The translations under genes were made by a program, and so were the position numbers. Of a stretch of 64,000 bases of DNA, positions 1 through 64,000 are shown piece by piece. This DNA is from Devosia lucknowensis. Its GTDB lineage: Bacteria > Pseudomonadota > Alphaproteobacteria > Rhizobiales > Devosiaceae. The notes under the pieces were generated by a model. The model saw only the letters and a list, made by a program, of their open reading frames with translations, did no database searches and was not told the DNA's origin. How positions within the stretch are numbered: the first letter of the stretch is position 1; every line of letters starts with the position of its first letter. The DNA lies in NCBI RefSeq assembly GCF_900177655.1, contig NZ_FXWK01000001.1:1736001-1800000 (forward strand), read 5' to 3'.

Positions 1-1123
1 CGCCAAGCTCGAGCATGTCACCCAGGACGACCACCTTGCGGCCACCTGGCGGCTCGATCGATGCCAGCACGTCGAGCGCTGCCTGCATGGACGCCGTGTT
101 GGCGTTGTAACTTTCGTCGATCAACAGCAACGGCTTTTCCGCCGGACCAAGTGCCAGCCGCTGGCCACGGCCGGGCTGTGCGCCGAACCCGGCCAGGGCC
201 CGGAGCGCCACCTCGGCCTCGATGCCGGCAATGTGCGACACGGCAAGCGCGGCGGTGGCATTGGCGAGCATGTGCCGTCCGGCAACGCCCAGCGCCAGCG
301 CATACCGTTCGTCGCCATGAACGATGGTCGCAAAGCTTCGGTCGGCGGCAGTTTCCACCTCGGTGATTTGCCAATCGACGCCGCGGGCGAAACCATAGGT
401 GATGACCTTGCCGATGCCGGCCGCAGTCGCTGCTTCGAGCAGTATGCCGATCTGAGGATGGTCGCCGTTGAGGACGGCCGTACCACCCTGTTCGACACCG
501 TCGAAGATTTCCGCCTTGGCGCGCGCGATGTTTTCGAGACTGCCCAGCTTTTCGAGGTGTGCCGGTGCAATCGTCGTGATGACCGCCACGTGCGGTCGAA
601 CCAGCTGGCTCAGCGGGCGGATCTCGTCGGGTGCGCTCATGCCCATTTCGAAGACGCCGAACTGCGCTGTCTCTGGCATTCGCGCCAGCATCAGCGGCAC
701 ACCCCAATGATTGTTGAAGCTCTTGATCGATGCATGGGTTTGCCCGGCGGCCTCGAACACCACCCGCAACGCCTCTTTTGTCGTGGTCTTGCCCACACTT
801 CCGGTGACGCCGACAATGAAGCCGCGGCTGCGCTGTCGCGCCGCGCGGGCGATGTCGGTCAATCCCTCGAGGGCATCATCGACAACGATGCGCCCCGCAC
901 CCTCGCCGCGGCCGACCAGGGCGGCAACTGCGCCATTGGCAAGCGCGGTATCCACGAAATCGTGGCCGTCGAAGCGATCGCCCTTGATGGCGACGAAGAG
1001 CGCGTCCTCCCCCAGCTCCCGGCTATCGATGGAGATGGCGTTGATCTCGGTGGCAGGCACGCCTGTTGCCCGGCCACCCGTAGCAGCAAGGATAGCGTCG
1101 AGGGTGAAGAGAGGTGGGGTCAT
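1..1123 (-). CDS. murF: UDP-N-acetylmuramoyl-tripeptide--D-alanyl-D-alanine ligase, C-terminus cut by window edge
   Basis: ATP-dependent cytoplasmic Mur ligase that adds D-Ala-D-Ala to UDP-MurNAc-tripeptide, the last soluble step of the peptidoglycan precursor. Translating the minus strand from ATG at 1123 gives MTPPLFTLDAILAATGG, then the P-loop GVTGSVGKTTTKEAL and the NNHWGVPLMLARMPE stretch, and later LIDESYNANTASM, all typical of MurF. The frame is still open at base 1, so about 374 residues are present and the C-terminal end lies outside. It follows murE on the same strand after a 100-base gap, the normal dcw order. Identity is very secure. Confidence 0.95.
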   Translation of the reverse strand, partial: MTPPLFTLDAILAATGGRATGVPATEINAISIDSRELGEDALFVAIKGDRFDGHDFVDTALANGAVAALVGRGEGAGRIVVDDALEGLTDIARAARQRSRGFIVGVTGSVGKTTTKEALRVVFEAAGQTHASIKSFNNHWGVPLMLARMPETAQFGVFEMGMSAPDEIRPLSQLVRPHVAVITTIAPAHLEKLGSLENIARAKAEIFDGVEQGGTAVLNGDHPQIGILLEAATAAGIGKVITYGFARGVDWQITEVETAADRSFATIVHGDERYALALGVAGRHMLANATAALAVSHIAGIEAEVALRALAGFGAQPGRGQRLALGPAEKPLLLIDESYNANTASMQAALDVLASIEPPGGRKVVVLGDMLELG

Positions 1124-1150
1124 GATTGCTCGCCGCGCCGACAGAAAGGT

Positions 1151-1171
1151 GGTCTGGGATACGCCCAGACC
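1151..1171. other. Hairpin in the murE-murF gap
   Basis: The stem GGTCTGGG (1151-1158) pairs with CCCAGACC (1164-1171) around a 5-base loop, inside the 100-base gap between murE and murF. No T-run follows on either strand, so it is not a standard terminator. It may be an mRNA processing or stability element, or chance. Confidence 0.35.
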
Positions 1172-1223
1172 CTCCTGTGCCGCAACCCCCACCGAGCGGA
1201 TCAAACCGACGTGGGTACAGAGC

Positions 1224-2666
1224 CTAGCCGCGCACGGCGGCCAGTACTTCCTCGTGGTCGGAAAAATGCGACTTGGTTGTGCCGATGATCTGGTAGGTCT
1301 CGTGCCCCTTGCCCGCCACCAGCAGCACGTCTCCGGGCTTGAGCGATTTCACCGCCGTCTCGATCGCCTGCTTGCGATCGGCGATTTCCTTTGCGCCCTT
1401 GGCGCCAGCGAGCACCTCGGCACGGATCGATGCAGCATCTTCCGTGCGCGGATTGTCGTCCGTGACGATCACCACATCAGCCATCTCGCTGGCGATCTCG
1501 CCCATTTGTGGTCGCTTGCCCTTGTCGCGATCACCACCGCAGCCGAAAACCACCTGCAGCTTGTTTTTGGCATAGGGACGCAGCGTCTTGAGCGCCATGC
1601 GCAGCGCTTCCGGCTTGTGCGAGTAATCGACGAAAATGGCCGCGCCATTGTGTTCAGCAACAAGTTCCAGCCGGCCACGCGCACCGACCAGCTCGGGCAG
1701 CGCGGCAAAGGCCGCAGTCTTGTCGACGCCCGACGACATGGCCAGGGCGGCCGCAATCAGGGCATTCGATACCTGGAACTCGCCGGGGATCGGCAGGTGG
1801 AAGTTGACCTTCTCGCCGATGTGCCGCACCTCGACACGCTGCCCATAACCCTCGGGCTCGATCGAGAGGATTTCAATATAGGCGCCTTCCCGCCCGACGG
1901 TCAGCAGCGTCGCGCTTGCCGAAAGCGCTGCGAACATGAACTGCTCATGCTCCGGATCGTCGACATTGACGATGGCTGCCCCGCCATCGACCAGGAGGTC
2001 GGTGAACAGGCGCAACTTGGCGTTGCGGTATTCGTCCATGTCCTTGTGATAGTCGAGGTGGTCGCGGCTGAGATTGGTGAAGGCGACTGCCTCGAAATGC
2101 ACGCCATCCAGACGGTGCTGGTCGAGTCCATGGCTCGAGGCTTCGAGCGCCACATGGTCGATGCCCTGCGCCTTGAGCGCGCGCATCGCCTGGTGGAGTG
2201 TACGCGAATCCGGCGTGGTCAGCGCGCCCTCGATGGTGCGCTTCGACGTCTCGATGCCGAGCGTACCGATGCTGGCGCCGGGAACGCCGGCGTAGTCCCA
2301 GATTTGACGCACGAAAGACGCGACTGACGTCTTGCCGTTGGTGCCAGTGACCGCAACCAGGATTTCCGGCTGCGGTTCGAACACGCGGCTCGCCGCACGG
2401 GCATAGGACGCACGCACATCTTTCACGATGATGACAGGCACCCCAGGATCACCGGGAGGCGCGGTGTCGGTGACCACGGCCAGCGCGCCGCGTGCCACGG
2501 CGTCCGTGACGAACTGGTTTCCATGCACCTTTGCGCCTGGCAGCGCGAAGAAAATATCGCCCGGCTCGATCCGGCGGCTGTCGGAGTTGAGCCCAAAGAC
2601 CGCACCCAGCCCCTTCTTGGGGCGGGCGCCTGAACCTTCGAGCAGCTGGGTAACGCTGATGGACAC
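1224..2666 (-). CDS. murE: UDP-N-acetylmuramoyl-L-alanyl-D-glutamate--2,6-diaminopimelate ligase
   Basis: Cytoplasmic Mur ligase adding meso-diaminopimelate to UDP-MurNAc-L-Ala-D-Glu. The 480-residue product has the family length. It shows the N-terminal SDSRRIEPGDIFFAL motif, the ATP-binding GTNGKTS near residue 110, the central EASSHGL, and DDNPRTED in the C-terminal domain. The DNPR motif is the known signature for meso-DAP rather than lysine, in keeping with a Gram-negative. The start is GTG at 2666, with AAGGA about 10 bases upstream and only 3 bases separating it from the ftsI stop, so translation is probably coupled. Confidence 0.96.
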   Translation of the reverse strand: MSISVTQLLEGSGARPKKGLGAVFGLNSDSRRIEPGDIFFALPGAKVHGNQFVTDAVARGALAVVTDTAPPGDPGVPVIIVKDVRASYARAASRVFEPQPEILVAVTGTNGKTSVASFVRQIWDYAGVPGASIGTLGIETSKRTIEGALTTPDSRTLHQAMRALKAQGIDHVALEASSHGLDQHRLDGVHFEAVAFTNLSRDHLDYHKDMDEYRNAKLRLFTDLLVDGGAAIVNVDDPEHEQFMFAALSASATLLTVGREGAYIEILSIEPEGYGQRVEVRHIGEKVNFHLPIPGEFQVSNALIAAALAMSSGVDKTAAFAALPELVGARGRLELVAEHNGAAIFVDYSHKPEALRMALKTLRPYAKNKLQVVFGCGGDRDKGKRPQMGEIASEMADVVIVTDDNPRTEDAASIRAEVLAGAKGAKEIADRKQAIETAVKSLKPGDVLLVAGKGHETYQIIGTTKSHFSDHEEVLAAVRG

Positions 2667-2669
2667 GGA

Positions 2670-4406
2670 TCAGAATCCTTCTGGATACAAACGCCTGACG
2701 GCGGGCGGAACAATCTGTTGGTCGAGAACGTCGCTGAAATCGGGCGCGACGCCGAGCATGGGCGCCACGCGCTGGATGACGCGGCCGGTAATGGCGCCGG
2801 CATTCCAGCCCGCGGTCGTGCCCGACTGCGGATTTTCCGCCTTGGGCTCATCCACCATGATCACCATGGCGTAGCGGGGATTATCTAGTGGGAAGGCGGA
2901 AGCGAAGAAGTTGGTGACCTTGCTCGACGAGTAGCGCCCATCCACGACCTTTTCAGCCGTGCCGGTCTTTCCGCCGGCGCGGTAGCCGAGCGCCGCCTTG
3001 TTCATCTGCGAGCCCGAACCGCCCGAGGAAATGGCGTTGAGGCGCATCAGATAGCGCATGTTGGCGCTGGTCTCTTCGCTGACCACACGCTCATAGAGTG
3101 GCTCGGCTTGCGCGATCTCGCGCTTGTAGAGCGTCGGAGCGATGTAGTTGCCGCCGTTTACGAAGGCGGCATAGGCGGTGACCATATGCAGGGGCGAAAC
3201 CGAAAGGCCGTGGCCAAATGAAGCGGTGGCCGCGCCGACTTCCGAGAAGCTCTTGGGCACCGTCGGCACGCGCATTTCCGGCAGTTCAAAATCGACGCGC
3301 TCGTCGAATTTCATCCGGCTCAGGAAGTCACGATAGGCCTCCTTGCCCATCGCCTGCATGATGCGGATCGTGCCGATATTGGAGGAATACTTGTAGACCT
3401 CGGGAAGCGCGAGAATGCGGTGCTTGCCGTGAAAGTCATCGATGGTGAAGCGGCCGAACCGGATACCGTAGCGTGCGTCGAATTCATCGGTGATGGAAAC
3501 CGCGCCACTGTCGAGAGCACCGGCAATGGTGACCGTCTTGAAGATGGAACCCGGCTCGAAAATGCCCGAGGTGATGCGGTTGAACGTGTCCTTCACGAGG
3601 GCCGAGGCAGGCTCGTTCGGATTGAAATCGGGCACCGAAGCCAGTGCGATGATTTCTCCGGTATAGATGTCCATCATCACGCCCGCAGCCGCGATCGCCT
3701 GGTAGCGGGTCATGGCGTCGAGCACCTGCTGGTGCATGACATGCTGCACGCGCATGTCGACACTCAGCTCCACCGGCGTCAGCGCATTGCCACGGGCCAG
3801 GCCCAGCTCCTGCAAGAGCGCGATGGATTCACGGTCCATGTGCCGCTCGATGCCGGCAATGCCCTGGTTGTCGACATTGGTCGACCCGAGGATATGCGCG
3901 GCCTCGTTCATGCCCGGATAGAAGCGCTTGGACTCCGTAATAAAGTCGATGCCCGGAATGCCGAGCCGCATCACCGCTTCCTGGATAGCCGGGGTCAGTT
4001 CGCGCTTGACCCAGACGAAACCCTGGTTGCCAGTGAGGCGATTGCGCAGCCAGGTCTCGTCCAGATCGGGGAGAACCGAGCGGAGCGCCTGCACGGCTTC
4101 CTCGACATCGATGATCCGGCGGGGCTCGGCAAAAAGCGATGGCACCCGGATATCGACTGCCATTTCGAGACCGTTCCGATCAAGGATGGGCGGGCGGCTG
4201 GCCTGGATAACATCGCGGGCCTGCCCTTCAATGGTCTGGTCGGTCTCGACCATGCCGAGCTGCACAAGGCGCCCGCCGACCAGCGCGAACCCCAGCACCA
4301 CGGCCAGCATCATCCAGCGGATGCGCGCCTGCGTGAGATTGCCGCGCTGCTTGCGCGTCCCCTCGAGCGCAATCGTCGGGGAGAAATCTTCGGAGACCAC
4401 GGCCAT
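2670..4406 (-). CDS. ftsI: Septal peptidoglycan transpeptidase, penicillin-binding protein 3
   Basis: Divisome transpeptidase that cross-links septal peptidoglycan; a class B penicillin-binding protein anchored by one N-terminal membrane segment (about residues 30-52, WMMLAVVLGFALVGGRLVQL). The three catalytic motifs are visible: SxxK in PGSIFKT, SxN in YSSNIGT and KTG in GGKTGTAEK. The 578 residues match the family. Its ATG overlaps the stop of the upstream ftsL-like gene (TAATG), showing tight co-translation, and murE follows 3 bases downstream. Confidence 0.95.
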   Translation of the reverse strand: MAVVSEDFSPTIALEGTRKQRGNLTQARIRWMMLAVVLGFALVGGRLVQLGMVETDQTIEGQARDVIQASRPPILDRNGLEMAVDIRVPSLFAEPRRIIDVEEAVQALRSVLPDLDETWLRNRLTGNQGFVWVKRELTPAIQEAVMRLGIPGIDFITESKRFYPGMNEAAHILGSTNVDNQGIAGIERHMDRESIALLQELGLARGNALTPVELSVDMRVQHVMHQQVLDAMTRYQAIAAAGVMMDIYTGEIIALASVPDFNPNEPASALVKDTFNRITSGIFEPGSIFKTVTIAGALDSGAVSITDEFDARYGIRFGRFTIDDFHGKHRILALPEVYKYSSNIGTIRIMQAMGKEAYRDFLSRMKFDERVDFELPEMRVPTVPKSFSEVGAATASFGHGLSVSPLHMVTAYAAFVNGGNYIAPTLYKREIAQAEPLYERVVSEETSANMRYLMRLNAISSGGSGSQMNKAALGYRAGGKTGTAEKVVDGRYSSSKVTNFFASAFPLDNPRYAMVIMVDEPKAENPQSGTTAGWNAGAITGRVIQRVAPMLGVAPDFSDVLDQQIVPPAVRRLYPEGF

Positions 4407-4789
4407 TATTCAATGCCCTCCAGCTGGAGAATGGCGTCGATCGGATCGATACCTTCTGAAATGGCCGCGAACAGCGCATCCATGGCTGCGGTGTCGGGTG
4501 CCGCAGGGCGCATCGGCAGAGCGGCGAAGGAGCCAAACTGCTCCTGCTTGACCGGCGCGATGGCCAGTTCAGCCTGATGGCGCTGGACGATCGGATCGAT
4601 ATGCCCGGGTTGATTGAGCACCGCCCAATCAGCTTTGAGCAGCGACAACTCGCCTTCCTGTTCGCCGATATGGGCCGTGATGGCGGTCCGCTCGGCGGCC
4701 GTTCCTTCGATGGAGAACTTGAGACCATAGACGCCTGCCAACATCGCGACCGAGCTGAAGAGCAGGAAAATGTTGATGCTGCGGATCAT
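4406..4789 (-). CDS. ftsL: FtsL-like cell division protein
   Basis: Small bitopic protein of 127 residues. It has a short N-terminal membrane helix (residues 4-23, SINIFLLFSSVAMLAGVYGL) followed by a predicted periplasmic coiled coil containing LKADWAVLNQPGHIDPI, which resembles the alphaproteobacterial FtsL pattern. Known FtsL proteins bridge FtsB/FtsQ and FtsW/FtsI in the divisome. The position between rsmH and ftsI, with 4-base overlaps at the upstream junction and a TAATG junction to ftsI, supports the call more than the weakly conserved sequence does. The C-terminal Ala/Pro-rich tail is not conserved. Confidence 0.85.
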   Translation of the reverse strand: MIRSINIFLLFSSVAMLAGVYGLKFSIEGTAAERTAITAHIGEQEGELSLLKADWAVLNQPGHIDPIVQRHQAELAIAPVKQEQFGSFAALPMRPAAPDTAAMDALFAAISEGIDPIDAILQLEGIE

Positions 4790-5787
4790 GCGGCACCCCT
4801 GATCTGGGGCACGCCCAAGCCTGAATAGTCGGTCATGCGCGCATCTTCAGCCGTGCGAATGCCGCTGCGCAGGACCGCCGAGCGGGCCCGCGGATTGCGT
4901 GCGAGCTCCGCTGCACCAGACTTGATGGCCTTGCCCGCCTTGCGCCAGCGTAGAGGCTCGGCCGCCGTCTGCGGCAAGTGGCGCGACAACGCCGGTCCAC
5001 CCTTGTCGGGATCGAAGAACCGCTTGACGATCCGGTCTTCCAGTGAATGGAAGCTGACTACGGCCAGACGGCCGCCTTCATCGAGCAGACGTTCCGCCGC
5101 GAACAGCCCCTCGACCAATTGATCGAACTCGCCGTTGACGGCGATGCGCAGGGCCTGAAACGAACGCGTGGCCGGATGCGCATCGCCGGGCTTGCGGCCG
5201 ATGGCCTTTTCGATGATGCGCGCCAACTCGAGCGTGGATGCGATCGGCCCCGTCTCGCGTGCCGCCACGATGAACTGGGCGATACGGCGCGATTTGCGCT
5301 CTTCGCCGTAGGCATAGAGCAGGTTCGCCAGGTTTTCCGCGTCGAGGGTATTCACCAGATCGGCAGCGCTTGTCCCCGAACGGCTCATGCGCATGTCGAG
5401 CGGCCCCTCGCGCATGAACGAGAATCCCCGCTCCGCCTGGTCGAGCTGCATGGAAGAGACACCGATATCGAGCACCACCGCGTCGATCGGTCCCAGATTT
5501 GCGCTGAGCGTATCCAGCTCGGAAAAGGTGCCCGATACGAAGGTGAAACGATCGGGATACTCAGCCTGAAGGGCTTGGACGTGCGGCGCGACGGAGGGAT
5601 CACGGTCTATGCCTATGACATGCGCTCCGGCGGCCAGCAGTGCGCGCGAATAGCCACCCGCGCCGAAGGTGCCGTCGACGATACGACAGCCATCGACAGG
5701 CGACAGGGCCGCGACCACTTCGTCCAGCAACACGGGCACATGCGGACCGCCTGGCTCATCGGTTTCGGGCAGGGAAGGCTTGCCCAT
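4786..5787 (-). CDS. rsmH: 16S rRNA (cytosine(1402)-N(4))-methyltransferase
   Basis: SAM-dependent methyltransferase (MraW) that modifies C1402 in the ribosomal decoding centre. Recognisable blocks are HVPVLLDEVV near the start, the SAM-binding GTFGAGGYSRALL, DIGVSSMQLDQAERGFSF, and SFHSLEDRIVKRFF. The reading frame stays open to 5997, but homology begins at MGKPSLPETDEPGGPHVPVL, so the start is placed at 5787, giving 333 residues. Its stop overlaps the ftsL start by 4 bases. The usual dcw neighbour mraZ is not upstream; a divergent sensor kinase is there instead. Confidence 0.94.
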   Translation of the reverse strand: MGKPSLPETDEPGGPHVPVLLDEVVAALSPVDGCRIVDGTFGAGGYSRALLAAGAHVIGIDRDPSVAPHVQALQAEYPDRFTFVSGTFSELDTLSANLGPIDAVVLDIGVSSMQLDQAERGFSFMREGPLDMRMSRSGTSAADLVNTLDAENLANLLYAYGEERKSRRIAQFIVAARETGPIASTLELARIIEKAIGRKPGDAHPATRSFQALRIAVNGEFDQLVEGLFAAERLLDEGGRLAVVSFHSLEDRIVKRFFDPDKGGPALSRHLPQTAAEPLRWRKAGKAIKSGAAELARNPRARSAVLRSGIRTAEDARMTDYSGLGVPQIRGAA

Positions 5788-5990
5788 ATCCGCTACTACT
5801 CCACTCCAACCGATTGGCCGGTTACATAAACTAGCGACCGATCTTGCATGGGGACGCTTAAGATTCTGTTTCCCATGCCGCTTGTCGGTGCCGCGCGAAT
5901 TAGCCACGCAAAACCGTGCCTCGATTAATCTATGCATATTGCCCTTATGGGCAGTTCGGGCGATGAAGGGCTGAGCCAGTCGGGAACAGC
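5788..5990. promoter_or_regulatory. Divergent promoter region with inverted repeat, rsmH / sensor kinase
   Basis: These 203 bases separate the divergent rsmH and kinase genes and should carry the promoter of the dcw cluster on one strand and of the signalling cassette on the other. It is more AT-rich than the flanking genes. A small inverted repeat, TGCCC-TTAT-GGGCA at 5940-5953, lies about 40 bases before the kinase start. No mraZ remnant is visible in any frame. Confidence 0.45.
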
Positions 5991-7487
5991 ATGCCAATCA
6001 CCAGCCAGACATTCGTGCGGTCCACCGCTCTCTTGCTGCTTGTCGGCCTGTTGGCGCTCCTTGGTATCGTCGGCACAAATGTGTGGCTGGTCGAACGCTC
6101 CCAGACGTATTTCGATGAAGTCATCGAGGCGCGGCGCGCGCATCGGGCCGCCACCAATCTGCGCAGCCTCCTGCAGGACCTCGAAACCAGCCAGCGCGGC
6201 TACGTCATCACTGAGGATGAAAGCTATCTCGAGCCTTATAATCTGGCGCTTCCCCAGGTCGACGAGCAGGCTGAGACTTTGCGGGAAATCCTGGCCCCCT
6301 TCCCTGCAGCCAAGGAGCCGCTTGACCAGCTGCAGGCCGACATCGACTTCAAACTCAACGAGATGGCGATCACTGTCGACATGGTGCGTGCAGGCCGCGC
6401 AGAAGATGCCGTCAATCGCATCAAGACGGATGTCGGCAAGCAGGCCATGGACGGCATCCGCACGTTCATCACCCAGTTGCTGGAAGCCATCGACGTGATC
6501 CTGGTCGACGGCGTCGGCAATCAGCGCAATACCATCAACATCCTGCGCTGGGTGTCGATTATCGGCGGCATCGTCATCCTCACTGTCGTCGGCGGCGCCA
6601 TATGGGCGGTGCTGAACTATACGCGCGAGCTGGCTCAGGCCCGCCGCGCCGTGGAAGAGGCTAACTCCGGCCTCGAGGAACGGGTGCGGGAACGGACTGC
6701 AGACCTGGGCAAGGCGAACGAGGAAATCCAGCGCTTCGCCTATATCGTCACCCATGACCTGCGCGCGCCGCTGGTCAACATCATGGGCTTCACAGCCGAG
6801 CTCGAAACCGGTGTCGATCAGGTCAAGACCTATATGCAGGCCCAGCCGGACACCGACGCCGACCCGATGGCTAGGGAAGCACGGCTCGCGGCGACCGAGG
6901 ACCTGCCCGAGGCCGTCACCTTTATTCGTGCCGCGACGCGCAAGATGGATGGACTGATCAATGCCATCCTCAAGATTTCACGCGAGGGCCGCCGCCAGCT
7001 CAAGCCAGAGACGGTCGACCTCGCCGAGCTCGCCGAAGCCAGCGCAGCCGCCGTTCACCATCAGGTTTCCGAGCGCGGCGGTGAAGTCGTGACCGACATC
7101 CGGGTCGGCAAGCTCATCACCGACAAGCTTTCGCTCGAGCAGATTCTTGGCAACATGCTCGACAATGCGGTCAAGTATCAGGATCCGGATCGACCGCTCC
7201 GCGTCCAGATCCGCGCCAGGCATACGCCGGGCAATCGCGTTTTCATCGAAGTGGAAGACAACGGCCGCGGCATCGCCGATACCGATCATGAGCGGGTCTT
7301 CGAACTTTTCCGCCGCTCCGGCTCGCAGACGAGCCCCGGAGAAGGCATCGGCCTTGCCCATGTCCGCACCATGGTGCGAAGCCTGGGCGGCGATGTTACC
7401 CTGACCTCGAAATTGGGGCACGGCACGACTTTTATCATTAATCTGCCGCGAGATTCGCGCAGCTACCTTGGGAGTATGGCCGCATGA
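5991..7487 (+). CDS. CHASE3-type membrane sensor histidine kinase
   Basis: Inner-membrane two-component sensor of 498 residues. Membrane helices at about 12-33 and 185-208 enclose a periplasmic region whose RSLLQDLETSQRGYVITEDESYLEPY block is typical of the CHASE3 domain. A short coiled coil leads to the phosphoacceptor H255 in FAYIVTHDLRAPLVNIMGF, then the N-box NMLDNAVKYQDPDRPL and the G-boxes DNGRGIADTD and GEGIGLAHV. The stop overlaps the next gene (ATGA), so kinase and regulator are translationally coupled. The layout resembles phytochrome/Rcp1-like cassettes, but no chromophore or PAS domain is present and the signal is unknown. Confidence 0.88.
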   Translation: MPITSQTFVRSTALLLLVGLLALLGIVGTNVWLVERSQTYFDEVIEARRAHRAATNLRSLLQDLETSQRGYVITEDESYLEPYNLALPQVDEQAETLREILAPFPAAKEPLDQLQADIDFKLNEMAITVDMVRAGRAEDAVNRIKTDVGKQAMDGIRTFITQLLEAIDVILVDGVGNQRNTINILRWVSIIGGIVILTVVGGAIWAVLNYTRELAQARRAVEEANSGLEERVRERTADLGKANEEIQRFAYIVTHDLRAPLVNIMGFTAELETGVDQVKTYMQAQPDTDADPMAREARLAATEDLPEAVTFIRAATRKMDGLINAILKISREGRRQLKPETVDLAELAEASAAAVHHQVSERGGEVVTDIRVGKLITDKLSLEQILGNMLDNAVKYQDPDRPLRVQIRARHTPGNRVFIEVEDNGRGIADTDHERVFELFRRSGSQTSPGEGIGLAHVRTMVRSLGGDVTLTSKLGHGTTFIINLPRDSRSYLGSMAA

Positions 7488-7927
7488 ACAATGCACGGCC
7501 CGTGACCATTATCATGGTCGAGGACGATGAGGGGCACGCGCGTCTCATAGAGAAGAACATCCGTCGAGCGGGTGTCGCCAACGAAATCGTTGCCTTTACC
7601 AATGGCACCGAAGCCCTGGCGTTTCTGATGGGACCCGATGGCACCGGCCTCGTCAACAAGGGGCGTCAGCTTCTGGTCCTGCTGGACCTCAACCTGCCCG
7701 ACATGACCGGCATCGACATCCTCGAGAAGGTCAAGGGCAACGAGCACACGCGCCGCTCGCCGGTCGTCGTCCTGACGACAACGGACGATCAGCGCGAAAT
7801 CCAGCGTTGCTACGATCTGGGCGCGAACGTCTACATCACCAAGCCGGTCGACTACGACGGGTTCGCCAATGCCATCAAGCAGTTGGGTCTGTTCTTTTCG
7901 GTCATGCAAATCCCCGAGGCTGACTAG
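7484..7927 (+). CDS. Single-domain response regulator, Rcp1-like
   Basis: A stand-alone receiver domain of 147 residues with no output domain. The acidic pocket is in MVEDDEGHAR, the phosphoacceptor is D68 in LLDLNLPDM, the Thr is in VVLTTTDDQ and the Lys is K120 in ITKPVD. The insert between beta-3 and alpha-3 (DGTGLVNKGRQ) and the LTTTDDQREIQRCYDLGANVYITKPV tract, cited here in part, are typical of the Rcp1 group. It most likely receives phosphate from the kinase whose stop codon it overlaps and works through protein contacts rather than DNA. Confidence 0.9.
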   Translation: MNNARPVTIIMVEDDEGHARLIEKNIRRAGVANEIVAFTNGTEALAFLMGPDGTGLVNKGRQLLVLLDLNLPDMTGIDILEKVKGNEHTRRSPVVVLTTTDDQREIQRCYDLGANVYITKPVDYDGFANAIKQLGLFFSVMQIPEAD

Positions 7928-7933
7928 ACCAGC

Positions 7934-8965
7934 ATGCCCAGCCGTACGCCGCATGTTCTCTATATCGATGATGATCCCGGTTTGGCCCGGTTGGTCGAAA
8001 AGGCCATGCAGCGGCGCGGCTACACTTTCACTCATGCCTCCTGTGGTGAGGACGGCCTCGAGATTATCCGCCAGGGCGGAGTGGACGTGGTCGCTCTCGA
8101 TCACAACCTCCCCACCGGCACCGGGCTAGATGTCCTTGCCGGCATGGAAGGCATGGAAGATCACCCGTCCGTCGTCTACGTCACGGCATCGGCCGAGATG
8201 TCCATCGCCGTCAATGCACTGAAGGCCGGCGCCACCGACTTCGTACCCAAGACTGGGTCCGAAGAATTCATGGCACTCCTGGCCGCTGCCATTGATCATG
8301 CCATTGACCACGTGCGCCTGATGCGTGCCAAGGCAAAGGCGGAACGGGACATGCAGGAAGCGCGCGAACGCGCCGAAATGCTGCTGGGCGAGGTAAATCA
8401 CCGCGTCGGCAATTCGCTAGCCATGGTTGCCGCGCTCGTGGGTTTGCAGGCCAACGCAGTCGACGATCCCGAGGCCAAGAGTGCCCTCGCCGAGACGCAG
8501 ATGCGCATTCAGGCCATCGCCGGCGTGCATCGTCACCTCTACACGTCCGACGACGTACGGATCGTCCAGGTTGGCGACTACCTCAACAGTCTTGTCGGCG
8601 AACTGGAAAACACGCTCCAGTCTGAAGGCCAGACCGCAAGCATTCGTGTCGACGTCGAGGGTTTCCCGCTTCCCACCGAAAAGGTTGCGTCGCTCGGTGT
8701 GATCGTGACGGAACTCGTTACCAACGCACTGAAATATGCGTATCTGGATCGCGATCCGGGCGAAGTACGCGTCCATATGCAGCGCACCGACAATATGGTT
8801 CGCCTTGTGGTCGAGGACGACGGCATCGGCTGGAGAGGCACGGGCAAACCCCAGGGCACGGGGCTTGGCAGCCGCATCGTTCGCGCCATGGCGACCGGCC
8901 TAGGCGCCACCGTTGCTTACGGCGAGGGCCCGGGAACCCAGGTTCTGGTGACGTTCGAGGCCTGA
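7934..8965 (+). CDS. Response regulator fused to HisKA_2-type histidine kinase
   Basis: Soluble 343-residue protein. An N-terminal receiver domain (phosphoacceptor D56 in VVALDHNLPTG) is followed by a HisKA_2 dimerisation domain with H156 in LLGEVNHRVGNSL and an HATPase_c domain (TELVTNALKYA, VEDDGIGWRG, GTGLGSRIV). The family motif HRVKN reads HRVGN here, a modest departure. It starts 6 bases after the single-domain regulator, so the three genes form one operon and probably a phosphorelay or branched pathway. There is no membrane segment and no DNA-binding domain, so the cassette's final output lies elsewhere. Confidence 0.88.
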   Translation: MPSRTPHVLYIDDDPGLARLVEKAMQRRGYTFTHASCGEDGLEIIRQGGVDVVALDHNLPTGTGLDVLAGMEGMEDHPSVVYVTASAEMSIAVNALKAGATDFVPKTGSEEFMALLAAAIDHAIDHVRLMRAKAKAERDMQEARERAEMLLGEVNHRVGNSLAMVAALVGLQANAVDDPEAKSALAETQMRIQAIAGVHRHLYTSDDVRIVQVGDYLNSLVGELENTLQSEGQTASIRVDVEGFPLPTEKVASLGVIVTELVTNALKYAYLDRDPGEVRVHMQRTDNMVRLVVEDDGIGWRGTGKPQGTGLGSRIVRAMATGLGATVAYGEGPGTQVLVTFEA

Positions 8966-9028
8966 CCTCCCTCCCCACGACACCGCCCTGCCCGACGAAC
9001 GTTGCGACGATCAATGCAGGTTGGACAA

Positions 9029-9062
9029 AAAGGCAACGGCCGGGACAGGCCCCGGCCGTTTG
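9029..9062. terminator. Bidirectional terminator hairpin between convergent genes
   Basis: The stem ACGGCCGGG / CCCCGGCCGT (9036-9059) lies between the convergent kinase gene and the dehydrogenase gene. On the minus strand it is followed closely by a T-run (the A-run at 9027-9031); on the plus strand by only a few T. It probably serves both genes. Confidence 0.7.
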
Positions 9063-9069
9063 AACTTAA

Positions 9070-10359
9070 TCAGGCGCCGCGCAGGCGTTCGTCACGATGT
9101 GCGGCACGTTCGCGGAATTCCGCCGCGTTGAACGCGCGATCTCCGGCGGCGTCGCGGACGCGCGTCGTGAGGCCGATCCTGCCAAGCAGATCGATGAACG
9201 GCACCGGCGGCAGCTCTTCGATATTGGCCATGCGGTGACAGTCCCATTCCCCCTTGGCGATCAGCAGCGCGGCAGCGATGGCCGGCACGCCCGCGGTGTA
9301 GGAAATGGCCTGGCTATTGGTCTCCGCAAAGGCCTCTTCATGATCGGCGATGTTGTAGATCAGCAGTTCGCTCTCGACGCCGTCGCGCACGCCTCTCACG
9401 AGGTCGCCGATAAAAGTCTTGCCCGTATAATCCGGCGCCAATGACACCGGATCCGGCAGAACAGCCTTCACCACCTTGAGCGGCACCACCTCGACACCTT
9501 CAGCCGTAGTAACAGGTTGCTCGGACAGGAGGCCCAAGCTGTTGAGCACCGTAAAGACGTTGATGTAGTGATCGCCGAACCCCATCCAAAAGCGGATGTC
9601 AGGCACATTCAGGTTTGCCGACAGGGAATGAACCTCGTCGTGGCCGGTGAGGTAAGTCGTCTGCGTGCCGACCACGGGCAAGTCATCCGTGCGGTTTACC
9701 TCGAACATCTTGTTCGCGGTCCACTGGCCCTGCTGCCAGCTCCAGACCGTACCGGTGAACTCGCGGAAGTTGATTTCCGGGTCGAAGTTGGTCGCGAAAT
9801 AGCGGCCGTGGCTGCCGGCATTGACGTCGATTATGTCGATGCTGTCGACGCGGTCGAACCAGGCCGTGGCGGCAAGTGCGGCATAGGCATTGACCACGCC
9901 AGGATCGAAACCAGCGCCGAGGATGGCGGTCACGCCCTTGCGCTCGCACTCGTCGCGATGCTTCCACTCGTAGTTGCCGTACCACGGCGGCTGCTCGCAA
10001 ACCTTGGTCGGATCCTCGTGGATGGCCGTGTCGATATAGGCCGCACCGGTATCGAGGCACGCGCGCAACACGCTCATGTTGAGGAAAGCCGACCCGGCAT
10101 TGAGCACGATCTGGCTCTTGGTGCGGCGGATCAGGGCCTTGGTCGCCTCGACGTCGAGCGCATCGAGCTCATGTGCGGCAAGGACGCCGGGACGCTTCAG
10201 CGCCTTTTTGTCCAGGATGCCGGCGACCAGCGCTTCGACCTTGGACAGCGTGCGGGAGGCAATGTTGATGTCTCCGAGCACATCGTTGTGCATTGCTGCC
10301 TTATAGGCAGCGACCTGCGCGACACCTCCGGCGCCGATGATTAGGACGTTCTTCTTCAA
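9070..10359 (-). CDS. Carboxynorspermidine/carboxyspermidine synthase (dehydrogenase)
   Basis: Saccharopine-dehydrogenase-family enzyme of 429 residues. It starts MKKNVLIIGAGGVAQVAAYK with a Rossmann GxGxxG, and has LNAGSAFLNMSVLRACLDTG, YIDTAIHEDP and ILGAGFDPGVVNAYAA, characteristic of the bacterial Lys1-like carboxynorspermidine dehydrogenases. In other alphaproteobacteria such enzymes reductively condense aspartate semialdehyde with putrescine, and the decarboxylase next door completes spermidine. The start is a TTG codon at 10359, chosen because homology begins at that residue. It lies 45 bases downstream of the decarboxylase gene, in the same operon. Confidence 0.9.
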   Translation of the reverse strand: MKKNVLIIGAGGVAQVAAYKAAMHNDVLGDINIASRTLSKVEALVAGILDKKALKRPGVLAAHELDALDVEATKALIRRTKSQIVLNAGSAFLNMSVLRACLDTGAAYIDTAIHEDPTKVCEQPPWYGNYEWKHRDECERKGVTAILGAGFDPGVVNAYAALAATAWFDRVDSIDIIDVNAGSHGRYFATNFDPEINFREFTGTVWSWQQGQWTANKMFEVNRTDDLPVVGTQTTYLTGHDEVHSLSANLNVPDIRFWMGFGDHYINVFTVLNSLGLLSEQPVTTAEGVEVVPLKVVKAVLPDPVSLAPDYTGKTFIGDLVRGVRDGVESELLIYNIADHEEAFAETNSQAISYTAGVPAIAAALLIAKGEWDCHRMANIEELPPVPFIDLLGRIGLTTRVRDAAGDRAFNAAEFRERAAHRDERLRGA

Positions 10360-10404
10360 TTGGCACGAAACACCTTTTCCAAGTGCTGGGGATCAGTCCG
10401 CCGA

Positions 10405-11505
10405 TCAGGACAGACTGGCGACGTAGTCGGCATAGTCGAACGACCTGACGAGGTCGGTCGTGCCGTTCTTTCTACGGATGGCTATAGCGGGCATTGCCAC
10501 CCCGTTGAACCAGTTTTTCTTCACCATCGTGTATCCTGCGGCATTGAGCAGCGAGATCCGGTCCCCGATTGCCAGCGGCTGGGGAAAGTCGAATTCGCCG
10601 AACACATCGCCGGCAAGGCAGGATTTTCCGGCAATCTGATAACGATGCGGCCCCGCATTGGGAGCAACTGCTCCACTCTCGCGGTAAACCAGCAGATCCA
10701 GCATATGGGCTTCAACGGCGCTATCGACGATGGCCACTGACTTGCCGTTCTCGACGATATCGAGAACCGAGACCTCGAGTGTCGTCGTGTCAGTGACCAC
10801 GGTGTCACCCGGTTCCAGATAGACCTGCACGCCGAACTTGGTCGCGAATGACTTCAGACGCGCCGCGAGGCCATCGATGTCGTAGCCATTCTTGGTGAAG
10901 TGAATGCCTCCGCCAAGGCTCACCCAGTCGAGCCGCATGAGCAGATCGCCGATCCGTTCTTCGATCGTATCCAGCAGCGCCGAAAAGGCCGAAACCGAGT
11001 CGTTCTCGCAATTGCAGTGCAGCATGAAGCCCGAGACACGGTCCATAGCGGCCTCGACGCGGCCGCGATCGCTCTCGCCCAGACGGCTGAACGGCCGCGC
11101 CGGATCCGCAAGGTCGAAATGCGAATGGCTGACACCCGGGTTGACCCGAAGGCCGACAGGCAAATGCGCTGCCTTGCCTGCAAACCGCTCCAGCTGGGCG
11201 ACCGAGTTGAAGATGACCTTGTCGGAATGGGCAATGGCCTCGTCGATCTCGCCATCGGACCAGGCAACAGAATAGGCGTGGGTTTCGCCGGCAAACTTTT
11301 CACGCCCGAGCTTCAGTTCGTAAAGCGAGGACGAGGTAGTGCCGTCCATATACGGCGCAATCTGCGGAAACGTCGACCAGGTTGCAAAGCACTTCAGCGC
11401 CAGCAGGCACTTCGCGCCTGAGGCGGCTCGGAGGCGTTCCACCTTTTCGAGGTTTCGCGCCAGGGCCGTCTCGTCGATCAGGTAATAGGGGGTGGCCAGG
11501 GGCAT
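10405..11505 (-). CDS. nspC: Carboxynorspermidine/carboxyspermidine decarboxylase
   Basis: PLP-dependent decarboxylase of the alanine-racemase fold. It removes CO2 from carboxy(nor)spermidine to yield (nor)spermidine, in the cytosol. The PLP lysine is K38 in CLLALKCFATWS. Other family marks are NPGVSHSHF, the GGGIHFTKNGYD glycine loop, YLEPGDTVVTD and GKSCLAGDVFGEF with the active-site Cys. The start at 11505 (MPLATPYYLID) is preferred to the longer frame to 11559, because GGAG sits 7-8 bases upstream and homology starts there; the product is 366 residues. Which triamine is made cannot be decided from sequence. Confidence 0.92.
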   Translation of the reverse strand: MPLATPYYLIDETALARNLEKVERLRAASGAKCLLALKCFATWSTFPQIAPYMDGTTSSSLYELKLGREKFAGETHAYSVAWSDGEIDEAIAHSDKVIFNSVAQLERFAGKAAHLPVGLRVNPGVSHSHFDLADPARPFSRLGESDRGRVEAAMDRVSGFMLHCNCENDSVSAFSALLDTIEERIGDLLMRLDWVSLGGGIHFTKNGYDIDGLAARLKSFATKFGVQVYLEPGDTVVTDTTTLEVSVLDIVENGKSVAIVDSAVEAHMLDLLVYRESGAVAPNAGPHRYQIAGKSCLAGDVFGEFDFPQPLAIGDRISLLNAAGYTMVKKNWFNGVAMPAIAIRRKNGTTDLVRSFDYADYVASLS

Positions 11506-11587
11506 CGCGCCAACTCCAGACAGCGTGTGCCCGCCGGAGAACGGCGGAAGGGAAGCCATCGTTTAGCGACGATGGAGCGCGAAAGTC

Positions 11588-11977
<390 letters not shown>

Positions 11978-12003
11978 CTATGTGCGTGAGGACTCGCCCG
12001 CCG

Positions 12004-12780
12004 TCAAGTCAGCAGCGGTTGCGGCCTGGGCTTGGTGATAGCCTGATAGGCGAGGTTGATTGCCGACATGCGCGCCGTCGCCAAGTCGATAAGGTCCTCG
12101 GGCACGCCCTTGGCAATGAGACGATCGGGGTGATGCTCGGCCACCAGCAGCCGATAGACGCGGCGGACTTCCTCAGGGGGCGCATCATGACTGAGGCCGA
12201 GGACGGTATAGGGGTCGACATCGCTGCCCAGCATTACGTGCTGCGACGCGATCTGCTCGAACCGCGCCTCGTCGAAGCCGAAAATCGTGCTCACGTCCCG
12301 CAGGTAATCGAGTTCCGCCTCGTGCACGAGCCCATCGGCCGTGGCGATGAAGAACAGCCCGTCCAGAACGTGTTCAAGGGTATCGGGCGTATCATGGAAG
12401 AACCGCGCCACCTTGCGGGCATAGGCGTCGTATCCGGCCACGTCCTGCTTGGCGAGGTTGAACAGGCGCTCGACCTGCGGCTCGCTACCCTTGGCGATCT
12501 CCACCGTAGCGTTGAACGCCCGTACCTCCGATGCGGTCACCGCTCCGTCCGCGACGGCCATCTTTGCCGAAAGGGCAATGAGCGCCAGCGTGAAGGCGGC
12601 GTCACGCCCGCCGGGCAGCCAGGTGTCGGGATCGAGGATATTGGCGACATGCCCGGCCACGCCGGTGCGCTGGGAAAACGAGCCCAGGAACTGCGCCAGT
12701 TTCTGCCAGACATCGCGGTTTTCATCGGCCTTGCGGACGCAGCACAGCATGGGGACGCCTTTCTCACGCATGGCCGACAC
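12004..12780 (-). CDS. TerB-J domain protein (DjlA-like co-chaperone)
   Basis: Predicted soluble protein of 258 residues. Residues about 55-170 resemble a TerB/DUF533-type helical domain (SAKMAVADGAVTASEVRAF, FFIATADGLVHEAELDYLRDV), and residues about 190-250 form a J domain with the diagnostic HPD in VAEHHPDRL. DjlA proteins stimulate DnaK; this one lacks the N-terminal membrane anchor of E. coli DjlA. The GTG at 12780 has AAGGGGA about 7 bases upstream; ATGs at 12771 and 12750 are alternatives. The gene lies directly upstream of rnpB on the same strand. Confidence 0.85.
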   Translation of the reverse strand: MSAMREKGVPMLCCVRKADENRDVWQKLAQFLGSFSQRTGVAGHVANILDPDTWLPGGRDAAFTLALIALSAKMAVADGAVTASEVRAFNATVEIAKGSEPQVERLFNLAKQDVAGYDAYARKVARFFHDTPDTLEHVLDGLFFIATADGLVHEAELDYLRDVSTIFGFDEARFEQIASQHVMLGSDVDPYTVLGLSHDAPPEEVRRVYRLLVAEHHPDRLIAKGVPEDLIDLATARMSAINLAYQAITKPRPQPLLT

Positions 12781-12837
12781 ACCTATCCCCTTCCCTGCCT
12801 CAGGTCCATGTCCATGCAGGCATGGCCGGCCTGCGGA

Positions 12838-13758
12838 CTATTGGAATGGGTAGTAGTAATCGTCGTCATAGGCCCGGGGGAAGCGCTGGACACGATTGGC
12901 AGGATTAGGGCCCTGGTCGAGGAAGAACCCGTTGGGATCGTAGTCCGAAGGTGTCCGAGCCTGCGCACCACCCTGGCGGTTGGCGAGAAATTCGGACAGC
13001 GGACCGCTTTCCCATTCCTCGAGGTCCTGGGCAGTGGTCATCGGGTCCTGCGTGTCGATGATCAGTGGAGGCTGCTGCGGCGATATCGCCGGAACAACCG
13101 GTGCCGGAGCGGTCGTACGGGCAATTTGGGTGGGGCGCTGCGACACCGGCGTGGGGAAACCAACCACGCGGCTCGCGGGCGCTGTAGTGGCCGTACCCGA
13201 AGGGGCAGATGGCGAAGTCGCTGAGGACGGGACTGAAGGCGCCGCAGTTTGCGCGGGCGGAACGGCAGCCACAGCCTCGCGCGCAGGCTGCGTTGTCGTT
13301 GGCGCGGGCGTGGTTGTCGGGGTCCGAGTCGGCGCGGTTGCGGCCGTAGCAGACGGTGTCGTGCCGCTGCCGCCGGAAATATAACTTGGCAGCGGCCGCC
13401 CGGACGTCAGGAAATCGTCGACCGCATCGCCGGTTGCGGCACCCGGACGGGTCGCCGCCGTTGTAACAGGATCGGTTGCTTGCGGTTTGGCGGGTGTCTG
13501 GGTCGATCGCTCGGGCGCAGGAGTCGGAGTGGCAGCGGGCGCTTCCGCCACATCCTCCGCCTGCGGGCGCTGTGACGACGGCGTGGGCAGGCTGGGCGCC
13601 ACCGCCTCGGTTTCGTCGGCCTCAACCTGCGGATCGACCACGGCCACCTGCGGTGAACCGCTGAATTGTTTCATGACCATGTCCGCTGCGGGGATGGCAA
13701 CGACAAGCAGGGCACCGGCCCAGGCCAGTCCATTGGTGATACGGCGATCAATCGGCAT
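12838..13758 (-). CDS. Membrane-anchored Pro/Thr/Ala-rich protein, function unknown
   Basis: No family is recognised. The start at 13758 (MPIDRRITNGLAW) gives 306 residues, with GGAAGA about 9 bases upstream. A single membrane helix follows (about residues 9-26, GLAWAGALLVVAIPAADMV). The next 190 residues are a low-complexity Pro/Thr/Ala/Ser region of the type predicted to be disordered. The tail is acidic and aromatic: DLEEWESGPLSEFLANRQGG and a final DDDYYYPFQ. The shape suggests a cell-envelope protein reaching across the periplasm with a C-terminal contact motif. Codon bias is like the neighbours, so it is likely a real gene. Confidence 0.65.
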   Translation of the reverse strand: MPIDRRITNGLAWAGALLVVAIPAADMVMKQFSGSPQVAVVDPQVEADETEAVAPSLPTPSSQRPQAEDVAEAPAATPTPAPERSTQTPAKPQATDPVTTAATRPGAATGDAVDDFLTSGRPLPSYISGGSGTTPSATAATAPTRTPTTTPAPTTTQPAREAVAAVPPAQTAAPSVPSSATSPSAPSGTATTAPASRVVGFPTPVSQRPTQIARTTAPAPVVPAISPQQPPLIIDTQDPMTTAQDLEEWESGPLSEFLANRQGGAQARTPSDYDPNGFFLDQGPNPANRVQRFPRAYDDDYYYPFQ

Positions 13759-13885
13759 ACAGTACGTCTTCCAACATTCTCCGCCCGTGCGCGGGGACAT
13801 GGCCTGTCTTCATGGCCACAATATGAAGCGGCCATGCACCATCATCCCGCCCTCTGCCTGAACGGGCAATGAACGAAACCGTGTC

Positions 13886-14779
13886 CTAGGGCCGCCGCCC
13901 AAGCAGTCGCGCGAGAGCAAGCACGAGGTTGGAGCGATTGAGCGTATAAAAGTGGAACTCGGTTACGCCCTCGTCGAGCAGCTCCGTTACCTGTTCCGCC
14001 GCGACGGCCGCAGCAACCAGCGCATGGGTTTCCGGATCGTCGTCGAGGCCGTCGAAGCGCTCGGCCAGCCAGCCCGGGATCGAGGCCCCACAACGGGCGG
14101 CGAAACCCGAAATCTGCTTGAACGAATGGATCGGCTGGATGCCCGGCACGATCGGCGCCGTGATGCCGGCCTTTCGGGCGCGCTCGACATAGCGCAGGTA
14201 ATCGCCGTTCGAAAAGAACATCTGGGTGATGGCGCGGTTGGCGCCGGCATCGATCTTGCGCTTGAGGTTGTCGATATCGGCCTGCCAGTCAGCGCTTTGC
14301 GGATGCTTCTCGGGATATGCCGCCACGGAGATGTCGAAATCGCCGAGCTTGCGGATCCCTGCAACCAGGTCCGCGGCGTTCTGATAGCCCTGCGGATGAG
14401 GCGTGAACGGCTGGCCGACGCCCTCGGGCGGATCGCCACGCAGCGCCACGATGCTGTTGACCCCTACCGCCTTGTAGCCACGGACAACCTCATCCACTTC
14501 GTCGCGCGTCGCCCCCACGCAGGTGAGGTGCGCGGCTGCAGGAACTCCGGTATCCGACGTGATGCGGCTGACCATGCGGAGCGTGCGCTCTCGCGTCGAC
14601 CCACCCGCGCCATAGGTCACCGAAACGAAACGTGGGCTGAGGGGCGCCAGCTTGGCGATACTGTCCCAGAAGCGCTCTTCCATCGCATCGGTCTTGGGCG
14701 GGAAGAATTCGAAGGAGATTTGCAGCGGCGGGCGCTGGTCGGCCGTTTTCCGGCTTGCGCGCAGATTATCGTCTAGCAT
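13886..14779 (-). CDS. metF: 5,10-methylenetetrahydrofolate reductase
   Basis: FAD enzyme reducing methylene-THF to methyl-THF, which supplies the methyl group for methionine synthesis. The 297-residue protein shows the N-terminal ISFEFFPPKTDAMEE with the catalytic Glu, VSVTYGAGGSTRERT, HLTCVGATRDEV, IVALRGDPPEG and ANRAITQMFFSNGDYLRY, all family blocks. It lies 3 bases after the ArsR-methyltransferase regulator, in the same transcription unit. This links it to methyl-cycle control through the palindrome upstream of that regulator. Confidence 0.95.
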   Translation of the reverse strand: MLDDNLRASRKTADQRPPLQISFEFFPPKTDAMEERFWDSIAKLAPLSPRFVSVTYGAGGSTRERTLRMVSRITSDTGVPAAAHLTCVGATRDEVDEVVRGYKAVGVNSIVALRGDPPEGVGQPFTPHPQGYQNAADLVAGIRKLGDFDISVAAYPEKHPQSADWQADIDNLKRKIDAGANRAITQMFFSNGDYLRYVERARKAGITAPIVPGIQPIHSFKQISGFAARCGASIPGWLAERFDGLDDDPETHALVAAAVAAEQVTELLDEGVTEFHFYTLNRSNLVLALARLLGRRP

Positions 14780-14782
14780 CGT

Positions 14783-15742
14783 CTATTCCGTTCTGGTGCG
14801 GTCGCCCAGGTGCCACAGGCACACGGTCAGGCCGCGATCTTTCGTATCGCTGGGAAATTCGCGCATGCCGAGCACATCGAGCCCGGCCAGCGATGCCCAG
14901 TCGGACATCTGCTGCCGCGACAGGCCAAGCCGTCTGTGGGCATGGTCCGTGCGCAAGAATTCGAGATCGTGCGGCGCGAAGTCCACGATCAGGATTTCGC
15001 CGCCCCGCTTCAACAGCCGGCGCGCCTGGGCCAGCATCCGGCCAGGATCGTCGAAGTAATGCAGCACCTGATGGATGACGATAACGTCCGCCGGACCGAT
15101 GGAAGGATCGAGACCACCGATATCGCCCAGCCGAACCTGTGCATGGCTGATGCCGGAAGCGGCCAGGCGCGCCCTGGCGACCGCGAGCATCTCCCGGCTC
15201 GAATCGACGCCCACGGCGCGCTCATAGGCAGGCGCCAGCACTTCCAGCATCCGGCCAGTACCCGTCCCCAAATCCACCAGCAGGTCGACCTTGCGACCAC
15301 CCAGTTCGGCCAGCACCGCGGCCTCGACGGCGGCCTCGGGCACATGGAGCGTCTTGAGCAGGTCCCAGCTCTCGGCGACCTTGGCAAAATAGTCCGCCGC
15401 CAGCGACTGCTGCTCGGCCCGCATCTCGGCTTGCCGGGCGCGATCGCGCTGACGTTCCGGAGTTTCGGCATCGAGACGGGCCGTGATCCAGCGTCCAAGG
15501 TCTGCGCCCTGCCCATCGGGCGCAAGGCGATAGTACGCCCAAGCTCCCTCCGCATGGCGCTGGACAAGGCCGGCATCGGCCAGGAGCTTCAGATGCCGGG
15601 ACACCCTCGGCTGGCTCTGGTCGAGAATGGCCGTCAGGTCCTTGACCGAGTGGTCGCCATCGGCCAGAAGCGCAAGCAGCCGCAGGCGGGTATCTTCACC
15701 CGCTGCCTTCAGCACCACTACCAATTCGTCCAGCCCGGCCAT
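14783..15742 (-). CDS. ArsR-family regulator fused to SAM-dependent methyltransferase
   Basis: Cytosolic transcription factor of 319 residues. Residues 1-90 form a winged helix (DTRLRLLALLADGDHSVKDL, QSQPRVSRHLKLLADAGLV) without the metal-binding Cys of arsenic sensors. Residues about 110-319 form a class I methyltransferase with motif I VDLLVDLGTGTGRML (154-165) and the VIVIHQVLHYFDDPG block. Such fusions are known next to met genes in alphaproteobacteria and are thought to sense S-adenosyl compounds. The start at 15742 is used because homology begins at MAGLDELV; the longer frame to 15871 runs through the operator. The adjacent metF is the obvious target besides itself. Confidence 0.88.
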   Translation of the reverse strand: MAGLDELVVVLKAAGEDTRLRLLALLADGDHSVKDLTAILDQSQPRVSRHLKLLADAGLVQRHAEGAWAYYRLAPDGQGADLGRWITARLDAETPERQRDRARQAEMRAEQQSLAADYFAKVAESWDLLKTLHVPEAAVEAAVLAELGGRKVDLLVDLGTGTGRMLEVLAPAYERAVGVDSSREMLAVARARLAASGISHAQVRLGDIGGLDPSIGPADVIVIHQVLHYFDDPGRMLAQARRLLKRGGEILIVDFAPHDLEFLRTDHAHRRLGLSRQQMSDWASLAGLDVLGMREFPSDTKDRGLTVCLWHLGDRTRTE

Positions 15743-15752
15743 TCGCACCTCA

Positions 15753-15774
15753 GATATAAAGATATCTTTATATC
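15753..15774. promoter_or_regulatory. Perfect 22-bp palindrome, probable ArsR/SahR-type operator
   Basis: The half-site GATATAAAGAT is followed directly by its exact inverse, making a gapless 22-bp palindrome, AT-rich in a GC-rich setting. It lies 11 bases before the ArsR-methyltransferase start, over the likely promoter or leader. Such sites are typical operators of SAH/SAM-cycle ArsR regulators, so autorepression of the regulator-metF operon is the likely role (inference). Confidence 0.8.
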
Positions 15775-15807
15775 CAGTTCGCAGCCAGGTCCAGCCTGTT
15801 CGGCGAC

Positions 15808-16401
15808 TTAGTCGTCGATCGTATAATGGATGGGCTTGAAACTGCCGCCATTGCTGGCCGGCGCGGAACACGCGGTGAGGCCGATGATCAGGTCCATCTG
15901 CGCGCGGAAGCGGATGTAGTCCCCCGCCCGGCTCAAGGGAGGCTCAACCTTGAAGCGCCCGGTTGCACCATCGACAGGCACATTCATGAAGCAGTTGAAA
16001 GCAACCGGAATGTCATCGTCGGCGATGCCGTATTGCGCCAGCGCATTGACGAGGTTTCCGTGACATCCCTGATGCGTAGGCTCATCGTCATAGCACAGAC
16101 GGAAGGTTGCCTCGCTGCACGGCGTCAGCAAAAAATCATGCCGCCCAACCGTATCCTCGATGATGTCGAGCATGACGTTTGACCGGTTTGAGTAAAGCTG
16201 GAAGCCGGTGGTGAGATAGAGCGTTTCTGCGTAGTCGAGGGTACGTCCAGAAGAAATCTTTTCGCCGGTATCAGCCCGCGAGATGGAGAGGAGATCAGCC
16301 ACCTGCCCGCCCATTGGATCGATGACGGTCAGGATTTGTCCCTTGTTGAGGAAAAACGACGTCCCCGATCTTGGTGGGATTTCATAGACAACGCCGTTCA
16401 T
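15808..16401 (-). CDS. DUF1989 (urea carboxylase-associated family) protein
   Basis: Predicted cytosolic protein of 197 residues of the DUF1989 family, often found beside urea carboxylase and guanidine genes. Visible family features are the metal-ligand candidates in DYAETLYLTTG and LLTPCSEATFRLCY, then HQGCHGNLVNALAQYGI and NCFMNVPVDGATGRFKVEPP. The biochemical role is unsettled; relatives occur with guanidine or carboxyguanidine catabolism. The start codon overlaps the stop of the upstream YqcI/YcgG gene (ATGA), so the two are co-translated and probably act on the same nitrogen compound. No urea carboxylase gene is in this window. Confidence 0.85.
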   Translation of the reverse strand: MNGVVYEIPPRSGTSFFLNKGQILTVIDPMGGQVADLLSISRADTGEKISSGRTLDYAETLYLTTGFQLYSNRSNVMLDIIEDTVGRHDFLLTPCSEATFRLCYDDEPTHQGCHGNLVNALAQYGIADDDIPVAFNCFMNVPVDGATGRFKVEPPLSRAGDYIRFRAQMDLIIGLTACSAPASNGGSFKPIHYTIDD

Positions 16402-17120
16402 GACTTTCCCTCGAGTGCTCCGAGTGGATCCGCCGCAGCGGGGTCTGGCTCATTTCGGTGATAGGGACAAGACCACCCCTCGGGCACCTGCCGCCCGCTA
16501 TACTGCCGGGCTTCGGAAATCGACCCGTGTCGAGCCAGCATTGGGTTGGGGCCTCCTGCCAGCTCCTCGTCGCGCGCCAGGATCGATTCACGCAGCTTCT
16601 CGTAGCGGTTCTGCTGACGCAGCTGCTCGAACTGGTCATGCAGGTTGAACACCATGACCGGGTGCGCAAACCGCCGCGCGGGACGGCTTGCATTGGGGTG
16701 CAGCCCGACGACGAAGAACGCCTCACCGCCGAAGCTCAATGCGAAATGTGGATCGTCAGGGTCAGGGCTCACCCTCGGATCGGGCCTCTGTCCGCGCCAG
16801 TCATCTTTGGCCGTCAACGACTGGAGCCGCGCCCACATATGCGTTTCGAACTCAGCTTCCGATAGATCGTCGGGCTGCTCAAAGATCACCGCAAAGCTTG
16901 TGAACAATGTCGGCTGTTCGTGATACGTCCAGGCAAATTGCATGAGCCTGTCCTGGATTTCCACGTCGTTCCAGGCGCTCTCGATGCTGCGGGCGACGTA
17001 GGTCGTCAATTGACCCTTGCGCAGCGCAGACTTCGCGCCGACACAGGGAAACTTGCTATCGAGGATGAAATCTTCAAGATCTTCTTGCAGACGGGATGAA
17101 ATTGATTTTTCGGAAAACAT
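16398..17120 (-). CDS. YqcI/YcgG family protein (GntA/DcsA-like heme N-hydroxylase family)
   Basis: A 240-residue protein of the YqcI/YcgG family. Visible features are the FPCVGAKSAL block near the N-terminus, HPVMVFNLHDQFEQLR in the middle and the terminal WSCPYHRNEPD. Characterised relatives are heme-dependent enzymes that N-hydroxylate guanidino compounds such as arginine derivatives, so an oxidation of a guanidino or amine substrate is plausible here but inferred. The ATG at 17120 is preferred over TTG at 17132 because GGAG lies 6 bases before it. It is the first gene of a two-gene operon with a DUF1989 protein. Confidence 0.8.
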   Translation of the reverse strand: MFSEKSISSRLQEDLEDFILDSKFPCVGAKSALRKGQLTTYVARSIESAWNDVEIQDRLMQFAWTYHEQPTLFTSFAVIFEQPDDLSEAEFETHMWARLQSLTAKDDWRGQRPDPRVSPDPDDPHFALSFGGEAFFVVGLHPNASRPARRFAHPVMVFNLHDQFEQLRQQNRYEKLRESILARDEELAGGPNPMLARHGSISEARQYSGRQVPEGWSCPYHRNEPDPAAADPLGALEGKS

Positions 17121-17194
17121 CGGTAACTCCAATGCCCGGCAAATGGCCGTGAACTCCGAATTGTTCCATCACGCTTGAGCGGGAGACGGACGCG

Positions 17195-18862
17195 CTATCG
17201 CGATAGTTTCGATGTCCTGGCGAGAAGGATCACCGGCAGGATACCGATCGCCACGATGATCAGCGCCGCGAGCGCCGCATCTTCGTAGGTCCCGCGCGCC
17301 GCCTCGCCATAGAGCAGTGTCGCCAGGCTTTCGAAATTGAGCGGCCGGAGCAGCAGCGTCGCAGGCAGCTCCTTCATGCAGTCCACGAATACAAGAAGCC
17401 CGGCAGCGATCAGCGCGGTCCGCGAAAGCGGCAGGTGCACCTTGCGCAGCGTACCGCTCGAGGTCTGCCCCAGTGTTCGCGAAGCATTGTCATAGGCGGG
17501 AGGGATACGGCTGAGCCCAGCTTCGATGCCGCCCACGGAGATGGCGAGGAAGCGCGATGCGTAGGCATAGATCAGCGCCGCACCTGAGCCGAGCAGCAAC
17601 AGACCGCCCTGCATTCCCGTCCAGCTCGTCCACCAGCCGCTGATGGTACGATCGACTGCCGCAACTGGCACGAGGATCCCGATCGCCAGGACGGTTCCGG
17701 GCACGGCATAGCCGAGCGAAGCCACGCGCATCGCCGCCGAAGACCACGTCGCCGCATGCAGTCGCGCTGCATAGGCGATCGAGAAGCCGAGCGCGAGGAT
17801 GACGACCGTCGCGATGGCCGACACGCCAACCGTGTTGACGGTCGCGCGCAGGAGCGCAGTCGAAAACCCGGCGAACTCGATGCGCCGCACGGCCGCAACG
17901 ACGAGATAGATCGCCGGTCCTGCAAAGCCGATGACGATTGGCAGGAGTCCGAGACCGAACGCCAGGGCGGCTGTCGGTCCCGTGAGCAACATCCGCTGCA
18001 TCTGCCTTGAATTCTGCGCCGTCGACGCAAATCGCTGGCGCCGGCGCGCCCATCGCTCCAGAACCAGAACAGCGAGTACGATGGCCAGCATGCCGATGGC
18101 GATCTGCGCCGCCCCCGCCAGGTCCGTACGCACGATCCAGGTCGTGTAGACGGTGGCAGTTAGCGTGCGAACACCGAGAAATTGCGAGGCACCGACGTCG
18201 TTGAGCACCTCCATGAGCGCCAGCGACACGCCCACGGCAATGGCTGGCCGCGCCAGTGGCAATGCCACCCGCCAGAAAATGCCCGAGCGCGGCACGCCCA
18301 GCGTGCGCGCCACTTCGACGACGTTGGCCGCCTGGGTCAGGAACATCGCGCGTGCGGTGAGATAGACATAGGGATAGAGGACGAAGCCGAAGACGAGGAT
18401 GGCGCCCCACATGGACCTTATGTCGGGTAGACGAAATTGCCGCGGGCTCGAATAGCCAAGCATCCAGCGCAACACGCCCTGAACGGGGCCAAGCGGGTTC
18501 AGGATGTCGAGATAGGCGTAAGCCATGATGTAGGTTGGCACGGCCAACGGCAGCAGCAGCGCCCATTCCAGCAGCCCCCTGCCCCGGAAATCGTAGGCAC
18601 TGACCAACCATGCCGAACCGGTACCGACGACGCTGGCGATCAGCCCCGCACCCGCCAGGAGCACCAGCGTGTTCCAGGTCGATTGCGGCAGGACGAACTG
18701 GATGATGTGACCCCAGAGGCCTCCGGTATCGGCCACCGCAGTAGCGGCGATGGCGGCAATCGGCACGAGCGCGAGAGCCGCCGCAGCGATTGCCACGGCG
18801 GCCCAGGGGCTGATGCTGATTGTCCGGCGCCGGTTAAGGCGCTCTCCGGTCATGTCTGCCAT
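17195..18862 (-). CDS. Ferric iron ABC transporter, fused permease
   Basis: Inner-membrane permease of 555 residues carrying two homologous halves of about six helices each, as in FbpB/SfuB-type transporters. Each half has an EAA-like loop that contacts the ATPase: VARTLGVPRSGIFWRVALPLARP in the first half (cited in part) and ASRTLGQTSSGTLRKVHLPLS in the second. It lies 34 bases after the periplasmic binding protein gene and downstream of the ATPase gene, so all three form one uptake system. The neighbouring FutA-like binding protein points to Fe(III) as the substrate; thiamine-type permeases share this architecture but fit the context less well. Confidence 0.9.
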   Translation of the reverse strand: MADMTGERLNRRRTISISPWAAVAIAAAALALVPIAAIAATAVADTGGLWGHIIQFVLPQSTWNTLVLLAGAGLIASVVGTGSAWLVSAYDFRGRGLLEWALLLPLAVPTYIMAYAYLDILNPLGPVQGVLRWMLGYSSPRQFRLPDIRSMWGAILVFGFVLYPYVYLTARAMFLTQAANVVEVARTLGVPRSGIFWRVALPLARPAIAVGVSLALMEVLNDVGASQFLGVRTLTATVYTTWIVRTDLAGAAQIAIGMLAIVLAVLVLERWARRRQRFASTAQNSRQMQRMLLTGPTAALAFGLGLLPIVIGFAGPAIYLVVAAVRRIEFAGFSTALLRATVNTVGVSAIATVVILALGFSIAYAARLHAATWSSAAMRVASLGYAVPGTVLAIGILVPVAAVDRTISGWWTSWTGMQGGLLLLGSGAALIYAYASRFLAISVGGIEAGLSRIPPAYDNASRTLGQTSSGTLRKVHLPLSRTALIAAGLLVFVDCMKELPATLLLRPLNFESLATLLYGEAARGTYEDAALAALIIVAIGILPVILLARTSKLSR

Positions 18863-18896
18863 CGAAAGAGCGGCGGCCGGAGCCGCCGTCGGGTCA

Positions 18897-19925
18897 TCAG
18901 TTGCTGAATGTGTCGAAGTTCACTTCATCGACGAGTTCGCTGGCGCGAGCACGGAACGGCAGGACGTCGGTCAGCGATTGACTGTCCGGATTGAGCGTAC
19001 CAAAGGCCGCGATGATCGGCGCGACTTCTGCAGTGGTCGAAACCGGGTACTCGAAATTGGCTTCGGCGTAGAGCTTCTGCGCTTCGTCGGATGCCAGATA
19101 TTCAAGCAGCTGCACAGCTTCGTCGCGATGCGGGGCATGGGCTGCCACGGCCGCGCCCGAGATGTTCACCAGCGTACCGCCGCCCTCAAAAGTAGGCAGG
19201 ATCACCTTGACTTCGTCGGCCCACGCCTTCTGCTCGTCGCCACCTGCACCGCTGGCCATCAGGCCGTAGTAGTAGGAGTTGGCGACGGCGATGTCGCAGA
19301 TACCGGCCGCAATGTCGCGGGCCCCGTCGCGGTCGCCACCGGCTGCAGCGCGCGCCTGGTTGGCCTTGATGCCTTCCAGCCAGGTCTTTGTTGCCTCTTC
19401 GCCATGCTTAGCCATGTAGGCTGCGAACAGAGCGGTGTTGTAGGGATGCTGGCCCGAGCGGATGCAGAGCGTGCCGCGGAATTCCTCGTCGTCGAGCTGC
19501 TCGTATGTGATGGCGTCAAGCTCGAGATCCTTGGCCGCATAGACCACGCGGGCGCGGCCCGAAAGCGCGAACCAGTTGCCGTCCGCATCGCGGAGCGAGG
19601 CCGGGATCGCCGCTTCCAGCTGGTCGCTGTCGACTGGCTGGGTCACGCCCGCGCCGACCAGATCGATCAAGGCACCAAAATCGACAGTCATCAACAGATC
19701 GGCAGGAGAGCTTTCGCCTTCCGCCTGCACGCGCTCGATCAGGCCGCTCTCGAGGAACACCGTGTTCACGGTGATACCCGTCTCGGCGGTGAACGCGTCG
19801 AGAATGGGCTGAATCAGGCCAGGCTCGCGGGTGGTATAGATGTTAACCTCTTGGGCGAGGGCAGGCATCGCAGCGCCGAGGGCGAGGAGGCTGGTGACGC
19901 TTACGGTACGGAGGATGTTGCGCAT
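18897..19925 (-). CDS. Fe(III) ABC transporter periplasmic binding protein
   Basis: Mature periplasmic ferric-binding protein of the FutA/FbpA group. The start at 19925 (MRNILRTVSV) gives 342 residues with a clear signal peptide ending at PALAQ. EVNIYTTREPGLIQPILDAF and NTVFLESGLIERVQAEG are family sequences. The tyrosine run in ANSYYYGLMAS supplies the Fe(III)-ligating residues known from FutA. The frame extends to 20000 but homology and the signal peptide start at 19925. An Irr-like box sits 110 bases upstream, so expression is probably iron-controlled separately from the ATPase gene. Confidence 0.92.
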   Translation of the reverse strand: MRNILRTVSVTSLLALGAAMPALAQEVNIYTTREPGLIQPILDAFTAETGITVNTVFLESGLIERVQAEGESSPADLLMTVDFGALIDLVGAGVTQPVDSDQLEAAIPASLRDADGNWFALSGRARVVYAAKDLELDAITYEQLDDEEFRGTLCIRSGQHPYNTALFAAYMAKHGEEATKTWLEGIKANQARAAAGGDRDGARDIAAGICDIAVANSYYYGLMASGAGGDEQKAWADEVKVILPTFEGGGTLVNISGAAVAAHAPHRDEAVQLLEYLASDEAQKLYAEANFEYPVSTTAEVAPIIAAFGTLNPDSQSLTDVLPFRARASELVDEVNFDTFSN

Positions 19926-20034
19926 TTTTTGTCCCTTCGTTGCATGACATCGAGGAGACTGGAGGCCTGACGCACGCCCTCGATAGGGCGCAACAGCCAT
20001 AGGAGAGCATTCAAGTCAAGTTTAATTGCCCGAC

Positions 20035-20051
20035 TTTGGAATGACTCTAAA
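20035..20051. promoter_or_regulatory. Irr/ICE-like iron control element
   Basis: On the minus strand the 17 bases read TTTAGAGTCATTCCAAA, matching the Irr box (ICE) consensus TTTAGAA-N3-TTCTAAA at all but two positions. It lies upstream of the ferric binding-protein gene in the gap after the ATPase gene. In Rhizobiales, Irr binding at such boxes links iron uptake to heme status. The match was made by eye. Confidence 0.6.
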
Positions 20052-20071
20052 CTGTTGATTATAATCCACAA

Positions 20072-21124
20072 TCAGGCGTCCAGGCGATCGTCGGGGAAAA
20101 TCAGGGCCCTACCGGGATTTATCTGGATAAACACGTCGTCGCCGACACGGACATCGTGGCGCGCGGTGCCGCGCATGATCAGTGGCTGGCTGAGCCCCTC
20201 CACGCTGAGCGACAGTTCCTCGATTTCACCCAGGATCGCCCGATGCTGCACCTGCGCGGCTATGCCGGTTTCGGCCAGCGAGATGGATTGCGGTCGGACC
20301 AGCAGTCGCGGCAGCCCCTCCAGCCCGGTGGGCAGCGGAAAGCGGCCGAGAGGCGTGTCGAGTCCCCCACCGGAAAGTCGGGCCGGGATTTCGTTGACCT
20401 GCGAGAAGAACGACGCGGCGTAGGCCGTCCAGGGCGCGTCGTAGATGCGCTCGCCCGTCCCCGCTTCCACAAGTCGCCCTCCCTGCATCAGGGCCACCAT
20501 GTCGCCTATTGCCAGCGCTTCTTCCGGGTCGTGGGTTACGACGACTGCCGTCGTTCCATGGTCGCGGACGATCGACAGGGTCTCGGTCCGCACCTTGTCG
20601 CGCAGCCCCCGGTCCAGGTTGGAAAAAGGCTCGTCCATCAGCAATAGGCGGGGCTGCGGAGCAAGGGCGCGAGCAAGCGCAACGCGCTGTTGTTCGCCGC
20701 CGGAAAGCATATGCGGGTAGCGGTCGGCCAGCGCCGTCACGCCGATGCGTTCGATGGTCTCGGCAACACGGGCGGCTCGCTCGGCCCGCGGTAGCGCCGA
20801 GAGCCCGAAAGCCACGTTCTCGCGTACCGTCAGATGCGGGAACAGCGCGTAGTCCTGAAACATGAAGCCGATGCGGCGATGCTCGGGTTCGACGAATACG
20901 CCATCCCCTGACACGATCGTCCCGTCGATGCTGATGCTGCCGCCATCCAGGGTCTCGATGCCGGCAATGGCGCGCAGCAGGGTGGATTTGCCGCAGCCGG
21001 AATGGCCGACGAGGCATAGCGTTTGCCCCGAGCCCAGTTCCAGGGATACGTCCCGAAGGGCCTCGACGTCACCGAACCGACGGCTGACGCCGGACAGCAC
21101 GAGCATGGATTTGGCACTTTTCAT
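20072..21124 (-). CDS. Fe(III) ABC transporter ATP-binding protein
   Basis: Cytoplasmic ATPase of an FbpC/PotA-type importer, 350 residues. The nucleotide-binding domain has Walker A GHSGCGKST, the Q-loop FMFQDYALFPHLTV, the signature MLSGGEQQRVALARAL, Walker B LLLMDEPFSNLD and switch VVVTHDPEEAL. A C-terminal TOBE-like region starts around residue 280. It is upstream of the binding-protein gene on the same strand with a 146-base gap that carries the iron box, so the ATPase gene may have a separate promoter. Confidence 0.92.
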   Translation of the reverse strand: MKSAKSMLVLSGVSRRFGDVEALRDVSLELGSGQTLCLVGHSGCGKSTLLRAIAGIETLDGGSISIDGTIVSGDGVFVEPEHRRIGFMFQDYALFPHLTVRENVAFGLSALPRAERAARVAETIERIGVTALADRYPHMLSGGEQQRVALARALAPQPRLLLMDEPFSNLDRGLRDKVRTETLSIVRDHGTTAVVVTHDPEEALAIGDMVALMQGGRLVEAGTGERIYDAPWTAYAASFFSQVNEIPARLSGGGLDTPLGRFPLPTGLEGLPRLLVRPQSISLAETGIAAQVQHRAILGEIEELSLSVEGLSQPLIMRGTARHDVRVGDDVFIQINPGRALIFPDDRLDA

Positions 21125-21155
21125 GCGCGCAAGTGGCGATCCTGCGCGCCAGTTG

Positions 21156-22280
21156 TCAAGCCGTCTGGCGGTCTTCGGTCATGCCACGCTTGCGGAACGA
21201 ATGCGCGCGCCAGAGTTCGAAGATATGCCGGGCATCTTCGCTGTCCAGCGCTTCGAAGCGCGACAGCACCATCTTCTTGTCGCCGTCGCTCGGCAGGTCA
21301 CGCCAAGGCAGGGTGGCAACGATGGCTTCAAACAGATCCGAACTCATGTTTGCCGCGCGCAGCGCCACGATCACCGCCACATAGTCCTGTGCGGCCAACC
21401 ACTTCACCACGATTTCCGGGCCGACATGGAGGAGCACCGCCATTGCCGCGGCGGCATGATGACCGTAGCCGAAGCGGGCGAAACGGGCCAAGGCGCGATC
21501 GTTGAGCTGCTTGCGGTCCGCGAGGCCTTTGACCTGATTGTAGGCGACCTTCCACTCCTGCGCATTGAAGCCTGCGCGGTTGCGGATGCGGTTGTAGACG
21601 ACGGTGTTGATCTTACCGGCCGCGACCGGATCGACCTGGCGGTCCGCATCGCCAAGCGTTTGCAGGATCTTGCCGGCAACCGTGTCGATCTCGCCGCGCA
21701 GCGATTTCCAGTCGATATCGCTGCGACCGCGAAGGTCGGCAGCGATCTCGGCGTCCTGAGTCGCGCGATGGACCAGTTTTTCCAGCGTAGCGCGATCGAA
21801 CTCGGCCTTCGGGTTCCGCACGAGGCGCACGACCGAGGCGGTCTTGCCATGTTCGACCAGGGCCTCCCCTACGCGCTCTGTGAGCGACGAGCGGCCGGCG
21901 ATGGCCACGCGATGCTCTTCGGTCTGCCGGGCGATAATGTCGATGAGATCGTCATCGTTCAGCACATTGGAGAATTCGAGCAGCGGCCGCGCGACTTCGA
22001 TGATGTCGTTGGCAAGCTTCACCAGCACGGTGCCCGGCGCGCGCTCGAGCGGCGCCAAGAGCTTGGCGACATGGACTCGGGCCTCGACTTCAACCAGCTC
22101 CGCCAGCTGGCAGAGCACTTCGTCATACTGCGCAACCTGGTCGTCGTCGCAGCGGTCCGAGACATAGCTGAAAAGCTGCGCCGTGGTGCGGAAAAGCTGT
22201 TCGCGTTCGAACTGGTTGTCCTCACCATTGAGAACGCGAAAATTCGCAAACGCCCGGTGGCCTTCTTCGAACTCGGTCAT
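21156..22280 (-). CDS. DUF2336 domain protein, function unknown
   Basis: A 374-residue, mostly helical soluble protein without signal peptide or membrane segment. Blocks such as REQLFRTTAQLFSYVSDRCDDDQVAQYDEVL, cited in part, and RPLLEFSNVLNDDDLIDIIARQTEEHRVAIAGR match the alphaproteobacterial DUF2336 family, built from HEAT-like repeats. Some family members occur near signalling proteins, but no role is established. It stands alone between the iron transporter and katG, 31 bases upstream of the ATPase start on the same strand, so it could be read into the transporter operon. Confidence 0.75.
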   Translation of the reverse strand: MTEFEEGHRAFANFRVLNGEDNQFEREQLFRTTAQLFSYVSDRCDDDQVAQYDEVLCQLAELVEVEARVHVAKLLAPLERAPGTVLVKLANDIIEVARPLLEFSNVLNDDDLIDIIARQTEEHRVAIAGRSSLTERVGEALVEHGKTASVVRLVRNPKAEFDRATLEKLVHRATQDAEIAADLRGRSDIDWKSLRGEIDTVAGKILQTLGDADRQVDPVAAGKINTVVYNRIRNRAGFNAQEWKVAYNQVKGLADRKQLNDRALARFARFGYGHHAAAAMAVLLHVGPEIVVKWLAAQDYVAVIVALRAANMSSDLFEAIVATLPWRDLPSDGDKKMVLSRFEALDSEDARHIFELWRAHSFRKRGMTEDRQTA

Positions 22281-22401
22281 GGGTCGATCTCCCGGCTTCT
22301 GCCGCTACATTTCACTTGGAGACTGGCCCCTCACATGCTTGCGTCGCCTGAAGGCATCCCGCGGCATTTGAATAAAATTGCAGACAAACTGCTACCGCAT
22401 G

Positions 22402-22430
22402 CAAAAACCCCGGATCGCAAGGACCCGGGG
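22402..22430 (-). terminator. Rho-independent terminator after katG
   Basis: On the minus strand the hairpin CCCCGG / CCGGGG (22408-22430) is followed by TTTTTG. It lies 29 bases beyond the katG stop codon and should end the katG transcript. Confidence 0.85.
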
Positions 22431-22458
22431 CTCCGAAGAATGCGAATTGAACGGTGGA

Positions 22459-24693
<2,235 letters not shown>

Positions 24694-24712
24694 TTAGGCC
24701 AATCGATTATTC

Positions 24713-24730
24713 TTCCTATCCCCATAGGAA
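24713..24730. promoter_or_regulatory. OxyR-type inverted repeat in the katG-oxyR gap
   Basis: TTCCTAT and ATAGGAA flank CCCC, giving an 18-bp inverted repeat with the ATAG/CTAT elements seen in OxyR sites; a further ATAG lies near 24675. The right arm contains the GGAAG used as the oxyR ribosome binding site, 6 bases before the ATG at 24737. Binding here would repress oxyR and could support activation of katG (inference). Confidence 0.6.
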
Positions 24731-24736
24731 GAACTT

Positions 24737-25642
24737 ATGACGACGATCACGCTCAGGCAGATGCGCTACGCGATATCGGTGGCTTCATCCGGTCACTTCG
24801 GACGGGCTGCGGCGGCATGCGCAGTCTCCCAACCTGCGCTCTCCCAACAGATCTTGGCGCTGGAAGCTCTGTGCGGCACGCCGCTGTTCGACCGCCTGAA
24901 GACCGGCGTACGGCTCACGCCCTTCGGCCGCGATTTCATCGCTCTCGCCAAGACGACGGTCGAAACCGCAGATGCCCTCGATGACTTCGCCCTCGGCCGC
25001 ACCGGACGCCTTGAGCGGCCCTTGCGGTTCGGCCTCATTCCGACAGTGGCTCCTTACCTCCTGCCGCGCATCTATCCCGCACTCACCGAAAACCTCCCCG
25101 AGATCGCTTTCGCAGTCAGTGAAAGTCGCACCGAAGCGCTGCTTGCCTCTCTCCAGGATGGACGGCTCGATCTGGCGCTTATTGCCACCGATCCGCCGCC
25201 CGGCGGCCCACGCCTCATGAGCCGCCTCCTGTTCGACGACCCCTTCGTACTCGCTACGCCACGGAGCGAACTGGCCGCGACGCCCGTCACCCTCTCCGCC
25301 CTGCCACCCGAACGCATTCTGTTGCTCGACGAGGGACATTGCTTCCGCGATCAGGCTCTCTCCGCCTGCCGGCTCGACGGCGATCAGGTCGCTCATGCCT
25401 TTGCCGCCACGTCACTCGCCACCATCGTCGAATTCGTTGCCAACGGCCAGGGCGTGACGCTCCTGCCCCAGATTGCCTTGCGCAAGGAGGCCAGCGACCC
25501 GCGGATCGCCATTCATCCCATCGACGATCCTTCGGCTGGGCGACAGCTTCGCCTCGTATGGCGCGAGGGCACACCCTACACCGCGATCTTTGATCGTATC
25601 ACCGATGTGATCATGCGCATCGGCGAGCCGGCCGACGGCTAG
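24737..25642 (+). CDS. oxyR: LysR-family peroxide sensor OxyR
   Basis: Transcription factor of 301 residues with an N-terminal LysR helix-turn-helix (GHFGRAAAACAVSQPALSQQI) and a regulatory domain. The redox cysteines sit in EGHCFRDQALSAC, the pattern and 9-residue spacing of the E. coli C199/C208 pair that forms a disulfide on peroxide. FGLIPTVAPYLLPRIYP is also characteristic. Divergence from katG supports the assignment. Its stop is one base from the stop of the convergent rarD-like gene. Confidence 0.94.
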   Translation: MTTITLRQMRYAISVASSGHFGRAAAACAVSQPALSQQILALEALCGTPLFDRLKTGVRLTPFGRDFIALAKTTVETADALDDFALGRTGRLERPLRFGLIPTVAPYLLPRIYPALTENLPEIAFAVSESRTEALLASLQDGRLDLALIATDPPPGGPRLMSRLLFDDPFVLATPRSELAATPVTLSALPPERILLLDEGHCFRDQALSACRLDGDQVAHAFAATSLATIVEFVANGQGVTLLPQIALRKEASDPRIAIHPIDDPSAGRQLRLVWREGTPYTAIFDRITDVIMRIGEPADG

Positions 25643-25643
25643 G

Positions 25644-26588
25644 TCAGGCGACAACTCGTCGACGCTGGCGGAAGCTGTCCCACGAGAACACGGCCAGGGA
25701 GAGCCAGATCAGCGCAAAGCTCACCAGTCGCAGGCCGTTGAGCTCCTCGCCAAACAAGGTGATGGCGAGCACGAACTGGATTGATGGCGAGAGATACTGG
25801 AACATCCCGATCGTTGTCAGTCGCAACCGGCGTACGCCATACGCGAATAGCAGCAGCGGAATCGCAGTTGCGGGCCCCGTCAGCAAAAGCAGTACCAGCA
25901 TCCCTGGATCACTGTGCACGCCCATGCCGCGGGTCGTGACATCGTAGGCAATGAAGGCAAGTGCGAATGGCGCGACCATCATGGTTTCCGCGAATAGCCC
26001 GGTCACCGGACCGGTTTGCACGGTTTTCCTCAGGAAGCCATAAAAGCCGAAAGTCAGCGCCAGCCCCAGCGCGACGAATGGAAAATTGCCGAGCCCCAGC
26101 GCCTGGATCAGGATGGCCACTGTGGCAATTCCGATGGCTATCCCCTGCAGCCGGTTCTGCCGTTCGCCCAGAAAAATCACCCCGATAGCGACGTTAACAA
26201 GCGGATTGATGAAATAGCCGAAACTTGCTTCCAGAACCTGTCCGGTGGCAATCGCCCAGACGTAGAGCAACCAGTTTCCGGCCAGCAGTATCGACGAAAG
26301 CGCGACAACTCCCATCCGCCTGCCATCGCCGAGCAGCTTGCGCACTTCTCCAAATCCGCCCCTGGCCGCGATGATCACCGCGAGCAGCAGGAACGACCAC
26401 AGGGTGCGCTCGGCAACGATCAGGACGGCTCCGGCTTCCTCCACCAGATGGAAGAGGATCGGCAGGACCCCCCACAGCAGATAGGCGGACAGCGCCGCGA
26501 CGACGCCGTTCCTGGTTTCGCGGGGATCGACACCCACCGATCGCGGCGCCTGCGCAACGACGTCCGGGGCTTGTTCGGGCAGACTCAT
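25644..26588 (-). CDS. rarD: RarD-like EamA-family permease
   Basis: Inner-membrane drug/metabolite transporter superfamily protein with about ten hydrophobic helices. RarD hallmarks are visible: SAYLLWGVLPILFHLVEEAG, VAERTLWSFLLLA, NWLLYVWAIATGQVLEASFGYFINPL (cited in part) and IQFVLAITLFGEEL. The start at 26588 has GGAG upstream and gives 314 residues; the frame to 26645 adds an unconserved tail. E. coli RarD is linked to chloramphenicol resistance; the real substrate is unknown. The stop is adjacent to the convergent oxyR stop. Confidence 0.88.
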   Translation of the reverse strand: MSLPEQAPDVVAQAPRSVGVDPRETRNGVVAALSAYLLWGVLPILFHLVEEAGAVLIVAERTLWSFLLLAVIIAARGGFGEVRKLLGDGRRMGVVALSSILLAGNWLLYVWAIATGQVLEASFGYFINPLVNVAIGVIFLGERQNRLQGIAIGIATVAILIQALGLGNFPFVALGLALTFGFYGFLRKTVQTGPVTGLFAETMMVAPFALAFIAYDVTTRGMGVHSDPGMLVLLLLTGPATAIPLLLFAYGVRRLRLTTIGMFQYLSPSIQFVLAITLFGEELNGLRLVSFALIWLSLAVFSWDSFRQRRRVVA

Positions 26589-26769
26589 GGGATACTCCGC
26601 ACCAGGGCGTCCTGCCTCGTAACAGTCGGCAATCACCTCCGCCAATCAGAGTTTGTGATGAACCAATCGCGCAAACATGGCGTCTCGCGCCAACCTTTGA
26701 GTGTGTGAGGCGTTTTGCTCCGGGCCGCCTGAACTGTGCCCGATGCCCGCCAACAAAGAGGAGCAGCAA

Positions 26770-27204
26770 ATGAAAAAGAGCGTAACCTGGATTTTGATCG
26801 CCGATGGCACCCAGGCCCGTGTGCTCGAACACGCCGGACCCGGAAAGGGTCTCACGGGCGTGAAGGGCCTCGAATGGTCAATTCCACCGCTGCAATCTCA
26901 GGACATCGACAGCGACGGGTATGGTCGCGGCCCCACGGGAGGCGCCATGACCTCCGGCAATGACGCCTCCAAGCACCGCGAAACTGAGTTCGTCAAATCC
27001 GTCGCCGAGGCTCTTGATGGCAAGGCAAAGGCCGGCGAATTCGATCGCCTCGTGATCGCGGCGGCTCCGATCGCCTTGGGCAATCTGCGCAAGGCCATGT
27101 CGGATCATGTCCGGAAAGCCGTCGTCGCTGAACTGGACAAGGACCTGACCAACGTCCCCACCCCGCAGTTGAACAAGCACTTTGACGGGATCATCGCGGT
27201 CTAG
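26770..27204 (+). CDS. Host attachment family protein (AtsE-like)
   Basis: A 144-residue cytosolic protein of the host-attachment family (PF10116). It starts MKKSVTWILIADGTQARVLE, where WILIADG.ARV is the family opening, and has RLVIAAAPIALGNLRKAMSD in the C-terminal half. Agrobacterium AtsE gave the family its name through an attachment locus, but the fold resembles eRF1 domain 1/peptidyl-tRNA hydrolysis proteins and the true role is uncertain. AAGAGGAG lies 7 bases before the ATG. It stands alone. Confidence 0.85.
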   Translation: MKKSVTWILIADGTQARVLEHAGPGKGLTGVKGLEWSIPPLQSQDIDSDGYGRGPTGGAMTSGNDASKHRETEFVKSVAEALDGKAKAGEFDRLVIAAAPIALGNLRKAMSDHVRKAVVAELDKDLTNVPTPQLNKHFDGIIAV

Positions 27205-27362
27205 CGGCACGCCCGAAACAGATTCTGCTTCAACGACTTGCCAGGCCAGTTTCGCCCTGCATGCAATGGACATGAATCTCGCTGTGACGAAGCGGACTCA
27301 CTGCATGAAGCGCTTGAATCGGAGTCACAGCCACGGCGGCGCAACCGACCAGGTTTGCGCCG

Positions 27363-28220
27363 CTATTCGTCAGACGCGTCGTCGTCGTCATCGACGTCGC
27401 CCTCAAAGGCATCGAGGAACTGTAGAAGCAGCGAGTTGACCAGTTCGGGTTTCTCGATGCTGGGTATGTGCGCAGCGCCTTCCAAAACCACGGCGAACGC
27501 ATTCGGCATCGTTTCGGAGAGCGTTTCGTGACGGTCGACCAGGGCCGTGAAATCCTCGTCGCCCACGACAAGAAGCGTGGGTGCATTGATCTGGTCCACA
27601 CGGCCCCATGCGTCGGGCCGCTTTTCTTCCTGTGTCAGCTCGGGCTTGTTCAGCGCCTTGGCATTCATGTCCAGAAAAAGCGCGCGAACCGATCCACCAA
27701 CTCGGCCGCTCTGGCAGCGCGGACCGTCGAGCCATTCATGCGCCTGTACCTTGTTGAGAAGGTCGAGGTCGCCCCGCTCCCAGGCGTCCTCTTCCGCGAG
27801 TTCGATAGCGCGTTCGTCGGCAGTCGACGTCCACGGCGCTCCGGTGACCGACGTTCCGATCAGCGTCAGGCCGAGAACGCGCCCGGGATTGGCCAGCGCG
27901 AAATCCACGGCAAGCCCGCCGCCCATCGAACAGCCGACAAGCACCGCGGCGTGAATATCGAGCGCATCGAGAAGCGCTTCGAGGTCTTCGAGATGATTGA
28001 ACGGCTCATCGGGGCTGACGGTCTCGCCGTAACCGCGACGATCATAGGCAATGGCATGCCAGCCCGCCTCGGACACCGCGGCCATCTGATCGAGCCACAT
28101 CCGCTTGTCGCAAACGCCGGCATGGAGGAACACGACGGGCAGGCCGTCGCCCTGCTCGATCCCTGCCAGTGTCGCGCCACCGATGTCGATGGAAAATTCC
28201 TCAGCCGTCATATCCGTCAT
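27363..28220 (-). CDS. Alpha/beta hydrolase
   Basis: Predicted cytosolic serine hydrolase of 285 residues. The oxyanion region is VVFLHAGVCDKRMW, the nucleophile elbow is GCSMGGG, the acid is probably in VVGDEDFTAL, and the catalytic His is in EGAAHIPSIEKPE. It resembles 3-oxoadipate enol-lactonase-like hydrolases, but the substrate cannot be inferred. The ATG at 28220 overlaps the stop of the upstream small secreted protein gene, fixing the start. A short acidic DDDDDASDE tail ends the protein. Confidence 0.85.
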   Translation of the reverse strand: MTDMTAEEFSIDIGGATLAGIEQGDGLPVVFLHAGVCDKRMWLDQMAAVSEAGWHAIAYDRRGYGETVSPDEPFNHLEDLEALLDALDIHAAVLVGCSMGGGLAVDFALANPGRVLGLTLIGTSVTGAPWTSTADERAIELAEEDAWERGDLDLLNKVQAHEWLDGPRCQSGRVGGSVRALFLDMNAKALNKPELTQEEKRPDAWGRVDQINAPTLLVVGDEDFTALVDRHETLSETMPNAFAVVLEGAAHIPSIEKPELVNSLLLQFLDAFEGDVDDDDDASDE

Positions 28221-28555
28221 TGCTCCACGGCGACGCAAAAGGTGATGTCGTCCTTTGCCCCGAACCAGCAGCTTTGCTCGCCCTCGATCGGAACGAACCG
28301 ACCCAGTTCGTCTGGAGAGCGACCCGGTTGCTGGTCTGCTGCGATCAGGTAGCCCAGCCCCTCACCGTCCGCCTCATGCGCGAAAACGAACACGTCGCCT
28401 TCGGGCAGGACGAAGGTGATGCCGCCACCGTCCACATTGACGTCGCAGCCGAACTCACCGTGGCCGGTCATCGAACATTGTCCCGGCGCACCAGCAGCCG
28501 GAACGGCGAGGGCAAGGCCGCATACGAACACCGCCCCCGTCACCAAAAATCTCAT
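28217..28555 (-). CDS. Small secreted protein, function unknown
   Basis: A 112-residue protein with a signal peptide (MRFLVTGAVFVCGLALAVPAAGA) and a short mature domain with four cysteines (QCSMTG, FGCDVNV, QSCWFG, TFCVAV) that could form two disulfides. GGGGG precedes the ATG at 28555. It overlaps the hydrolase gene by 4 bases, so the two are expressed together, although one is periplasmic and the other appears cytosolic. No family is recognised. Confidence 0.65.
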   Translation of the reverse strand: MRFLVTGAVFVCGLALAVPAAGAPGQCSMTGHGEFGCDVNVDGGGITFVLPEGDVFVFAHEADGEGLGYLIAADQQPGRSPDELGRFVPIEGEQSCWFGAKDDITFCVAVEQ

Positions 28556-28680
28556 AGGGTCCCCCAACGAACCGAACGCGCCCGGGATTTCGCACCCGTG
28601 CCGTCAGCCTATTGCAAAAAGACCAACAAAAACCAACGGTTTTCGTCAGCTCTGTCGAGGTTCGGCAAAGCTCGGAGGCC

Positions 28681-29049
28681 TCAGGCGGCGGCTGGGACCA
28701 GGCGCTCCAGCGCTGTTTCGACGTCCTGCCGCGTATAGGGCTTCACGATGACGGGGCGGTCCTGCCATTCGGGCGGCAGACCGTCCTTGCCATAGCCCGT
28801 CGCAAACAGGATCGGCACACCGCGTTCTGCCAGGATGCGCGCGGCGGGAAACACCTGCGTGCCCCCGATATTGACGTCGAGGATGGCCGCGTCGGGCAGT
28901 TCGACACTGGCGGCCAGCCGCTCGGCCTGCGGCAGCCACATGGCCTGCGCTGCGACCGACCAGCCCAGGTCCGCCAGAATGTCTTCGAGATTGAGAAGGA
29001 CGAGGCTTTCGTCCTCGACCACGAAAATGCGGCGTCCGTTATCAGGCAA
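28681..29049 (-). CDS. Single-domain response regulator
   Basis: A receiver domain of 122 residues: acidic pair in VVEDESLVL, phosphoacceptor D58 in AAILDVNIGG, Thr in ILFATGYGKDG and Lys in PVIVKPYTRQ. This is the short receiver type usually paired with HWE kinases. The start is TTG at 29049 with GGAGG 6 bases upstream, and it overlaps the kinase gene end by 8 bases, so the kinase upstream is the clear partner. Confidence 0.88.
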   Translation of the reverse strand: MPDNGRRIFVVEDESLVLLNLEDILADLGWSVAAQAMWLPQAERLAASVELPDAAILDVNIGGTQVFPAARILAERGVPILFATGYGKDGLPPEWQDRPVIVKPYTRQDVETALERLVPAAA

Positions 29050-30484
29050 TTGCTGCCTCCTGCACCTTGTAGGCTGCGTGTGGGACGGTGAGCCGCGCCG
29101 TCAGCCCCTCGCCATCATATCGCAAGTCGAGATCGCCCGCCATTTCGCCGGTGATCACTGTCCGCAGCAGGCGCGAGCCGAAGCCGTTGCGGTCGGGTTC
29201 GCGCGCGGCTGGCCCACCGCGTTCGACCCAGTCGATCACCAGATTGTCGTTTCCATCTTCATGCCAGTTCACCATCAGCGTGCCTTCGGGCACTGATAGC
29301 GATCCATGCTTGGTCGAATTGGCGGCCATTTCATGCAGAACCAGCGCCAGCGCAACCGTGGCCTTGGCGTTGACGATCAGCACCGGGCCCTCATAACGGA
29401 CCTGTTCGCTGTCGAAGACACTGAGCTCCTGACACACCAGGTGCCCGATTTCAGTGTCGTGCCACTGCCGGTCGCTCAGCATCGTATGCGCCTTGGAAAG
29501 CGCGATGATGCGGGCTTCGAAAGCCTGCCGCGCCACCGCCATATCGCTGGTGCTGCGCAGGGTCTGGCTGGCGATGGATTGCACTGTGGCCAGCGTGTTT
29601 TTCACCCGGTGATTGAGTTCGTCGATCAGCAGGCGCTGCCGCTGCGCCGCGCGGACCGATTCCGTCCGGTCCATGCCCTGTACAAACACGCCGGTGATGA
29701 TGCCCGCGGCATCCCGGATTGGGGCGTAGGAAAAATCGAGAAACGTTTCTTGCGCCGGTTGCCCCGGCTCGTTCACGAGCATGACGCGGGCGCCTTCGGC
29801 TGAATGCACGTGACCCTCGTGGAACACCCTATCGAGTAGATCAACAAAGCCCTGCTCTATCACTTCGGGCAGGGCCGTCTTGATGTCCTGCCCCACCACA
29901 TTGCGTCCGCCAATCAGCCGAACGTAGGAATCCGAGGCGAAGGTGAAGACATGCGCCGGCCCTGAAAGCACCGCGAAAAACGCAGGCGCCTGTTGAAAGA
30001 GACGACGAAAATCAGCGCTGGCCGCTTCCGCTTCGCGCGTGCGCTCGATCAGCCGCGTGGCGGCAGACAAAGACGAGAATGGCAGCGTCGCCGCTTCGCG
30101 CAACCGTGCGAATTCGGTCACGTCAACGGTGTTTTGCAGGATGAACTCGACCTGACCATCTGCATCGGTCAGCGGCACATGGACTGCCGTCCAGTACCGA
30201 TGACGGACCGTTCCATCGGCTTCGGCAATGGGATAGGGCAGATAGGCGAGTGTGTCGGGCGTGCCTGTGGCCAGCACTTTTTCGAACGATGCCAGCAACC
30301 GCTTGCCGCTTTCGCCCGGCTCTGGAAAGCGTTCCATGACATAATGCCCGGCCAGATCGTCTAGCGTAGCGCCAGTTGTCTCCAGGTAGGCAGCATTGGC
30401 GGTGACGTAGCGAAGGTCTTTGTCGAGGATCATGAAAGGGCTCGGAAGCGCCTCGAAGATGCGCCCGAAGTCGACGTCGCCCAT
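29042..30484 (-). CDS. PAS-domain HWE-family histidine kinase
   Basis: Soluble sensor kinase of 480 residues. A first PAS domain (about 5-125) contains LPSPFMILDKDLRYVTANAAYLE, cited in part; a second PAS-like domain covers about 160-280 (FQQAPAFFAVLSGP, FLDFSYAPIRDAAG). The phosphoacceptor is H292 in LLIDELNHRVKNTLATVQS. The HATPase has LVLHEMAANSTKHGSLS and the WxE signature in VIDWVERGGP that defines HWE kinases. No LOV-type Cys is evident in either PAS domain. The start at 30484 follows homology; the frame to 30529 adds a poor N-terminus. Its partner regulator overlaps its 3' end. Confidence 0.9.
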   Translation of the reverse strand: MGDVDFGRIFEALPSPFMILDKDLRYVTANAAYLETTGATLDDLAGHYVMERFPEPGESGKRLLASFEKVLATGTPDTLAYLPYPIAEADGTVRHRYWTAVHVPLTDADGQVEFILQNTVDVTEFARLREAATLPFSSLSAATRLIERTREAEAASADFRRLFQQAPAFFAVLSGPAHVFTFASDSYVRLIGGRNVVGQDIKTALPEVIEQGFVDLLDRVFHEGHVHSAEGARVMLVNEPGQPAQETFLDFSYAPIRDAAGIITGVFVQGMDRTESVRAAQRQRLLIDELNHRVKNTLATVQSIASQTLRSTSDMAVARQAFEARIIALSKAHTMLSDRQWHDTEIGHLVCQELSVFDSEQVRYEGPVLIVNAKATVALALVLHEMAANSTKHGSLSVPEGTLMVNWHEDGNDNLVIDWVERGGPAAREPDRNGFGSRLLRTVITGEMAGDLDLRYDGEGLTARLTVPHAAYKVQEAAIA

Positions 30485-30577
30485 GTGTATGCGCCCCCAG
30501 GATTCAGACGGAGACGCAAGCGCTCCCAACTGGCTTAACGTACGTCAGTCCGGTTGGTTGCATCCGTTCACACGCCA

Positions 30578-30988
30578 TTACAACGCAAGGTCAGGCGCCT
30601 CCTGCCCCTCGGGCTTGACCTTCGGCACCGGCGGCGCGGCACGCTTTTCTGGCGCCGTCGCTGGAGGCGTTGCTGGTGGCGGCGGCGGAGCGGCTTTTTG
30701 CTGCGCGGCCGGCGGCACTGCCGGTGGTGGTGGCGGTGCGGCTTTGGCAGGCGCGCCCGCCGCACACGGTGCCGCCGCAGCCCCTGCCGGAGCCCCCGCC
30801 GCGCAGGGTGCTATCGAACCAGCCGCGCAGGGCGCAGCGCCCGCCGCGCAGGGCGCTCCACCGGACGCAGCAGTCGAAACCGTCGCGCTCGCCCGAACCG
30901 GCACCGGCTTGGTCAGATGGTCAGCGGCAATAGCCGCCGTACTCACGGCCAGCGCGGCACCGAAAAGAAGTGTGTTGCGACCGCTCAT
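30578..30988 (-). CDS. Secreted APCAAG-repeat, proline-rich protein
   Basis: A 136-residue protein with a signal peptide (MSGRNTLLFGAALAVSTAAIA). The mature part starts DHLTKPVPV and then carries four APCAAG units between about residues 44 and 80, each with one Cys, before a Pro/Ala/Lys-rich tail with two PPPPP runs. The only four Cys are in these repeats. The ATG overlaps the stop of the YeeE/YedE-type permease gene, so it is the last gene of that operon. No family is recognised. A periplasmic thiol carrier or metal-binding role is possible but is inference; low-complexity drift is the alternative. Confidence 0.6.
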   Translation of the reverse strand: MSGRNTLLFGAALAVSTAAIAADHLTKPVPVRASATVSTAASGGAPCAAGAAPCAAGSIAPCAAGAPAGAAAAPCAAGAPAKAAPPPPPAVPPAAQQKAAPPPPPATPPATAPEKRAAPPVPKVKPEGQEAPDLAL

Positions 30989-32196
30989 TTCTTGAACCCA
31001 TCGAGACCAAAGACCGGACGCAGCCAGATCCCGCCAATAGAGCCGACAAAGGCCGCCGCGAACCACAGCCAACCGTGCAGGCTTCCCGTCGCAATGCCTG
31101 AAAACAGCGCGCCGATATTGCATCCGAACGACAGACGTGCGCCGTACCCCATCAGCAGGCCACCCACGACCGCCGCCAGCAGCGAACCCAGGGGCAGCTT
31201 GGCCTTGGGCGCGAACTTGCCCGCAATCGCCGCCGCCAAAGCCGCGCCGAGCACCAGGCCGAAATCCATCACTGACACACTGTCTGCCAGCACGCTCGAA
31301 TTGAGCGCCTGCGCCTGTGCCGGCCAGGTCCAGAACTCCCAGCTCGCCACCGGAATGCCGACGGCCGAAGCGATCTTGGCACCCCAGAGGCCAAAGCCGT
31401 AAGTGATCGACCAAGGGTGCCCTGCCAGCAACAGCGTCGCGACATTGAGCAGCGCCAGCACCAGACCTGCGCCGACCAGCGGCCACGGGCCATAAAGAAT
31501 CCAACTCCATCCCTGTCGCGCCGGAGCCGGTTCGGCTTCGATAGTCCCGTGCACGCGTTTTTCGATGATAGCCGTGATCAGTGCGACGATGGCAAGGCCG
31601 GCGATGGTCGCCGCCAGCGCAAAACCGACCCCTAGTTCTGCGCCAAGGCTAATCGCCGGCAGTGCCGGCTGCTCGAGCCAGAACGGCAGATGCGCAGTGC
31701 CCACCAGTGCACCAATGATAAAGAACACCAGCGTCACCAGCATGCGCGCCGACCCACCGCCCACGGTAAATAGCGTGCCCGAGCCGCAACCGCCGCCCAG
31801 TTGCATGCCGAGCCCGAAGATCGCCGCGCCGAGCAGCACGGAAACACCAACCGGCGCCATGGCCCCGACCATGCCCTGCCCACCGATATTGCCGGCCGCC
31901 ACCAGCGGAATCATCGCGAGCGCTGCAGCGCCAATGGTCAGCATTTGCGCCCGCATGCCGCGCCCGCGCTTTTCCACCACCATCCGCTTCCAGCCACCGG
32001 TAAAGCCGAACGAGCCGTGATAAAGCGCGACACCCAGCCCGCCGCCGACGAGGAACAGTGCGCCCTGTCGCAGGTCGACTTGCCAGGTGATGAAGGCAAA
32101 GCCGACCAGCAGCATAATGGCCGCAACGGCCAGCGGGCCGCGATCCGCCACCGCAGGCGGCAGGAACTTCGGCAGTGGGGCGGAAATATCGCTCAT
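30985..32196 (-). CDS. YeeE/YedE family sulfur-compound transporter
   Basis: Inner-membrane protein of 403 residues with about ten helices and two inner repeats, each holding a conserved Cys motif: QLGGGCGSGTLFTVGGG and ARLSFGCNIGALFSGIATGS. In characterised YeeE/TsuA proteins such cysteines pass thiosulfate through the membrane. The start at 32196 (MSDISAPLPKFL) gives the family length; the frame to 32256 adds an unlikely N-terminus. It follows a periplasmic rhodanese gene and overlaps the Cys-repeat protein gene, suggesting a sulfur acquisition unit. Confidence 0.88.
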   Translation of the reverse strand: MSDISAPLPKFLPPAVADRGPLAVAAIMLLVGFAFITWQVDLRQGALFLVGGGLGVALYHGSFGFTGGWKRMVVEKRGRGMRAQMLTIGAAALAMIPLVAAGNIGGQGMVGAMAPVGVSVLLGAAIFGLGMQLGGGCGSGTLFTVGGGSARMLVTLVFFIIGALVGTAHLPFWLEQPALPAISLGAELGVGFALAATIAGLAIVALITAIIEKRVHGTIEAEPAPARQGWSWILYGPWPLVGAGLVLALLNVATLLLAGHPWSITYGFGLWGAKIASAVGIPVASWEFWTWPAQAQALNSSVLADSVSVMDFGLVLGAALAAAIAGKFAPKAKLPLGSLLAAVVGGLLMGYGARLSFGCNIGALFSGIATGSLHGWLWFAAAFVGSIGGIWLRPVFGLDGFKK

Positions 32197-32290
32197 GATT
32201 CTCGAAATCTGATGTCGTCCAAAAGGTTTGGATGCTGCAGCCTCCCGGCGCAACATCCAATCGGCAACTCAGCCACCTGGATTACCATCA

Positions 32291-32350
32291 CCACCCGGCT
32301 TGTCCGGGTGGTCCACCTGTAGCGAAATGGATTGCCCGGACAAGCCGGGC
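32291..32350. repeat. Pair of mutually inverted hairpins
   Basis: Hairpin one is CCACCCGG-CTTGT-CCGGGTGG (32291-32311). Hairpin two is GCCCGG-ACAAG-CCGGGC (32334-32350). The loops are reverse complements of each other, so the two units are inverted copies of one element, like the short palindromic repeats scattered in rhizobial genomes. It lies between the rhodanese and permease genes. Confidence 0.6.
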
Positions 32351-32387
32351 AAGGACGGTGGCGAGAGAGGCGCTCGCCTCCCCAGTC

Positions 32388-33293
32388 TTATTGGATCGGG
32401 CGCGCCGGATCGGCAGCCCATTCGGCCATCGAGCCGTCATACATGGCCGTGTTGCTGTTGCCCTGTACTTCGTGGAGCGCAAACCACACCACTGACGCCC
32501 AGTGACCGGTATTGCAGAAGACGATGTTTTCTTCGTCCTGGGCCAGGCCCACGGCCTCGGTCAGCGCCGCGATGGTTTCGGGCTGCGCAAAGCTTGCATA
32601 TTCGGCGCTGTAGAACTTGCCGTTGGGAATATTCAGGGCGCCCGGGATCGTGCCCTCGACCCGCACCACCGGGCTCTTGGACTGGCCGAGGAACTGTTCT
32701 TCCGGACGGCCATCGATCAGCTTGACGCCAGAGGCCAGCGCCGCTTCCACGTCAGCGGTCGTGGCACGCAGCTCGGGACGCACATTGGCGACGAAATCGC
32801 CCTTCTCGGGGGTTACGGCCTCGGCAACGCGCTCGCCGCCCTGGGCGTCATACTGACGCCAGCCGCCATCGAGGATCGAGACGGCGTCGTGGCCGAGATA
32901 CTTGAAGGTCCAGTAAACGCGGGTCGCGCCACCAAATTCCGAGGAGTCCGTGCCCCACGGCACGATCACCACGTGATCGTCGGCGTTGACACCAAGATTG
33001 GCGACCAGTTCCGCGATCTGCGCATCGGGCGGAATCTGGCCCGGCACGCCTTCGACTTCAGTGCGCCAGCCATAGCTGGCATAGGGGGCGACAACCGCAT
33101 GCGCGACATAGGGCAGATCACCCAGATCCGTGCCCTCGATGTCATCGCGAATGTCGATCACCACGACATTGTCATCCGCCGAATGAGCTTTCAGCCATTC
33201 GGCAGTCACCAGCGGCGTGACGTCCTGCGCCTGGGCGAAAACGGGAGCCACGGCCACGATGGCCACGGCGGCGACGATAGATGCAAAACGCAT
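32388..33293 (-). CDS. Periplasmic two-domain sulfurtransferase (rhodanese)
   Basis: A 301-residue protein with a signal peptide (MRFASIVAAVAIVAVAPVFAQA). It has an inactive N-terminal rhodanese domain (about 25-150, VVVIDIRDDIEG) and a catalytic C-terminal one (about 165-300). The active-site loop is IVFCNTGHWASVVWF, so the persulfide Cys is retained in the second domain. Thiosulfate or 3-mercaptopyruvate are the usual donors of this family. Its placement upstream of a YeeE/YedE transporter and the export signal suggest sulfur transfer on the periplasmic side. Confidence 0.9.
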   Translation of the reverse strand: MRFASIVAAVAIVAVAPVFAQAQDVTPLVTAEWLKAHSADDNVVVIDIRDDIEGTDLGDLPYVAHAVVAPYASYGWRTEVEGVPGQIPPDAQIAELVANLGVNADDHVVIVPWGTDSSEFGGATRVYWTFKYLGHDAVSILDGGWRQYDAQGGERVAEAVTPEKGDFVANVRPELRATTADVEAALASGVKLIDGRPEEQFLGQSKSPVVRVEGTIPGALNIPNGKFYSAEYASFAQPETIAALTEAVGLAQDEENIVFCNTGHWASVVWFALHEVQGNSNTAMYDGSMAEWAADPARPIQ

Positions 33294-33434
33294 GTCGATG
33301 CTCCGGTCGAAATCTGCACCAAATCTAGATTGGTCCAGTCGTGAAAGCGAACTTTGTCAGCCCAAATTTGCGCCAGCCACGGCAAATTTCCCAATGCCTG
33401 CATGCGGATGGACAGAAAATTCTTCTTGGCAAAA

Positions 33435-33463
33435 CAAAAAGGGCGAAGCCTGCGCCTCGCCCT
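33435..33463 (-). terminator. Rho-independent terminator after ettA
   Basis: On the minus strand GGGCGA pairs with TCGCCC around a 10-base loop (33441-33462) and is followed by TTTTTG. It starts 9 bases beyond the ettA stop codon at 33472. Confidence 0.82.
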
Positions 33464-33471
33464 TTTGCGTC

Positions 33472-35127
33472 TTATCGCGTCAGCGGCTTATACGTCGCGC
33501 GCTTCGGGTTGACCGCATCGGCGCCGAGGCGCCGCACCTTGTCCGCCTCGTAATCCTGGAAATTGCCTTCGAACCATTCGACATGGCTGTCGCCCTCGAA
33601 GGCGAGCATGTGGGTCGCAAGGCGATCGAGGAACATGCGATCGTGGCTGATGATCACCGCGCAGCCGGCGAATTCCTCCAGCGCTTCTTCCAAAGCGGCG
33701 AGGGTTTCGGTGTCGAGATCGTTGGTCGGCTCGTCGAGGAGGAGGACATTGGCGCCCGACTTCAGCATCTTGGCGAGGTGAACGCGGTTGCGCTGGCCGC
33801 CCGAGAGGTTGCCGACCTTCTGCTGCTGGTCCCCGCCCTTGAAGTTGAAGGTGGAGGTATAGGCGCGGCTGTTCATTTCGCGCTTGCCCAGCATCAGCAC
33901 GTCGTCGCCTTCGGAGATCTCCTCCCAGACCGTCTTGTTCGGGTTGAGCGCATCGCGGCTCTGGTCGACATAGCCGAGGTGCACGTTTTCTGCGACCGTC
34001 ACCGAGCCGCTGTCGGGCTTTTCCTGGCCCGTGAGCATCTTGAACAGCGTGGTCTTGCCCGCGCCGTTCGGCCCGATGATGCCGACGATACCGCCCGGAG
34101 GCAGCTTGAAGGTCAGGTTATCAATGAGAAGGCGATCGCCGAACGACTTGGAAAGCCCTTCCACGTCGATGACATTGTGGCCGAGACGCTCGCCCGGCGG
34201 AATGATGATCTGCGCCGTGTGCGACTGGGTGCGGGCCTCGTTGACCTTGACCAGTTCGTCATAGGCCCGGATACGCGCCTTGGACTTGGCCTGGCGGGCC
34301 TGGGGCGACTGGCCCATCCATTCCTTTTCGCGCTCCAGCACCTTGGCGCGGGCCGCGTCTTCGCTCTTTTCCTGGGCAAAGCGCTTGGCCTTGGCATCGA
34401 GGTAAGCCGAGTAATTGCCTTCATAAGGCACGCCGCGGCCACGATCGAGCTCGAGGATCCAGCCCGTGACATTGTCGAGGAAGTAGCGGTCGTGGGTGAT
34501 GATCAGCACCGCGCCTTCGAATTCGCGCAGGTGGCGTTCGAGCCAGGCCGTGGTTTCGGCATCGAGATGGTTGGTCGGTTCGTCGAGGAGCAGCAGGTCG
34601 GGCTTGGACAGCAGCAGCGCGCAGAGGGCCACGCGGCGCTTTTCGCCGCCCGAAAGATTGGTGACGTCGGCATCGCCCGGCGGACAGCCCAGCGCTTCCA
34701 TGGCCACTTCGACCTGCGATTCCAGGTCCCACAGGTTCTGGCTGTCGATGATGTCCTGGAGCTTGCTCGCTTCGTCGGCGGTCTCGTCGGAATATTCCAT
34801 CATCAACTCGTTGTAGCGGTCGACGATGTCCTTCTTTTCCTTGACACCCATCATGACGTTGCCGAGCACATTGAGGGCCGGATCGAGCTGCGGCTCCTGG
34901 GCGAGATAGCCGATCTTCGCGCCATCGGCAGCCCAGGCTTCGCCCGTAAATTCGGTGTCGATGCCGGCCATGATCTTGAGCAGCGTCGACTTGCCCGAGC
35001 CGTTGGGGCCCAGGATGCCTATCTTGGCATCGGGGTAGAACGAAAGATGGATATTATCGAGCACCTTCTTGCCTCCGGCATAGGCCTTCGACATTCCGTG
35101 CATATGATAGATGAACTGGCGGGCCAT
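33472..35127 (-). CDS. ettA: Energy-dependent translational throttle protein EttA
   Basis: Cytosolic ABC-F ATPase that binds the ribosomal E site and tunes the first elongation steps according to ATP/ADP. The 551-residue protein has two nucleotide-binding domains: Walker A GPNGSGKST and GPNGAGKTT, signatures LSGGEKRRVAL and LSGGQRNRVHL, and Walker B LLLLDEPTNHLD and VLLLDEPTNDLD. The arm/linker region of EttA (about 240-300) includes KEWMGQSPQARQAKSKARI. It stands alone with its own terminator. Confidence 0.96.
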   Translation of the reverse strand: MARQFIYHMHGMSKAYAGGKKVLDNIHLSFYPDAKIGILGPNGSGKSTLLKIMAGIDTEFTGEAWAADGAKIGYLAQEPQLDPALNVLGNVMMGVKEKKDIVDRYNELMMEYSDETADEASKLQDIIDSQNLWDLESQVEVAMEALGCPPGDADVTNLSGGEKRRVALCALLLSKPDLLLLDEPTNHLDAETTAWLERHLREFEGAVLIITHDRYFLDNVTGWILELDRGRGVPYEGNYSAYLDAKAKRFAQEKSEDAARAKVLEREKEWMGQSPQARQAKSKARIRAYDELVKVNEARTQSHTAQIIIPPGERLGHNVIDVEGLSKSFGDRLLIDNLTFKLPPGGIVGIIGPNGAGKTTLFKMLTGQEKPDSGSVTVAENVHLGYVDQSRDALNPNKTVWEEISEGDDVLMLGKREMNSRAYTSTFNFKGGDQQQKVGNLSGGQRNRVHLAKMLKSGANVLLLDEPTNDLDTETLAALEEALEEFAGCAVIISHDRMFLDRLATHMLAFEGDSHVEWFEGNFQDYEADKVRRLGADAVNPKRATYKPLTR

Positions 35128-35271
35128 GCGGCGCGATCCTCGATTAAGGAATTTGCGCCGTATTTAGGGGATAGGGCCGTACGAGGCAACCGCTGGACTT
35201 GATCCGGCCACCACGCGTGCCTACCCAGGCAGCGCGCCCACAAAACGCTGAGAACAGGGAGCTTCGCGACC

Positions 35272-36618
35272 ATGCACCGTATCCTACTGGCCCTTGCAAC
35301 CACGGCCGCGCTGGCATTTCCAGCCTTGGCCCAGGACCAGCCGGCGGCAGACGTCAGTCATTTCACGCTCGATAACGGGCTGGAACTGGTGGTGATTCCC
35401 GATCGCCGCGCGCCGATCGTCACGCATATGGTCTGGTACCGCGTCGGCGGCGCCGACGACCCGGCCGGGCAGTCGGGTGTCGCCCATTTCCTCGAACACC
35501 TCATGTTCAAAGGCACGGAGAAGTATCCGGCGGGCACCCTCGATCGCCTGGTGAGCGAACTGGGGGGCGATACCAATGCCTTTACCAATGCCGACGTCAC
35601 CGCCTATTTCCAGACCATCCCGCCCGACGCGCTCGAAACCATGATGGATATCGAGGCTGACCGCATGCGCAATCTGGTCCTGCCCGAAGCGGTCATTGCC
35701 GCGGAGCGTGCAGTGGTGCTCGACGAGCGCCGCCAGCGCGTCGAGGCCCAGCCCCAGTCCATTCTGGGCGAGGAGATGAAGGCCACGATCTTCCAGAACC
35801 ACCCCTATCGCATCCCCGTCATTGGCTGGCAGCACGAGATCGCCGCGCTCGACCGCGAGGATGCCCTGACCTTCTACGACCGCTACTACGCGCCCAATAA
35901 CGCCTTGGTGGTCGTGGCCGGCGACGTCGACGCCGAAGAGGTCCTTGCCTTGGCCGAGGCGACGTATGGCCGTGTCGAGCGGGGGCCCGAGCTTCCCGAA
36001 CGCCAGCGCCCGCAGGAGCCTCCCCAGGACACCAGTCGCACCGTCACGTATTCCGATGCGCGCGTCACCCTGCCCAGCTTCACGCGCAGTTGGGTCGTCC
36101 CAAGCTATCGCGTCGCGCCCGAAGGCGAGGCCGAAGCGCTCGACGTCCTGTCCGCGATCCTGAGCGATGGAAGCCGCAGCCGGCTCTACCAGAAACTGGT
36201 TGTGGACACCGGCATGGCCGCCGGGGCCGGCGCGAGCTACGACGGCTCCGCCTATGACGATGGCACCTTCACGCTCTACGGCACGCCCCGTCCCGGCACC
36301 ACTCTCGATGCCCTCGAGCAGGCGACATATGCCGAACTCGACGCCATCATTGCCGACGGCATCACCGAAGCCGAGCTCGATATGGTCAAGACCCGCTTTA
36401 TCCGCAGCACCATCTTTGCGCGCGACGATCAGGGCAACATGGCCCAGACCTATGGCGTGTGGCTGACCACCGGGCGCACCGTGGACGACGTTGCCGACTG
36501 GCCCGATCGCATCCGCGCCGTCACGCTCGCGGACGTTCAGGCTGTCGCCGCGAAATACCTTAATCCTGCCAATGCCGTAACCGGTTATCTTCTCCCCAGG
36601 ACCGAGGAGACCAAGTAA
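35272..36618 (+). CDS. M16 family zinc metallopeptidase, active subunit
   Basis: Exported zinc peptidase of 448 residues with a signal peptide (MHRILLALATTAALAFPALA). The inverted zinc motif HxxEH is H72-F-L-E75-H76 in GVAHFLEHLMFKG, with the distal Glu in the AAERAVVLDERRQR region, so it should be catalytic. Domain repeats typical of pitrilysin/processing-peptidase-like proteins follow. It overlaps the next gene (TAATG), which encodes a paralogue without the motif; such active/inactive pairs are known to form one heteromeric peptidase. Confidence 0.92.
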   Translation: MHRILLALATTAALAFPALAQDQPAADVSHFTLDNGLELVVIPDRRAPIVTHMVWYRVGGADDPAGQSGVAHFLEHLMFKGTEKYPAGTLDRLVSELGGDTNAFTNADVTAYFQTIPPDALETMMDIEADRMRNLVLPEAVIAAERAVVLDERRQRVEAQPQSILGEEMKATIFQNHPYRIPVIGWQHEIAALDREDALTFYDRYYAPNNALVVVAGDVDAEEVLALAEATYGRVERGPELPERQRPQEPPQDTSRTVTYSDARVTLPSFTRSWVVPSYRVAPEGEAEALDVLSAILSDGSRSRLYQKLVVDTGMAAGAGASYDGSAYDDGTFTLYGTPRPGTTLDALEQATYAELDAIIADGITEAELDMVKTRFIRSTIFARDDQGNMAQTYGVWLTTGRTVDDVADWPDRIRAVTLADVQAVAAKYLNPANAVTGYLLPRTEETK

Positions 36619-37961
36619 TGCTTTCCCAGGCTATCCTACGCATCTCCCTTGCGGCATTCGTTGCTCCGGCTCTCCTGATAGCCGTTTCGCTGCCTGCCCG
36701 GGCGGAGGTCGCCTTCCGCGAAATCACCACGCCCGCAGGTATCACCGCCTGGATGGTCGAAGACTATACCGTCCCGATCATCACCATGGCCTTCGCCTTT
36801 GACGGCGGCAGCGCTCAGGACCCCGACGACAAGCTCGGCCGCGCCAACCTCATGACCACGCTGTTCGATGAAGGCGCGGGCGATCTCGACAGCGATGCCT
36901 TCCAGACCCGACAGGATGAAGTCGGGCTCGAAATGAGCTTTTCGGCAAGTCTCGATGCCTTTTCAGGCGTGGCCCGCATGCTGGTAGAGCAGCGCGACGA
37001 CGCGACCGAATTGCTGACCCTGGCGGTCACCGAGCCGCGTTTCGACCAGCCGGCCATAGACCGCATGCGCGCCCAGCTCGTGTCCCGCCTCGTCGCGCGC
37101 TCGCAGGACCCGAATTACGCGGCCAGCCGCATGTGGAACGAAGCCCTCTTCGGCGATCACCCGTACGGCCGCGCCACCGAGGGAACCGAGGAGACACTGA
37201 CGGCAATCACAGCCGACGATCTGCGCGCTCTCCACGACGCCATTTTTGCTCGGGACAATCTGACCGTCGGCATCGTTGGGGCTCTGGACGAGGAAACGGC
37301 CGCGGCCCTGATCGACCAGGTTTTCGGAGATCTTCCGCAATCGCCCAGGCTTGAGGATATCCCCGATGCCAAGATGACGTTCGGGCAGGAACTGGCCGTC
37401 GACTATCCCCTCCCCCAGACCTGGATCAACCTGGCCTATCCCGGCATCGCCGAGCGTGATGACGACTTTTTCGCCGCCTACCTCATGTCCGAAATCCTCG
37501 CCGGCGGCAGCCTGCTTTCCGATCTCAACGTCGAGGTGCGCGAAAAGCGTGGCCTGAGCTACGGAGTATCGGGCGGGCTCACCAACTTCGATCATGCCGA
37601 TGCCATGCTGATCAGCACATCAACGGCGCCAGATCAGGCCGCTGAAACCATCGATGTCATTCGTAGCACGATCGCCCGCATGGTCGAGGACGGCCCCGAT
37701 CCTGCCCAGCTCGAACGCACCAAGCGCTATCTGATCGGCGCCTATCCGATCAATCAGCTGCGCTCGTCCGTCTCCATCGCCGGATCCATGGTGGGGCAAC
37801 AGTTGCGCGATCTCCCGATCGACTATGTCGAGCAACGCACGCAGAAGATCGAGGCGGTGACGGCCGAGGACGTCAAGGCCGTCGCGCAGCGCATCTTCGG
37901 CACCGACCCGAGCCTGATGCTGGTCGGTCCGGGCGCCGCGCCGGAGGACGCAGCGGAGTAA
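36618..37961 (+). CDS. M16 family protein, zinc-motif-lacking partner
   Basis: A 447-residue paralogue of the upstream peptidase with a signal peptide ending near ARAEV. At the place of the zinc motif it reads ANLMTTLFDEGAG, without His ligands, so it cannot be a zinc peptidase by itself. The C-terminal half keeps EVREKRGLSYGVSGG, the glycine-rich/R-Y type substrate-cleft motif of inactive partner subunits. It is translated from a TAATG junction with the active subunit gene, favouring equal amounts of both. Confidence 0.9.
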   Translation: MLSQAILRISLAAFVAPALLIAVSLPARAEVAFREITTPAGITAWMVEDYTVPIITMAFAFDGGSAQDPDDKLGRANLMTTLFDEGAGDLDSDAFQTRQDEVGLEMSFSASLDAFSGVARMLVEQRDDATELLTLAVTEPRFDQPAIDRMRAQLVSRLVARSQDPNYAASRMWNEALFGDHPYGRATEGTEETLTAITADDLRALHDAIFARDNLTVGIVGALDEETAAALIDQVFGDLPQSPRLEDIPDAKMTFGQELAVDYPLPQTWINLAYPGIAERDDDFFAAYLMSEILAGGSLLSDLNVEVREKRGLSYGVSGGLTNFDHADAMLISTSTAPDQAAETIDVIRSTIARMVEDGPDPAQLERTKRYLIGAYPINQLRSSVSIAGSMVGQQLRDLPIDYVEQRTQKIEAVTAEDVKAVAQRIFGTDPSLMLVGPGAAPEDAAE

Positions 37962-38059
37962 ACCAAGGCCGACCGGGCCGCTTCATGTCATCGACGCCCC
38001 GGCGACGCGCGAATAGATTTTGGATATTCGCGCGTTGCCCACCACCGAGGCACCGATCG

Positions 38060-40231
38060 TCAAATCTTTGAAACGGTCACCGCAACGGATTTGAATGCCG
38101 GTGTCTTGCTGCGCGGGTCAACCGCCGTCCCCACCAGAACATTGGCCTCGGGGTAGTAGGCCATGACCGATCCCTTCGGCAGGTCGAACGTTGTGGCTAC
38201 GCCCAGCATCACGCCCGCATCCGACGACACCTTGACCTGCTGCCCGTCCTCCAGGTCGCGCTCGACCATGTCCGAGGCGCTCAGGAACACGGCATGTCGT
38301 CCGGCCTTGCCACGATAGCTGTCTGTCTCTTCATAGATGATCGAGTTGAACTGGCCCTCGCTGCGCACTGTCGCAAGCATCAATTGCCCCTTGCCTCGCT
38401 CAGGGACGGGCGTCACGACGAAATGCGCCTTGCCATCGGAAGTGCTGAAGCTCGGCGCGTGCATCACCCGGTTGCGGATATGGAACTCGCGCTTGGCGAC
38501 ATCGATATCGGCCAGTTCTTCCATCCCCGGCACAATGGCCGCGATGGCATCGCGCAGCTTGGCGTGGCCTGAGAAAGCGTTGAAGTCGATCTTCGAGTCA
38601 GGCAGCATGCGCTTGCCCAGCTGGCCCAATATCCAGCTTTCCGGCCGGACTGTGCCGATGCGCTCGATCCCGCCATCAGACAGGCGCACGTAGTTGAACA
38701 TGGACTCCTGAGTCGTCGGCTCCCATTCCTCGTCACGCGCCGTAACGGGCAGGATCATCACCTCGCCCTCGCCCAGTCCGTGCACATGGCCCTGGTTGAG
38801 AGTGGTGGTCAGGAACAGCTTGAACCCGATCGCACCCATGGCGCGCGTCGCAAAAGCCGTATCCGGCGTCGCCGCCCAGAGATTGCCGCCCATGATGACG
38901 GCCGCATCCACTTCGCCTGCCTCTGCCCGCTTGAGGCAGGCCATCGTGTCGAGGCCTTTTTCCTCTGGGAAGCTGACGCCGAACACCTGCTCCATACGCT
39001 TGAGCACATCGCGCGCCAGCACCGGCTTGACCCCGATCGTGCCGATCCCCTGCACGTTGGAATGGCCCCGTAGCGGCAGAAGTCCGGCGAAGCGTTTGCC
39101 GATCATCCCCCGCAGCAGGGCGAGATTGGCGATCGCCTCGACATTGGCCACCCCATGCACATGATGGGTCATCCCCATGCCCCAGGCGAAGACCGCATGC
39201 TTGGATCGACCATAGGCGGCCGCCACGCGAGAAATCTCTTCGCGCGAAAGCCCGCAGATGTCCTCAATGTCCTCCCAGCTTTGCGCCTGGATATCGGCGA
39301 CGAAAGGCTCGAACCCATCGCTGTGCTGAGCCACGAACGCACGATCTTCCGTCCCCTGATCGAGCACTGCCTTGGCGAGCCCCCTCAACAGCGCGATGTC
39401 TGACCCGATGCGCGGCTGCAGGTAGTCCGACGCGATATCGCTGCCGCCCTTGAGCATCGACAACGGTGACTTCGGTACTGCGAATTTGACCAGGCCCGGC
39501 TCCTTTGCCGGGTTGATCACGATCACCTGCCCACCGCGCTCGCGGCAATTCTTGAGCATGTGGATGAAGCGCGGATGGTTGGACGACGGGTTGGCGCCAA
39601 TCACGAAGATCAGGTCCGCACCGGTCAGGTCCTCGAGTTCGATCGTCGCCGTGCCTTTGCCGATCGTTGTCGCCAAACCCTCGCTCGTCGCCTGGTGGCA
39701 ATAGTAGGAGCAGTTATTGACGTTGTTGGTCCCATAGGCGCGCGCCAGCAGCTGGAACAGGAAGCCGGCTTCGTTGGACGAACGGCCCGACGAATAGAAA
39801 AACGTCCGGTGCGGATCGGTCTCCGCCAGCCGGTGCGCCGCGTGGTCGAGCGCATCGTCCCAGCTCAGTGGCTCAAATCTGTCCGCGCCAGCGCGCCGGA
39901 ACAGCGGGACCCCCAGGCGGCCAAGTCGCTCCATTTCGCGCCCGGTCAATTCCGCCAGCTCACTGATCGTGTGAGCAAAGATGCCTTCGGGAATAGGCGG
40001 CTGGATATCGGTGGATTGTGCCTGGACGCTCTTGTTGCAGACCGATGGGAACTCGTCGAGTTCGTTGGTCATGCCGCCGTGCTGACCGCCCATACCGTAG
40101 GCGCACGCCTTGCAGGTGTTCTTTGCGGTCAGGGCCTTGGCCGCTTTGCCCACCCCGATGCGGTTGATGGTAGCAAGCGTATAGAGCACCTTTTTGGGGC
40201 CGCCGCCCACGATCTGGCTGGTATCGGTCAC
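38060..40231 (-). CDS. FdhF/YdeP family molybdopterin oxidoreductase
   Basis: Large molybdopterin-guanine-dinucleotide enzyme of about 723 residues. The N-terminal NTCKACAYGMGGQ has two of the cysteines seen in this family; the rest includes FYSSGRSSNEAGFLFQ, YCHQATSEGL, GANPSSNHPRFIHMLKNCRERGG (cited in part) and the C-terminal domain RGKAGRHAVFLSASD. YdeP in E. coli is tied to acid resistance, with substrate unknown. The GTG at 40231 is preferred because AGGAG is 8 bases upstream; ATG at 40237 has AGGAG too close. An fdhD-like accessory gene is not in view. Confidence 0.87.
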   Translation of the reverse strand: MTDTSQIVGGGPKKVLYTLATINRIGVGKAAKALTAKNTCKACAYGMGGQHGGMTNELDEFPSVCNKSVQAQSTDIQPPIPEGIFAHTISELAELTGREMERLGRLGVPLFRRAGADRFEPLSWDDALDHAAHRLAETDPHRTFFYSSGRSSNEAGFLFQLLARAYGTNNVNNCSYYCHQATSEGLATTIGKGTATIELEDLTGADLIFVIGANPSSNHPRFIHMLKNCRERGGQVIVINPAKEPGLVKFAVPKSPLSMLKGGSDIASDYLQPRIGSDIALLRGLAKAVLDQGTEDRAFVAQHSDGFEPFVADIQAQSWEDIEDICGLSREEISRVAAAYGRSKHAVFAWGMGMTHHVHGVANVEAIANLALLRGMIGKRFAGLLPLRGHSNVQGIGTIGVKPVLARDVLKRMEQVFGVSFPEEKGLDTMACLKRAEAGEVDAAVIMGGNLWAATPDTAFATRAMGAIGFKLFLTTTLNQGHVHGLGEGEVMILPVTARDEEWEPTTQESMFNYVRLSDGGIERIGTVRPESWILGQLGKRMLPDSKIDFNAFSGHAKLRDAIAAIVPGMEELADIDVAKREFHIRNRVMHAPSFSTSDGKAHFVVTPVPERGKGQLMLATVRSEGQFNSIIYEETDSYRGKAGRHAVFLSASDMVERDLEDGQQVKVSSDAGVMLGVATTFDLPKGSVMAYYPEANVLVGTAVDPRSKTPAFKSVAVTVSKI

Positions 40232-40489
40232 GAGCATTCTCCTCGTGACCATTCTCGGCCAGTTCGGCATGCGCGAGCAAGCCACGTCATGGCTAAAACG
40301 TCCGCCCCGGGCAAGGCTCTCGTTCCCTCGAAAAAGCCGCCTGGGACGGACCACCTGAGCGTCCCTTAATCGCCCCGGCCTGCCCGGAAATGAAAACCTG
40401 AAATCACGCCCGCGCAAGCAAATTCGATCAAATCAACGCCAGAATTCTGCGTCGCCCATATTGTGTGCAGACGTTCGCGTAAAACGGCA

Positions 40490-40954
40490 TCACACCGGCA
40501 ATCCGGTTCGCGCCTTCACGCGCCTGATACTCATGTTTGAATGGATGCGCGCCACGCCGGGCAACCGTGCACTGAGACGACGATGAAGGAGTTCGAAGTC
40601 TTCGTGATCGCGGCAGATCACTCTGAGGATGTAGTCGGCGTGCCCTGCCATCAGGTGGCATTCCAGCACTTCCGGAATTTCCTGCACCGCTGCCTCGAAC
40701 GCATCGAGAGCCATTTCGCTTTGGCTGGTCAGCCCGACTTCGATGAAGAACTGCATCGCATAGCCGAGTCGCGAAGCGTCGAGCTCGGCCCGGTATCCCT
40801 GGATATAGCCCGCCTCTTCCAACACCTTGATGCGCCGATGGCAGGCCGAGGGCGAAAGGCCCACCACATCGCCCAGAACCTGCACGCTGCGCTGCGAGTC
40901 GCGCTGCAATTCGCGCAGCAACTTACGGTCGATGGAATCAGGTTGCAGGGGCAA
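40490..40954 (-). CDS. Lrp/AsnC family transcriptional regulator
   Basis: A 154-residue regulator with an N-terminal helix-turn-helix (DRKLLRELQRDSQRSVQVLGDVVGLSPSACHRRIKVLEEAGYI, cited only for its DSQRSV and SPSACHRRI parts) and a C-terminal RAM domain (FEAAVQEIPEVLECHLMAGHADYILRV) that binds small effectors such as amino acids. The start is a TTG codon at 40954 with GGAG 7 bases before it. It sits upstream of the YdeP-type gene on the same strand, 258 bases apart, and may control it, though Lrp members often act elsewhere. Confidence 0.9.
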   Translation of the reverse strand: MPLQPDSIDRKLLRELQRDSQRSVQVLGDVVGLSPSACHRRIKVLEEAGYIQGYRAELDASRLGYAMQFFIEVGLTSQSEMALDAFEAAVQEIPEVLECHLMAGHADYILRVICRDHEDFELLHRRLSARLPGVARIHSNMSIRRVKARTGLPV

Positions 40955-41030
40955 CGCACGTCTCCGGACATGACAGTGGATGGCCGGAGCATGCGACCCG
41001 TCGCTGATGATGACAAGTCACAGGGAGAGT

Positions 41031-41057
41031 GACCGGCCCGCCTTCCACGGGCCGGTC
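41031..41057 (-). terminator. Strong hairpin after the Gly-rich protein gene
   Basis: GACCGGCCCG pairs perfectly over 10 bases with CGGGCCGGTC (41031-41057), just 5 bases past the stop of the minus-strand gene. There is no T-run, so termination may be weak or the hairpin may protect the 3' end. Confidence 0.5.
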
Positions 41058-41062
41058 GAGTG

Positions 41063-41815
41063 TTAGTAAACAAACACTGTAAGTCGACCACGCGAATTGT
41101 GCACAGCGAACACGCGATCGGCTGAGTGCGGCGAGCGGTTGAGCGACGCGGTGAGCAATTCGTCGGAGACGATTGCGGAACGCAGCGAATGACCGATGCC
41201 TGTCTGGTTCAGGGCGGCGACGAGCCAGGCCCTGAGCTCGGGACATACGCTCACCTTCTGGATTTCCACGGCACTGGCGCGGCTCCAGGAGTTGTCGATC
41301 CGGGTACCGCGGATCAAACGCTCGATCTGGGCGCTCGAAACTCCCTGGCAGACGATGGGCGACCCGCCGGTGCTGGCCATGCCACCTCCCGGAAGCACGC
41401 CGGGATTGCTCCCCGCGCCGCCATTTCCGCCTCCGTTTCCGCCACCGCCGTTGCCGCCACCACCGTTGCCGCCGCCCCCGATGCCGATGTCGACATCCAG
41501 CACGCTGTCGCCACCGACGCCTATGCCGACGCGGGCATTGTCGTTGAGCAGCCGCACGTCGGCACTGACACCGTTGCTGGTGCCGACCGTAGCGCTGGCG
41601 ACCTCGCCATTGCCCACATTGACGTCGACGAGGTTGCTTCCTCCGACACCCACATTGACGAGACCGCTTTGGCCGGCATCGCCCGACCCGATCGTGACGA
41701 GGGCGGAATCCCCCGACCCTCCCAGGATACCGCCGAGCAATGATTGAGCCTGAGTTGACGCCGATGCCCCAACGAGCAGGGCAGTCGCAAGACACACCTT
41801 AGTCATCAGTTTCAT
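41063..41815 (-). CDS. Secreted Gly-rich protein, function unknown
   Basis: A 250-residue exported protein with a signal peptide (MKLMTKVCLATALLVGASASTQAQ). The mature N-terminal part (about 25-110) has repeated valine/glycine units such as SGLVNVGVGGSNLVDVNVGNG, cited in part, then a GGGGN linker (about 112-140). A C-terminal domain (about 150-250) has CQGVSSAQIERLIRGTR and VCPELRAWLVAAL with two Cys. No family is recognised. The pattern of beta-prone repeats, flexible linker and small globular domain suggests an extracellular or surface protein. It is preceded by an AT-rich promoter region. Confidence 0.65.
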   Translation of the reverse strand: MKLMTKVCLATALLVGASASTQAQSLLGGILGGSGDSALVTIGSGDAGQSGLVNVGVGGSNLVDVNVGNGEVASATVGTSNGVSADVRLLNDNARVGIGVGGDSVLDVDIGIGGGGNGGGGNGGGGNGGGNGGAGSNPGVLPGGGMASTGGSPIVCQGVSSAQIERLIRGTRIDNSWSRASAVEIQKVSVCPELRAWLVAALNQTGIGHSLRSAIVSDELLTASLNRSPHSADRVFAVHNSRGRLTVFVY

Positions 41816-42004
41816 AGTTCATCTCCTCACATGGCAAATTGCCACACACGGAGAGACACGGATGAGTCCAGAATAGGTTTCTTTACTTACAGCAAAAATC
41901 CGGATGCTGATAAACAACTGGAGTCCAAAAAATCTATAGTTTGGAATCCATTTTCCCCGTATTCGCAGAAACTGTGAATAATTCCAAAGAACTGAAAATA
42001 CCGG
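41816..42004. promoter_or_regulatory. AT-rich upstream region of the Gly-rich secreted protein gene
   Basis: This stretch holds no gene. From about 41870 to 42004 it is much richer in A/T than the rest of the window and should contain the promoter of the minus-strand secreted-protein gene, whose GGAG ribosome site lies near 41823. No palindrome strong enough to call an operator was seen. Confidence 0.45.
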
Positions 42005-42041
42005 TAAAAAAAACAGGGCGCGAAACCGAAGTTTCGCGCCC
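42005..42041 (-). terminator. Very strong Rho-independent terminator
   Basis: On the minus strand an 11-bp perfect stem (GGGCGCGAAAC with its inverse, 42016-42041) closed by a TTCG tetraloop is followed by TG and eight T. It ends a minus-strand transcript that must run from the response-regulator gene or from an independent RNA in the 200 bases before it. Confidence 0.92.
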
Positions 42042-42230
42042 CTCCGGGGCCACCAGCAAAGGAGCGTCAGCCTCTGCGGCCGGCCACCGATCCATGGGCG
42101 GAGGCTCTGTTGGCGTTCCGCCTGTAAGGCCCGAACGCTTGGCGTCCGGTTCGCTGCCTCAACTCCTGGATGGGCCAGCGGTTCCGGCGGGACGCATCTT
42201 CGTTAAATTTGTGATTGGAACAGCCCGAAC
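42042..42230 (-). ncRNA. Candidate structured small RNA or long 3' UTR
   Basis: About 190 non-coding bases lie between the response-regulator stop (42244) and the terminator at 42005-42041. On the minus strand several stems form: CCGGACGC with GCGTTCGG, AGCCTC with GAGGCT, and GGCGGA with TCCGCC. No Rfam family is recognised, and 6S RNA could not be confirmed. The strong terminator and structure fit a small RNA, but a long 3' UTR is the alternative. Confidence 0.35.
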
Positions 42231-42243
42231 CCGCAGGCCGGCG

Positions 42244-43173
42244 CTACAGGTCGGCGAAAGCTTGGAGGGCCTGGATCGCCTTAATGGCTGCCGATGCGCG
42301 ATTTTCCACACCCAGCTTGGCATAAACCTGTTCCAGATGCTTGTTCACGGTGCGCGGAGAGAGACCAAGGATGTCGCCGATATCCTTGTTGGACTTGCCT
42401 CTGGCGATCCAGAGCAGAACGTCGCTTTCGCGAGCCGTGGTGCCGAAGTGCTGGCGCAGTGCGTCTTCCTCCCCCGCGGCCTGCATGCGCGAAAGTCGAA
42501 ACAGGTACTCTTCGCCGCCAACCAGTCCCAGAAAGGCAAATTGCAACTCAGGCCCACCAGCCCCACCGAGATCGAAACCACCGCCCGGGACGCCCGCTTC
42601 GTCATGCGTCGCCTGCCATTCCGTGAAGCGCTGCGACATATCCGGTTGCCCTGCTGCGTTCACGCCGGCCCGATCGAGAAGCCGGGTCGCCTGCGGTGTC
42701 GACCACAAGACGCCGCCGTCGCGAGCGAAAGCAACCAGATGCCGCCCCGCTGCATCGAGGGCGATCCGGGCGCTTTGCGCGCGCCGCGCATTGGCCAGAT
42801 GCACCCGAATACGGGCCCGCAGTTCATCGACATTGATCGGCTTTGACAGATAGTCGACGCCGCCGCTTTCGAGGGCATGCACGATATGCTCGGTTTCAGT
42901 CAGCCCGGTCATGAAGATGACAGGCACATGCGCCAGCGGCGCCAGCGCCTTCATCCGCTGGCAGGTTTCGAACCCGTCGAGGCCCGGCATGACAGCATCC
43001 ATCAGCACGACATCCGGTGTAATCCGCGCCACGATACCAAGTGCGGCTTCACCACTGCGCGCCACGAGCACCGTTACGCCCGCGTCTTCCAGCGCGCTGG
43101 TCAGGAAGCCGAGCGCCTCCGGGGAGTCGTCGACGAGCAGGACGATATCCTGTTCCTTTTCAATCCGGCTCAT
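42244..43173 (-). CDS. Response regulator with LuxR-type DNA-binding domain
   Basis: A 309-residue regulator. The receiver domain (1-125) has VLLVDDSPEA, phosphoacceptor D59 in VVLMDAVMPG and Lys in DYLSKPIN. A middle region (about 130-230) resembles a degenerate PAS or sensor-like module (GRHLVAFARDGGVLWSTPQ). The C-terminal LuxR/FixJ helix-turn-helix is TTARESDVLLWIARGKSNKDIGDILGLSPRTVNKHLEQVY, cited for its ends. The start at 43173 overlaps the transporter-kinase gene by 14 bases, so that kinase is its likely partner. The divergent urtA promoter is the most likely target. Confidence 0.9.
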   Translation of the reverse strand: MSRIEKEQDIVLLVDDSPEALGFLTSALEDAGVTVLVARSGEAALGIVARITPDVVLMDAVMPGLDGFETCQRMKALAPLAHVPVIFMTGLTETEHIVHALESGGVDYLSKPINVDELRARIRVHLANARRAQSARIALDAAGRHLVAFARDGGVLWSTPQATRLLDRAGVNAAGQPDMSQRFTEWQATHDEAGVPGGGFDLGGAGGPELQFAFLGLVGGEEYLFRLSRMQAAGEEDALRQHFGTTARESDVLLWIARGKSNKDIGDILGLSPRTVNKHLEQVYAKLGVENRASAAIKAIQALQAFADL

Positions 43174-46100
43174 GCCCCACCCGTTCCAACGTTTCGGCAA
43201 AGCCGTCGAAGTCGAAGTCCCGCAGGTGCTTGCGCAGTGCATCCACGAACGGCCCATGTTTGGCGTCGGCCTCGAGAGCGGTCAGCTTTGCCTCGATCCC
43301 GCGAACATGGCCGATTTGCCCCAGGCTGGCGAGTTCGCGCAAGTGCTCCGCTCCCGGCGACACAAGCACCTTCTTCTCGGCTGGCGCGACGGGCTCGACA
43401 TGCACCCAGTCGATCCCGAGATGGGTGCCCAGTCTGTCGATCAGCTGCGCCAGGTCGATGGGCTTTGCCAGCGTGTCCGAATGCCCGGCATCGGCTCCGG
43501 TCGGATTGGCTCCGTCACCGATATTGGCCGATAGCATGATGATCGGCACGACGATGCCGCCCTCTCGCAAGGCGCGCACGAGCTCCCAGCCGCTCATGCC
43601 CGGCATGCGGATATCGACGAAGTAGAGGTCGATATCGGTCTGCCCGAGCGTCTCGATGGACTCCATCCCTGCCAGGCACGCCTCGCCGCTCACGGCCGTC
43701 ACCACGTCAAATCCGAGCGGTGCGAGCATCTCCCGCATCAGTTCGCGATGGTCGATATTGTCATCAACGACCATGATCGTGCGACGGGGTCCCTTGTATC
43801 CCACGACCTGCCGGGCCGGGGCGATCCGCCGGGTTGGCCGCTCTACCTTCGCCAGCATGAGCCGGGCCTGAAACCGCGTGCCCTGCCCCGCAGTGCTAGC
43901 CACGGTGATTTCCCCGCCCAGTGTTTCGGTCAGGAGCTTGGTAATCGTGAGCCCAAGACCAAGCCCCGGAGTAAACCGGTTTCGCTCGGCCTGGCCCCGC
44001 ACGAACGGCTCGAAGATGTGCGGCAGGTCATCAGGCTCGATGCCGCTTCCGGTGTCCTCGACAGTGAACGTCGCCACTTGCATGCGATAGCCGACGTCAA
44101 ACCTGACCTGGCCCGAAGCGGTGAACTTGATGGCATTGGACAGCAGGTTGACGAGGATCTGCCGCAACCGCTTCTCGTCCGTGCGCACATGCACGGGCAG
44201 CGCCTTGGCGCGCTCGTGAACAAAGGTCAGGCCCTTTGCCTCGGCCTGCATCCGGAACATGTCGACGATCTGGTCCAGGAAATCCTGGATGTTGATTTCG
44301 TTGGAATAGACCTGCAGGCGTCCCGCTTCGATCTTTGAAATGTCGAGCAGACCGTCGATGAGGCCCGACAGATGCTCGGCGCTGCGGCGGATCACCTGCG
44401 CCGACCCGCGCCGGTTCTCGGGCAATTGCGCGTCCCTTTCGAGGATTTGCGCATAGCCCATGACCGCGTTGAGCGGCGTGCGCAATTCGTGGCTGAGACC
44501 GACCACATAGCGCGACTTGGCCTGGTTGGCCGCTTCCGCCTTGTCCTTGGCCCGTTGCAATTCAGCATCGGTGCGCGAATGTGCGTCGATCTCCTTGAGC
44601 AGCAGCGTGTTCTGTCGCGAGCTTTCCTCCTCCGCCACCAGCCGGCTGTCATGCGCCAGCACGATGAACCAGGTCATGACCCCAGCCGCCACCGCCAGCA
44701 CGAAGAACACCACCAGCAGCGTGCCGCCGACCACTTCGCTCGTCTGCGGCGCCGAACGGCTTGCGAAATAGTAAATCAGCCCGAGCATGCCCCCCAGGAT
44801 TGCCAGCGCCGAAGCCATCGCAATTCCGTATCGCCCAAGCCGCGTCCGCAACCTGTCGATTGCCCATTGTGGCAGCACCGTCGCCGCCACCGCATGCGTT
44901 TGCGCCCGGAAATGGGCATGCGGCTTGCACATGTCGTGACAGCGGGCATCGAGCGAGCAGCACAGCGAGCAGATCGGCGCCGCATAGGCCGGGCACCAGG
45001 CCATGTCCTCCGGCTCGAACGGATGCTCGCAGACCGAGCAGGTCAGCGAACTCTTCGCTGCCCAGGACTTGCGTGGCTTGCGCGCCAGATAGTAACGACC
45101 CTTTGTCGCCCAGGCGATGGCGGGCGAAGCGGTGAAGCACACGACCAGCGCGATATAGGGCGCAAGCGCCGATGCGGTTTCTCCGAAAGCGCCGAAGTGA
45201 GCGACGAGGGCGATGGTGGCTGAGATCAGCATCGAACCGACGCCCACCGGATTGATGTCGTAGAGATGCGCCCGCTTGAACTCGATGCCGGGAGGCGCCA
45301 GCCCCAGCGGCTTGTTGACGAAGAGATCGGCCGAAATCGAGCAAAGCCACGCCATGGCGATGATCGAGAAGATGCCGAGCGTCTCCTCCAGCAGCCGGTA
45401 GATGCCAAGTTCCATTAGCAGCAGCGCAATGGCGACATTGAACAGCAGCCACACGACGCGACCCGGATGGCTATGCGTCAGCCGCGAAAAGAAGTTCGAC
45501 CAGGCCAGCGACCCGGCATAGGCGTTCATCACGTTGATCTTGAGCTGGCTGACCACGACGAACACCGCCATCAGCATAAGTGCCACGAACTCGTTGGGGA
45601 TCATGTAGCCGAAGGCAACGGCATACATGTAGCCCGGCTCGGATGCGTGCTCGGGCGACACCCCTGCCGATAGGGCCAGCACGGCAAGGAAGGATCCCGC
45701 CACCAGCTTGGGTGCCCCGACCACTACCCAGCCTGCTCCGGCAAGGAAGATCCCCAGCCGGTGCCGCCATTTCGATACCCCTTCGGCCGGCAGGAAACGC
45801 AGGAAGTCCACCTGCTCGCCGATTTGCGTCATCAGCGCCAGGATCACCGCCGAGGCAGCGCCGAACTTGGCCACTTCGAATGCGGCGATGGTGCCCGGCT
45901 CTCCGGTCGGCATGCCAAGGCCCTCGAAGGCACGCCAGAGGTCGAACGTCTCCCAATCCATGAAGGCGATGAAAAAGAACGGCAGGATGTTGAGCACGAT
46001 CCAGATCGGCTGCGTCAGCAGCTGGAATCGGCTGATCATGCTGATGCCATGCGTCACCAGCGGAATGACCACCAAGGCCGAGATGATGTGGCCGATCCAT

Positions 46101-46543
46101 AGCGGAATACCGAAGGCGAGTTCCAGCGCGCTCGACATGATCGAGGCTTCGATGGCAAAGAGGATAAAGGTGAAGCTGGCATAGATCAGCGACGTGATCG
46201 TCGAGCCGATATAGCCAAAACTGGCTCCGCGGGTGAGCAGGTCAATGTCGACACCGTGCCGTCTGGCATAGCGCGAGATCGGCACACCGACCAGCAATAT
46301 GGCGATCGAGGCGATGACGATCGCGATCAGTGCATTGGTCGTGCCGTATGAGAGCGTAATGCTGGCGCCAATGGCCTCGAGCGCCAGAAACGAGATCGCC
46401 CCGATCGCCGTCTGCGAAATCCTGTCGCTTGAAAACCGCCGCGCCGACTTGGCCGTGAAGCGCAGCGCATAGTCTTCAAGCGTCTGGTCGGCCACCCAGC
46501 GATTGTATTCGCGCCTGATGGGAATGATCCGTTGCCGCGCCAT
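43160..46543 (-). CDS. NCS1-transporter / hybrid histidine kinase fusion
   Basis: Inner-membrane protein of 1127 residues. Residues about 20-490 are a complete NCS1 (purine/cytosine/allantoin permease-like) transporter domain with about 12 helices (RGASFGYIGSTI, MTQIGEQVDFLRFLP, VSQLKINVMNAYAGSLAWSN in the usual order). A cytoplasmic cysteine cluster follows (C502, C505, C517, C525, C528, C529, C535, C539), then two more helices (574-595, 605-630). The kinase has H685 in VGLSHELRTPLNAVMGYA, N803 in LLSNAIKF and GLGLGLTITK. A receiver has D977 in YFVDIRMPGMSG; the tail (about 1040-1127) may be an HPt-like helix bundle. The start at 46543 fits the family. It faces urtA divergently. Confidence 0.9.
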   Translation of the reverse strand: MARQRIIPIRREYNRWVADQTLEDYALRFTAKSARRFSSDRISQTAIGAISFLALEAIGASITLSYGTTNALIAIVIASIAILLVGVPISRYARRHGVDIDLLTRGASFGYIGSTITSLIYASFTFILFAIEASIMSSALELAFGIPLWIGHIISALVVIPLVTHGISMISRFQLLTQPIWIVLNILPFFFIAFMDWETFDLWRAFEGLGMPTGEPGTIAAFEVAKFGAASAVILALMTQIGEQVDFLRFLPAEGVSKWRHRLGIFLAGAGWVVVGAPKLVAGSFLAVLALSAGVSPEHASEPGYMYAVAFGYMIPNEFVALMLMAVFVVVSQLKINVMNAYAGSLAWSNFFSRLTHSHPGRVVWLLFNVAIALLLMELGIYRLLEETLGIFSIIAMAWLCSISADLFVNKPLGLAPPGIEFKRAHLYDINPVGVGSMLISATIALVAHFGAFGETASALAPYIALVVCFTASPAIAWATKGRYYLARKPRKSWAAKSSLTCSVCEHPFEPEDMAWCPAYAAPICSLCCSLDARCHDMCKPHAHFRAQTHAVAATVLPQWAIDRLRTRLGRYGIAMASALAILGGMLGLIYYFASRSAPQTSEVVGGTLLVVFFVLAVAAGVMTWFIVLAHDSRLVAEEESSRQNTLLLKEIDAHSRTDAELQRAKDKAEAANQAKSRYVVGLSHELRTPLNAVMGYAQILERDAQLPENRRGSAQVIRRSAEHLSGLIDGLLDISKIEAGRLQVYSNEINIQDFLDQIVDMFRMQAEAKGLTFVHERAKALPVHVRTDEKRLRQILVNLLSNAIKFTASGQVRFDVGYRMQVATFTVEDTGSGIEPDDLPHIFEPFVRGQAERNRFTPGLGLGLTITKLLTETLGGEITVASTAGQGTRFQARLMLAKVERPTRRIAPARQVVGYKGPRRTIMVVDDNIDHRELMREMLAPLGFDVVTAVSGEACLAGMESIETLGQTDIDLYFVDIRMPGMSGWELVRALREGGIVVPIIMLSANIGDGANPTGADAGHSDTLAKPIDLAQLIDRLGTHLGIDWVHVEPVAPAEKKVLVSPGAEHLRELASLGQIGHVRGIEAKLTALEADAKHGPFVDALRKHLRDFDFDGFAETLERVGHEPD

Positions 46544-46676
46544 GATCCGCTTAAGCCTTAACCAGTACGCCGATATGCCCAAAAATACATCACGCCCGTT
46601 CTAGCATGATTTCCGGCAAAATCACGCGGTTTCTCAGGCCTTTCCGGGCAATGGCGGAATCTGCCTGCAAAGCGCT

Positions 46677-46692
46677 TACGTCAATCGACGTA
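46677..46692. promoter_or_regulatory. Inverted repeat upstream of urtA
   Basis: TACGTC-AATC-GACGTA is a perfect 6-bp inverted repeat with a 4-base spacer in the divergent kinase/urtA gap, 94 bases before the urtA ATG. It is a candidate operator for the LuxR-type regulator at 42244-43173, whose family binds such repeats (inference). Confidence 0.5.
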
Positions 46693-46785
46693 TAGGGCAG
46701 AGTTAAAAAATCGTCTCAGGTGCCCTCCATCGAGGCGCCTCCCTTGGCGGTCTCCTGGGGTCAAACAAACTTGAGGGACGAAAAC

Positions 46786-48084
46786 ATGAACTTCTCGCGC
46801 GCCAAAAGCGCCCTGCTCGCTGCCGCTCTCGCCGGCAGCCTCACCCTGCCCATGGTTCCCGCCATGGCGCAGGACGACACCATCAAGGTCGGCATTCTCC
46901 ACTCGCTCTCTGGCACGATGGCAATCTCGGAAACCACGCTCAAGGACACCATGCTGTTCCTCATCGAGCAGCAGAATGCCAAGGGCGGCGTTCTCGGCAA
47001 GCAGCTCGAGCCGGTCGTGGTCGACATCGCCTCGGATTGGCCGCTGGCCGCCGAACTCGCCCGCCAGCTCATCGAAGTCGATGGCGTCGACGCCGTCTTC
47101 GGCTGCTGGACCTCGGTCTGCCGCAAGTCGGTCCTGCCGGTCTTTGAAGAACTCAACTCCCTGCTCTTCTACCCTGTCCAGTACGAAGGCGAAGAAAGCC
47201 AGCGCAACGTCTTCTACACCGGCGCTTCGCCCAACCAGCAGGCCATCCCGGCCGTCGACTACCTGATGAACGAAGAAGGCGTCGAGCGCTGGGTCCTGGC
47301 CGGCACCGACTATGTCTACCCGCAGACGACCAACAAGATCCTCGAGCAGTACCTGCTCGACAAGGGCGTCGCCAAGGAAGACATCATGATCAACTACACG
47401 CCTTTCGGTCATTCCGATTGGCAGACCATCGTCTCCGACATCAAGGCCTTCGGCTCCGAGGGCAAGAAGACCGCCGTGGTCTCGACCATCAACGGCGACG
47501 CCAACGTGCCGTTCTATCGCGAGCTGGGCAACCAGGGCATCAAGGCCGAGGACATCCCCGTCGTCGCCTTCTCTGTCGGCGAAGAAGAACTGTCAGGCTT
47601 CGACACCACCCCGCTCGTGGGTCACCTCGCCGCCTGGAACTACTTCATGTCGGTCGATACCCCCGAAAACGAAGCCTTCATCGCTGATTGGCAGAAGTTC
47701 ATCGGTTCGGACACCCGCGTGACCAACGACCCCATGGAAGCCCACATGATCGGCTTCAACCTCTGGGTGAAGGCCGTGGAAGCCGCCGGTTCGACCGATG
47801 CCGACGCCGTGATCGACTCGATCGTCGGCCTCGAAACCCCGAACCTCACCGGCGGCATGGCCACCATGCTTCCCAACCACCACATCACCAAGCCCGTGCT
47901 GATCGGCGAAATCCAGGATGACGGTCAGTTCTTCGTGGTCTGGGAAACCGAAGACCTGGTCCCCGGCGACGCCTGGTCCGACTTCCTGCCCGAATCCAAG
48001 ATGCTCGAAGCCGATTGGACCGCTCCGATCAACTGCGGCAACTACAACACCGAAACCAAGACCTGCGGCGCCGCTGCGCAGTAA
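46786..48084 (+). CDS. urtA: Urea ABC transporter substrate-binding protein
   Basis: Periplasmic urea-binding protein of 432 residues with a signal peptide (MNFSRAKSALLAAALAGSLT, ending near PAMAQ). Diagnostic UrtA blocks are VGILHSLSGTMAISETTLKD, FGCWTSVCRKSVLPVFEELN and LLFYPVQYEGEESQRNVFYTG, plus the NYFMSVDTPENEAF region. GAGGGA lies 9 bases before the ATG at 46786. It is the first gene of urtABCDE; a repeat element separates it from urtB, which often leaves the binding protein more highly expressed than the permease genes. Confidence 0.96.
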   Translation: MNFSRAKSALLAAALAGSLTLPMVPAMAQDDTIKVGILHSLSGTMAISETTLKDTMLFLIEQQNAKGGVLGKQLEPVVVDIASDWPLAAELARQLIEVDGVDAVFGCWTSVCRKSVLPVFEELNSLLFYPVQYEGEESQRNVFYTGASPNQQAIPAVDYLMNEEGVERWVLAGTDYVYPQTTNKILEQYLLDKGVAKEDIMINYTPFGHSDWQTIVSDIKAFGSEGKKTAVVSTINGDANVPFYRELGNQGIKAEDIPVVAFSVGEEELSGFDTTPLVGHLAAWNYFMSVDTPENEAFIADWQKFIGSDTRVTNDPMEAHMIGFNLWVKAVEAAGSTDADAVIDSIVGLETPNLTGGMATMLPNHHITKPVLIGEIQDDGQFFVVWETEDLVPGDAWSDFLPESKMLEADWTAPINCGNYNTETKTCGAAAQ

Positions 48085-48088
48085 CGTC

Positions 48089-48202
48089 ACCCCCACCTGA
48101 CCTCCCCCTGAAACAGGGGGAGGAACTGGCTGGTGGCTCGGGCAAGATCTTGCCCCCACACAATCTACCCCTCCCCCTACCATGGGGAGGCCGGGTGGGG
48201 GT
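48089..48202. repeat. Palindromic intergenic repeat element between urtA and urtB
   Basis: The outer arms 48089-48107 (ACCCCCACCTGACCTCCCC) and 48184-48202 are inverted copies with 17 of 19 matches. An inner hairpin CCTCCCCCTG...CAGGGGGAGG occupies 48101-48122. The whole element is about 114 bases and looks like the short palindromic repeats found between genes in alphaproteobacteria. It may form a strong RNA structure that limits read-through from urtA into urtB. Confidence 0.75.
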
Positions 48203-48242
48203 TCCCACCAAATCCAAAAGCACGACAAGGACTTCCCAAGCG

Positions 48243-49847
48243 ATGCTGACTCATCTTCTCCGCCTGGCGCTGCTGACCCTGTCGCTCTTTTGCCCCGCGC
48301 TCGCGCAAGCCCAAACCACCGACATCCCCGCCCGCATCGCCGCTATGGGCGAAGCCAACCTTCGCGAACTTACGCAGATCGTCACCGATCTGGCCGCCAC
48401 CGGCGATGCCGCCGTCATCCCTGTCCTCACCGCTCTGGGCGAGGGCAACCTCTACATTGACGACACCTCCGGCCGCATCGTCATCCAGTCTGGCTCGACA
48501 ACCACCGATCCACTGAGCGGCGACGCCGTCGACCTCGGCACCGAAGCCGACCTTTCTCGCATCCGCGTCAACAACGGCCTGCGGCGCGATATCTCGGCTG
48601 CCCTGTCAGGCATGACGCTGATGAGCGACAATCCCGCGACGCGCCTTTCGGCTGCGCAGGGGTTCCTCGTCAAGCCCGATCCCGCGAACATTCCTCTGCT
48701 CGATGAAGCCATAGCAGCCGAAACCGACGCCAGCGTGCTGCGCACCATGCAGGCCGCGCGCGCCGTCACCATCCTTTCGGACGACGAAGCCAGCATCGAG
48801 GAAAAGCAGGCCGCCGTTCCCGCAGTGGTCGCTGGCGCTGGCCGCAATGCCATCACCATCCTCAATGGCGCGCTCGCGAATGCCCCTGATGAAGTGAAAC
48901 CTACCATCCAGTCCGCCATCGCCGGCCTCGAGCAGGGCCGCGCCGTCTGGGCCGCGCTGCAAAACGTCTGGTTCGGCCTCTCGCTTGGATCCGTCCTCCT
49001 GCTCGCCGCCATCGGCCTTGCCATCACCTTCGGCGTCATGGGCGTCATCAACATGGCCCACGGCGAAATGGTCATGCTCGGCGCCTATACGACCTTCCTC
49101 GTCCAGCTCGTCATCCGTCAGAACTTTCCGGGCCTCCTCGACTATTCCCTGCTGATCGCCCTGCCCTGCGCTTTCCTCGTCACCGGCGCCATCGGCGTCG
49201 GTATCGAGCGCGGCATCATCCGCTGGCTCTACGGGCGCCCGCTCGAAACCCTCCTCGCCACATGGGGCCTGTCGCTGATCCTGCAGCAGACCGTGCGCTC
49301 GATCTTCGGGCCGACCAACCAGATGGTCATCGCCCCCACCTGGATGTCCGGCTCCACCGAGTTCTTCGGCCTCGCCATCACCTACAACCGCTTCTGGATC
49401 GTCATCTTCGCGCTGATCGTCTTCTTCATGCTGCTGCTGATCCTCAATCGCACCCCGCTTGGCCTCCAGATGCGCGCCGTCACGCAGAACCGCCGCATGG
49501 CCTCCTCCATGGGCATCCGCACCCCCTTCGTCGACGCCATGACCTTCGGCCTCGGCTCGGGCATTGCCGGCCTTGCCGGTGTCGCGCTCACCCAGATCGA
49601 CAACATCTCCCCCAACCTCGGCCAGAACTACATCATCGACAGCTTTATGGTCGTGGTCTTCGGCGGCGTCGGCAATCTCTGGGGCACACTGGTCGGCGCA
49701 CTGACGCTCGGCGTCGCCAACAAATTCCTCGAGCCCTATGCCGGCGCGGTCCTGGGCAAGATCCTGATCCTGGTGCTGATCATACTCTTCATCCAGCGGC
49801 GCCCTCGCGGACTGTTTGCCCTCAAGGGACGGGCGGTGGAGCAGTGA
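48243..49847 (+). CDS. urtB: Urea ABC transporter permease UrtB
   Basis: Inner-membrane permease of 534 residues. A signal-like N-terminus (MLTHLLRLALLTLSLFCPALAQA) and an Ala-rich helical region (about 25-235) that is typical of UrtB precede the LivH-like membrane domain (about 240-534): GVMGVINMAHGEMVMLGAY, ERGIIRWLYGRPLETLLATWGLSLIL (cited in part), NRRMASSMGIRT, FGGVGNLWGTLVGA. The start at 48243 was chosen because upstream codons run through the repeat element. It forms the channel with UrtC. Confidence 0.94.
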   Translation: MLTHLLRLALLTLSLFCPALAQAQTTDIPARIAAMGEANLRELTQIVTDLAATGDAAVIPVLTALGEGNLYIDDTSGRIVIQSGSTTTDPLSGDAVDLGTEADLSRIRVNNGLRRDISAALSGMTLMSDNPATRLSAAQGFLVKPDPANIPLLDEAIAAETDASVLRTMQAARAVTILSDDEASIEEKQAAVPAVVAGAGRNAITILNGALANAPDEVKPTIQSAIAGLEQGRAVWAALQNVWFGLSLGSVLLLAAIGLAITFGVMGVINMAHGEMVMLGAYTTFLVQLVIRQNFPGLLDYSLLIALPCAFLVTGAIGVGIERGIIRWLYGRPLETLLATWGLSLILQQTVRSIFGPTNQMVIAPTWMSGSTEFFGLAITYNRFWIVIFALIVFFMLLLILNRTPLGLQMRAVTQNRRMASSMGIRTPFVDAMTFGLGSGIAGLAGVALTQIDNISPNLGQNYIIDSFMVVVFGGVGNLWGTLVGALTLGVANKFLEPYAGAVLGKILILVLIILFIQRRPRGLFALKGRAVEQ

Positions 49848-49856
49848 GCATCAAGG

Positions 49857-49978
49857 CCCCCTCACCCGTCTCGGGCTTCGCCCGATCCACCCTCTCCCCG
49901 AGTGGGAGAGGAATGGCGCTCACCCCTTATTCTTCTCCCTCTCGGGAAGAAGGTGGCGCGCAGCGCCGGATGAGGGGG
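49857..49978. repeat. Palindromic intergenic repeat element between urtB and urtC
   Basis: The ends CCCCCTCA (49857-49864) and TGAGGGGG (49971-49978) are inverted copies. Inside are three hairpins: TCGGGCTTCGCCCGA, CTCTCCCC-GAGT-GGGAGAG and CTTCTCCC-TCTC-GGGAAGAAG. The sequence type (TCCGGCGCTGCGCGCC on one strand) resembles repeats seen in many Hyphomicrobiales genomes. It is a different element from the one before urtB. Confidence 0.75.
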
Positions 49979-50004
49979 ATTATCTATTCACTCGGAGCCT
50001 GCCC

Positions 50005-51204
50005 ATGCTGACCCAAGCCCTGTTCCGCGCCCTAGACAAAAAGGCCGTCTGGGTCATCGGCATCTTCCTTGCTGTCGCCATCCTCGTGCCCATGGCCAAC
50101 CTGCTCATCCCGCCAGGTCAATTCGGCCACGTCCCGACCTACATGGTCTCCCTCCTCGGCAAGTATCTCAGCTACGCCATACTCGCCCTCGCGCTCGACC
50201 TGGTCTGGGGCTATTGCGGCATTCTCTCGCTCGGTCACGGCGCCTTCTTCGCGCTCGGCGGCTATGCCATGGGCATGTATCTCATGCGCCAGATCGGCAG
50301 TCGCGGCGTCTATGGCAATCCGACGCTCCCCGACTTCATGGTGTTTCTCAACTGGAAGGAACTGCCCTGGTACTGGCTGGGCTTCGATAATTTCTGGTTC
50401 GCCATGGCCATGGTCGTCTTGGTGCCGGGCCTTCTCGCCTTTGTATTCGGCTTCTTTGCCTTCCGCAGCCGCGTCACCGGCGTCTATCTCTCGATCATCA
50501 CCCAGGCGATGACCTTCGCCCTGCTCCTGGCCTTCTTCCGCAACGACATGGGCTTTGGCGGCAATAACGGCCTCACCGACTTCAAGGATATCCTCGGCGC
50601 GCCGGTTCAGGCCCAGACCACGCGCCTGGCGCTCTTTGCTGCTACCGCCGTCACCCTAGCCTTGTCGGTCCTCGTCTGCTCGATGATCGTCAATTCCAAG
50701 CTCGGCAAGGTCATGGTGGCCGTCCGCGACGCCGAGAGCCGCACCCGCTTCATCGGCTATCGCGTCGAATACGTAAAACTCTTCGCCTTCACCGTGTCGG
50801 CTGTCATGGCCGGTGCCGCCGGCGCCCTCTACGTGCCGCAGGTCGGCATCATCAACCCGAGCGAATTCGATCCCGCCAATTCCATAGAGGTGGTCATCTG
50901 GGCCGCAGTCGGCGGGCGCGGTACGCTGATCGGCCCCATCATCGGCGCCATCCTCGTCAATCTCGGCAAGTCCTGGTTCACCACCACCTTGCCCGAGTTC
51001 TGGCTCTTCGCCCTCGGCGCGCTCTTCATCTTCACTACGCTCTTCCTTCCCAAGGGCATCGTCGGACTGTGGTCGCAGTTCGCCGGCAGGCGGAGGATCA
51101 AGCCGTCCCAGCCGGCGTCGCCCACACCTGCCCAGTCTGCCGATATCGAACGCGGTGAAGATCCTGCGACTTTCGATGGCGCGCAACCCAAGCCCGCGGA
51201 GTAA
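50005..51204 (+). CDS. urtC: Urea ABC transporter permease UrtC
   Basis: Second inner-membrane permease of the urea importer, 399 residues, LivM-like. Features are DLVWGYCGILSLGHGAFFALGGYAMG, cited in part, the RVTGVYLSIITQAMTFALLLAFF helix and VAVRDAESRTRFIGY with the EAA-like loop, then AGALYVPQVGIINPSEFDPANSIEVVIWAAVGGRGTL (cited in part). The start at 50005 lies just after the repeat element; earlier in-frame codons belong to that element. The C-terminal Pro/Ala tail (SQPASPTPAQSADIERG) is not conserved. Confidence 0.95.
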   Translation: MLTQALFRALDKKAVWVIGIFLAVAILVPMANLLIPPGQFGHVPTYMVSLLGKYLSYAILALALDLVWGYCGILSLGHGAFFALGGYAMGMYLMRQIGSRGVYGNPTLPDFMVFLNWKELPWYWLGFDNFWFAMAMVVLVPGLLAFVFGFFAFRSRVTGVYLSIITQAMTFALLLAFFRNDMGFGGNNGLTDFKDILGAPVQAQTTRLALFAATAVTLALSVLVCSMIVNSKLGKVMVAVRDAESRTRFIGYRVEYVKLFAFTVSAVMAGAAGALYVPQVGIINPSEFDPANSIEVVIWAAVGGRGTLIGPIIGAILVNLGKSWFTTTLPEFWLFALGALFIFTTLFLPKGIVGLWSQFAGRRRIKPSQPASPTPAQSADIERGEDPATFDGAQPKPAE

Positions 51205-51209
51205 CGGCG

Positions 51210-51959
51210 ATGAGCAAAGCCACTGACACGATGCTTTATCTCGACGGCGTCTCCGTCGCGTTCGACGGCTTCAAGGCCATCAACAACCTCTCGATCATCG
51301 TCCGTCCCGCCGAAATGCTGGCCATCATCGGTCCAAACGGCGCCGGCAAGACCACGATGATGGACATCATCACCGGCAAGACCAGCCCGGATGCCGGGGA
51401 AGTCCTGTTCGATGGCCGCACCGATCTGACCAAACTCGACGAGGCCGCCATCGCCAATCTGGGCATTGGCCGGAAATTCCAGAAGCCAACTGTATTCGAG
51501 AGCCACACCGTCTGGGACAATCTCGAAATGGCGCTGAGAAAACCGCGCGGGATTTTCTCGGCGCTGTTCTACACCGCCAGCAACGACGACGTCGCGCGCA
51601 TCACCGAAATTCTCGAGACGGTGCGTCTCCTCCACCGCAAGGACGAACTCGCCGCCAATCTCAGTCATGGCCAGAAGCAATGGCTCGAAATCGGCATGCT
51701 GCTGGCGCAGGACCCAAAACTCCTGCTCGTCGACGAGCCAGTCGCGGGCATGACCGACAGCGAAACCGAAGAGACCGCCAAGCTCCTGCGCGAAATCTCG
51801 CAGACTCGATCCGTCGTCGTCGTCGAACACGACATGAGTTTCGTCCGCGAACTGGGCTCCCGGGTTGTCTGCCTGGCCGAAGGCTCCGTGCTCGCCGAAG
51901 GCACACTCGAACAGGTCAGCGCCAATCCCGTCGTGATCGAAAGGTATCTCGGACGATGA
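51210..51959 (+). CDS. urtD: Urea ABC transporter ATP-binding protein UrtD
   Basis: Cytoplasmic ATPase of the urea importer, 249 residues, LivG-like. Walker A is IGPNGAGKTTMMDIITGKT, the signature is NLSHGQKQWLEIGMLLAQDP and Walker B is LLLVDEPVAGMTDSE. The SHGQ form of the signature is normal in this branched-chain/urea family. It starts 5 bases after urtC and overlaps urtE by 4 bases. Confidence 0.95.
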   Translation: MSKATDTMLYLDGVSVAFDGFKAINNLSIIVRPAEMLAIIGPNGAGKTTMMDIITGKTSPDAGEVLFDGRTDLTKLDEAAIANLGIGRKFQKPTVFESHTVWDNLEMALRKPRGIFSALFYTASNDDVARITEILETVRLLHRKDELAANLSHGQKQWLEIGMLLAQDPKLLLVDEPVAGMTDSETEETAKLLREISQTRSVVVVEHDMSFVRELGSRVVCLAEGSVLAEGTLEQVSANPVVIERYLGR

Positions 51960-52660
51960 CCACCTCCCTTTCCGTCGACGCAATCGACCTCCACTACGGG
52001 GCCGCCCAGGCACTCAAGGGTATATCCATCACCTGCCGCCCCGCCCGCATCACTGCCGTTCTCGGCCGAAACGGCGTAGGCAAGTCATCGACCCTGCGGG
52101 CCATTACCGGGGTCAATCACATCTCATCAGGCGCGATAAATTTCGGCGATGAAGTATTAAGACGCTCTCCACCCTACAAGCGCGCGCGCATGGGGCTGGG
52201 CTACGTTCCGCAGGGTCGCGAAATCTTTCCGCTTTTGACGGTGAAAGAAAATCTCGAAACCGGCTATGCCGGCTTGGCACGCGCCGAGCGCAACATTCCC
52301 GAATACATCTTCGAGCTGTTTCCCGTGCTCAAATCCATGCTGGGACGACGTGGAGGCGATCTCTCGGGTGGTCAGCAGCAGCAGCTCGCGATTGGCCGCG
52401 CCCTCGTCACCCGCCCCAAGGTTCTGGTTCTCGATGAACCCACGGAGGGCATTCAGCCTTCGATTATCAAGGATATCGGCCGCGCCCTTCAATTCCTGCG
52501 CGACGAAAAGGGCATGACCATTCTGCTGGTAGAGCAGTTTCTCGATTTCTGCCGCGAAATCGCCGACGACATCTACGTCATGGACCGAGGCGAGATCATG
52601 CATTCCGGACCCGCCAGCGATCTCGACCGCCCTGAGGTTCGTCGTCACCTCATGGTCTAA
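51956..52660 (+). CDS. urtE: Urea ABC transporter ATP-binding protein UrtE
   Basis: Second ATPase of the urea importer, 234 residues, LivF-like. Walker A is LGRNGVGKSSTLRAITG, the signature LSGGQQQQLAIGRALVTRP, Walker B VLVLDEPTEGIQPSII. The ATG at 51956 overlaps the urtD stop (ATGA), which fixes the start against the longer open frame. It ends directly at the terminator hairpin shared with the convergent small secreted protein gene, so the urt transcript stops before ureD. Confidence 0.95.
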   Translation: MTTSLSVDAIDLHYGAAQALKGISITCRPARITAVLGRNGVGKSSTLRAITGVNHISSGAINFGDEVLRRSPPYKRARMGLGYVPQGREIFPLLTVKENLETGYAGLARAERNIPEYIFELFPVLKSMLGRRGGDLSGGQQQQLAIGRALVTRPKVLVLDEPTEGIQPSIIKDIGRALQFLRDEKGMTILLVEQFLDFCREIADDIYVMDRGEIMHSGPASDLDRPEVRRHLMV

Positions 52661-52690
52661 AAAAAACGCCCGGCCGAAGCCGGGCGCTTT
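52659..52690. terminator. Terminator between urtE and the convergent small protein gene
   Basis: The stem CGCCCGGC / GCCGGGCG with a CGAA loop (52667-52686) is flanked on its left by eight A, giving a classical terminator with T-run on the minus strand. On the plus strand only CTTT follows, so termination of urtE may be weaker. It starts within the urtE stop codon region. Confidence 0.85.
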
Positions 52691-52707
52691 CCTCCGGAGA
52701 GGCCAGA

Positions 52708-53052
52708 TTACATGTTGTTGAACCAGCCGCCGGCTTCACAGTCTTCCAGCGTCACGACGGCGAGGTCGACAGCGCTAGCCGAAGCGGATTCGGTCAGGGC
52801 CGGCTCGTTGGTGACAGTGGCATCGCCAGCAACAGCGGTTTCGTTATCGTCTTCTTCGGTCGTAGCCGTTTCAGCGGTCAGCGACTCGGTTTCGGCCTGG
52901 GTCTTCAGGTCGGCGCAACGACCCTGCACTGCACCGACGTCGGCTTCGGCGACAGTCTGCGAACCGATCATCGTCGGGGCCTGGGCCAGGACGGGAGCGG
53001 CAACAAGACCAGCGGCGAGGGCGACGACGGAAAGAGCGGACTTAATGGTCAT
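52708..53052 (-). CDS. Small secreted acidic protein, function unknown
   Basis: A 114-residue exported protein with signal peptide MTIKSALSVVALAAGLVAAPVLAQA. The mature part is Thr/Glu/Ala-rich and acidic (ESLTAETATTEEDDNETAVAG) with two Cys (GRCADLK and EDCEAGGWFNNM) near its two ends, perhaps a disulfide. No family is recognised. It lies on the opposite strand between the urt and ure operons, followed by a strong terminator and divergent from ureD by 78 bases, so it splits the urea cluster into two transcription units. Confidence 0.65.
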   Translation of the reverse strand: MTIKSALSVVALAAGLVAAPVLAQAPTMIGSQTVAEADVGAVQGRCADLKTQAETESLTAETATTEEDDNETAVAGDATVTNEPALTESASASAVDLAVVTLEDCEAGGWFNNM

Positions 53053-53130
53053 TTTATATAACCTCTTGAAAGAAATCTCTGAAAGAGCGCTTGCTCGCAA
53101 ACAGAACGGGCAAATGCCAGGATCGTTGCA

Positions 53131-53973
53131 GTGATTTTTTCTTCGAATGCAAAATTACGCGAGCCGGTTCTCCAGCGGGCACGCGGTATTGGTCGCGTGG
53201 CGACCAAGAATGTCGCCGGCCGGACGCGTCTTGATACGCTGTTCCAGGAAGGGTGCGGCAAGATCCGGCTGCCCAATACGCACTCATCCAGTCTCGAGGC
53301 TGTGCTCATCAATACCGCCGGCGGCATTACCGGTGGTGACCGGCTGGATTGGCAGGCGGACGTCTCCGAAGGCGGCCATCTGGTCCTCACCACCCAGGCC
53401 TGCGAACGCAGCTACCGCTCCACCGGCGACTTCGCGACCGTCTCGACCCGTCTTGAGGTTGCCGCCGGTGCCCATCTGGACTGGTTGCCTCAGGAAACCA
53501 TCCTGTTCGCCGGCAGCAAGCTCGATCGCGTGCTTGAGGCCAACCTGGCCGATGGCGCCACCCTCACCGCCATCGAGTCCGTCATTCTCGGCCGCGATGC
53601 AATGGGCGAGGATGCCGCCGACGCCCTCCTCCATGATCGCTGGCGTATTCGCCGCAATGGCCGCCTGCTCCATGCCGAGGCGACCCGGCTCGAAGCCGAT
53701 CCTGCGGAGCGCAATGCTTTGTCGCTCTTGTCGGGCAATCGCGCTTTCGCAACCATTCTCCACATTGCCCCCGACGCGGATGTGGCCGAGCAAACCTGCA
53801 TGCGCCTGCGCACCCGCTTCGATCCTGCCGGGGCCATCGCTGCCAGCGCCAACGGAGAACGTCTCGTCATACGTGCCATGGCGCCCACGGGGCTTGCCTT
53901 GCGCCGCCTCATTGTTCCAGTTTTGCTGCAGCTGAGCGGTGCCGGAACCCTGCCGCGCCTCTGGCATCTCTGA
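53131..53973 (+). CDS. ureD: Urease accessory protein UreD
   Basis: Scaffold chaperone that binds apo-urease and recruits UreF/UreG for nickel insertion, 280 residues. The blocks [32 protein letters not shown] and [18 protein letters not shown] are diagnostic. The start is GTG at 53131, with AGGA about 11 bases upstream. It leads the urease operon; the 29-base gap to ureA shows co-transcription. Confidence 0.95.
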
Positions 53974-54002
53974 CACTTCCGCCCATACCAAGACGGTCCA
54001 CC

Positions 54003-54305
54003 ATGAACCTCACGCCCCGCGAAAAAGACAAACTGCTGATTGCCATGGCCGCCACGGTCGCCCGCCGGCGCCTGGAACGCGGCGTCAAGCTCAACCATCC
54101 CGAAGCGATCGCGCTCATCACCGATTTCGTGGTTGAGGGCGCCCGTGATGGTCGCGCGGTGTCCGAGCTGATGGAAGCCGGTGCACATGTGATCACCCGC
54201 GATCAGGTCATGGACGGCATCGCCGAGATGATCCACGACGTCCAGGTCGAAGCAACTTTCCCCGACGGCACCAAGCTCGTCACCGTCCACCAGCCGATCC
54301 GCTAA
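54003..54305 (+). CDS. ureA: Urease gamma subunit
   Basis: Structural urease subunit of exactly 100 residues, the family length. It opens [27 protein letters not shown] and contains [21 protein letters not shown] and [18 protein letters not shown], of which these parts are standard. It forms the (alpha-beta-gamma)3 enzyme with UreB and UreC in the cytoplasm. It lies between ureD and the hupE/ureJ-like gene. Confidence 0.97.
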
Positions 54306-54315
54306 CGAGGCCTCC

Positions 54316-54894
54316 ATGCTCAAGCGCAGCCTTCTCACTCTGGCCATCACCCTTGCCGCCACCCTGCCGGCCTTTGCCCATCTCGATCCGGCCGAGCATG
54401 GGTCCTTCGCCGCCGGCTTCAGCCACCCGCTATTCGGCCTCGATCATATTCTGGCAATGGTTGCCGTCGGCCTCTGGGCGGCACAGCAGGGGGGCCGCGC
54501 TCTGTGGCTGGTGCCGTCGGCCTTCGTGGGCACCATGGCCGTCGGCTTCGCGCTGGCCATCGCCGGCATTCCCTTGCCCTTCGTCGAGCCCGTCATCCTG
54601 GCATCCGTCATTTTCATTGGCATCGCCGTCGCGCTGGCCCTGCCGGTCCCAACCTCGGCAGTCGCCGCAATGGTCGGCTTCTTCGCCTTCTTCCATGGCC
54701 ACGCCCATGGCGGCGAACTGGGCGAGGCCGGCGCCTGGGAATTTGCGACCGGCTTCATTCTCGCCACCGCCCTCCTGCATGTTGCAGGCATCGTTGCAGG
54801 CCTCGCGCTTGGCAAGGTGAGTGGCAAGGTCCTCACCCGCATCGCCGGAGCAGCCACCGCGCTCGGCGGCGTCTATCTGGCCGTCGGCGGCTGA
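54316..54894 (+). CDS. ureJ: HupE/UreJ family membrane protein, probable nickel permease
   Basis: A 192-residue membrane protein with a signal peptide ([21 protein letters not shown]) and about six helices. The first mature His motif [23 protein letters not shown], cited for its His residues, and [14 protein letters not shown] are the conserved metal-related motifs of HupE/UreJ proteins. Relatives transport Ni(II) for urease or hydrogenase. Its place between ureA and ureB, as in several alphaproteobacterial urease operons, supports nickel supply to urease. Confidence 0.92.
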
Positions 54895-54905
54895 GAGGAA
54901 CGCGC

Positions 54906-55211
54906 ATGATGCCCGGAGAAGTCATTTCCGCCAACGGCGATATCGAACTCAATGTCGGTGCCGCACAGATCGTGCTCGAGGTCGCCAACACTGGCGATCG
55001 ACCAATCCAGGTCGGTTCGCACTACCATTTCTTTGAAACCAATGCCGGTCTGCGCTTCGATCGCGACAAGGCGCGCGGCATGCGGCTCGATATTGCCGCC
55101 GGCACGGCTGTCCGCTTCGAGCCCGGTCAGACCCGGGAGGTGCGCCTCGTGCCCATAGGCGGCGATCGGCAAATTTACGGTTTCCGTCAACAGGTAATGG
55201 GAGGTCTTTGA
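54906..55211 (+). CDS. ureB: Urease beta subunit
   Basis: Structural urease subunit of 101 residues. It reads [16 protein letters not shown], then [21 protein letters not shown] and the [19 protein letters not shown] block, all standard UreB. The ATG at 54906 has GAGG 7 bases before it, so it is preferred to the longer open frame that overlaps ureJ. It assembles with UreA and UreC. Confidence 0.97.
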
Positions 55212-55305
55212 CTCTGTTGGCAAGGCGCAGTTTGCTTGCCCCCAAGCATGGCGCTCCGCGGCGAAAACTGGTTTAAGGACTGCGATCCCTATTCAGGACC
55301 GTGCC

Positions 55306-55707
55306 ATGACCATCGAGCCCACCAAGGAAGCCCAGTTCAAGCAGCGCTTCATCTCCGTCTTGGCGGATTTGCAGGAAGACGGCGTCAAGGATCCCCAGGC
55401 CATGGGACTGGTGGGAAGCCTCGCCGCTGAACTTGCCGACAATCTCGAGCAGAAGAGCTGGACTTCCAGCAAGCAGGCCATGACGTCTGCCGTCTACGAC
55501 GCCTTGCTGGAATCCTTTCAGAAGCGCGGTAACCAGTTCTATCAGGATGGCAAGACCAAGCACGCCTACGCCATCCAGTTGCTCGGCGTCTCCCTCGTCG
55601 CCACCACCCAACGTGGCGATGCCGACATCGCCGCCGGCGAGAAACTGCTCGATCAGGTGATCGACAGCGCCGTCGCTCAATATCGCCGGACACGCCCGCG
55701 GCACTGA
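55306..55707 (+). CDS. Conserved-looking protein inside urease operon, function unknown
   Basis: A 133-residue soluble protein, [21 protein letters not shown] onward, predicted mostly helical, with no Cys, no signal peptide and no membrane segment. AGGAC lies 6 bases before the ATG. The gene sits between ureB and ureC on the same strand (95 and 101 bases away), a place often empty in other urease operons or taken by an unrelated orf. No function is recognised; a role in urease assembly or expression is only suggested by position. Confidence 0.7.
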
Positions 55708-55808
55708 TCCACCGGGGCGCAACGGCTTCACGATCCGCACCCTCGGGATGCGGCAAGCCAAGTCAGCCCCGGGCCATCATCGTCCCGGACAGTCATACGG
55801 GACACGAC

Positions 55809-57518
55809 ATGCCAGCACGTATTTCTCGCGCCACCTACGCCGATATGTATGGCCCGACCACGGGCGACAAGGTGCGTCTGGCCGATACCGAACTCTTCAT
55901 CGAAGTGGAAAAGGACTTCACCACCTATGGTGAGGAGGTCAAGTTCGGCGGCGGCAAGGTTATTCGCGACGGCATGGGCCAGTCGCAGCGCACGCGTGCC
56001 GAGGGCGCCGTCGATACCGTCATCACCAATGCGCTGGTTGTCGATTACACTGGCATCTACAAAGCCGATATCGGCCTCAAGAACGGCCGCATCGCTGGCA
56101 TCGGCAAGGCCGGCAATCCCGACACGCAGTCCGGCGTCGACATCATCATCGGCCCCTCGACCGAAGCCATTGCCGGCGAAGGCAAGATCCTCACAGCCGG
56201 CGGCATGGACGCCCATATCCATTTCATCTGCCCCCAGCAGATCGAGGAAGCGCTGATGAGTGGCGTCACCACCATGCTCGGCGGCGGCTCCGGCCCGGCC
56301 CACGGCACTCTCGCCACCACTTGCACCGGCGCCTGGCATGTCGAGCGCATGATCGAAAGCTTCGACGCTTTCCCGATGAACCTGGCGCTGGCCGGCAAGG
56401 GCAATGCCTCAGTCCCCGCCCCGCTCGTCGAAATGATCCTCTCCGGCGCTTCGGCCCTGAAACTGCATGAGGACTGGGGCACCACCCCCGCCGCCATCGA
56501 CAACTGCCTCTCGGTCGCCGACGACTACGATGTACAGGTGATGATCCACACCGACACGCTCAATGAATCGGGCTTTGTCGAGGACACGGTCGGCGCCTTC
56601 AAGGGCCGCACCATCCATGCCTTCCATACCGAAGGCGCCGGCGGTGGTCACGCCCCGGACATCCTGAAGGTCGCGGGCCTGCCCAACGTCATTCCTTCCT
56701 CGACCAATCCGACCCGTCCCTACACGGTCAACACCATCGCCGAGCATCTCGACATGCTCATGGTTTGCCACCACCTCGATCAGTCGATCCCCGAAGACGT
56801 CGCCTTCGCCGAAAGCCGCATCCGCAAGGAAACCATCGCGGCCGAGGACATCCTCCACGACATGGGTGCGCTTTCCGTAATCTCCTCCGACAGCCAGGCC
56901 ATGGGCCGCGTCGGCGAAGTCTTGATCCGCACCTGGCAGACCGCCGACAAGATGAAGCGCCAGCGCGGCAAGCTCGCCGAGGAAACCGGCGACAACGACA
57001 ATTACCGCGTCCGCCGCTACATCGCCAAATACACGATCAATCCCGCTATCGCCCACGGGCTCAGCCAGCACATCGGCTCGGTGGAAGTCGGAAAGCGCGC
57101 CGATCTCGTGCTCTGGAACCCGGCCTTCTTCGGCGTGAAGCCCGAAATGGTCATCCTCGGCGGATCCATCGCTGCCGCGCCCATGGGAGATCCCAACGCC
57201 TCGATCCCGACGCCCCAGCCGATGCACTATCGCCCGATGTTCGGCGCCTATGGCAAACTTGTCAGCCGCTCCTCGGTCACCTTCATCTCGCAGGCCGCCC
57301 ACGACGCCGGTCTGCGCAATCGCCTCGGCGTCGAAAAGGACCTCCTGCCCGTCCACAACACCCGCGGCGGCATCGGCAAGTCCTCGATGAAGCTCAACAC
57401 CGCCACCCCCAAGATCGACGTGCACCCCGAAACCTACGAAGTGCGCGCCGACGGTGTCCTGCTGACGTGCGAACCCGCCACAGTGCTGCCCATGGCGCAG
57501 CGCTATTTCTTGTTCTGA
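55809..57518 (+). CDS. ureC: Urease alpha subunit (catalytic)
   Basis: Catalytic nickel subunit of urease, 569 residues, hydrolysing urea to ammonia and carbamate. The dinickel ligands are in place: H136 and H138 ([12 protein letters not shown]), the carbamylated K218 (ALKLHEDWG), H247 (VMIHTDT), H273 ([15 protein letters not shown]) and D361 ([10 protein letters not shown]). The mobile flap has C320 and H321 in [13 protein letters not shown]. No change in any key residue is seen, so the enzyme should be active. ATG at 55809. Confidence 0.98.
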
Positions 57519-57599
57519 CCACCCCTTGCGCGGTCGCGTTATCGACATGATGGTGGGATGAAGTAATTGCATCTGCTTCGTCCCACTGGAGAAACTGCC

Positions 57600-58031
57600 A
57601 TGACCAAGGCGAAAATACTGTTCGGTGCCGTGCTCGGCGCTGCCCTGGCCACATCCGCCGTTGCGCAGGAGGACGTTGCCCCGCCATCCGCCGCCGTCGC
57701 ACCCGTTGCGGGTCCATCGACCTCGGCAAGCCTCGTCATCACCATCGAGAGCGCCGGCGACATCGAGCGCAGCGTCACGCCCTACCAGTGCGACGATGGC
57801 CAGTCGCTGAGCGTGCAGTACATCAATGCCGTCCCCAATTTTCTCGCCATCGTCCCGGTGGACGGGCAGAACCTGGTGATGGCCACGGCGCTTTCGGCTT
57901 CGGGCGCCCGCTATGTCGGCGGCCCCTACGAGTGGTGGACCCATCAGGGCGAGGCCACACTGCGCGACCTAACTCAGGATGAGGATGCCGAGCCGCTTGC
58001 CACCTGTACCGCCATCAGCAACACGCCCTGA
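57600..58031 (+). CDS. MliC-like secreted protein inside urease operon
   Basis: A 143-residue exported protein with signal peptide MTKAKILFGAVLGAALATSAVAQ. The mature domain (about 60-143) resembles the MliC C-type lysozyme inhibitor fold: YQCDDGQSLSVQYIN, ALSASGARYVGGPYEWWTHQGEATL and a closing Cys in LATCTAIS, which could form the usual disulfide. Known MliC proteins inhibit lysozyme at the cell surface. The region between ureC and ureE is unusual for such a gene; the link to urease is unclear. Confidence 0.75.
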   Translation: MTKAKILFGAVLGAALATSAVAQEDVAPPSAAVAPVAGPSTSASLVITIESAGDIERSVTPYQCDDGQSLSVQYINAVPNFLAIVPVDGQNLVMATALSASGARYVGGPYEWWTHQGEATLRDLTQDEDAEPLATCTAISNTP

Positions 58032-58056
58032 CCCGGCCGAGGAGCCCTTTTCGTCA

Positions 58057-58530
58057 ATGCTGCGCGTATCCGCCTTGCTCCCTGCCAACCACGGCCAGGG
58101 CACACCCTTCGATACTGTCGTGCTCGAGCATGACGAGCGACGCGTCCGCCGCAAGATGCTGCGCCTTGCCAGGGGCGATGAAGTGCTCCTCGACTTCCCC
58201 CAGACCGTGACCCTCGACAATGCCAGCGTGCTGCAGCTGGACGATGGCCGGCTGGTCGAAGTCATCGCCGCCGATGAGTTGCTCTACGAGATCCGCGCGC
58301 GCGATGCGGGTCACCTCCTTCGTCTCGCTTGGCATATCGGCAACCGGCACACCCCCGCCCAGCTCGAGCCCGGTCGCATTCTCATCAAGCGCGACCATGT
58401 GCTCAAGACCATGCTCGAAGGCCTGGGCGCCACGGTTGCCAACGTCTCCGAGCCGTTCTTCGCCGAACATGGCGCCTACCATAGTCATTCGCATGGCGAC
58501 GCCGGCCATGCTCTGCTCAACCGCAAGTGA
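58057..58530 (+). CDS. ureE: Urease accessory protein UreE, nickel chaperone
   Basis: Nickel metallochaperone of 157 residues that hands Ni to the UreG/F/D complex. It has the N-terminal peptide-binding domain (FDTVVLEHDERRVRRKML) and the metal-binding domain with LLRLAWHIGNRHTPAQLE and ILIKRDHVLKTMLEGLGATV. The C-terminal His-rich segment is HGAYHSHSHGDAGH. The start at 58057 is chosen by homology; GAGGAG is 13 bases upstream. Its stop overlaps ureF (GTGA). Confidence 0.95.
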   Translation: MLRVSALLPANHGQGTPFDTVVLEHDERRVRRKMLRLARGDEVLLDFPQTVTLDNASVLQLDDGRLVEVIAADELLYEIRARDAGHLLRLAWHIGNRHTPAQLEPGRILIKRDHVLKTMLEGLGATVANVSEPFFAEHGAYHSHSHGDAGHALLNRK

Positions 58531-59183
58531 GTGCCGACCTCCAGAAACTGCTGACCTGGCTTTCACCGGCCTTCCCCGTCGGCGCCTTCGCCTGGTCGGC
58601 GGGCCTCGAAACCGCGATCGTGCAGCGCAAGGTCATGGACCGCGCGACCACCGAGGACTGGATCGCTGGCACGCTGCGGCACGGCAGTCTCAAGACCGAT
58701 GGCATTCTGCTCAGCCACGCGCATGCGGCGCATGCAGATGCCTCCACGCTCCGCGAGCTCGCCGATCTGGCGCTGGCCCTCAACCCGGCGCGGGAGCGAC
58801 ATGCCGAAACCCTCATCACGGGCAATGCCTTCGTTCTCGCCAGTGCCGCCTGGCCACTCGATGAGGCGCCAGCCCTGCCCAGGCCCTGCCCCTACCCCAT
58901 TGCCATCGGATCACTTGCCGGTGCACATGGCATCGACCGGCACGATACGCTGGTGGCGTTTCTCACCACGGCCGTACACAGTCAGGTTTCCGTTGCGGTC
59001 CGTCTCGTGCCCATAGGTCAGACCGACGGCCTCGCCATCATGGCGGCGCTGGAACCACACGTAGCGGCCCTCGCCACTCTGTGCCTCAATGCCACACTGG
59101 ACGATGTCGGCGGCGTGGCCTATGGCGCAGATATTGCCCAGATGCAGCACGAAACGCTGCCCACGAGGATTTTTCGATCATGA
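58527..59183 (+). CDS. ureF: Urease accessory protein UreF
   Basis: Accessory protein of 218 residues that works with UreD and UreG as a GTPase-gating factor. LLTWLSPAFPVGAFAWSAGLETAI is the diagnostic N-terminus, cited in part, followed by the helical core and VAVRLVPIGQTDGLAIMAALEP. The start is a GTG at 58527 that overlaps the ureE stop by 4 bases. Its own stop overlaps the next gene start (ATGA), so translation is coupled across three genes. Confidence 0.95.
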   Translation: MSADLQKLLTWLSPAFPVGAFAWSAGLETAIVQRKVMDRATTEDWIAGTLRHGSLKTDGILLSHAHAAHADASTLRELADLALALNPARERHAETLITGNAFVLASAAWPLDEAPALPRPCPYPIAIGSLAGAHGIDRHDTLVAFLTTAVHSQVSVAVRLVPIGQTDGLAIMAALEPHVAALATLCLNATLDDVGGVAYGADIAQMQHETLPTRIFRS

Positions 59184-59608
59184 ACATGGTCCTGTCGTCT
59201 TTCATGTTCATCGCCCTGTTTGCGGTGTCCATCGCCCATCTGCTGTGGTCCGCCGGGCGCACCTGGCCGATCCGCAATCAGAAACTGTTGGCCCAGACCG
59301 TGGTCGGCACCCCCGGCGTCGAGCGCGTGCCGCGTCTGCCATCGCTCGTGGTCGGTATACTTGCCTTCGCGGCAGCCGTCTTCGCGCTCGCTCTGGCCGA
59401 TCACGACAGCGGCGGTCCGCTCATGGATATAGCTGGCCTTGGCCTGGCCCTGCTGTTTCTGGCACGCGGCTTTGCCGGCTACACCGCCTGGTGGGCCGCG
59501 CAATTCCCCGAGCCGAACTTTCGCCTCAACGACCGCAAGGTTTATTCTCCACTCTGCATCTTCCTCGGGCTGGGCTTTCTCGGCCTCGTCGTTCTGCGTC
59601 ATCTCTGA
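59180..59608 (+). CDS. DUF3995-type membrane protein inside urease operon
   Basis: A 142-residue membrane protein with four predicted helices (about 4-24, 52-72, 79-100, 120-141) and no recognised catalytic residues. SIAHLLWSAGRTWPIRN and the late ARGFAGYTAWWA are typical of the DUF3995 family. It overlaps ureF by 4 bases and is followed 12 bases later by ureG, so it is firmly in the urease operon. Its role is unknown; a channel or assembly role is speculation. Confidence 0.75.
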   Translation: MNMVLSSFMFIALFAVSIAHLLWSAGRTWPIRNQKLLAQTVVGTPGVERVPRLPSLVVGILAFAAAVFALALADHDSGGPLMDIAGLGLALLFLARGFAGYTAWWAAQFPEPNFRLNDRKVYSPLCIFLGLGFLGLVVLRHL

Positions 59609-59620
59609 TCGGAGCTGCCA

Positions 59621-60253
59621 ATGACCAAAAGCCTCAACGGCCCCCTCCGCATCGGCATTGGTGGCCCGGTCGGGTCCGGCAAGACCACGCTGTGCGAAAT
59701 GCTGCTCAAGGCCATGCGCGATCGCTACTCGATGGCCGTGGTCACCAATGACATCTACACCCAGGAAGATGCGCTGATCCTTGCCAGGGTCCAGGCCATT
59801 TCCGAAGATCGCATTGTCGGCGTCGAAACGGGCGGCTGCCCGCATACCGCCATTCGCGAGGATGCTTCGCTCAACCTCGCAGCCATCGACGACCTCAACC
59901 GCAAGTTTCCCGATCTCGACATCATCCTGATCGAGAGCGGCGGCGACAATCTCGCCGCCACCTTCTCCCCGGATCTGGCCGATCTGACCATCTACGTGAT
60001 TTCGGTCGCCCAGGGCGAAAAGGTGCCGCGCAAGGGCGGCCCGGCCATTTCGCGGTCGGACCTTCTCGTCATCACCCATACCGACCTCGCGCCCTATGTC
60101 GGCGCCAGCCTCGACGTCATGGAAAGCGACACGCAGAAGGTCCGCGAAGGCCGCCCTTATGTGTTCACCGATCTTCTCCGCCGCGAGAGCCTCGACCAGA
60201 TCATTGGCTTCATCGAAAAGCACGGTGGCTTCGCTGCGGCAGCGGCCGAGTGA
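59621..60253 (+). CDS. ureG: Urease accessory GTPase UreG
   Basis: SIMIBI-class GTPase of 210 residues that drives nickel insertion into urease. The P-loop is [13 protein letters not shown] (K21), the CPH nickel motif is in [16 protein letters not shown], and the G-motifs include [16 protein letters not shown] and [14 protein letters not shown]. No His-rich N-terminal extension is present, which is usual when UreE is His-rich. ATG at 59621. Confidence 0.97.
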
Positions 60254-60717
60254 AATCGGCCGTGCCGGTCCCGCATCTGCGTCTGCGCAAGCACCTCGGC
60301 CCCGATATCGCTCCGCCGGTATGGGCCGCCGGCATCGCACCCGTGGCCATAGCCGAAATCGATCCGCGTGCGGCTCACGCCGTCCTCGCCGCATCGCTGC
60401 CGGTTGCCGACTTCAACAACTGGCACGCAACCCTTCTATCAGACAGCGAATACGACCCTGAACTCTGCGTGGCGGCCGTCACCGGCGCCGGCGCAGTCGT
60501 CGGCGTCGTTCAGTGCTGGACCAGCGCCTTCGTCAAGGACCTTGCCGTCGCACCGGACTGGCGGCGACACAGCATCGGCACCAGCCTCATGCAGCACGCA
60601 TTCACGCTCTTTTCCCGGCGCGGTGCGGCGCATGTCGATCTCAAGGTCGACATCGAAAATCACGCCGGCCGCCAATTCTACGCGCGGCTCGGCATGATGG
60701 AAATCTCGTCTCGCTAG
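60250..60717 (+). CDS. GNAT family N-acetyltransferase at the end of the urease operon
   Basis: A 155-residue acetyltransferase-fold protein. The acetyl-CoA loop is [20 protein letters not shown] and the C-terminal motif is [19 protein letters not shown]. The start is GTG at 60250, overlapping the ureG stop, so it belongs to the operon. The substrate is unknown. Its stop overlaps the stop of the convergent SDR gene by 3-4 bases, leaving no room for a terminator. Confidence 0.85.
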
Positions 60718-61628
60718 CTGAAGCGCGCGCCACTGAGCTCTTCCGAGACCTCCCAGAGCCGCTTCGATGCCTTGGCGTCGAGGGCGGCGGGAGGAACCCT
60801 GGCGGGTGCGGGATAGCCGCGAATTTCGCTCATGCCATTGGGACCGTAATATGCCCCGCCCTGTGCCTCGGCTGCAGTGGCGGCATAAAGCGTCGGCAGA
60901 GCGCCCTGCGCCGCTGGCTGGAACAGGAACCACAGATAGGTCCGGGTCAGTCCCATCAGGCTCATGCGTCCCGGCGCATTGTGCAGCAGGTCGGTTCTGG
61001 ATACGCCCGGATGCGCCCCGATGCTGGTCACGCCCCATCCGTTTTCCACACTGCGCCGATGCAACTCGCGCGCGAACATCAGGCAGGCCACCTTCGACTG
61101 ACCATAGGCCGCCATCGGCACGTAATTGCCTGCAAACTGCAGGTCGTCGAAATGGATCTGGCCATTCCGCGCTGCGACGCTCGATAGGCTGATCACGCGC
61201 GCATTGCCAGCCGCCTTCAGCAGCGGCATCAGTCCGGACGTCAAGGCAAAATGCCCCAGATAATTGGTGCCGAACTGCAGCTCGAACCCATCCGTCGTCA
61301 CTTGTCGTTGCGGCGGCACCATCACGCCGGCATTGTTGATGAGGATATCGATCTTGCTGTGGCTCTTGGCCAGCCGCTCGGTAAAGCTGCGCACGGAAGC
61401 GAGGCTCGCCAGGTCGACCTGCTCGAAACCGATCGTCGCGCCGGGCACGGCTTGGCGCACCTTGGCGACCGCTTCATCGCCCTTGCCGGCATTTCGTCCG
61501 GCCACGATCACGTCTGCTCCAGCCTGTGCCAGCGCGAGGGCATCTTCATACCCCAACCCGCCTGTCCCCGTCACGACGGCCACTTTGCCCTGCTGTGACG
61601 GCATGTCCGCCAAAGTCCACTTGCTCAT
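60714..61628 (-). CDS. Short-chain dehydrogenase/reductase
   Basis: Cytosolic NAD(P)-dependent SDR of 304 residues, longer than the classical 250 and like the WW-oxidoreductase/retinol-dehydrogenase-type group. The cofactor motif is TGTGGLG (residues about 20-26), the NNAG motif is LINNAGVMVPP, the catalytic Ser is in VISLSSVAARNG and YxxxK is AAYGQSKVA. The substrate is unknown. It is divergent from a TetR gene across twin operators, so the regulator probably controls it. Confidence 0.9.
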   Translation of the reverse strand: MSKWTLADMPSQQGKVAVVTGTGGLGYEDALALAQAGADVIVAGRNAGKGDEAVAKVRQAVPGATIGFEQVDLASLASVRSFTERLAKSHSKIDILINNAGVMVPPQRQVTTDGFELQFGTNYLGHFALTSGLMPLLKAAGNARVISLSSVAARNGQIHFDDLQFAGNYVPMAAYGQSKVACLMFARELHRRSVENGWGVTSIGAHPGVSRTDLLHNAPGRMSLMGLTRTYLWFLFQPAAQGALPTLYAATAAEAQGGAYYGPNGMSEIRGYPAPARVPPAALDAKASKRLWEVSEELSGARFS

Positions 61629-61645
61629 CTGCTCACCCCTAAATT

Positions 61646-61658
61646 TGCACTCAGTGCA
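61646..61658. promoter_or_regulatory. TetR operator copy 1
   Basis: TGCACTCAGTGCA is a 13-bp palindrome around a central C. An identical copy lies 23 bases to the right. It sits 18 bases before the SDR start, where repressor binding would block transcription of that gene. Confidence 0.75.
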
Positions 61659-61668
61659 TTTTTAATAT

Positions 61669-61681
61669 TGCACTCAGTGCA
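61669..61681. promoter_or_regulatory. TetR operator copy 2
   Basis: A second identical TGCACTCAGTGCA palindrome, 23 bases (about two helical turns) from the first, between the divergent SDR and TetR genes. The paired, same-phase layout suggests cooperative binding by two dimers. Confidence 0.75.
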
Positions 61682-61708
61682 CAATTGCAAGAGGCAGATT
61701 TCGCGCGT

Positions 61709-62296
61709 ATGCACTTGGCCATGGGCATTCGCGAACAGAAGCGGGAAGAAACACTCAAGCGCATTACGCAATGCGCCATGACGCTTTTCGCGCGCGAAGG
61801 CTACGAAGCGACGACGATCGATGCCGTGGCGGCCGCAGCCGGTATCTCCCGTCGCACGTTTTTCCACTACTTCAAGTCCAAGGACGACATCCTGCTCTCC
61901 CAGCAGGCAGGCATGGGCGAGCAGCTGATTGCCGCCCTCTCCGCCGAACCGGACGCAGGTAGCCCGTGGAAGACCCTCGCCTCCGCCATGCGCAGGATCG
62001 CCGCCTCCTATCCGGTGGACGAACTGGTCGCCATTGACCGGATGATGATGTCCATCGAGGCCGTACAGCAGCGCAAGCAGGCCAGCTACATCAGGGACGA
62101 GAAGCTCATCTTCGCCGCCCTGCAGCAACGCTGGCCCGCGGCCGAAGCCATGAGCCTGAGGATGGCGGCCATGCTCTCCATCAGCCTGTCACGCCTGTCG
62201 CTCGATGCCTGGCGGGTCGATGGCGGCACCGGGCCGCTCGTGCACTATCTCGACGCTGCGATCGAGGCTTTGCCGTCCGGAAACGCCAAAGGCTGA
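61709..62296 (+). CDS. TetR family transcriptional regulator
   Basis: A regulator of 195 residues from ATG at 61709, or 191 from ATG at 61721 (MGIREQKREETLKRI), either being possible; the TTG at 61685 lies in the operator region and is unlikely. The helix-turn-helix is EGYEATTIDAVAAAAGISRRTFFHYFKSKDDIL, cited for TIDAVAAAAGISRRTFFHYF. The C-terminal ligand domain is typical but without known ligand. It probably represses the divergent SDR gene and itself through the twin palindromes. Confidence 0.88.
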   Translation: MHLAMGIREQKREETLKRITQCAMTLFAREGYEATTIDAVAAAAGISRRTFFHYFKSKDDILLSQQAGMGEQLIAALSAEPDAGSPWKTLASAMRRIAASYPVDELVAIDRMMMSIEAVQQRKQASYIRDEKLIFAALQQRWPAAEAMSLRMAAMLSISLSRLSLDAWRVDGGTGPLVHYLDAAIEALPSGNAKG

Positions 62297-62325
62297 GCCC
62301 GCCCGGCGGGACGCCGGACGGGCTC
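62295..62325. terminator. Hairpin between tetR and glgX
   Basis: GAGCCCGCCCGGCG pairs with CGCCGGACGGGCTC with one mismatch around a short GGGA-type loop, directly after the TetR stop and before the convergent glgX stop. There is no T-run on either strand; it may act as a weak two-way terminator. Confidence 0.5.
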
Positions 62326-62347
62326 GAAATGCGGCCCGTCGCTCAGG

Positions 62348-64000
62348 CTAGTGGTTGGCCGGATGGATCACCGCCACCACCGATCGCGGCGGCAGTGTGA
62401 CCGTACCTTCGGTGATGGATGCAGGCTCGCCCGGATCGGACTGGATGCCGATCGCCCAGGTGCCTTCCGGCAGATGCGCCACCACGGGCTCGATCCGCCG
62501 GTTGAACCACACGACGACCTCGTCATCCTTGAAATTCAGCCGCATGCCGAGCACGGAGGCGCCGGTGTCGTTCCAGTCACCCTCGTTCATTTCACGACCG
62601 TCGGGGTGCAGCCAGGCGACGTCGCGCACACCGTTACGGTCCTGCCCCGTCAGCCAGTGATCGTGGCTTACGGCCGGATGCTCCTTGCGGAACGTATTGA
62701 CCGCCGCCACGAAGTTGACGAGGTCGCCATCGGCGCCTTCCCAGTCCACCCAGGTGATTTCATTGTCCTGGGCATAGGCGTTGTTGTTGCCCTGCTGGGT
62801 GCGATACATTTCATCGCCCTGCTGGATCAGCGGCGTTCCGCGCGAAAGGAACAGCGTCGCCAGCATCGCGCGGACGTCGCGCTTGCGGGCGGCATTGATA
62901 TGCTCGTCGTCCGTCTCGCCTTCGACGCCACAGTTCCACGACTGGTTGTTGTTGTGGCCGTCCTTGTTGTTCTCGCCATTGGCCTCGTTGTGCTTGTCGC
63001 TGTAGCTCACGAGATCGCGCAGGGTGAACCCGTCATGCACAGCCAGCATGTTGACGCCGTGATGCGGCTTCCGGCCCGCAAAGTCGAACAGTTCGGCTGA
63101 TCCCGAAACCTTCCCTGCCAGTGCGCCGATCTTGGCCGGTTCGCCGCGCCAGAACGCACGCACTTCGTCGCGATAGGTGTCGTTGTGTTCCTGGAATTCC
63201 TGGCCGAACTTGCCCACGGCATAACCGCCCGGACCCGGATCCCAGGGCTCGGCAACGAGGATCACCTTGCTAAGCACCGGATCGGCCTTGATCTTCTTGA
63301 GCATCTCGGCTTCCGGATTGAAACCCGGATCGCGGCCCAGCACCGTCGCGAGGTCGAAGCGGAACCCGGCAACACCCAATTCCTCGACATAGTAGCGCAA
63401 GCTGTCGATCACCAGCCGCTGCACGGCGGGATGGTCGCAGCGCAGCGTATTGCCGGTGCCGGTATCGTTGACGAGGTACTTTTTCCCATCGACCTCGACC
63501 CAGCGATAATAGGTCTGAGGATCGAGACCCATCATCGACAGGATTGGGCCCTGCTGGTCGCCTTCGCCGGTGTGGTTGTACACCACGTCAAGGATGACCG
63601 AGATGCCGGCCTTGCGATAGGCGTCCGTCATCACCCGCAATTCCTGCGGGCCGCGCGGCACCAGCCGCGGATCCACCGCGAAATAGGCGACCGGATTATA
63701 GCCCCAGGCATTGGTCAGCCCGAGTGCCGGCAGATGCCCTTCGTCGATCCATGCCGCCGTCGGCATAAGCTGCACCGTATCAACGCCCAGATACTTGAAG
63801 TGGTCGATCACCCGCTTCGTCGTCAGCGCTGCCACGGTCCCGCGCAGGGGCCCCTGCACGCTCGGATGGCGCATGGTGAAGCCACGCACATTGAGTTCGT
63901 AGAAAAGGTTCGGCACCTTCTTGCGGCGGGGCTTGGCTTTTTCCTCCGCCTCGCCGCGAATGATGGCCTTGGGCACCAGCGGAGCCGTATCAACGGCCTC
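62348..64000 (-). CDS. glgX: Glycogen debranching enzyme GlgX, N-terminus cut by window edge
   Basis: GH13 debranching enzyme that hydrolyses alpha-1,6 branches in limit dextrins. The frame runs open through 64000, so the N-terminal CBM48 part is outside; about 550 residues are present. Visible are LFYELNVRGFTMRHPSV, LDVVYNHTGEGD, the nucleophile Asp in GFRFDLATVLG, the acid Glu in LVAEPWDPG and the transition-state Asp in LAVHDGFTLRDLVSY. QSWNCGVEGETDD and LSRGTPLIQQGDE are GlgX marks. Confidence 0.95.
   Translation of the reverse strand, partial: EAVDTAPLVPKAIIRGEAEEKAKPRRKKVPNLFYELNVRGFTMRHPSVQGPLRGTVAALTTKRVIDHFKYLGVDTVQLMPTAAWIDEGHLPALGLTNAWGYNPVAYFAVDPRLVPRGPQELRVMTDAYRKAGISVILDVVYNHTGEGDQQGPILSMMGLDPQTYYRWVEVDGKKYLVNDTGTGNTLRCDHPAVQRLVIDSLRYYVEELGVAGFRFDLATVLGRDPGFNPEAEMLKKIKADPVLSKVILVAEPWDPGPGGYAVGKFGQEFQEHNDTYRDEVRAFWRGEPAKIGALAGKVSGSAELFDFAGRKPHHGVNMLAVHDGFTLRDLVSYSDKHNEANGENNKDGHNNNQSWNCGVEGETDDEHINAARKRDVRAMLATLFLSRGTPLIQQGDEMYRTQQGNNNAYAQDNEITWVDWEGADGDLVNFVAAVNTFRKEHPAVSHDHWLTGQDRNGVRDVAWLHPDGREMNEGDWNDTGASVLGMRLNFKDDEVVVWFNRRIEPVVAHLPEGTWAIGIQSDPGEPASITEGTVTLPPRSVVAVIHPANH

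What the first reader, a model, noticed from the sequence alone, without database searches (positions are those of the whole stretch)
43160..46543. Transporter turned sensor: NCS1 permease fused to hybrid kinase with an eight-Cys cytoplasmic module
A full NCS1 permease-like domain precedes kinase, receiver and a helical tail in one 1127-residue protein. Between permease and kinase sits C-x2-C ... CC-x5-C-x3-C (C502-C539), suggesting a zinc or iron-sulfur site. With urtA divergent and a LuxR-type regulator overlapping, it may sense urea, allantoin or purines and tie nitrogen uptake to redox or metal state.
Basis: inference. Interest (0 to 1): 0.7.

Follow-up and report, generated by a model that had tools for sequence, protein, structure and literature searches.

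The report
Permease-type sensor kinase for urea/amides
A bacterial protein that looks like a nucleobase transporter joined to a signalling kinase, with an unvarying eight-cysteine connector, sits beside urea or amide uptake genes in many bacteria and is probably the sensor that switches those genes on.

Summary

New here: (1) 54 of 55 family loci lie near urt-type, urease, formamidase or amidase genes; the exception is a 4.8-kb contig. (2) A LuxR-type regulator gene adjoins the kinase in 53 of 55. (3) The kinase/urtA gap holds TACGTCAATCGACGTA, the genome's only TACGY-N6-RCGTA site. Such a site precedes 17 of 17 kinase-adjacent urtA genes (3 of 5 urtA-like), 0 of 13 non-adjacent copies and 0 of 55 urtA genes in kinase-free genomes.

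Best reading: a permease turned receptor for urea/short-chain amides that controls their import and hydrolysis, the Cys module being a zinc-type coupler where CbrA has STAC. Ligand, metal and regulator binding are inferred. Purines/allantoin are unsupported; redox sensing is untested. New variant of a known kind (transporter-kinase transceptors).

The parts
43160..46543 (-). NCS1-like permease / eight-Cys / hybrid histidine kinase, 1127 aa
45068..46468 (-). 12-TM NCS1-like permease domain, residues 26-492
44921..45046 (-). eight-Cys cytosolic module, residues 500-541
   Evidence: invariant Cys; in 299 genomes 42 strong profile matches, all inside this kinase family, plus 3 weak ones
44660..44830 (-). 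predicted extra two-TM hairpin between Cys module and kinase, residues 572-628
   Evidence: two hydropathy peaks; helices 568-597 and 599-659 in the model
43853..44518 (-). HisKA + HATPase_c, residues 676-897; H685 is the predicted phospho-acceptor
   Evidence: H685, N799, N803, D830, G832, G834 in 56 of 56
43430..43777 (-). receiver domain, residues 923-1038, D977
   Evidence: D977 in 54 of 56, 2 gaps
42244..43173 (-). REC-GerE (LuxR-type) response regulator; listed ORF begins at 43257, start at 43173 inferred
   Evidence: adjacent regulator on the same strand in 53 of 55 phylum loci and downstream in 80 of 80 named loci
46677..46692 (.). inverted repeat TACGTCAATCGACGTA, candidate operator of the response regulator
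   Evidence: single TACGY-N6-RCGTA site in the whole genome; tied to the kinase; coordinates
46786..48084 (+). urtA, urea ABC transporter binding protein, divergent
   Evidence: TIGR03407 541.3 bits; ORF; ATG position
48015..52660 (+). urtBCDE-like transporter genes (listed ORFs; true starts of urtB, urtC not settled; urtE about 51956-52660)
   Evidence: ORFs, named by eye and by order; same order in relatives; no family search of these four
53131..60253 (+). urease cluster: ureD 53131-53973, HupE/UreJ 54316-54894, ureC 55809-57518, ureF 58527-59183, ureG 59621-60253
   Evidence: ORFs; Pfam

Best explanation
The protein is a transceptor-type sensor. Its NCS1-fold domain binds urea or a short-chain amide (formamide, acetamide) at the membrane. 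The bound/unbound conformations pass through the cytosolic eight-Cys module (probably two structural zinc ions) and the TM13-14 hairpin to the HisKA dimer. H685 autophosphorylates, with D977 of its own receiver as a relay or sink, and phosphate reaches the LuxR-type regulator encoded next to it. The regulator binds TACGY-N6-RCGTA and activates urtABCDE (with the urease genes downstream in this window) or, in other lineages, the urtA-like/formamidase/amidase genes. Shown here: the architecture, invariance, gene context, and the DNA element with its dependence on the kinase. Inferred: ligand identity, zinc, direction of regulation, and that the regulator binds the element.
For: Domains. Purifying selection on permease (91 of 467 positions invariant), Cys module (14 of 42) and catalytic residues. 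Context: 54 of 55 loci with urt-type, FmdA, AmiE or UreC genes, including the two receiver-less members L080/L081 beside FmdA at 69-70% identity; curated names for representative neighbours. Operator: 41 of 133 upstream regions within 3 mismatches of the 16-mer against 3 of 1330 dinucleotide shuffles and 0 of 133 gene-internal controls; TACGY-N6-RCGTA in 68 of 133 (mononucleotide-shuffle mean 0.175); in 35 further loci, without a site in the 450 bp upstream of the kinase, it sits upstream of urtA (103 of 135 in all); within 400 bp upstream of FmdA in 8 of 55 FmdA loci; 17 of 17 kinase-adjacent urtA, 3 of 5 adjacent urtA-like, 0 of 13 non-adjacent copies, 0 of 55 urtA in kinase-free genomes; genome-wide strict form in 20 of 30 kinase-bearing and 3 of 120 other genomes, 19 of 21 sites in the former at the kinase/urtA(-like) locus (kinase status).
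Against: No ligand, phosphotransfer, metal or expression data exist here. PF02133 does not match. 10 of 30 kinase-bearing genomes lack the strict site and 3 of 120 kinase-free genomes have it; 32 of 135 loci lack the relaxed site at the tested places; 2 of 5 adjacent urtA-like genes lack it. No HPt domain was listed that could carry phosphate from D977 to the regulator. The context has both urea and amide genes, so one ligand cannot be fixed. General nitrogen regulators are known to control urea genes in many bacteria (recalled), so the kinase may only modulate.
Confidence: 0.6

Rival explanations
1. A working transporter as well as a sensor: the NCS1-like domain imports an amide or nucleobase-like compound and signals its flux, as proposed for CbrA and histidine.
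For: Full 12-TM fold and strong conservation; the D-x-x-R / Y pair that links bundle and hash in CodB is kept (D246, R249, Y342 invariant, gaps aside).
Against: The aligned Na2 hydroxyl positions (CodB T278, T279) fall on I336/N337 or K335/I336. 45 of 55 loci already hold a urtA-type ABC importer gene. A K or R at the K335 place is shared with the five stand-alone relatives by eye (sequences), so loss of transport is not proved.
Confidence: 0.25
2. The eight-Cys module is a redox, iron-sulfur or metal-status sensor that gates the kinase.
For: Eight invariant Cys; cytosolic, next to the kinase.
Confidence: 0.15
3. The kinase does not bind free ligand but reads the state of the neighbouring ABC transporter or its binding protein UrtA.
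For: Tight genetic link with urtA or urtA-like genes.
Against: 9 of 55 loci have urease or formamidase genes without a detected urtA/urtA-like gene (3 of these 9 show urtC; one further locus, the short L084, shows none of the genes). Flanks are about 9 kb at most, so a distant urtA is possible.
Confidence: 0.15
4. The ligand is a nucleobase, hydantoin or allantoin, as for characterised NCS1 permeases.
For: Fold family.
Against: Context is urea and amides; W108 and F204 of CodB align with non-aromatic residues. MetT shows that NCS1 permeases can take acyclic compounds (PMC13390362, passages).
Confidence: 0.07

Closest known systems
CbrA / CrbS / RpuS (SLC5-STAC histidine kinases)
   Same: LeuT-fold transporter domain, small cytosolic coupling domain, then histidine kinase; CrbS works with the LuxR-family regulator CrbR, which needs an inverted repeat (PMC13022988 and PMC5715377, passages; PMC9100948, listing)
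   Different: Here NCS1-like instead of SLC5, an eight-Cys module plus a predicted TM hairpin instead of the four-helix STAC, and a urea/amide context instead of histidine, acetate or pyruvate
Ks-Amt5 ammonium sensor kinase
   Same: Nitrogen-source transporter fold fused to a histidine kinase (PMC5764959, search listing only)
   Different: Amt fold, described from an anammox bacterium; no Cys module is mentioned in what I saw
NCS1 permeases CodB and Mhp1
   Same: Fold, profile similarity, D/R and Y hallmarks of CodB
   Different: No Pfam PF02133 match, no aromatic sandwich or Na2 hydroxyls by alignment, fused to a kinase; family signature Q240-I-G-E-Q-V-D246 in TM6
Unstudied HK + LuxR genes beside urtABCDE operon III and near fmdA of Ectopseudomonas guguanensis G3
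   Same: Same kind of gene neighbourhood (PMC13296017, passages)
   Different: Only labelled in a figure legend; whether that HK has the permease domain was not checked
FYVE/RING/LIM-type zinc modules
   Same: Eight metal-ligand-like residues, beta hairpin plus helix; among the best structural rows

Membership tests
NCS1 permease family | Match to the curated family model PF02133 | tested here: not met
   No match in the window protein, in 48 homologues or in the own genome. NCBIfam cytosine permease matches 21 of 48, best E 5.6e-9. I therefore call the domain NCS1-like, not a member
NCS1 permease family | 12-TM LeuT fold closest to CodB/Mhp1 | tested here: met
NCS1 permease family | Aromatic sandwich (CodB W108, F204) | tested here: not met
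   Aligned by hhalign with L128 and M238 (L237 if a one-residue gap is closed) (residues from PMC9379551 passages, numbering checked on E. coli CodB). Single alignment at 18% identity, so local shifts are possible
NCS1 permease family | Na2-site hydroxyls (CodB T278, T279) | tested here: not met
   I336/N337, or K335/I336 if a one-residue gap is closed
Hybrid histidine kinase | HisKA with His, HATPase_c N/G boxes, receiver Asp and Lys | tested here: met
SLC5-STAC transceptor kinases (CbrA type) | SLC5-type transporter domain | tested here: not met
SLC5-STAC transceptor kinases (CbrA type) | STAC domain | tested here: inconclusive
   None listed by Pfam; I did not check that Pfam holds a STAC model. 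The position is taken by the Cys module and TM hairpin
Two-component system with LuxR-type regulator | Cognate REC-HTH gene beside the kinase | tested here: met
   53 of 55, 80 of 80
Two-component system with LuxR-type regulator | Regulator binds the inverted repeat | not testable with these tools
   Only co-occurrence shown
Treble-clef / cross-brace zinc module | Known zinc-module fold | tested here: inconclusive
Treble-clef / cross-brace zinc module | Bound zinc | not testable with these tools
   -

The most novel reading that the evidence does not exclude
A widespread, undescribed family of urea/short-chain-amide receptors arose by converting an NCS1-type permease into the input domain of a hybrid kinase. 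It acquired a private eight-Cys (zinc) coupling module and runs a one-operator circuit (TACGY-N6-RCGTA, often a single strict site per genome) that turns on urea/amide uptake and hydrolysis across Pseudomonadota.
Probability: 0.5. Interest if true: 0.75.

Novelty: new variant of a known kind. Interest (0 to 1): 0.63.

Why it matters
A transporter-kinase fusion is called rare in the CbrA preprint (PMC13022988, passages), yet this one reaches the 8000-homologue cap of the search and occurs in 52 of 398 sampled genomes of the phylum (matches at E 1e-162 or better). It offers a candidate for a dedicated sensor of urea or small amides, with a defined operator and target genes, so the idea can be tested directly. 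It also poses a clean mechanistic question: how a permease fold talks to a kinase through a cysteine module instead of STAC.

Tried and rejected
Rejected: (a) sequence-only proof of the permease by Pfam or by a profile search of PDB sequences failed; profile-profile and fold comparison were needed. (b) Nucleobase/allantoin ligand: no supporting context. (c) A simple sigma-54 -24/-12 pattern was not found in the kinase/urtA gap (crude regular expressions). (d) The Cys module as a known family: no convincing Pfam or PDB match (the E 8e-5 to a C2H2 zinc-finger protein is a sum over weak repeats); three weak module hits elsewhere (E 0.0016-0.0065) were not followed. (e) Another inverted repeat at 46604-46627 was not followed.

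Errors and corrections: one search used a wrong window frame for row 1 and was replaced. One search took the wrong side of urtA for minus-strand loci (it gave 13 of 25); one search corrects it and its counts are used. In one search row L091 appears not to be a true kinase/urtA gap. Rows left out: 55 of the 56 strong non-own matches were taken as loci of 4.8-19.9 kb (G111:C125 left out because it ends near a contig end); 2 of 135 loci lacked 450 bp upstream, hence 133. One search examined 90 of the 103 places listed (80 of 82 UrtA-type, 10 of 21 UrtA-like); 'adjacent' was set by hand from the coordinates (within about 4 kb). The 11 UrtA-like places not examined there include kinase-adjacent ones of G012, G028, G035, G091 and G159, which are in the earlier set (site in L050, L044, L045, L040; none in L057), and G513:C9, not examined at all. 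The 55 kinase-free urtA genes come from 54 genomes, and one region was cut to 546 bp. The palindrome was derived from loci that include G000 and G043, so 15 of the 17 adjacent urtA genes are outside that genome set, though some may be species also present among the named loci. Fisher values ignore phylogeny. By my hand reading, ten families hold both kinase-bearing and kinase-free genomes: in seven, strict sites occur, only in kinase-bearing members (in one, G043, the site is away from urt); in three (f2, f5, f103) there is none. Kinase-free exceptions: G428, G456, G517. The 80 named loci are the best 80 of 578, so they lean to close relatives.

Literature: the listings of ten searches showed no paper on an NCS1-kinase fusion or on this repeat; not all ten were aimed at this, and only open-licence PMC text is covered. 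GrtK (PMC12918730, outline and passages) was considered and is unrelated by domain (PilS-like).

Full report
WHAT IS THERE. The minus-strand frame 43160-46543 encodes 1127 residues from an ATG. Pfam recognises only the signalling half: HisKA, HATPase_c, Response_reg. The genome's closest relatives by this protein are Devosia (best homologues 90-93% identical over residues 1-640). The genome holds one copy. Of 398 sampled genomes of the phylum, 67 had any match at E 0.001; 57 strong matches (E 1e-162 or better) lie in 52 genomes, own included. JGI's automatic names for some already read 'signal transduction histidine kinase/purine-cytosine permease-like protein', so the fusion has been seen by machines, but my searches showed no paper on it.

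THE SIGNALLING PART. H685, N799, N803, D830, G832, G834 are in 56 of 56, and D977 in 54 of 56 with 2 gaps. No HPt domain was listed. A regulator like the window's REC-GerE protein adjoins on the same strand in 53 of 55 phylum loci and follows in 80 of 80 named loci. The two without it, L080 and L081, belong to a second subfamily of about 885 aa without receiver; L080's neighbour is a REC-HisKA-HATPase protein.

CONTEXT. In the window, urtA-E and a urease cluster run divergently. Of 55 phylum loci, 54 hold at least one of UrtA/UrtA-like (45), FmdA formamidase (37), AmiE amidase (19), UreC (10) or UrtC within the fetched 4.8-19.9 kb; the exception, L084, is a 4.8-kb contig. In 80 named loci, 56 have a true-UrtA-type gene divergent, 14 a UrtA-like one divergent, 6 a UrtA-like one otherwise placed, 4 none; 18 hold FmdA. 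Representatives score above NCBIfam cut-offs for formamidase FmdA, aliphatic amidase and UrtA. Even the receiver-less L080 and L081 lie beside FmdA at 69-70% identity. The common denominator is urea or short-chain amide. No matched random-locus control was run for this context count.

THE OPERATOR. Comparing the kinase/urtA gap among Devosia records showed a fully kept block. The 16-mer TACGTCGATTGACGTA occurs with at most 3 mismatches in 41 of 133 upstream regions, against 3 of 1330 dinucleotide shuffles and 0 of 133 gene-internal controls. As TACGY-N6-RCGTA it is in 68 of 133 (mononucleotide-shuffle mean 0.175) and occurs once in the own genome, at window 46677-46692. In 35 more loci, without a site in the 450 bp upstream of the kinase, it is within 600 bp upstream of the urtA match; 103 of 135 in all (in L032 and L035 other ORFs lie between kinase and urtA). 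In 8 of 55 FmdA loci it lies within 400 bp upstream of fmdA. As a control, 150 genomes of the order were searched for UrtA (84 positive) and for the kinase (30 positive). Within 900 bp upstream of urtA, the site is present in 17 of 17 kinase-adjacent genes and 3 of 5 adjacent urtA-like genes. It is absent from 8 of 8 urtA and 5 of 5 urtA-like non-adjacent copies in kinase-bearing genomes, and from 55 of 55 urtA genes in kinase-free genomes (places not examined are told under Tried and rejected). Genome-wide, the strict form TACGTCRNNYGACGTA occurs in 20 of 30 kinase-bearing and 3 of 120 kinase-free genomes, and 19 of the 21 sites in the former are at the kinase/urtA(-like) locus (Fisher p 1e-14 ignoring phylogeny). 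This is what a dedicated operator would look like. That the LuxR-type regulator is the binder is inferred. CrbR, the LuxR-type partner of an SLC5 kinase, likewise needs an inverted repeat, of different sequence (PMC5715377, passages).

MECHANISM AND LIMITS. The best model is ligand binding in the permease fold, relay through the Cys module and TM hairpin, His phosphorylation, and regulator-driven activation of urea/amide uptake and hydrolysis. The weakest steps are the ligand and the metal. Activation rather than repression is assumed. Urea versus amide specificity may differ between lineages. Spread outside Pseudomonadota was not tested.

NOVELTY. Transporter-kinase fusions are known (CbrA, CrbS, RpuS; Ks-Amt5, PMC5764959, listing only). 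The listings of ten searches of the open PMC library showed none with an NCS1-type domain and no report of the repeat. A genome paper labels an HK and a LuxR gene beside a second urtABCDE, with fmdA in the same locus-tag range, without study (PMC13296017, passages). I rate it a new variant of a known kind.

Noticed in passing
L080 8263-10947, L081 8199-10856: A second subfamily of about 885 aa keeps permease, Cys module and kinase but lacks the receiver; it lies beside FmdA formamidase, and in L080 its neighbour is a REC-HisKA-HATPase protein.
   Followed up: partly
L049, L053, L054, L058, L059, L063, L064, L168: The inverted repeat also lies 2-105 bp upstream of the fmdA match, suggesting formamidase is a second target promoter.
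   Followed up: partly
G428:C141:343406, G456:C22:121846, G517:C2:53787; also G438:C1:479344 and G043:C1337:68650: Strict copies of the repeat in three kinase-free genomes and at two other places in kinase-bearing genomes; their neighbours were not looked at.
   Followed up: no
window 38060-40417 (-) and 40490-40954 (-): A molybdopterin oxidoreductase gene (Pfam) beside a regulator that reads like Lrp/AsnC by eye (not searched).
   Followed up: partly
window 41063-41815 (-): A 250-aa protein with a signal-like N terminus and a glycine/asparagine-rich stretch; no Pfam family.
   Followed up: partly
window 46604-46627: A second imperfect inverted repeat (GCATGATTT...AAATCACGC) in the kinase/urtA gap.
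   Followed up: no
L086 4249-5742 and 5624-7468: A stand-alone NCS1-type permease (TIGR00800, 59 bits, below cut-off) with R at the TM8 place of K335 by eye, followed by a nitrilase/amidase-type gene.
   Followed up: partly
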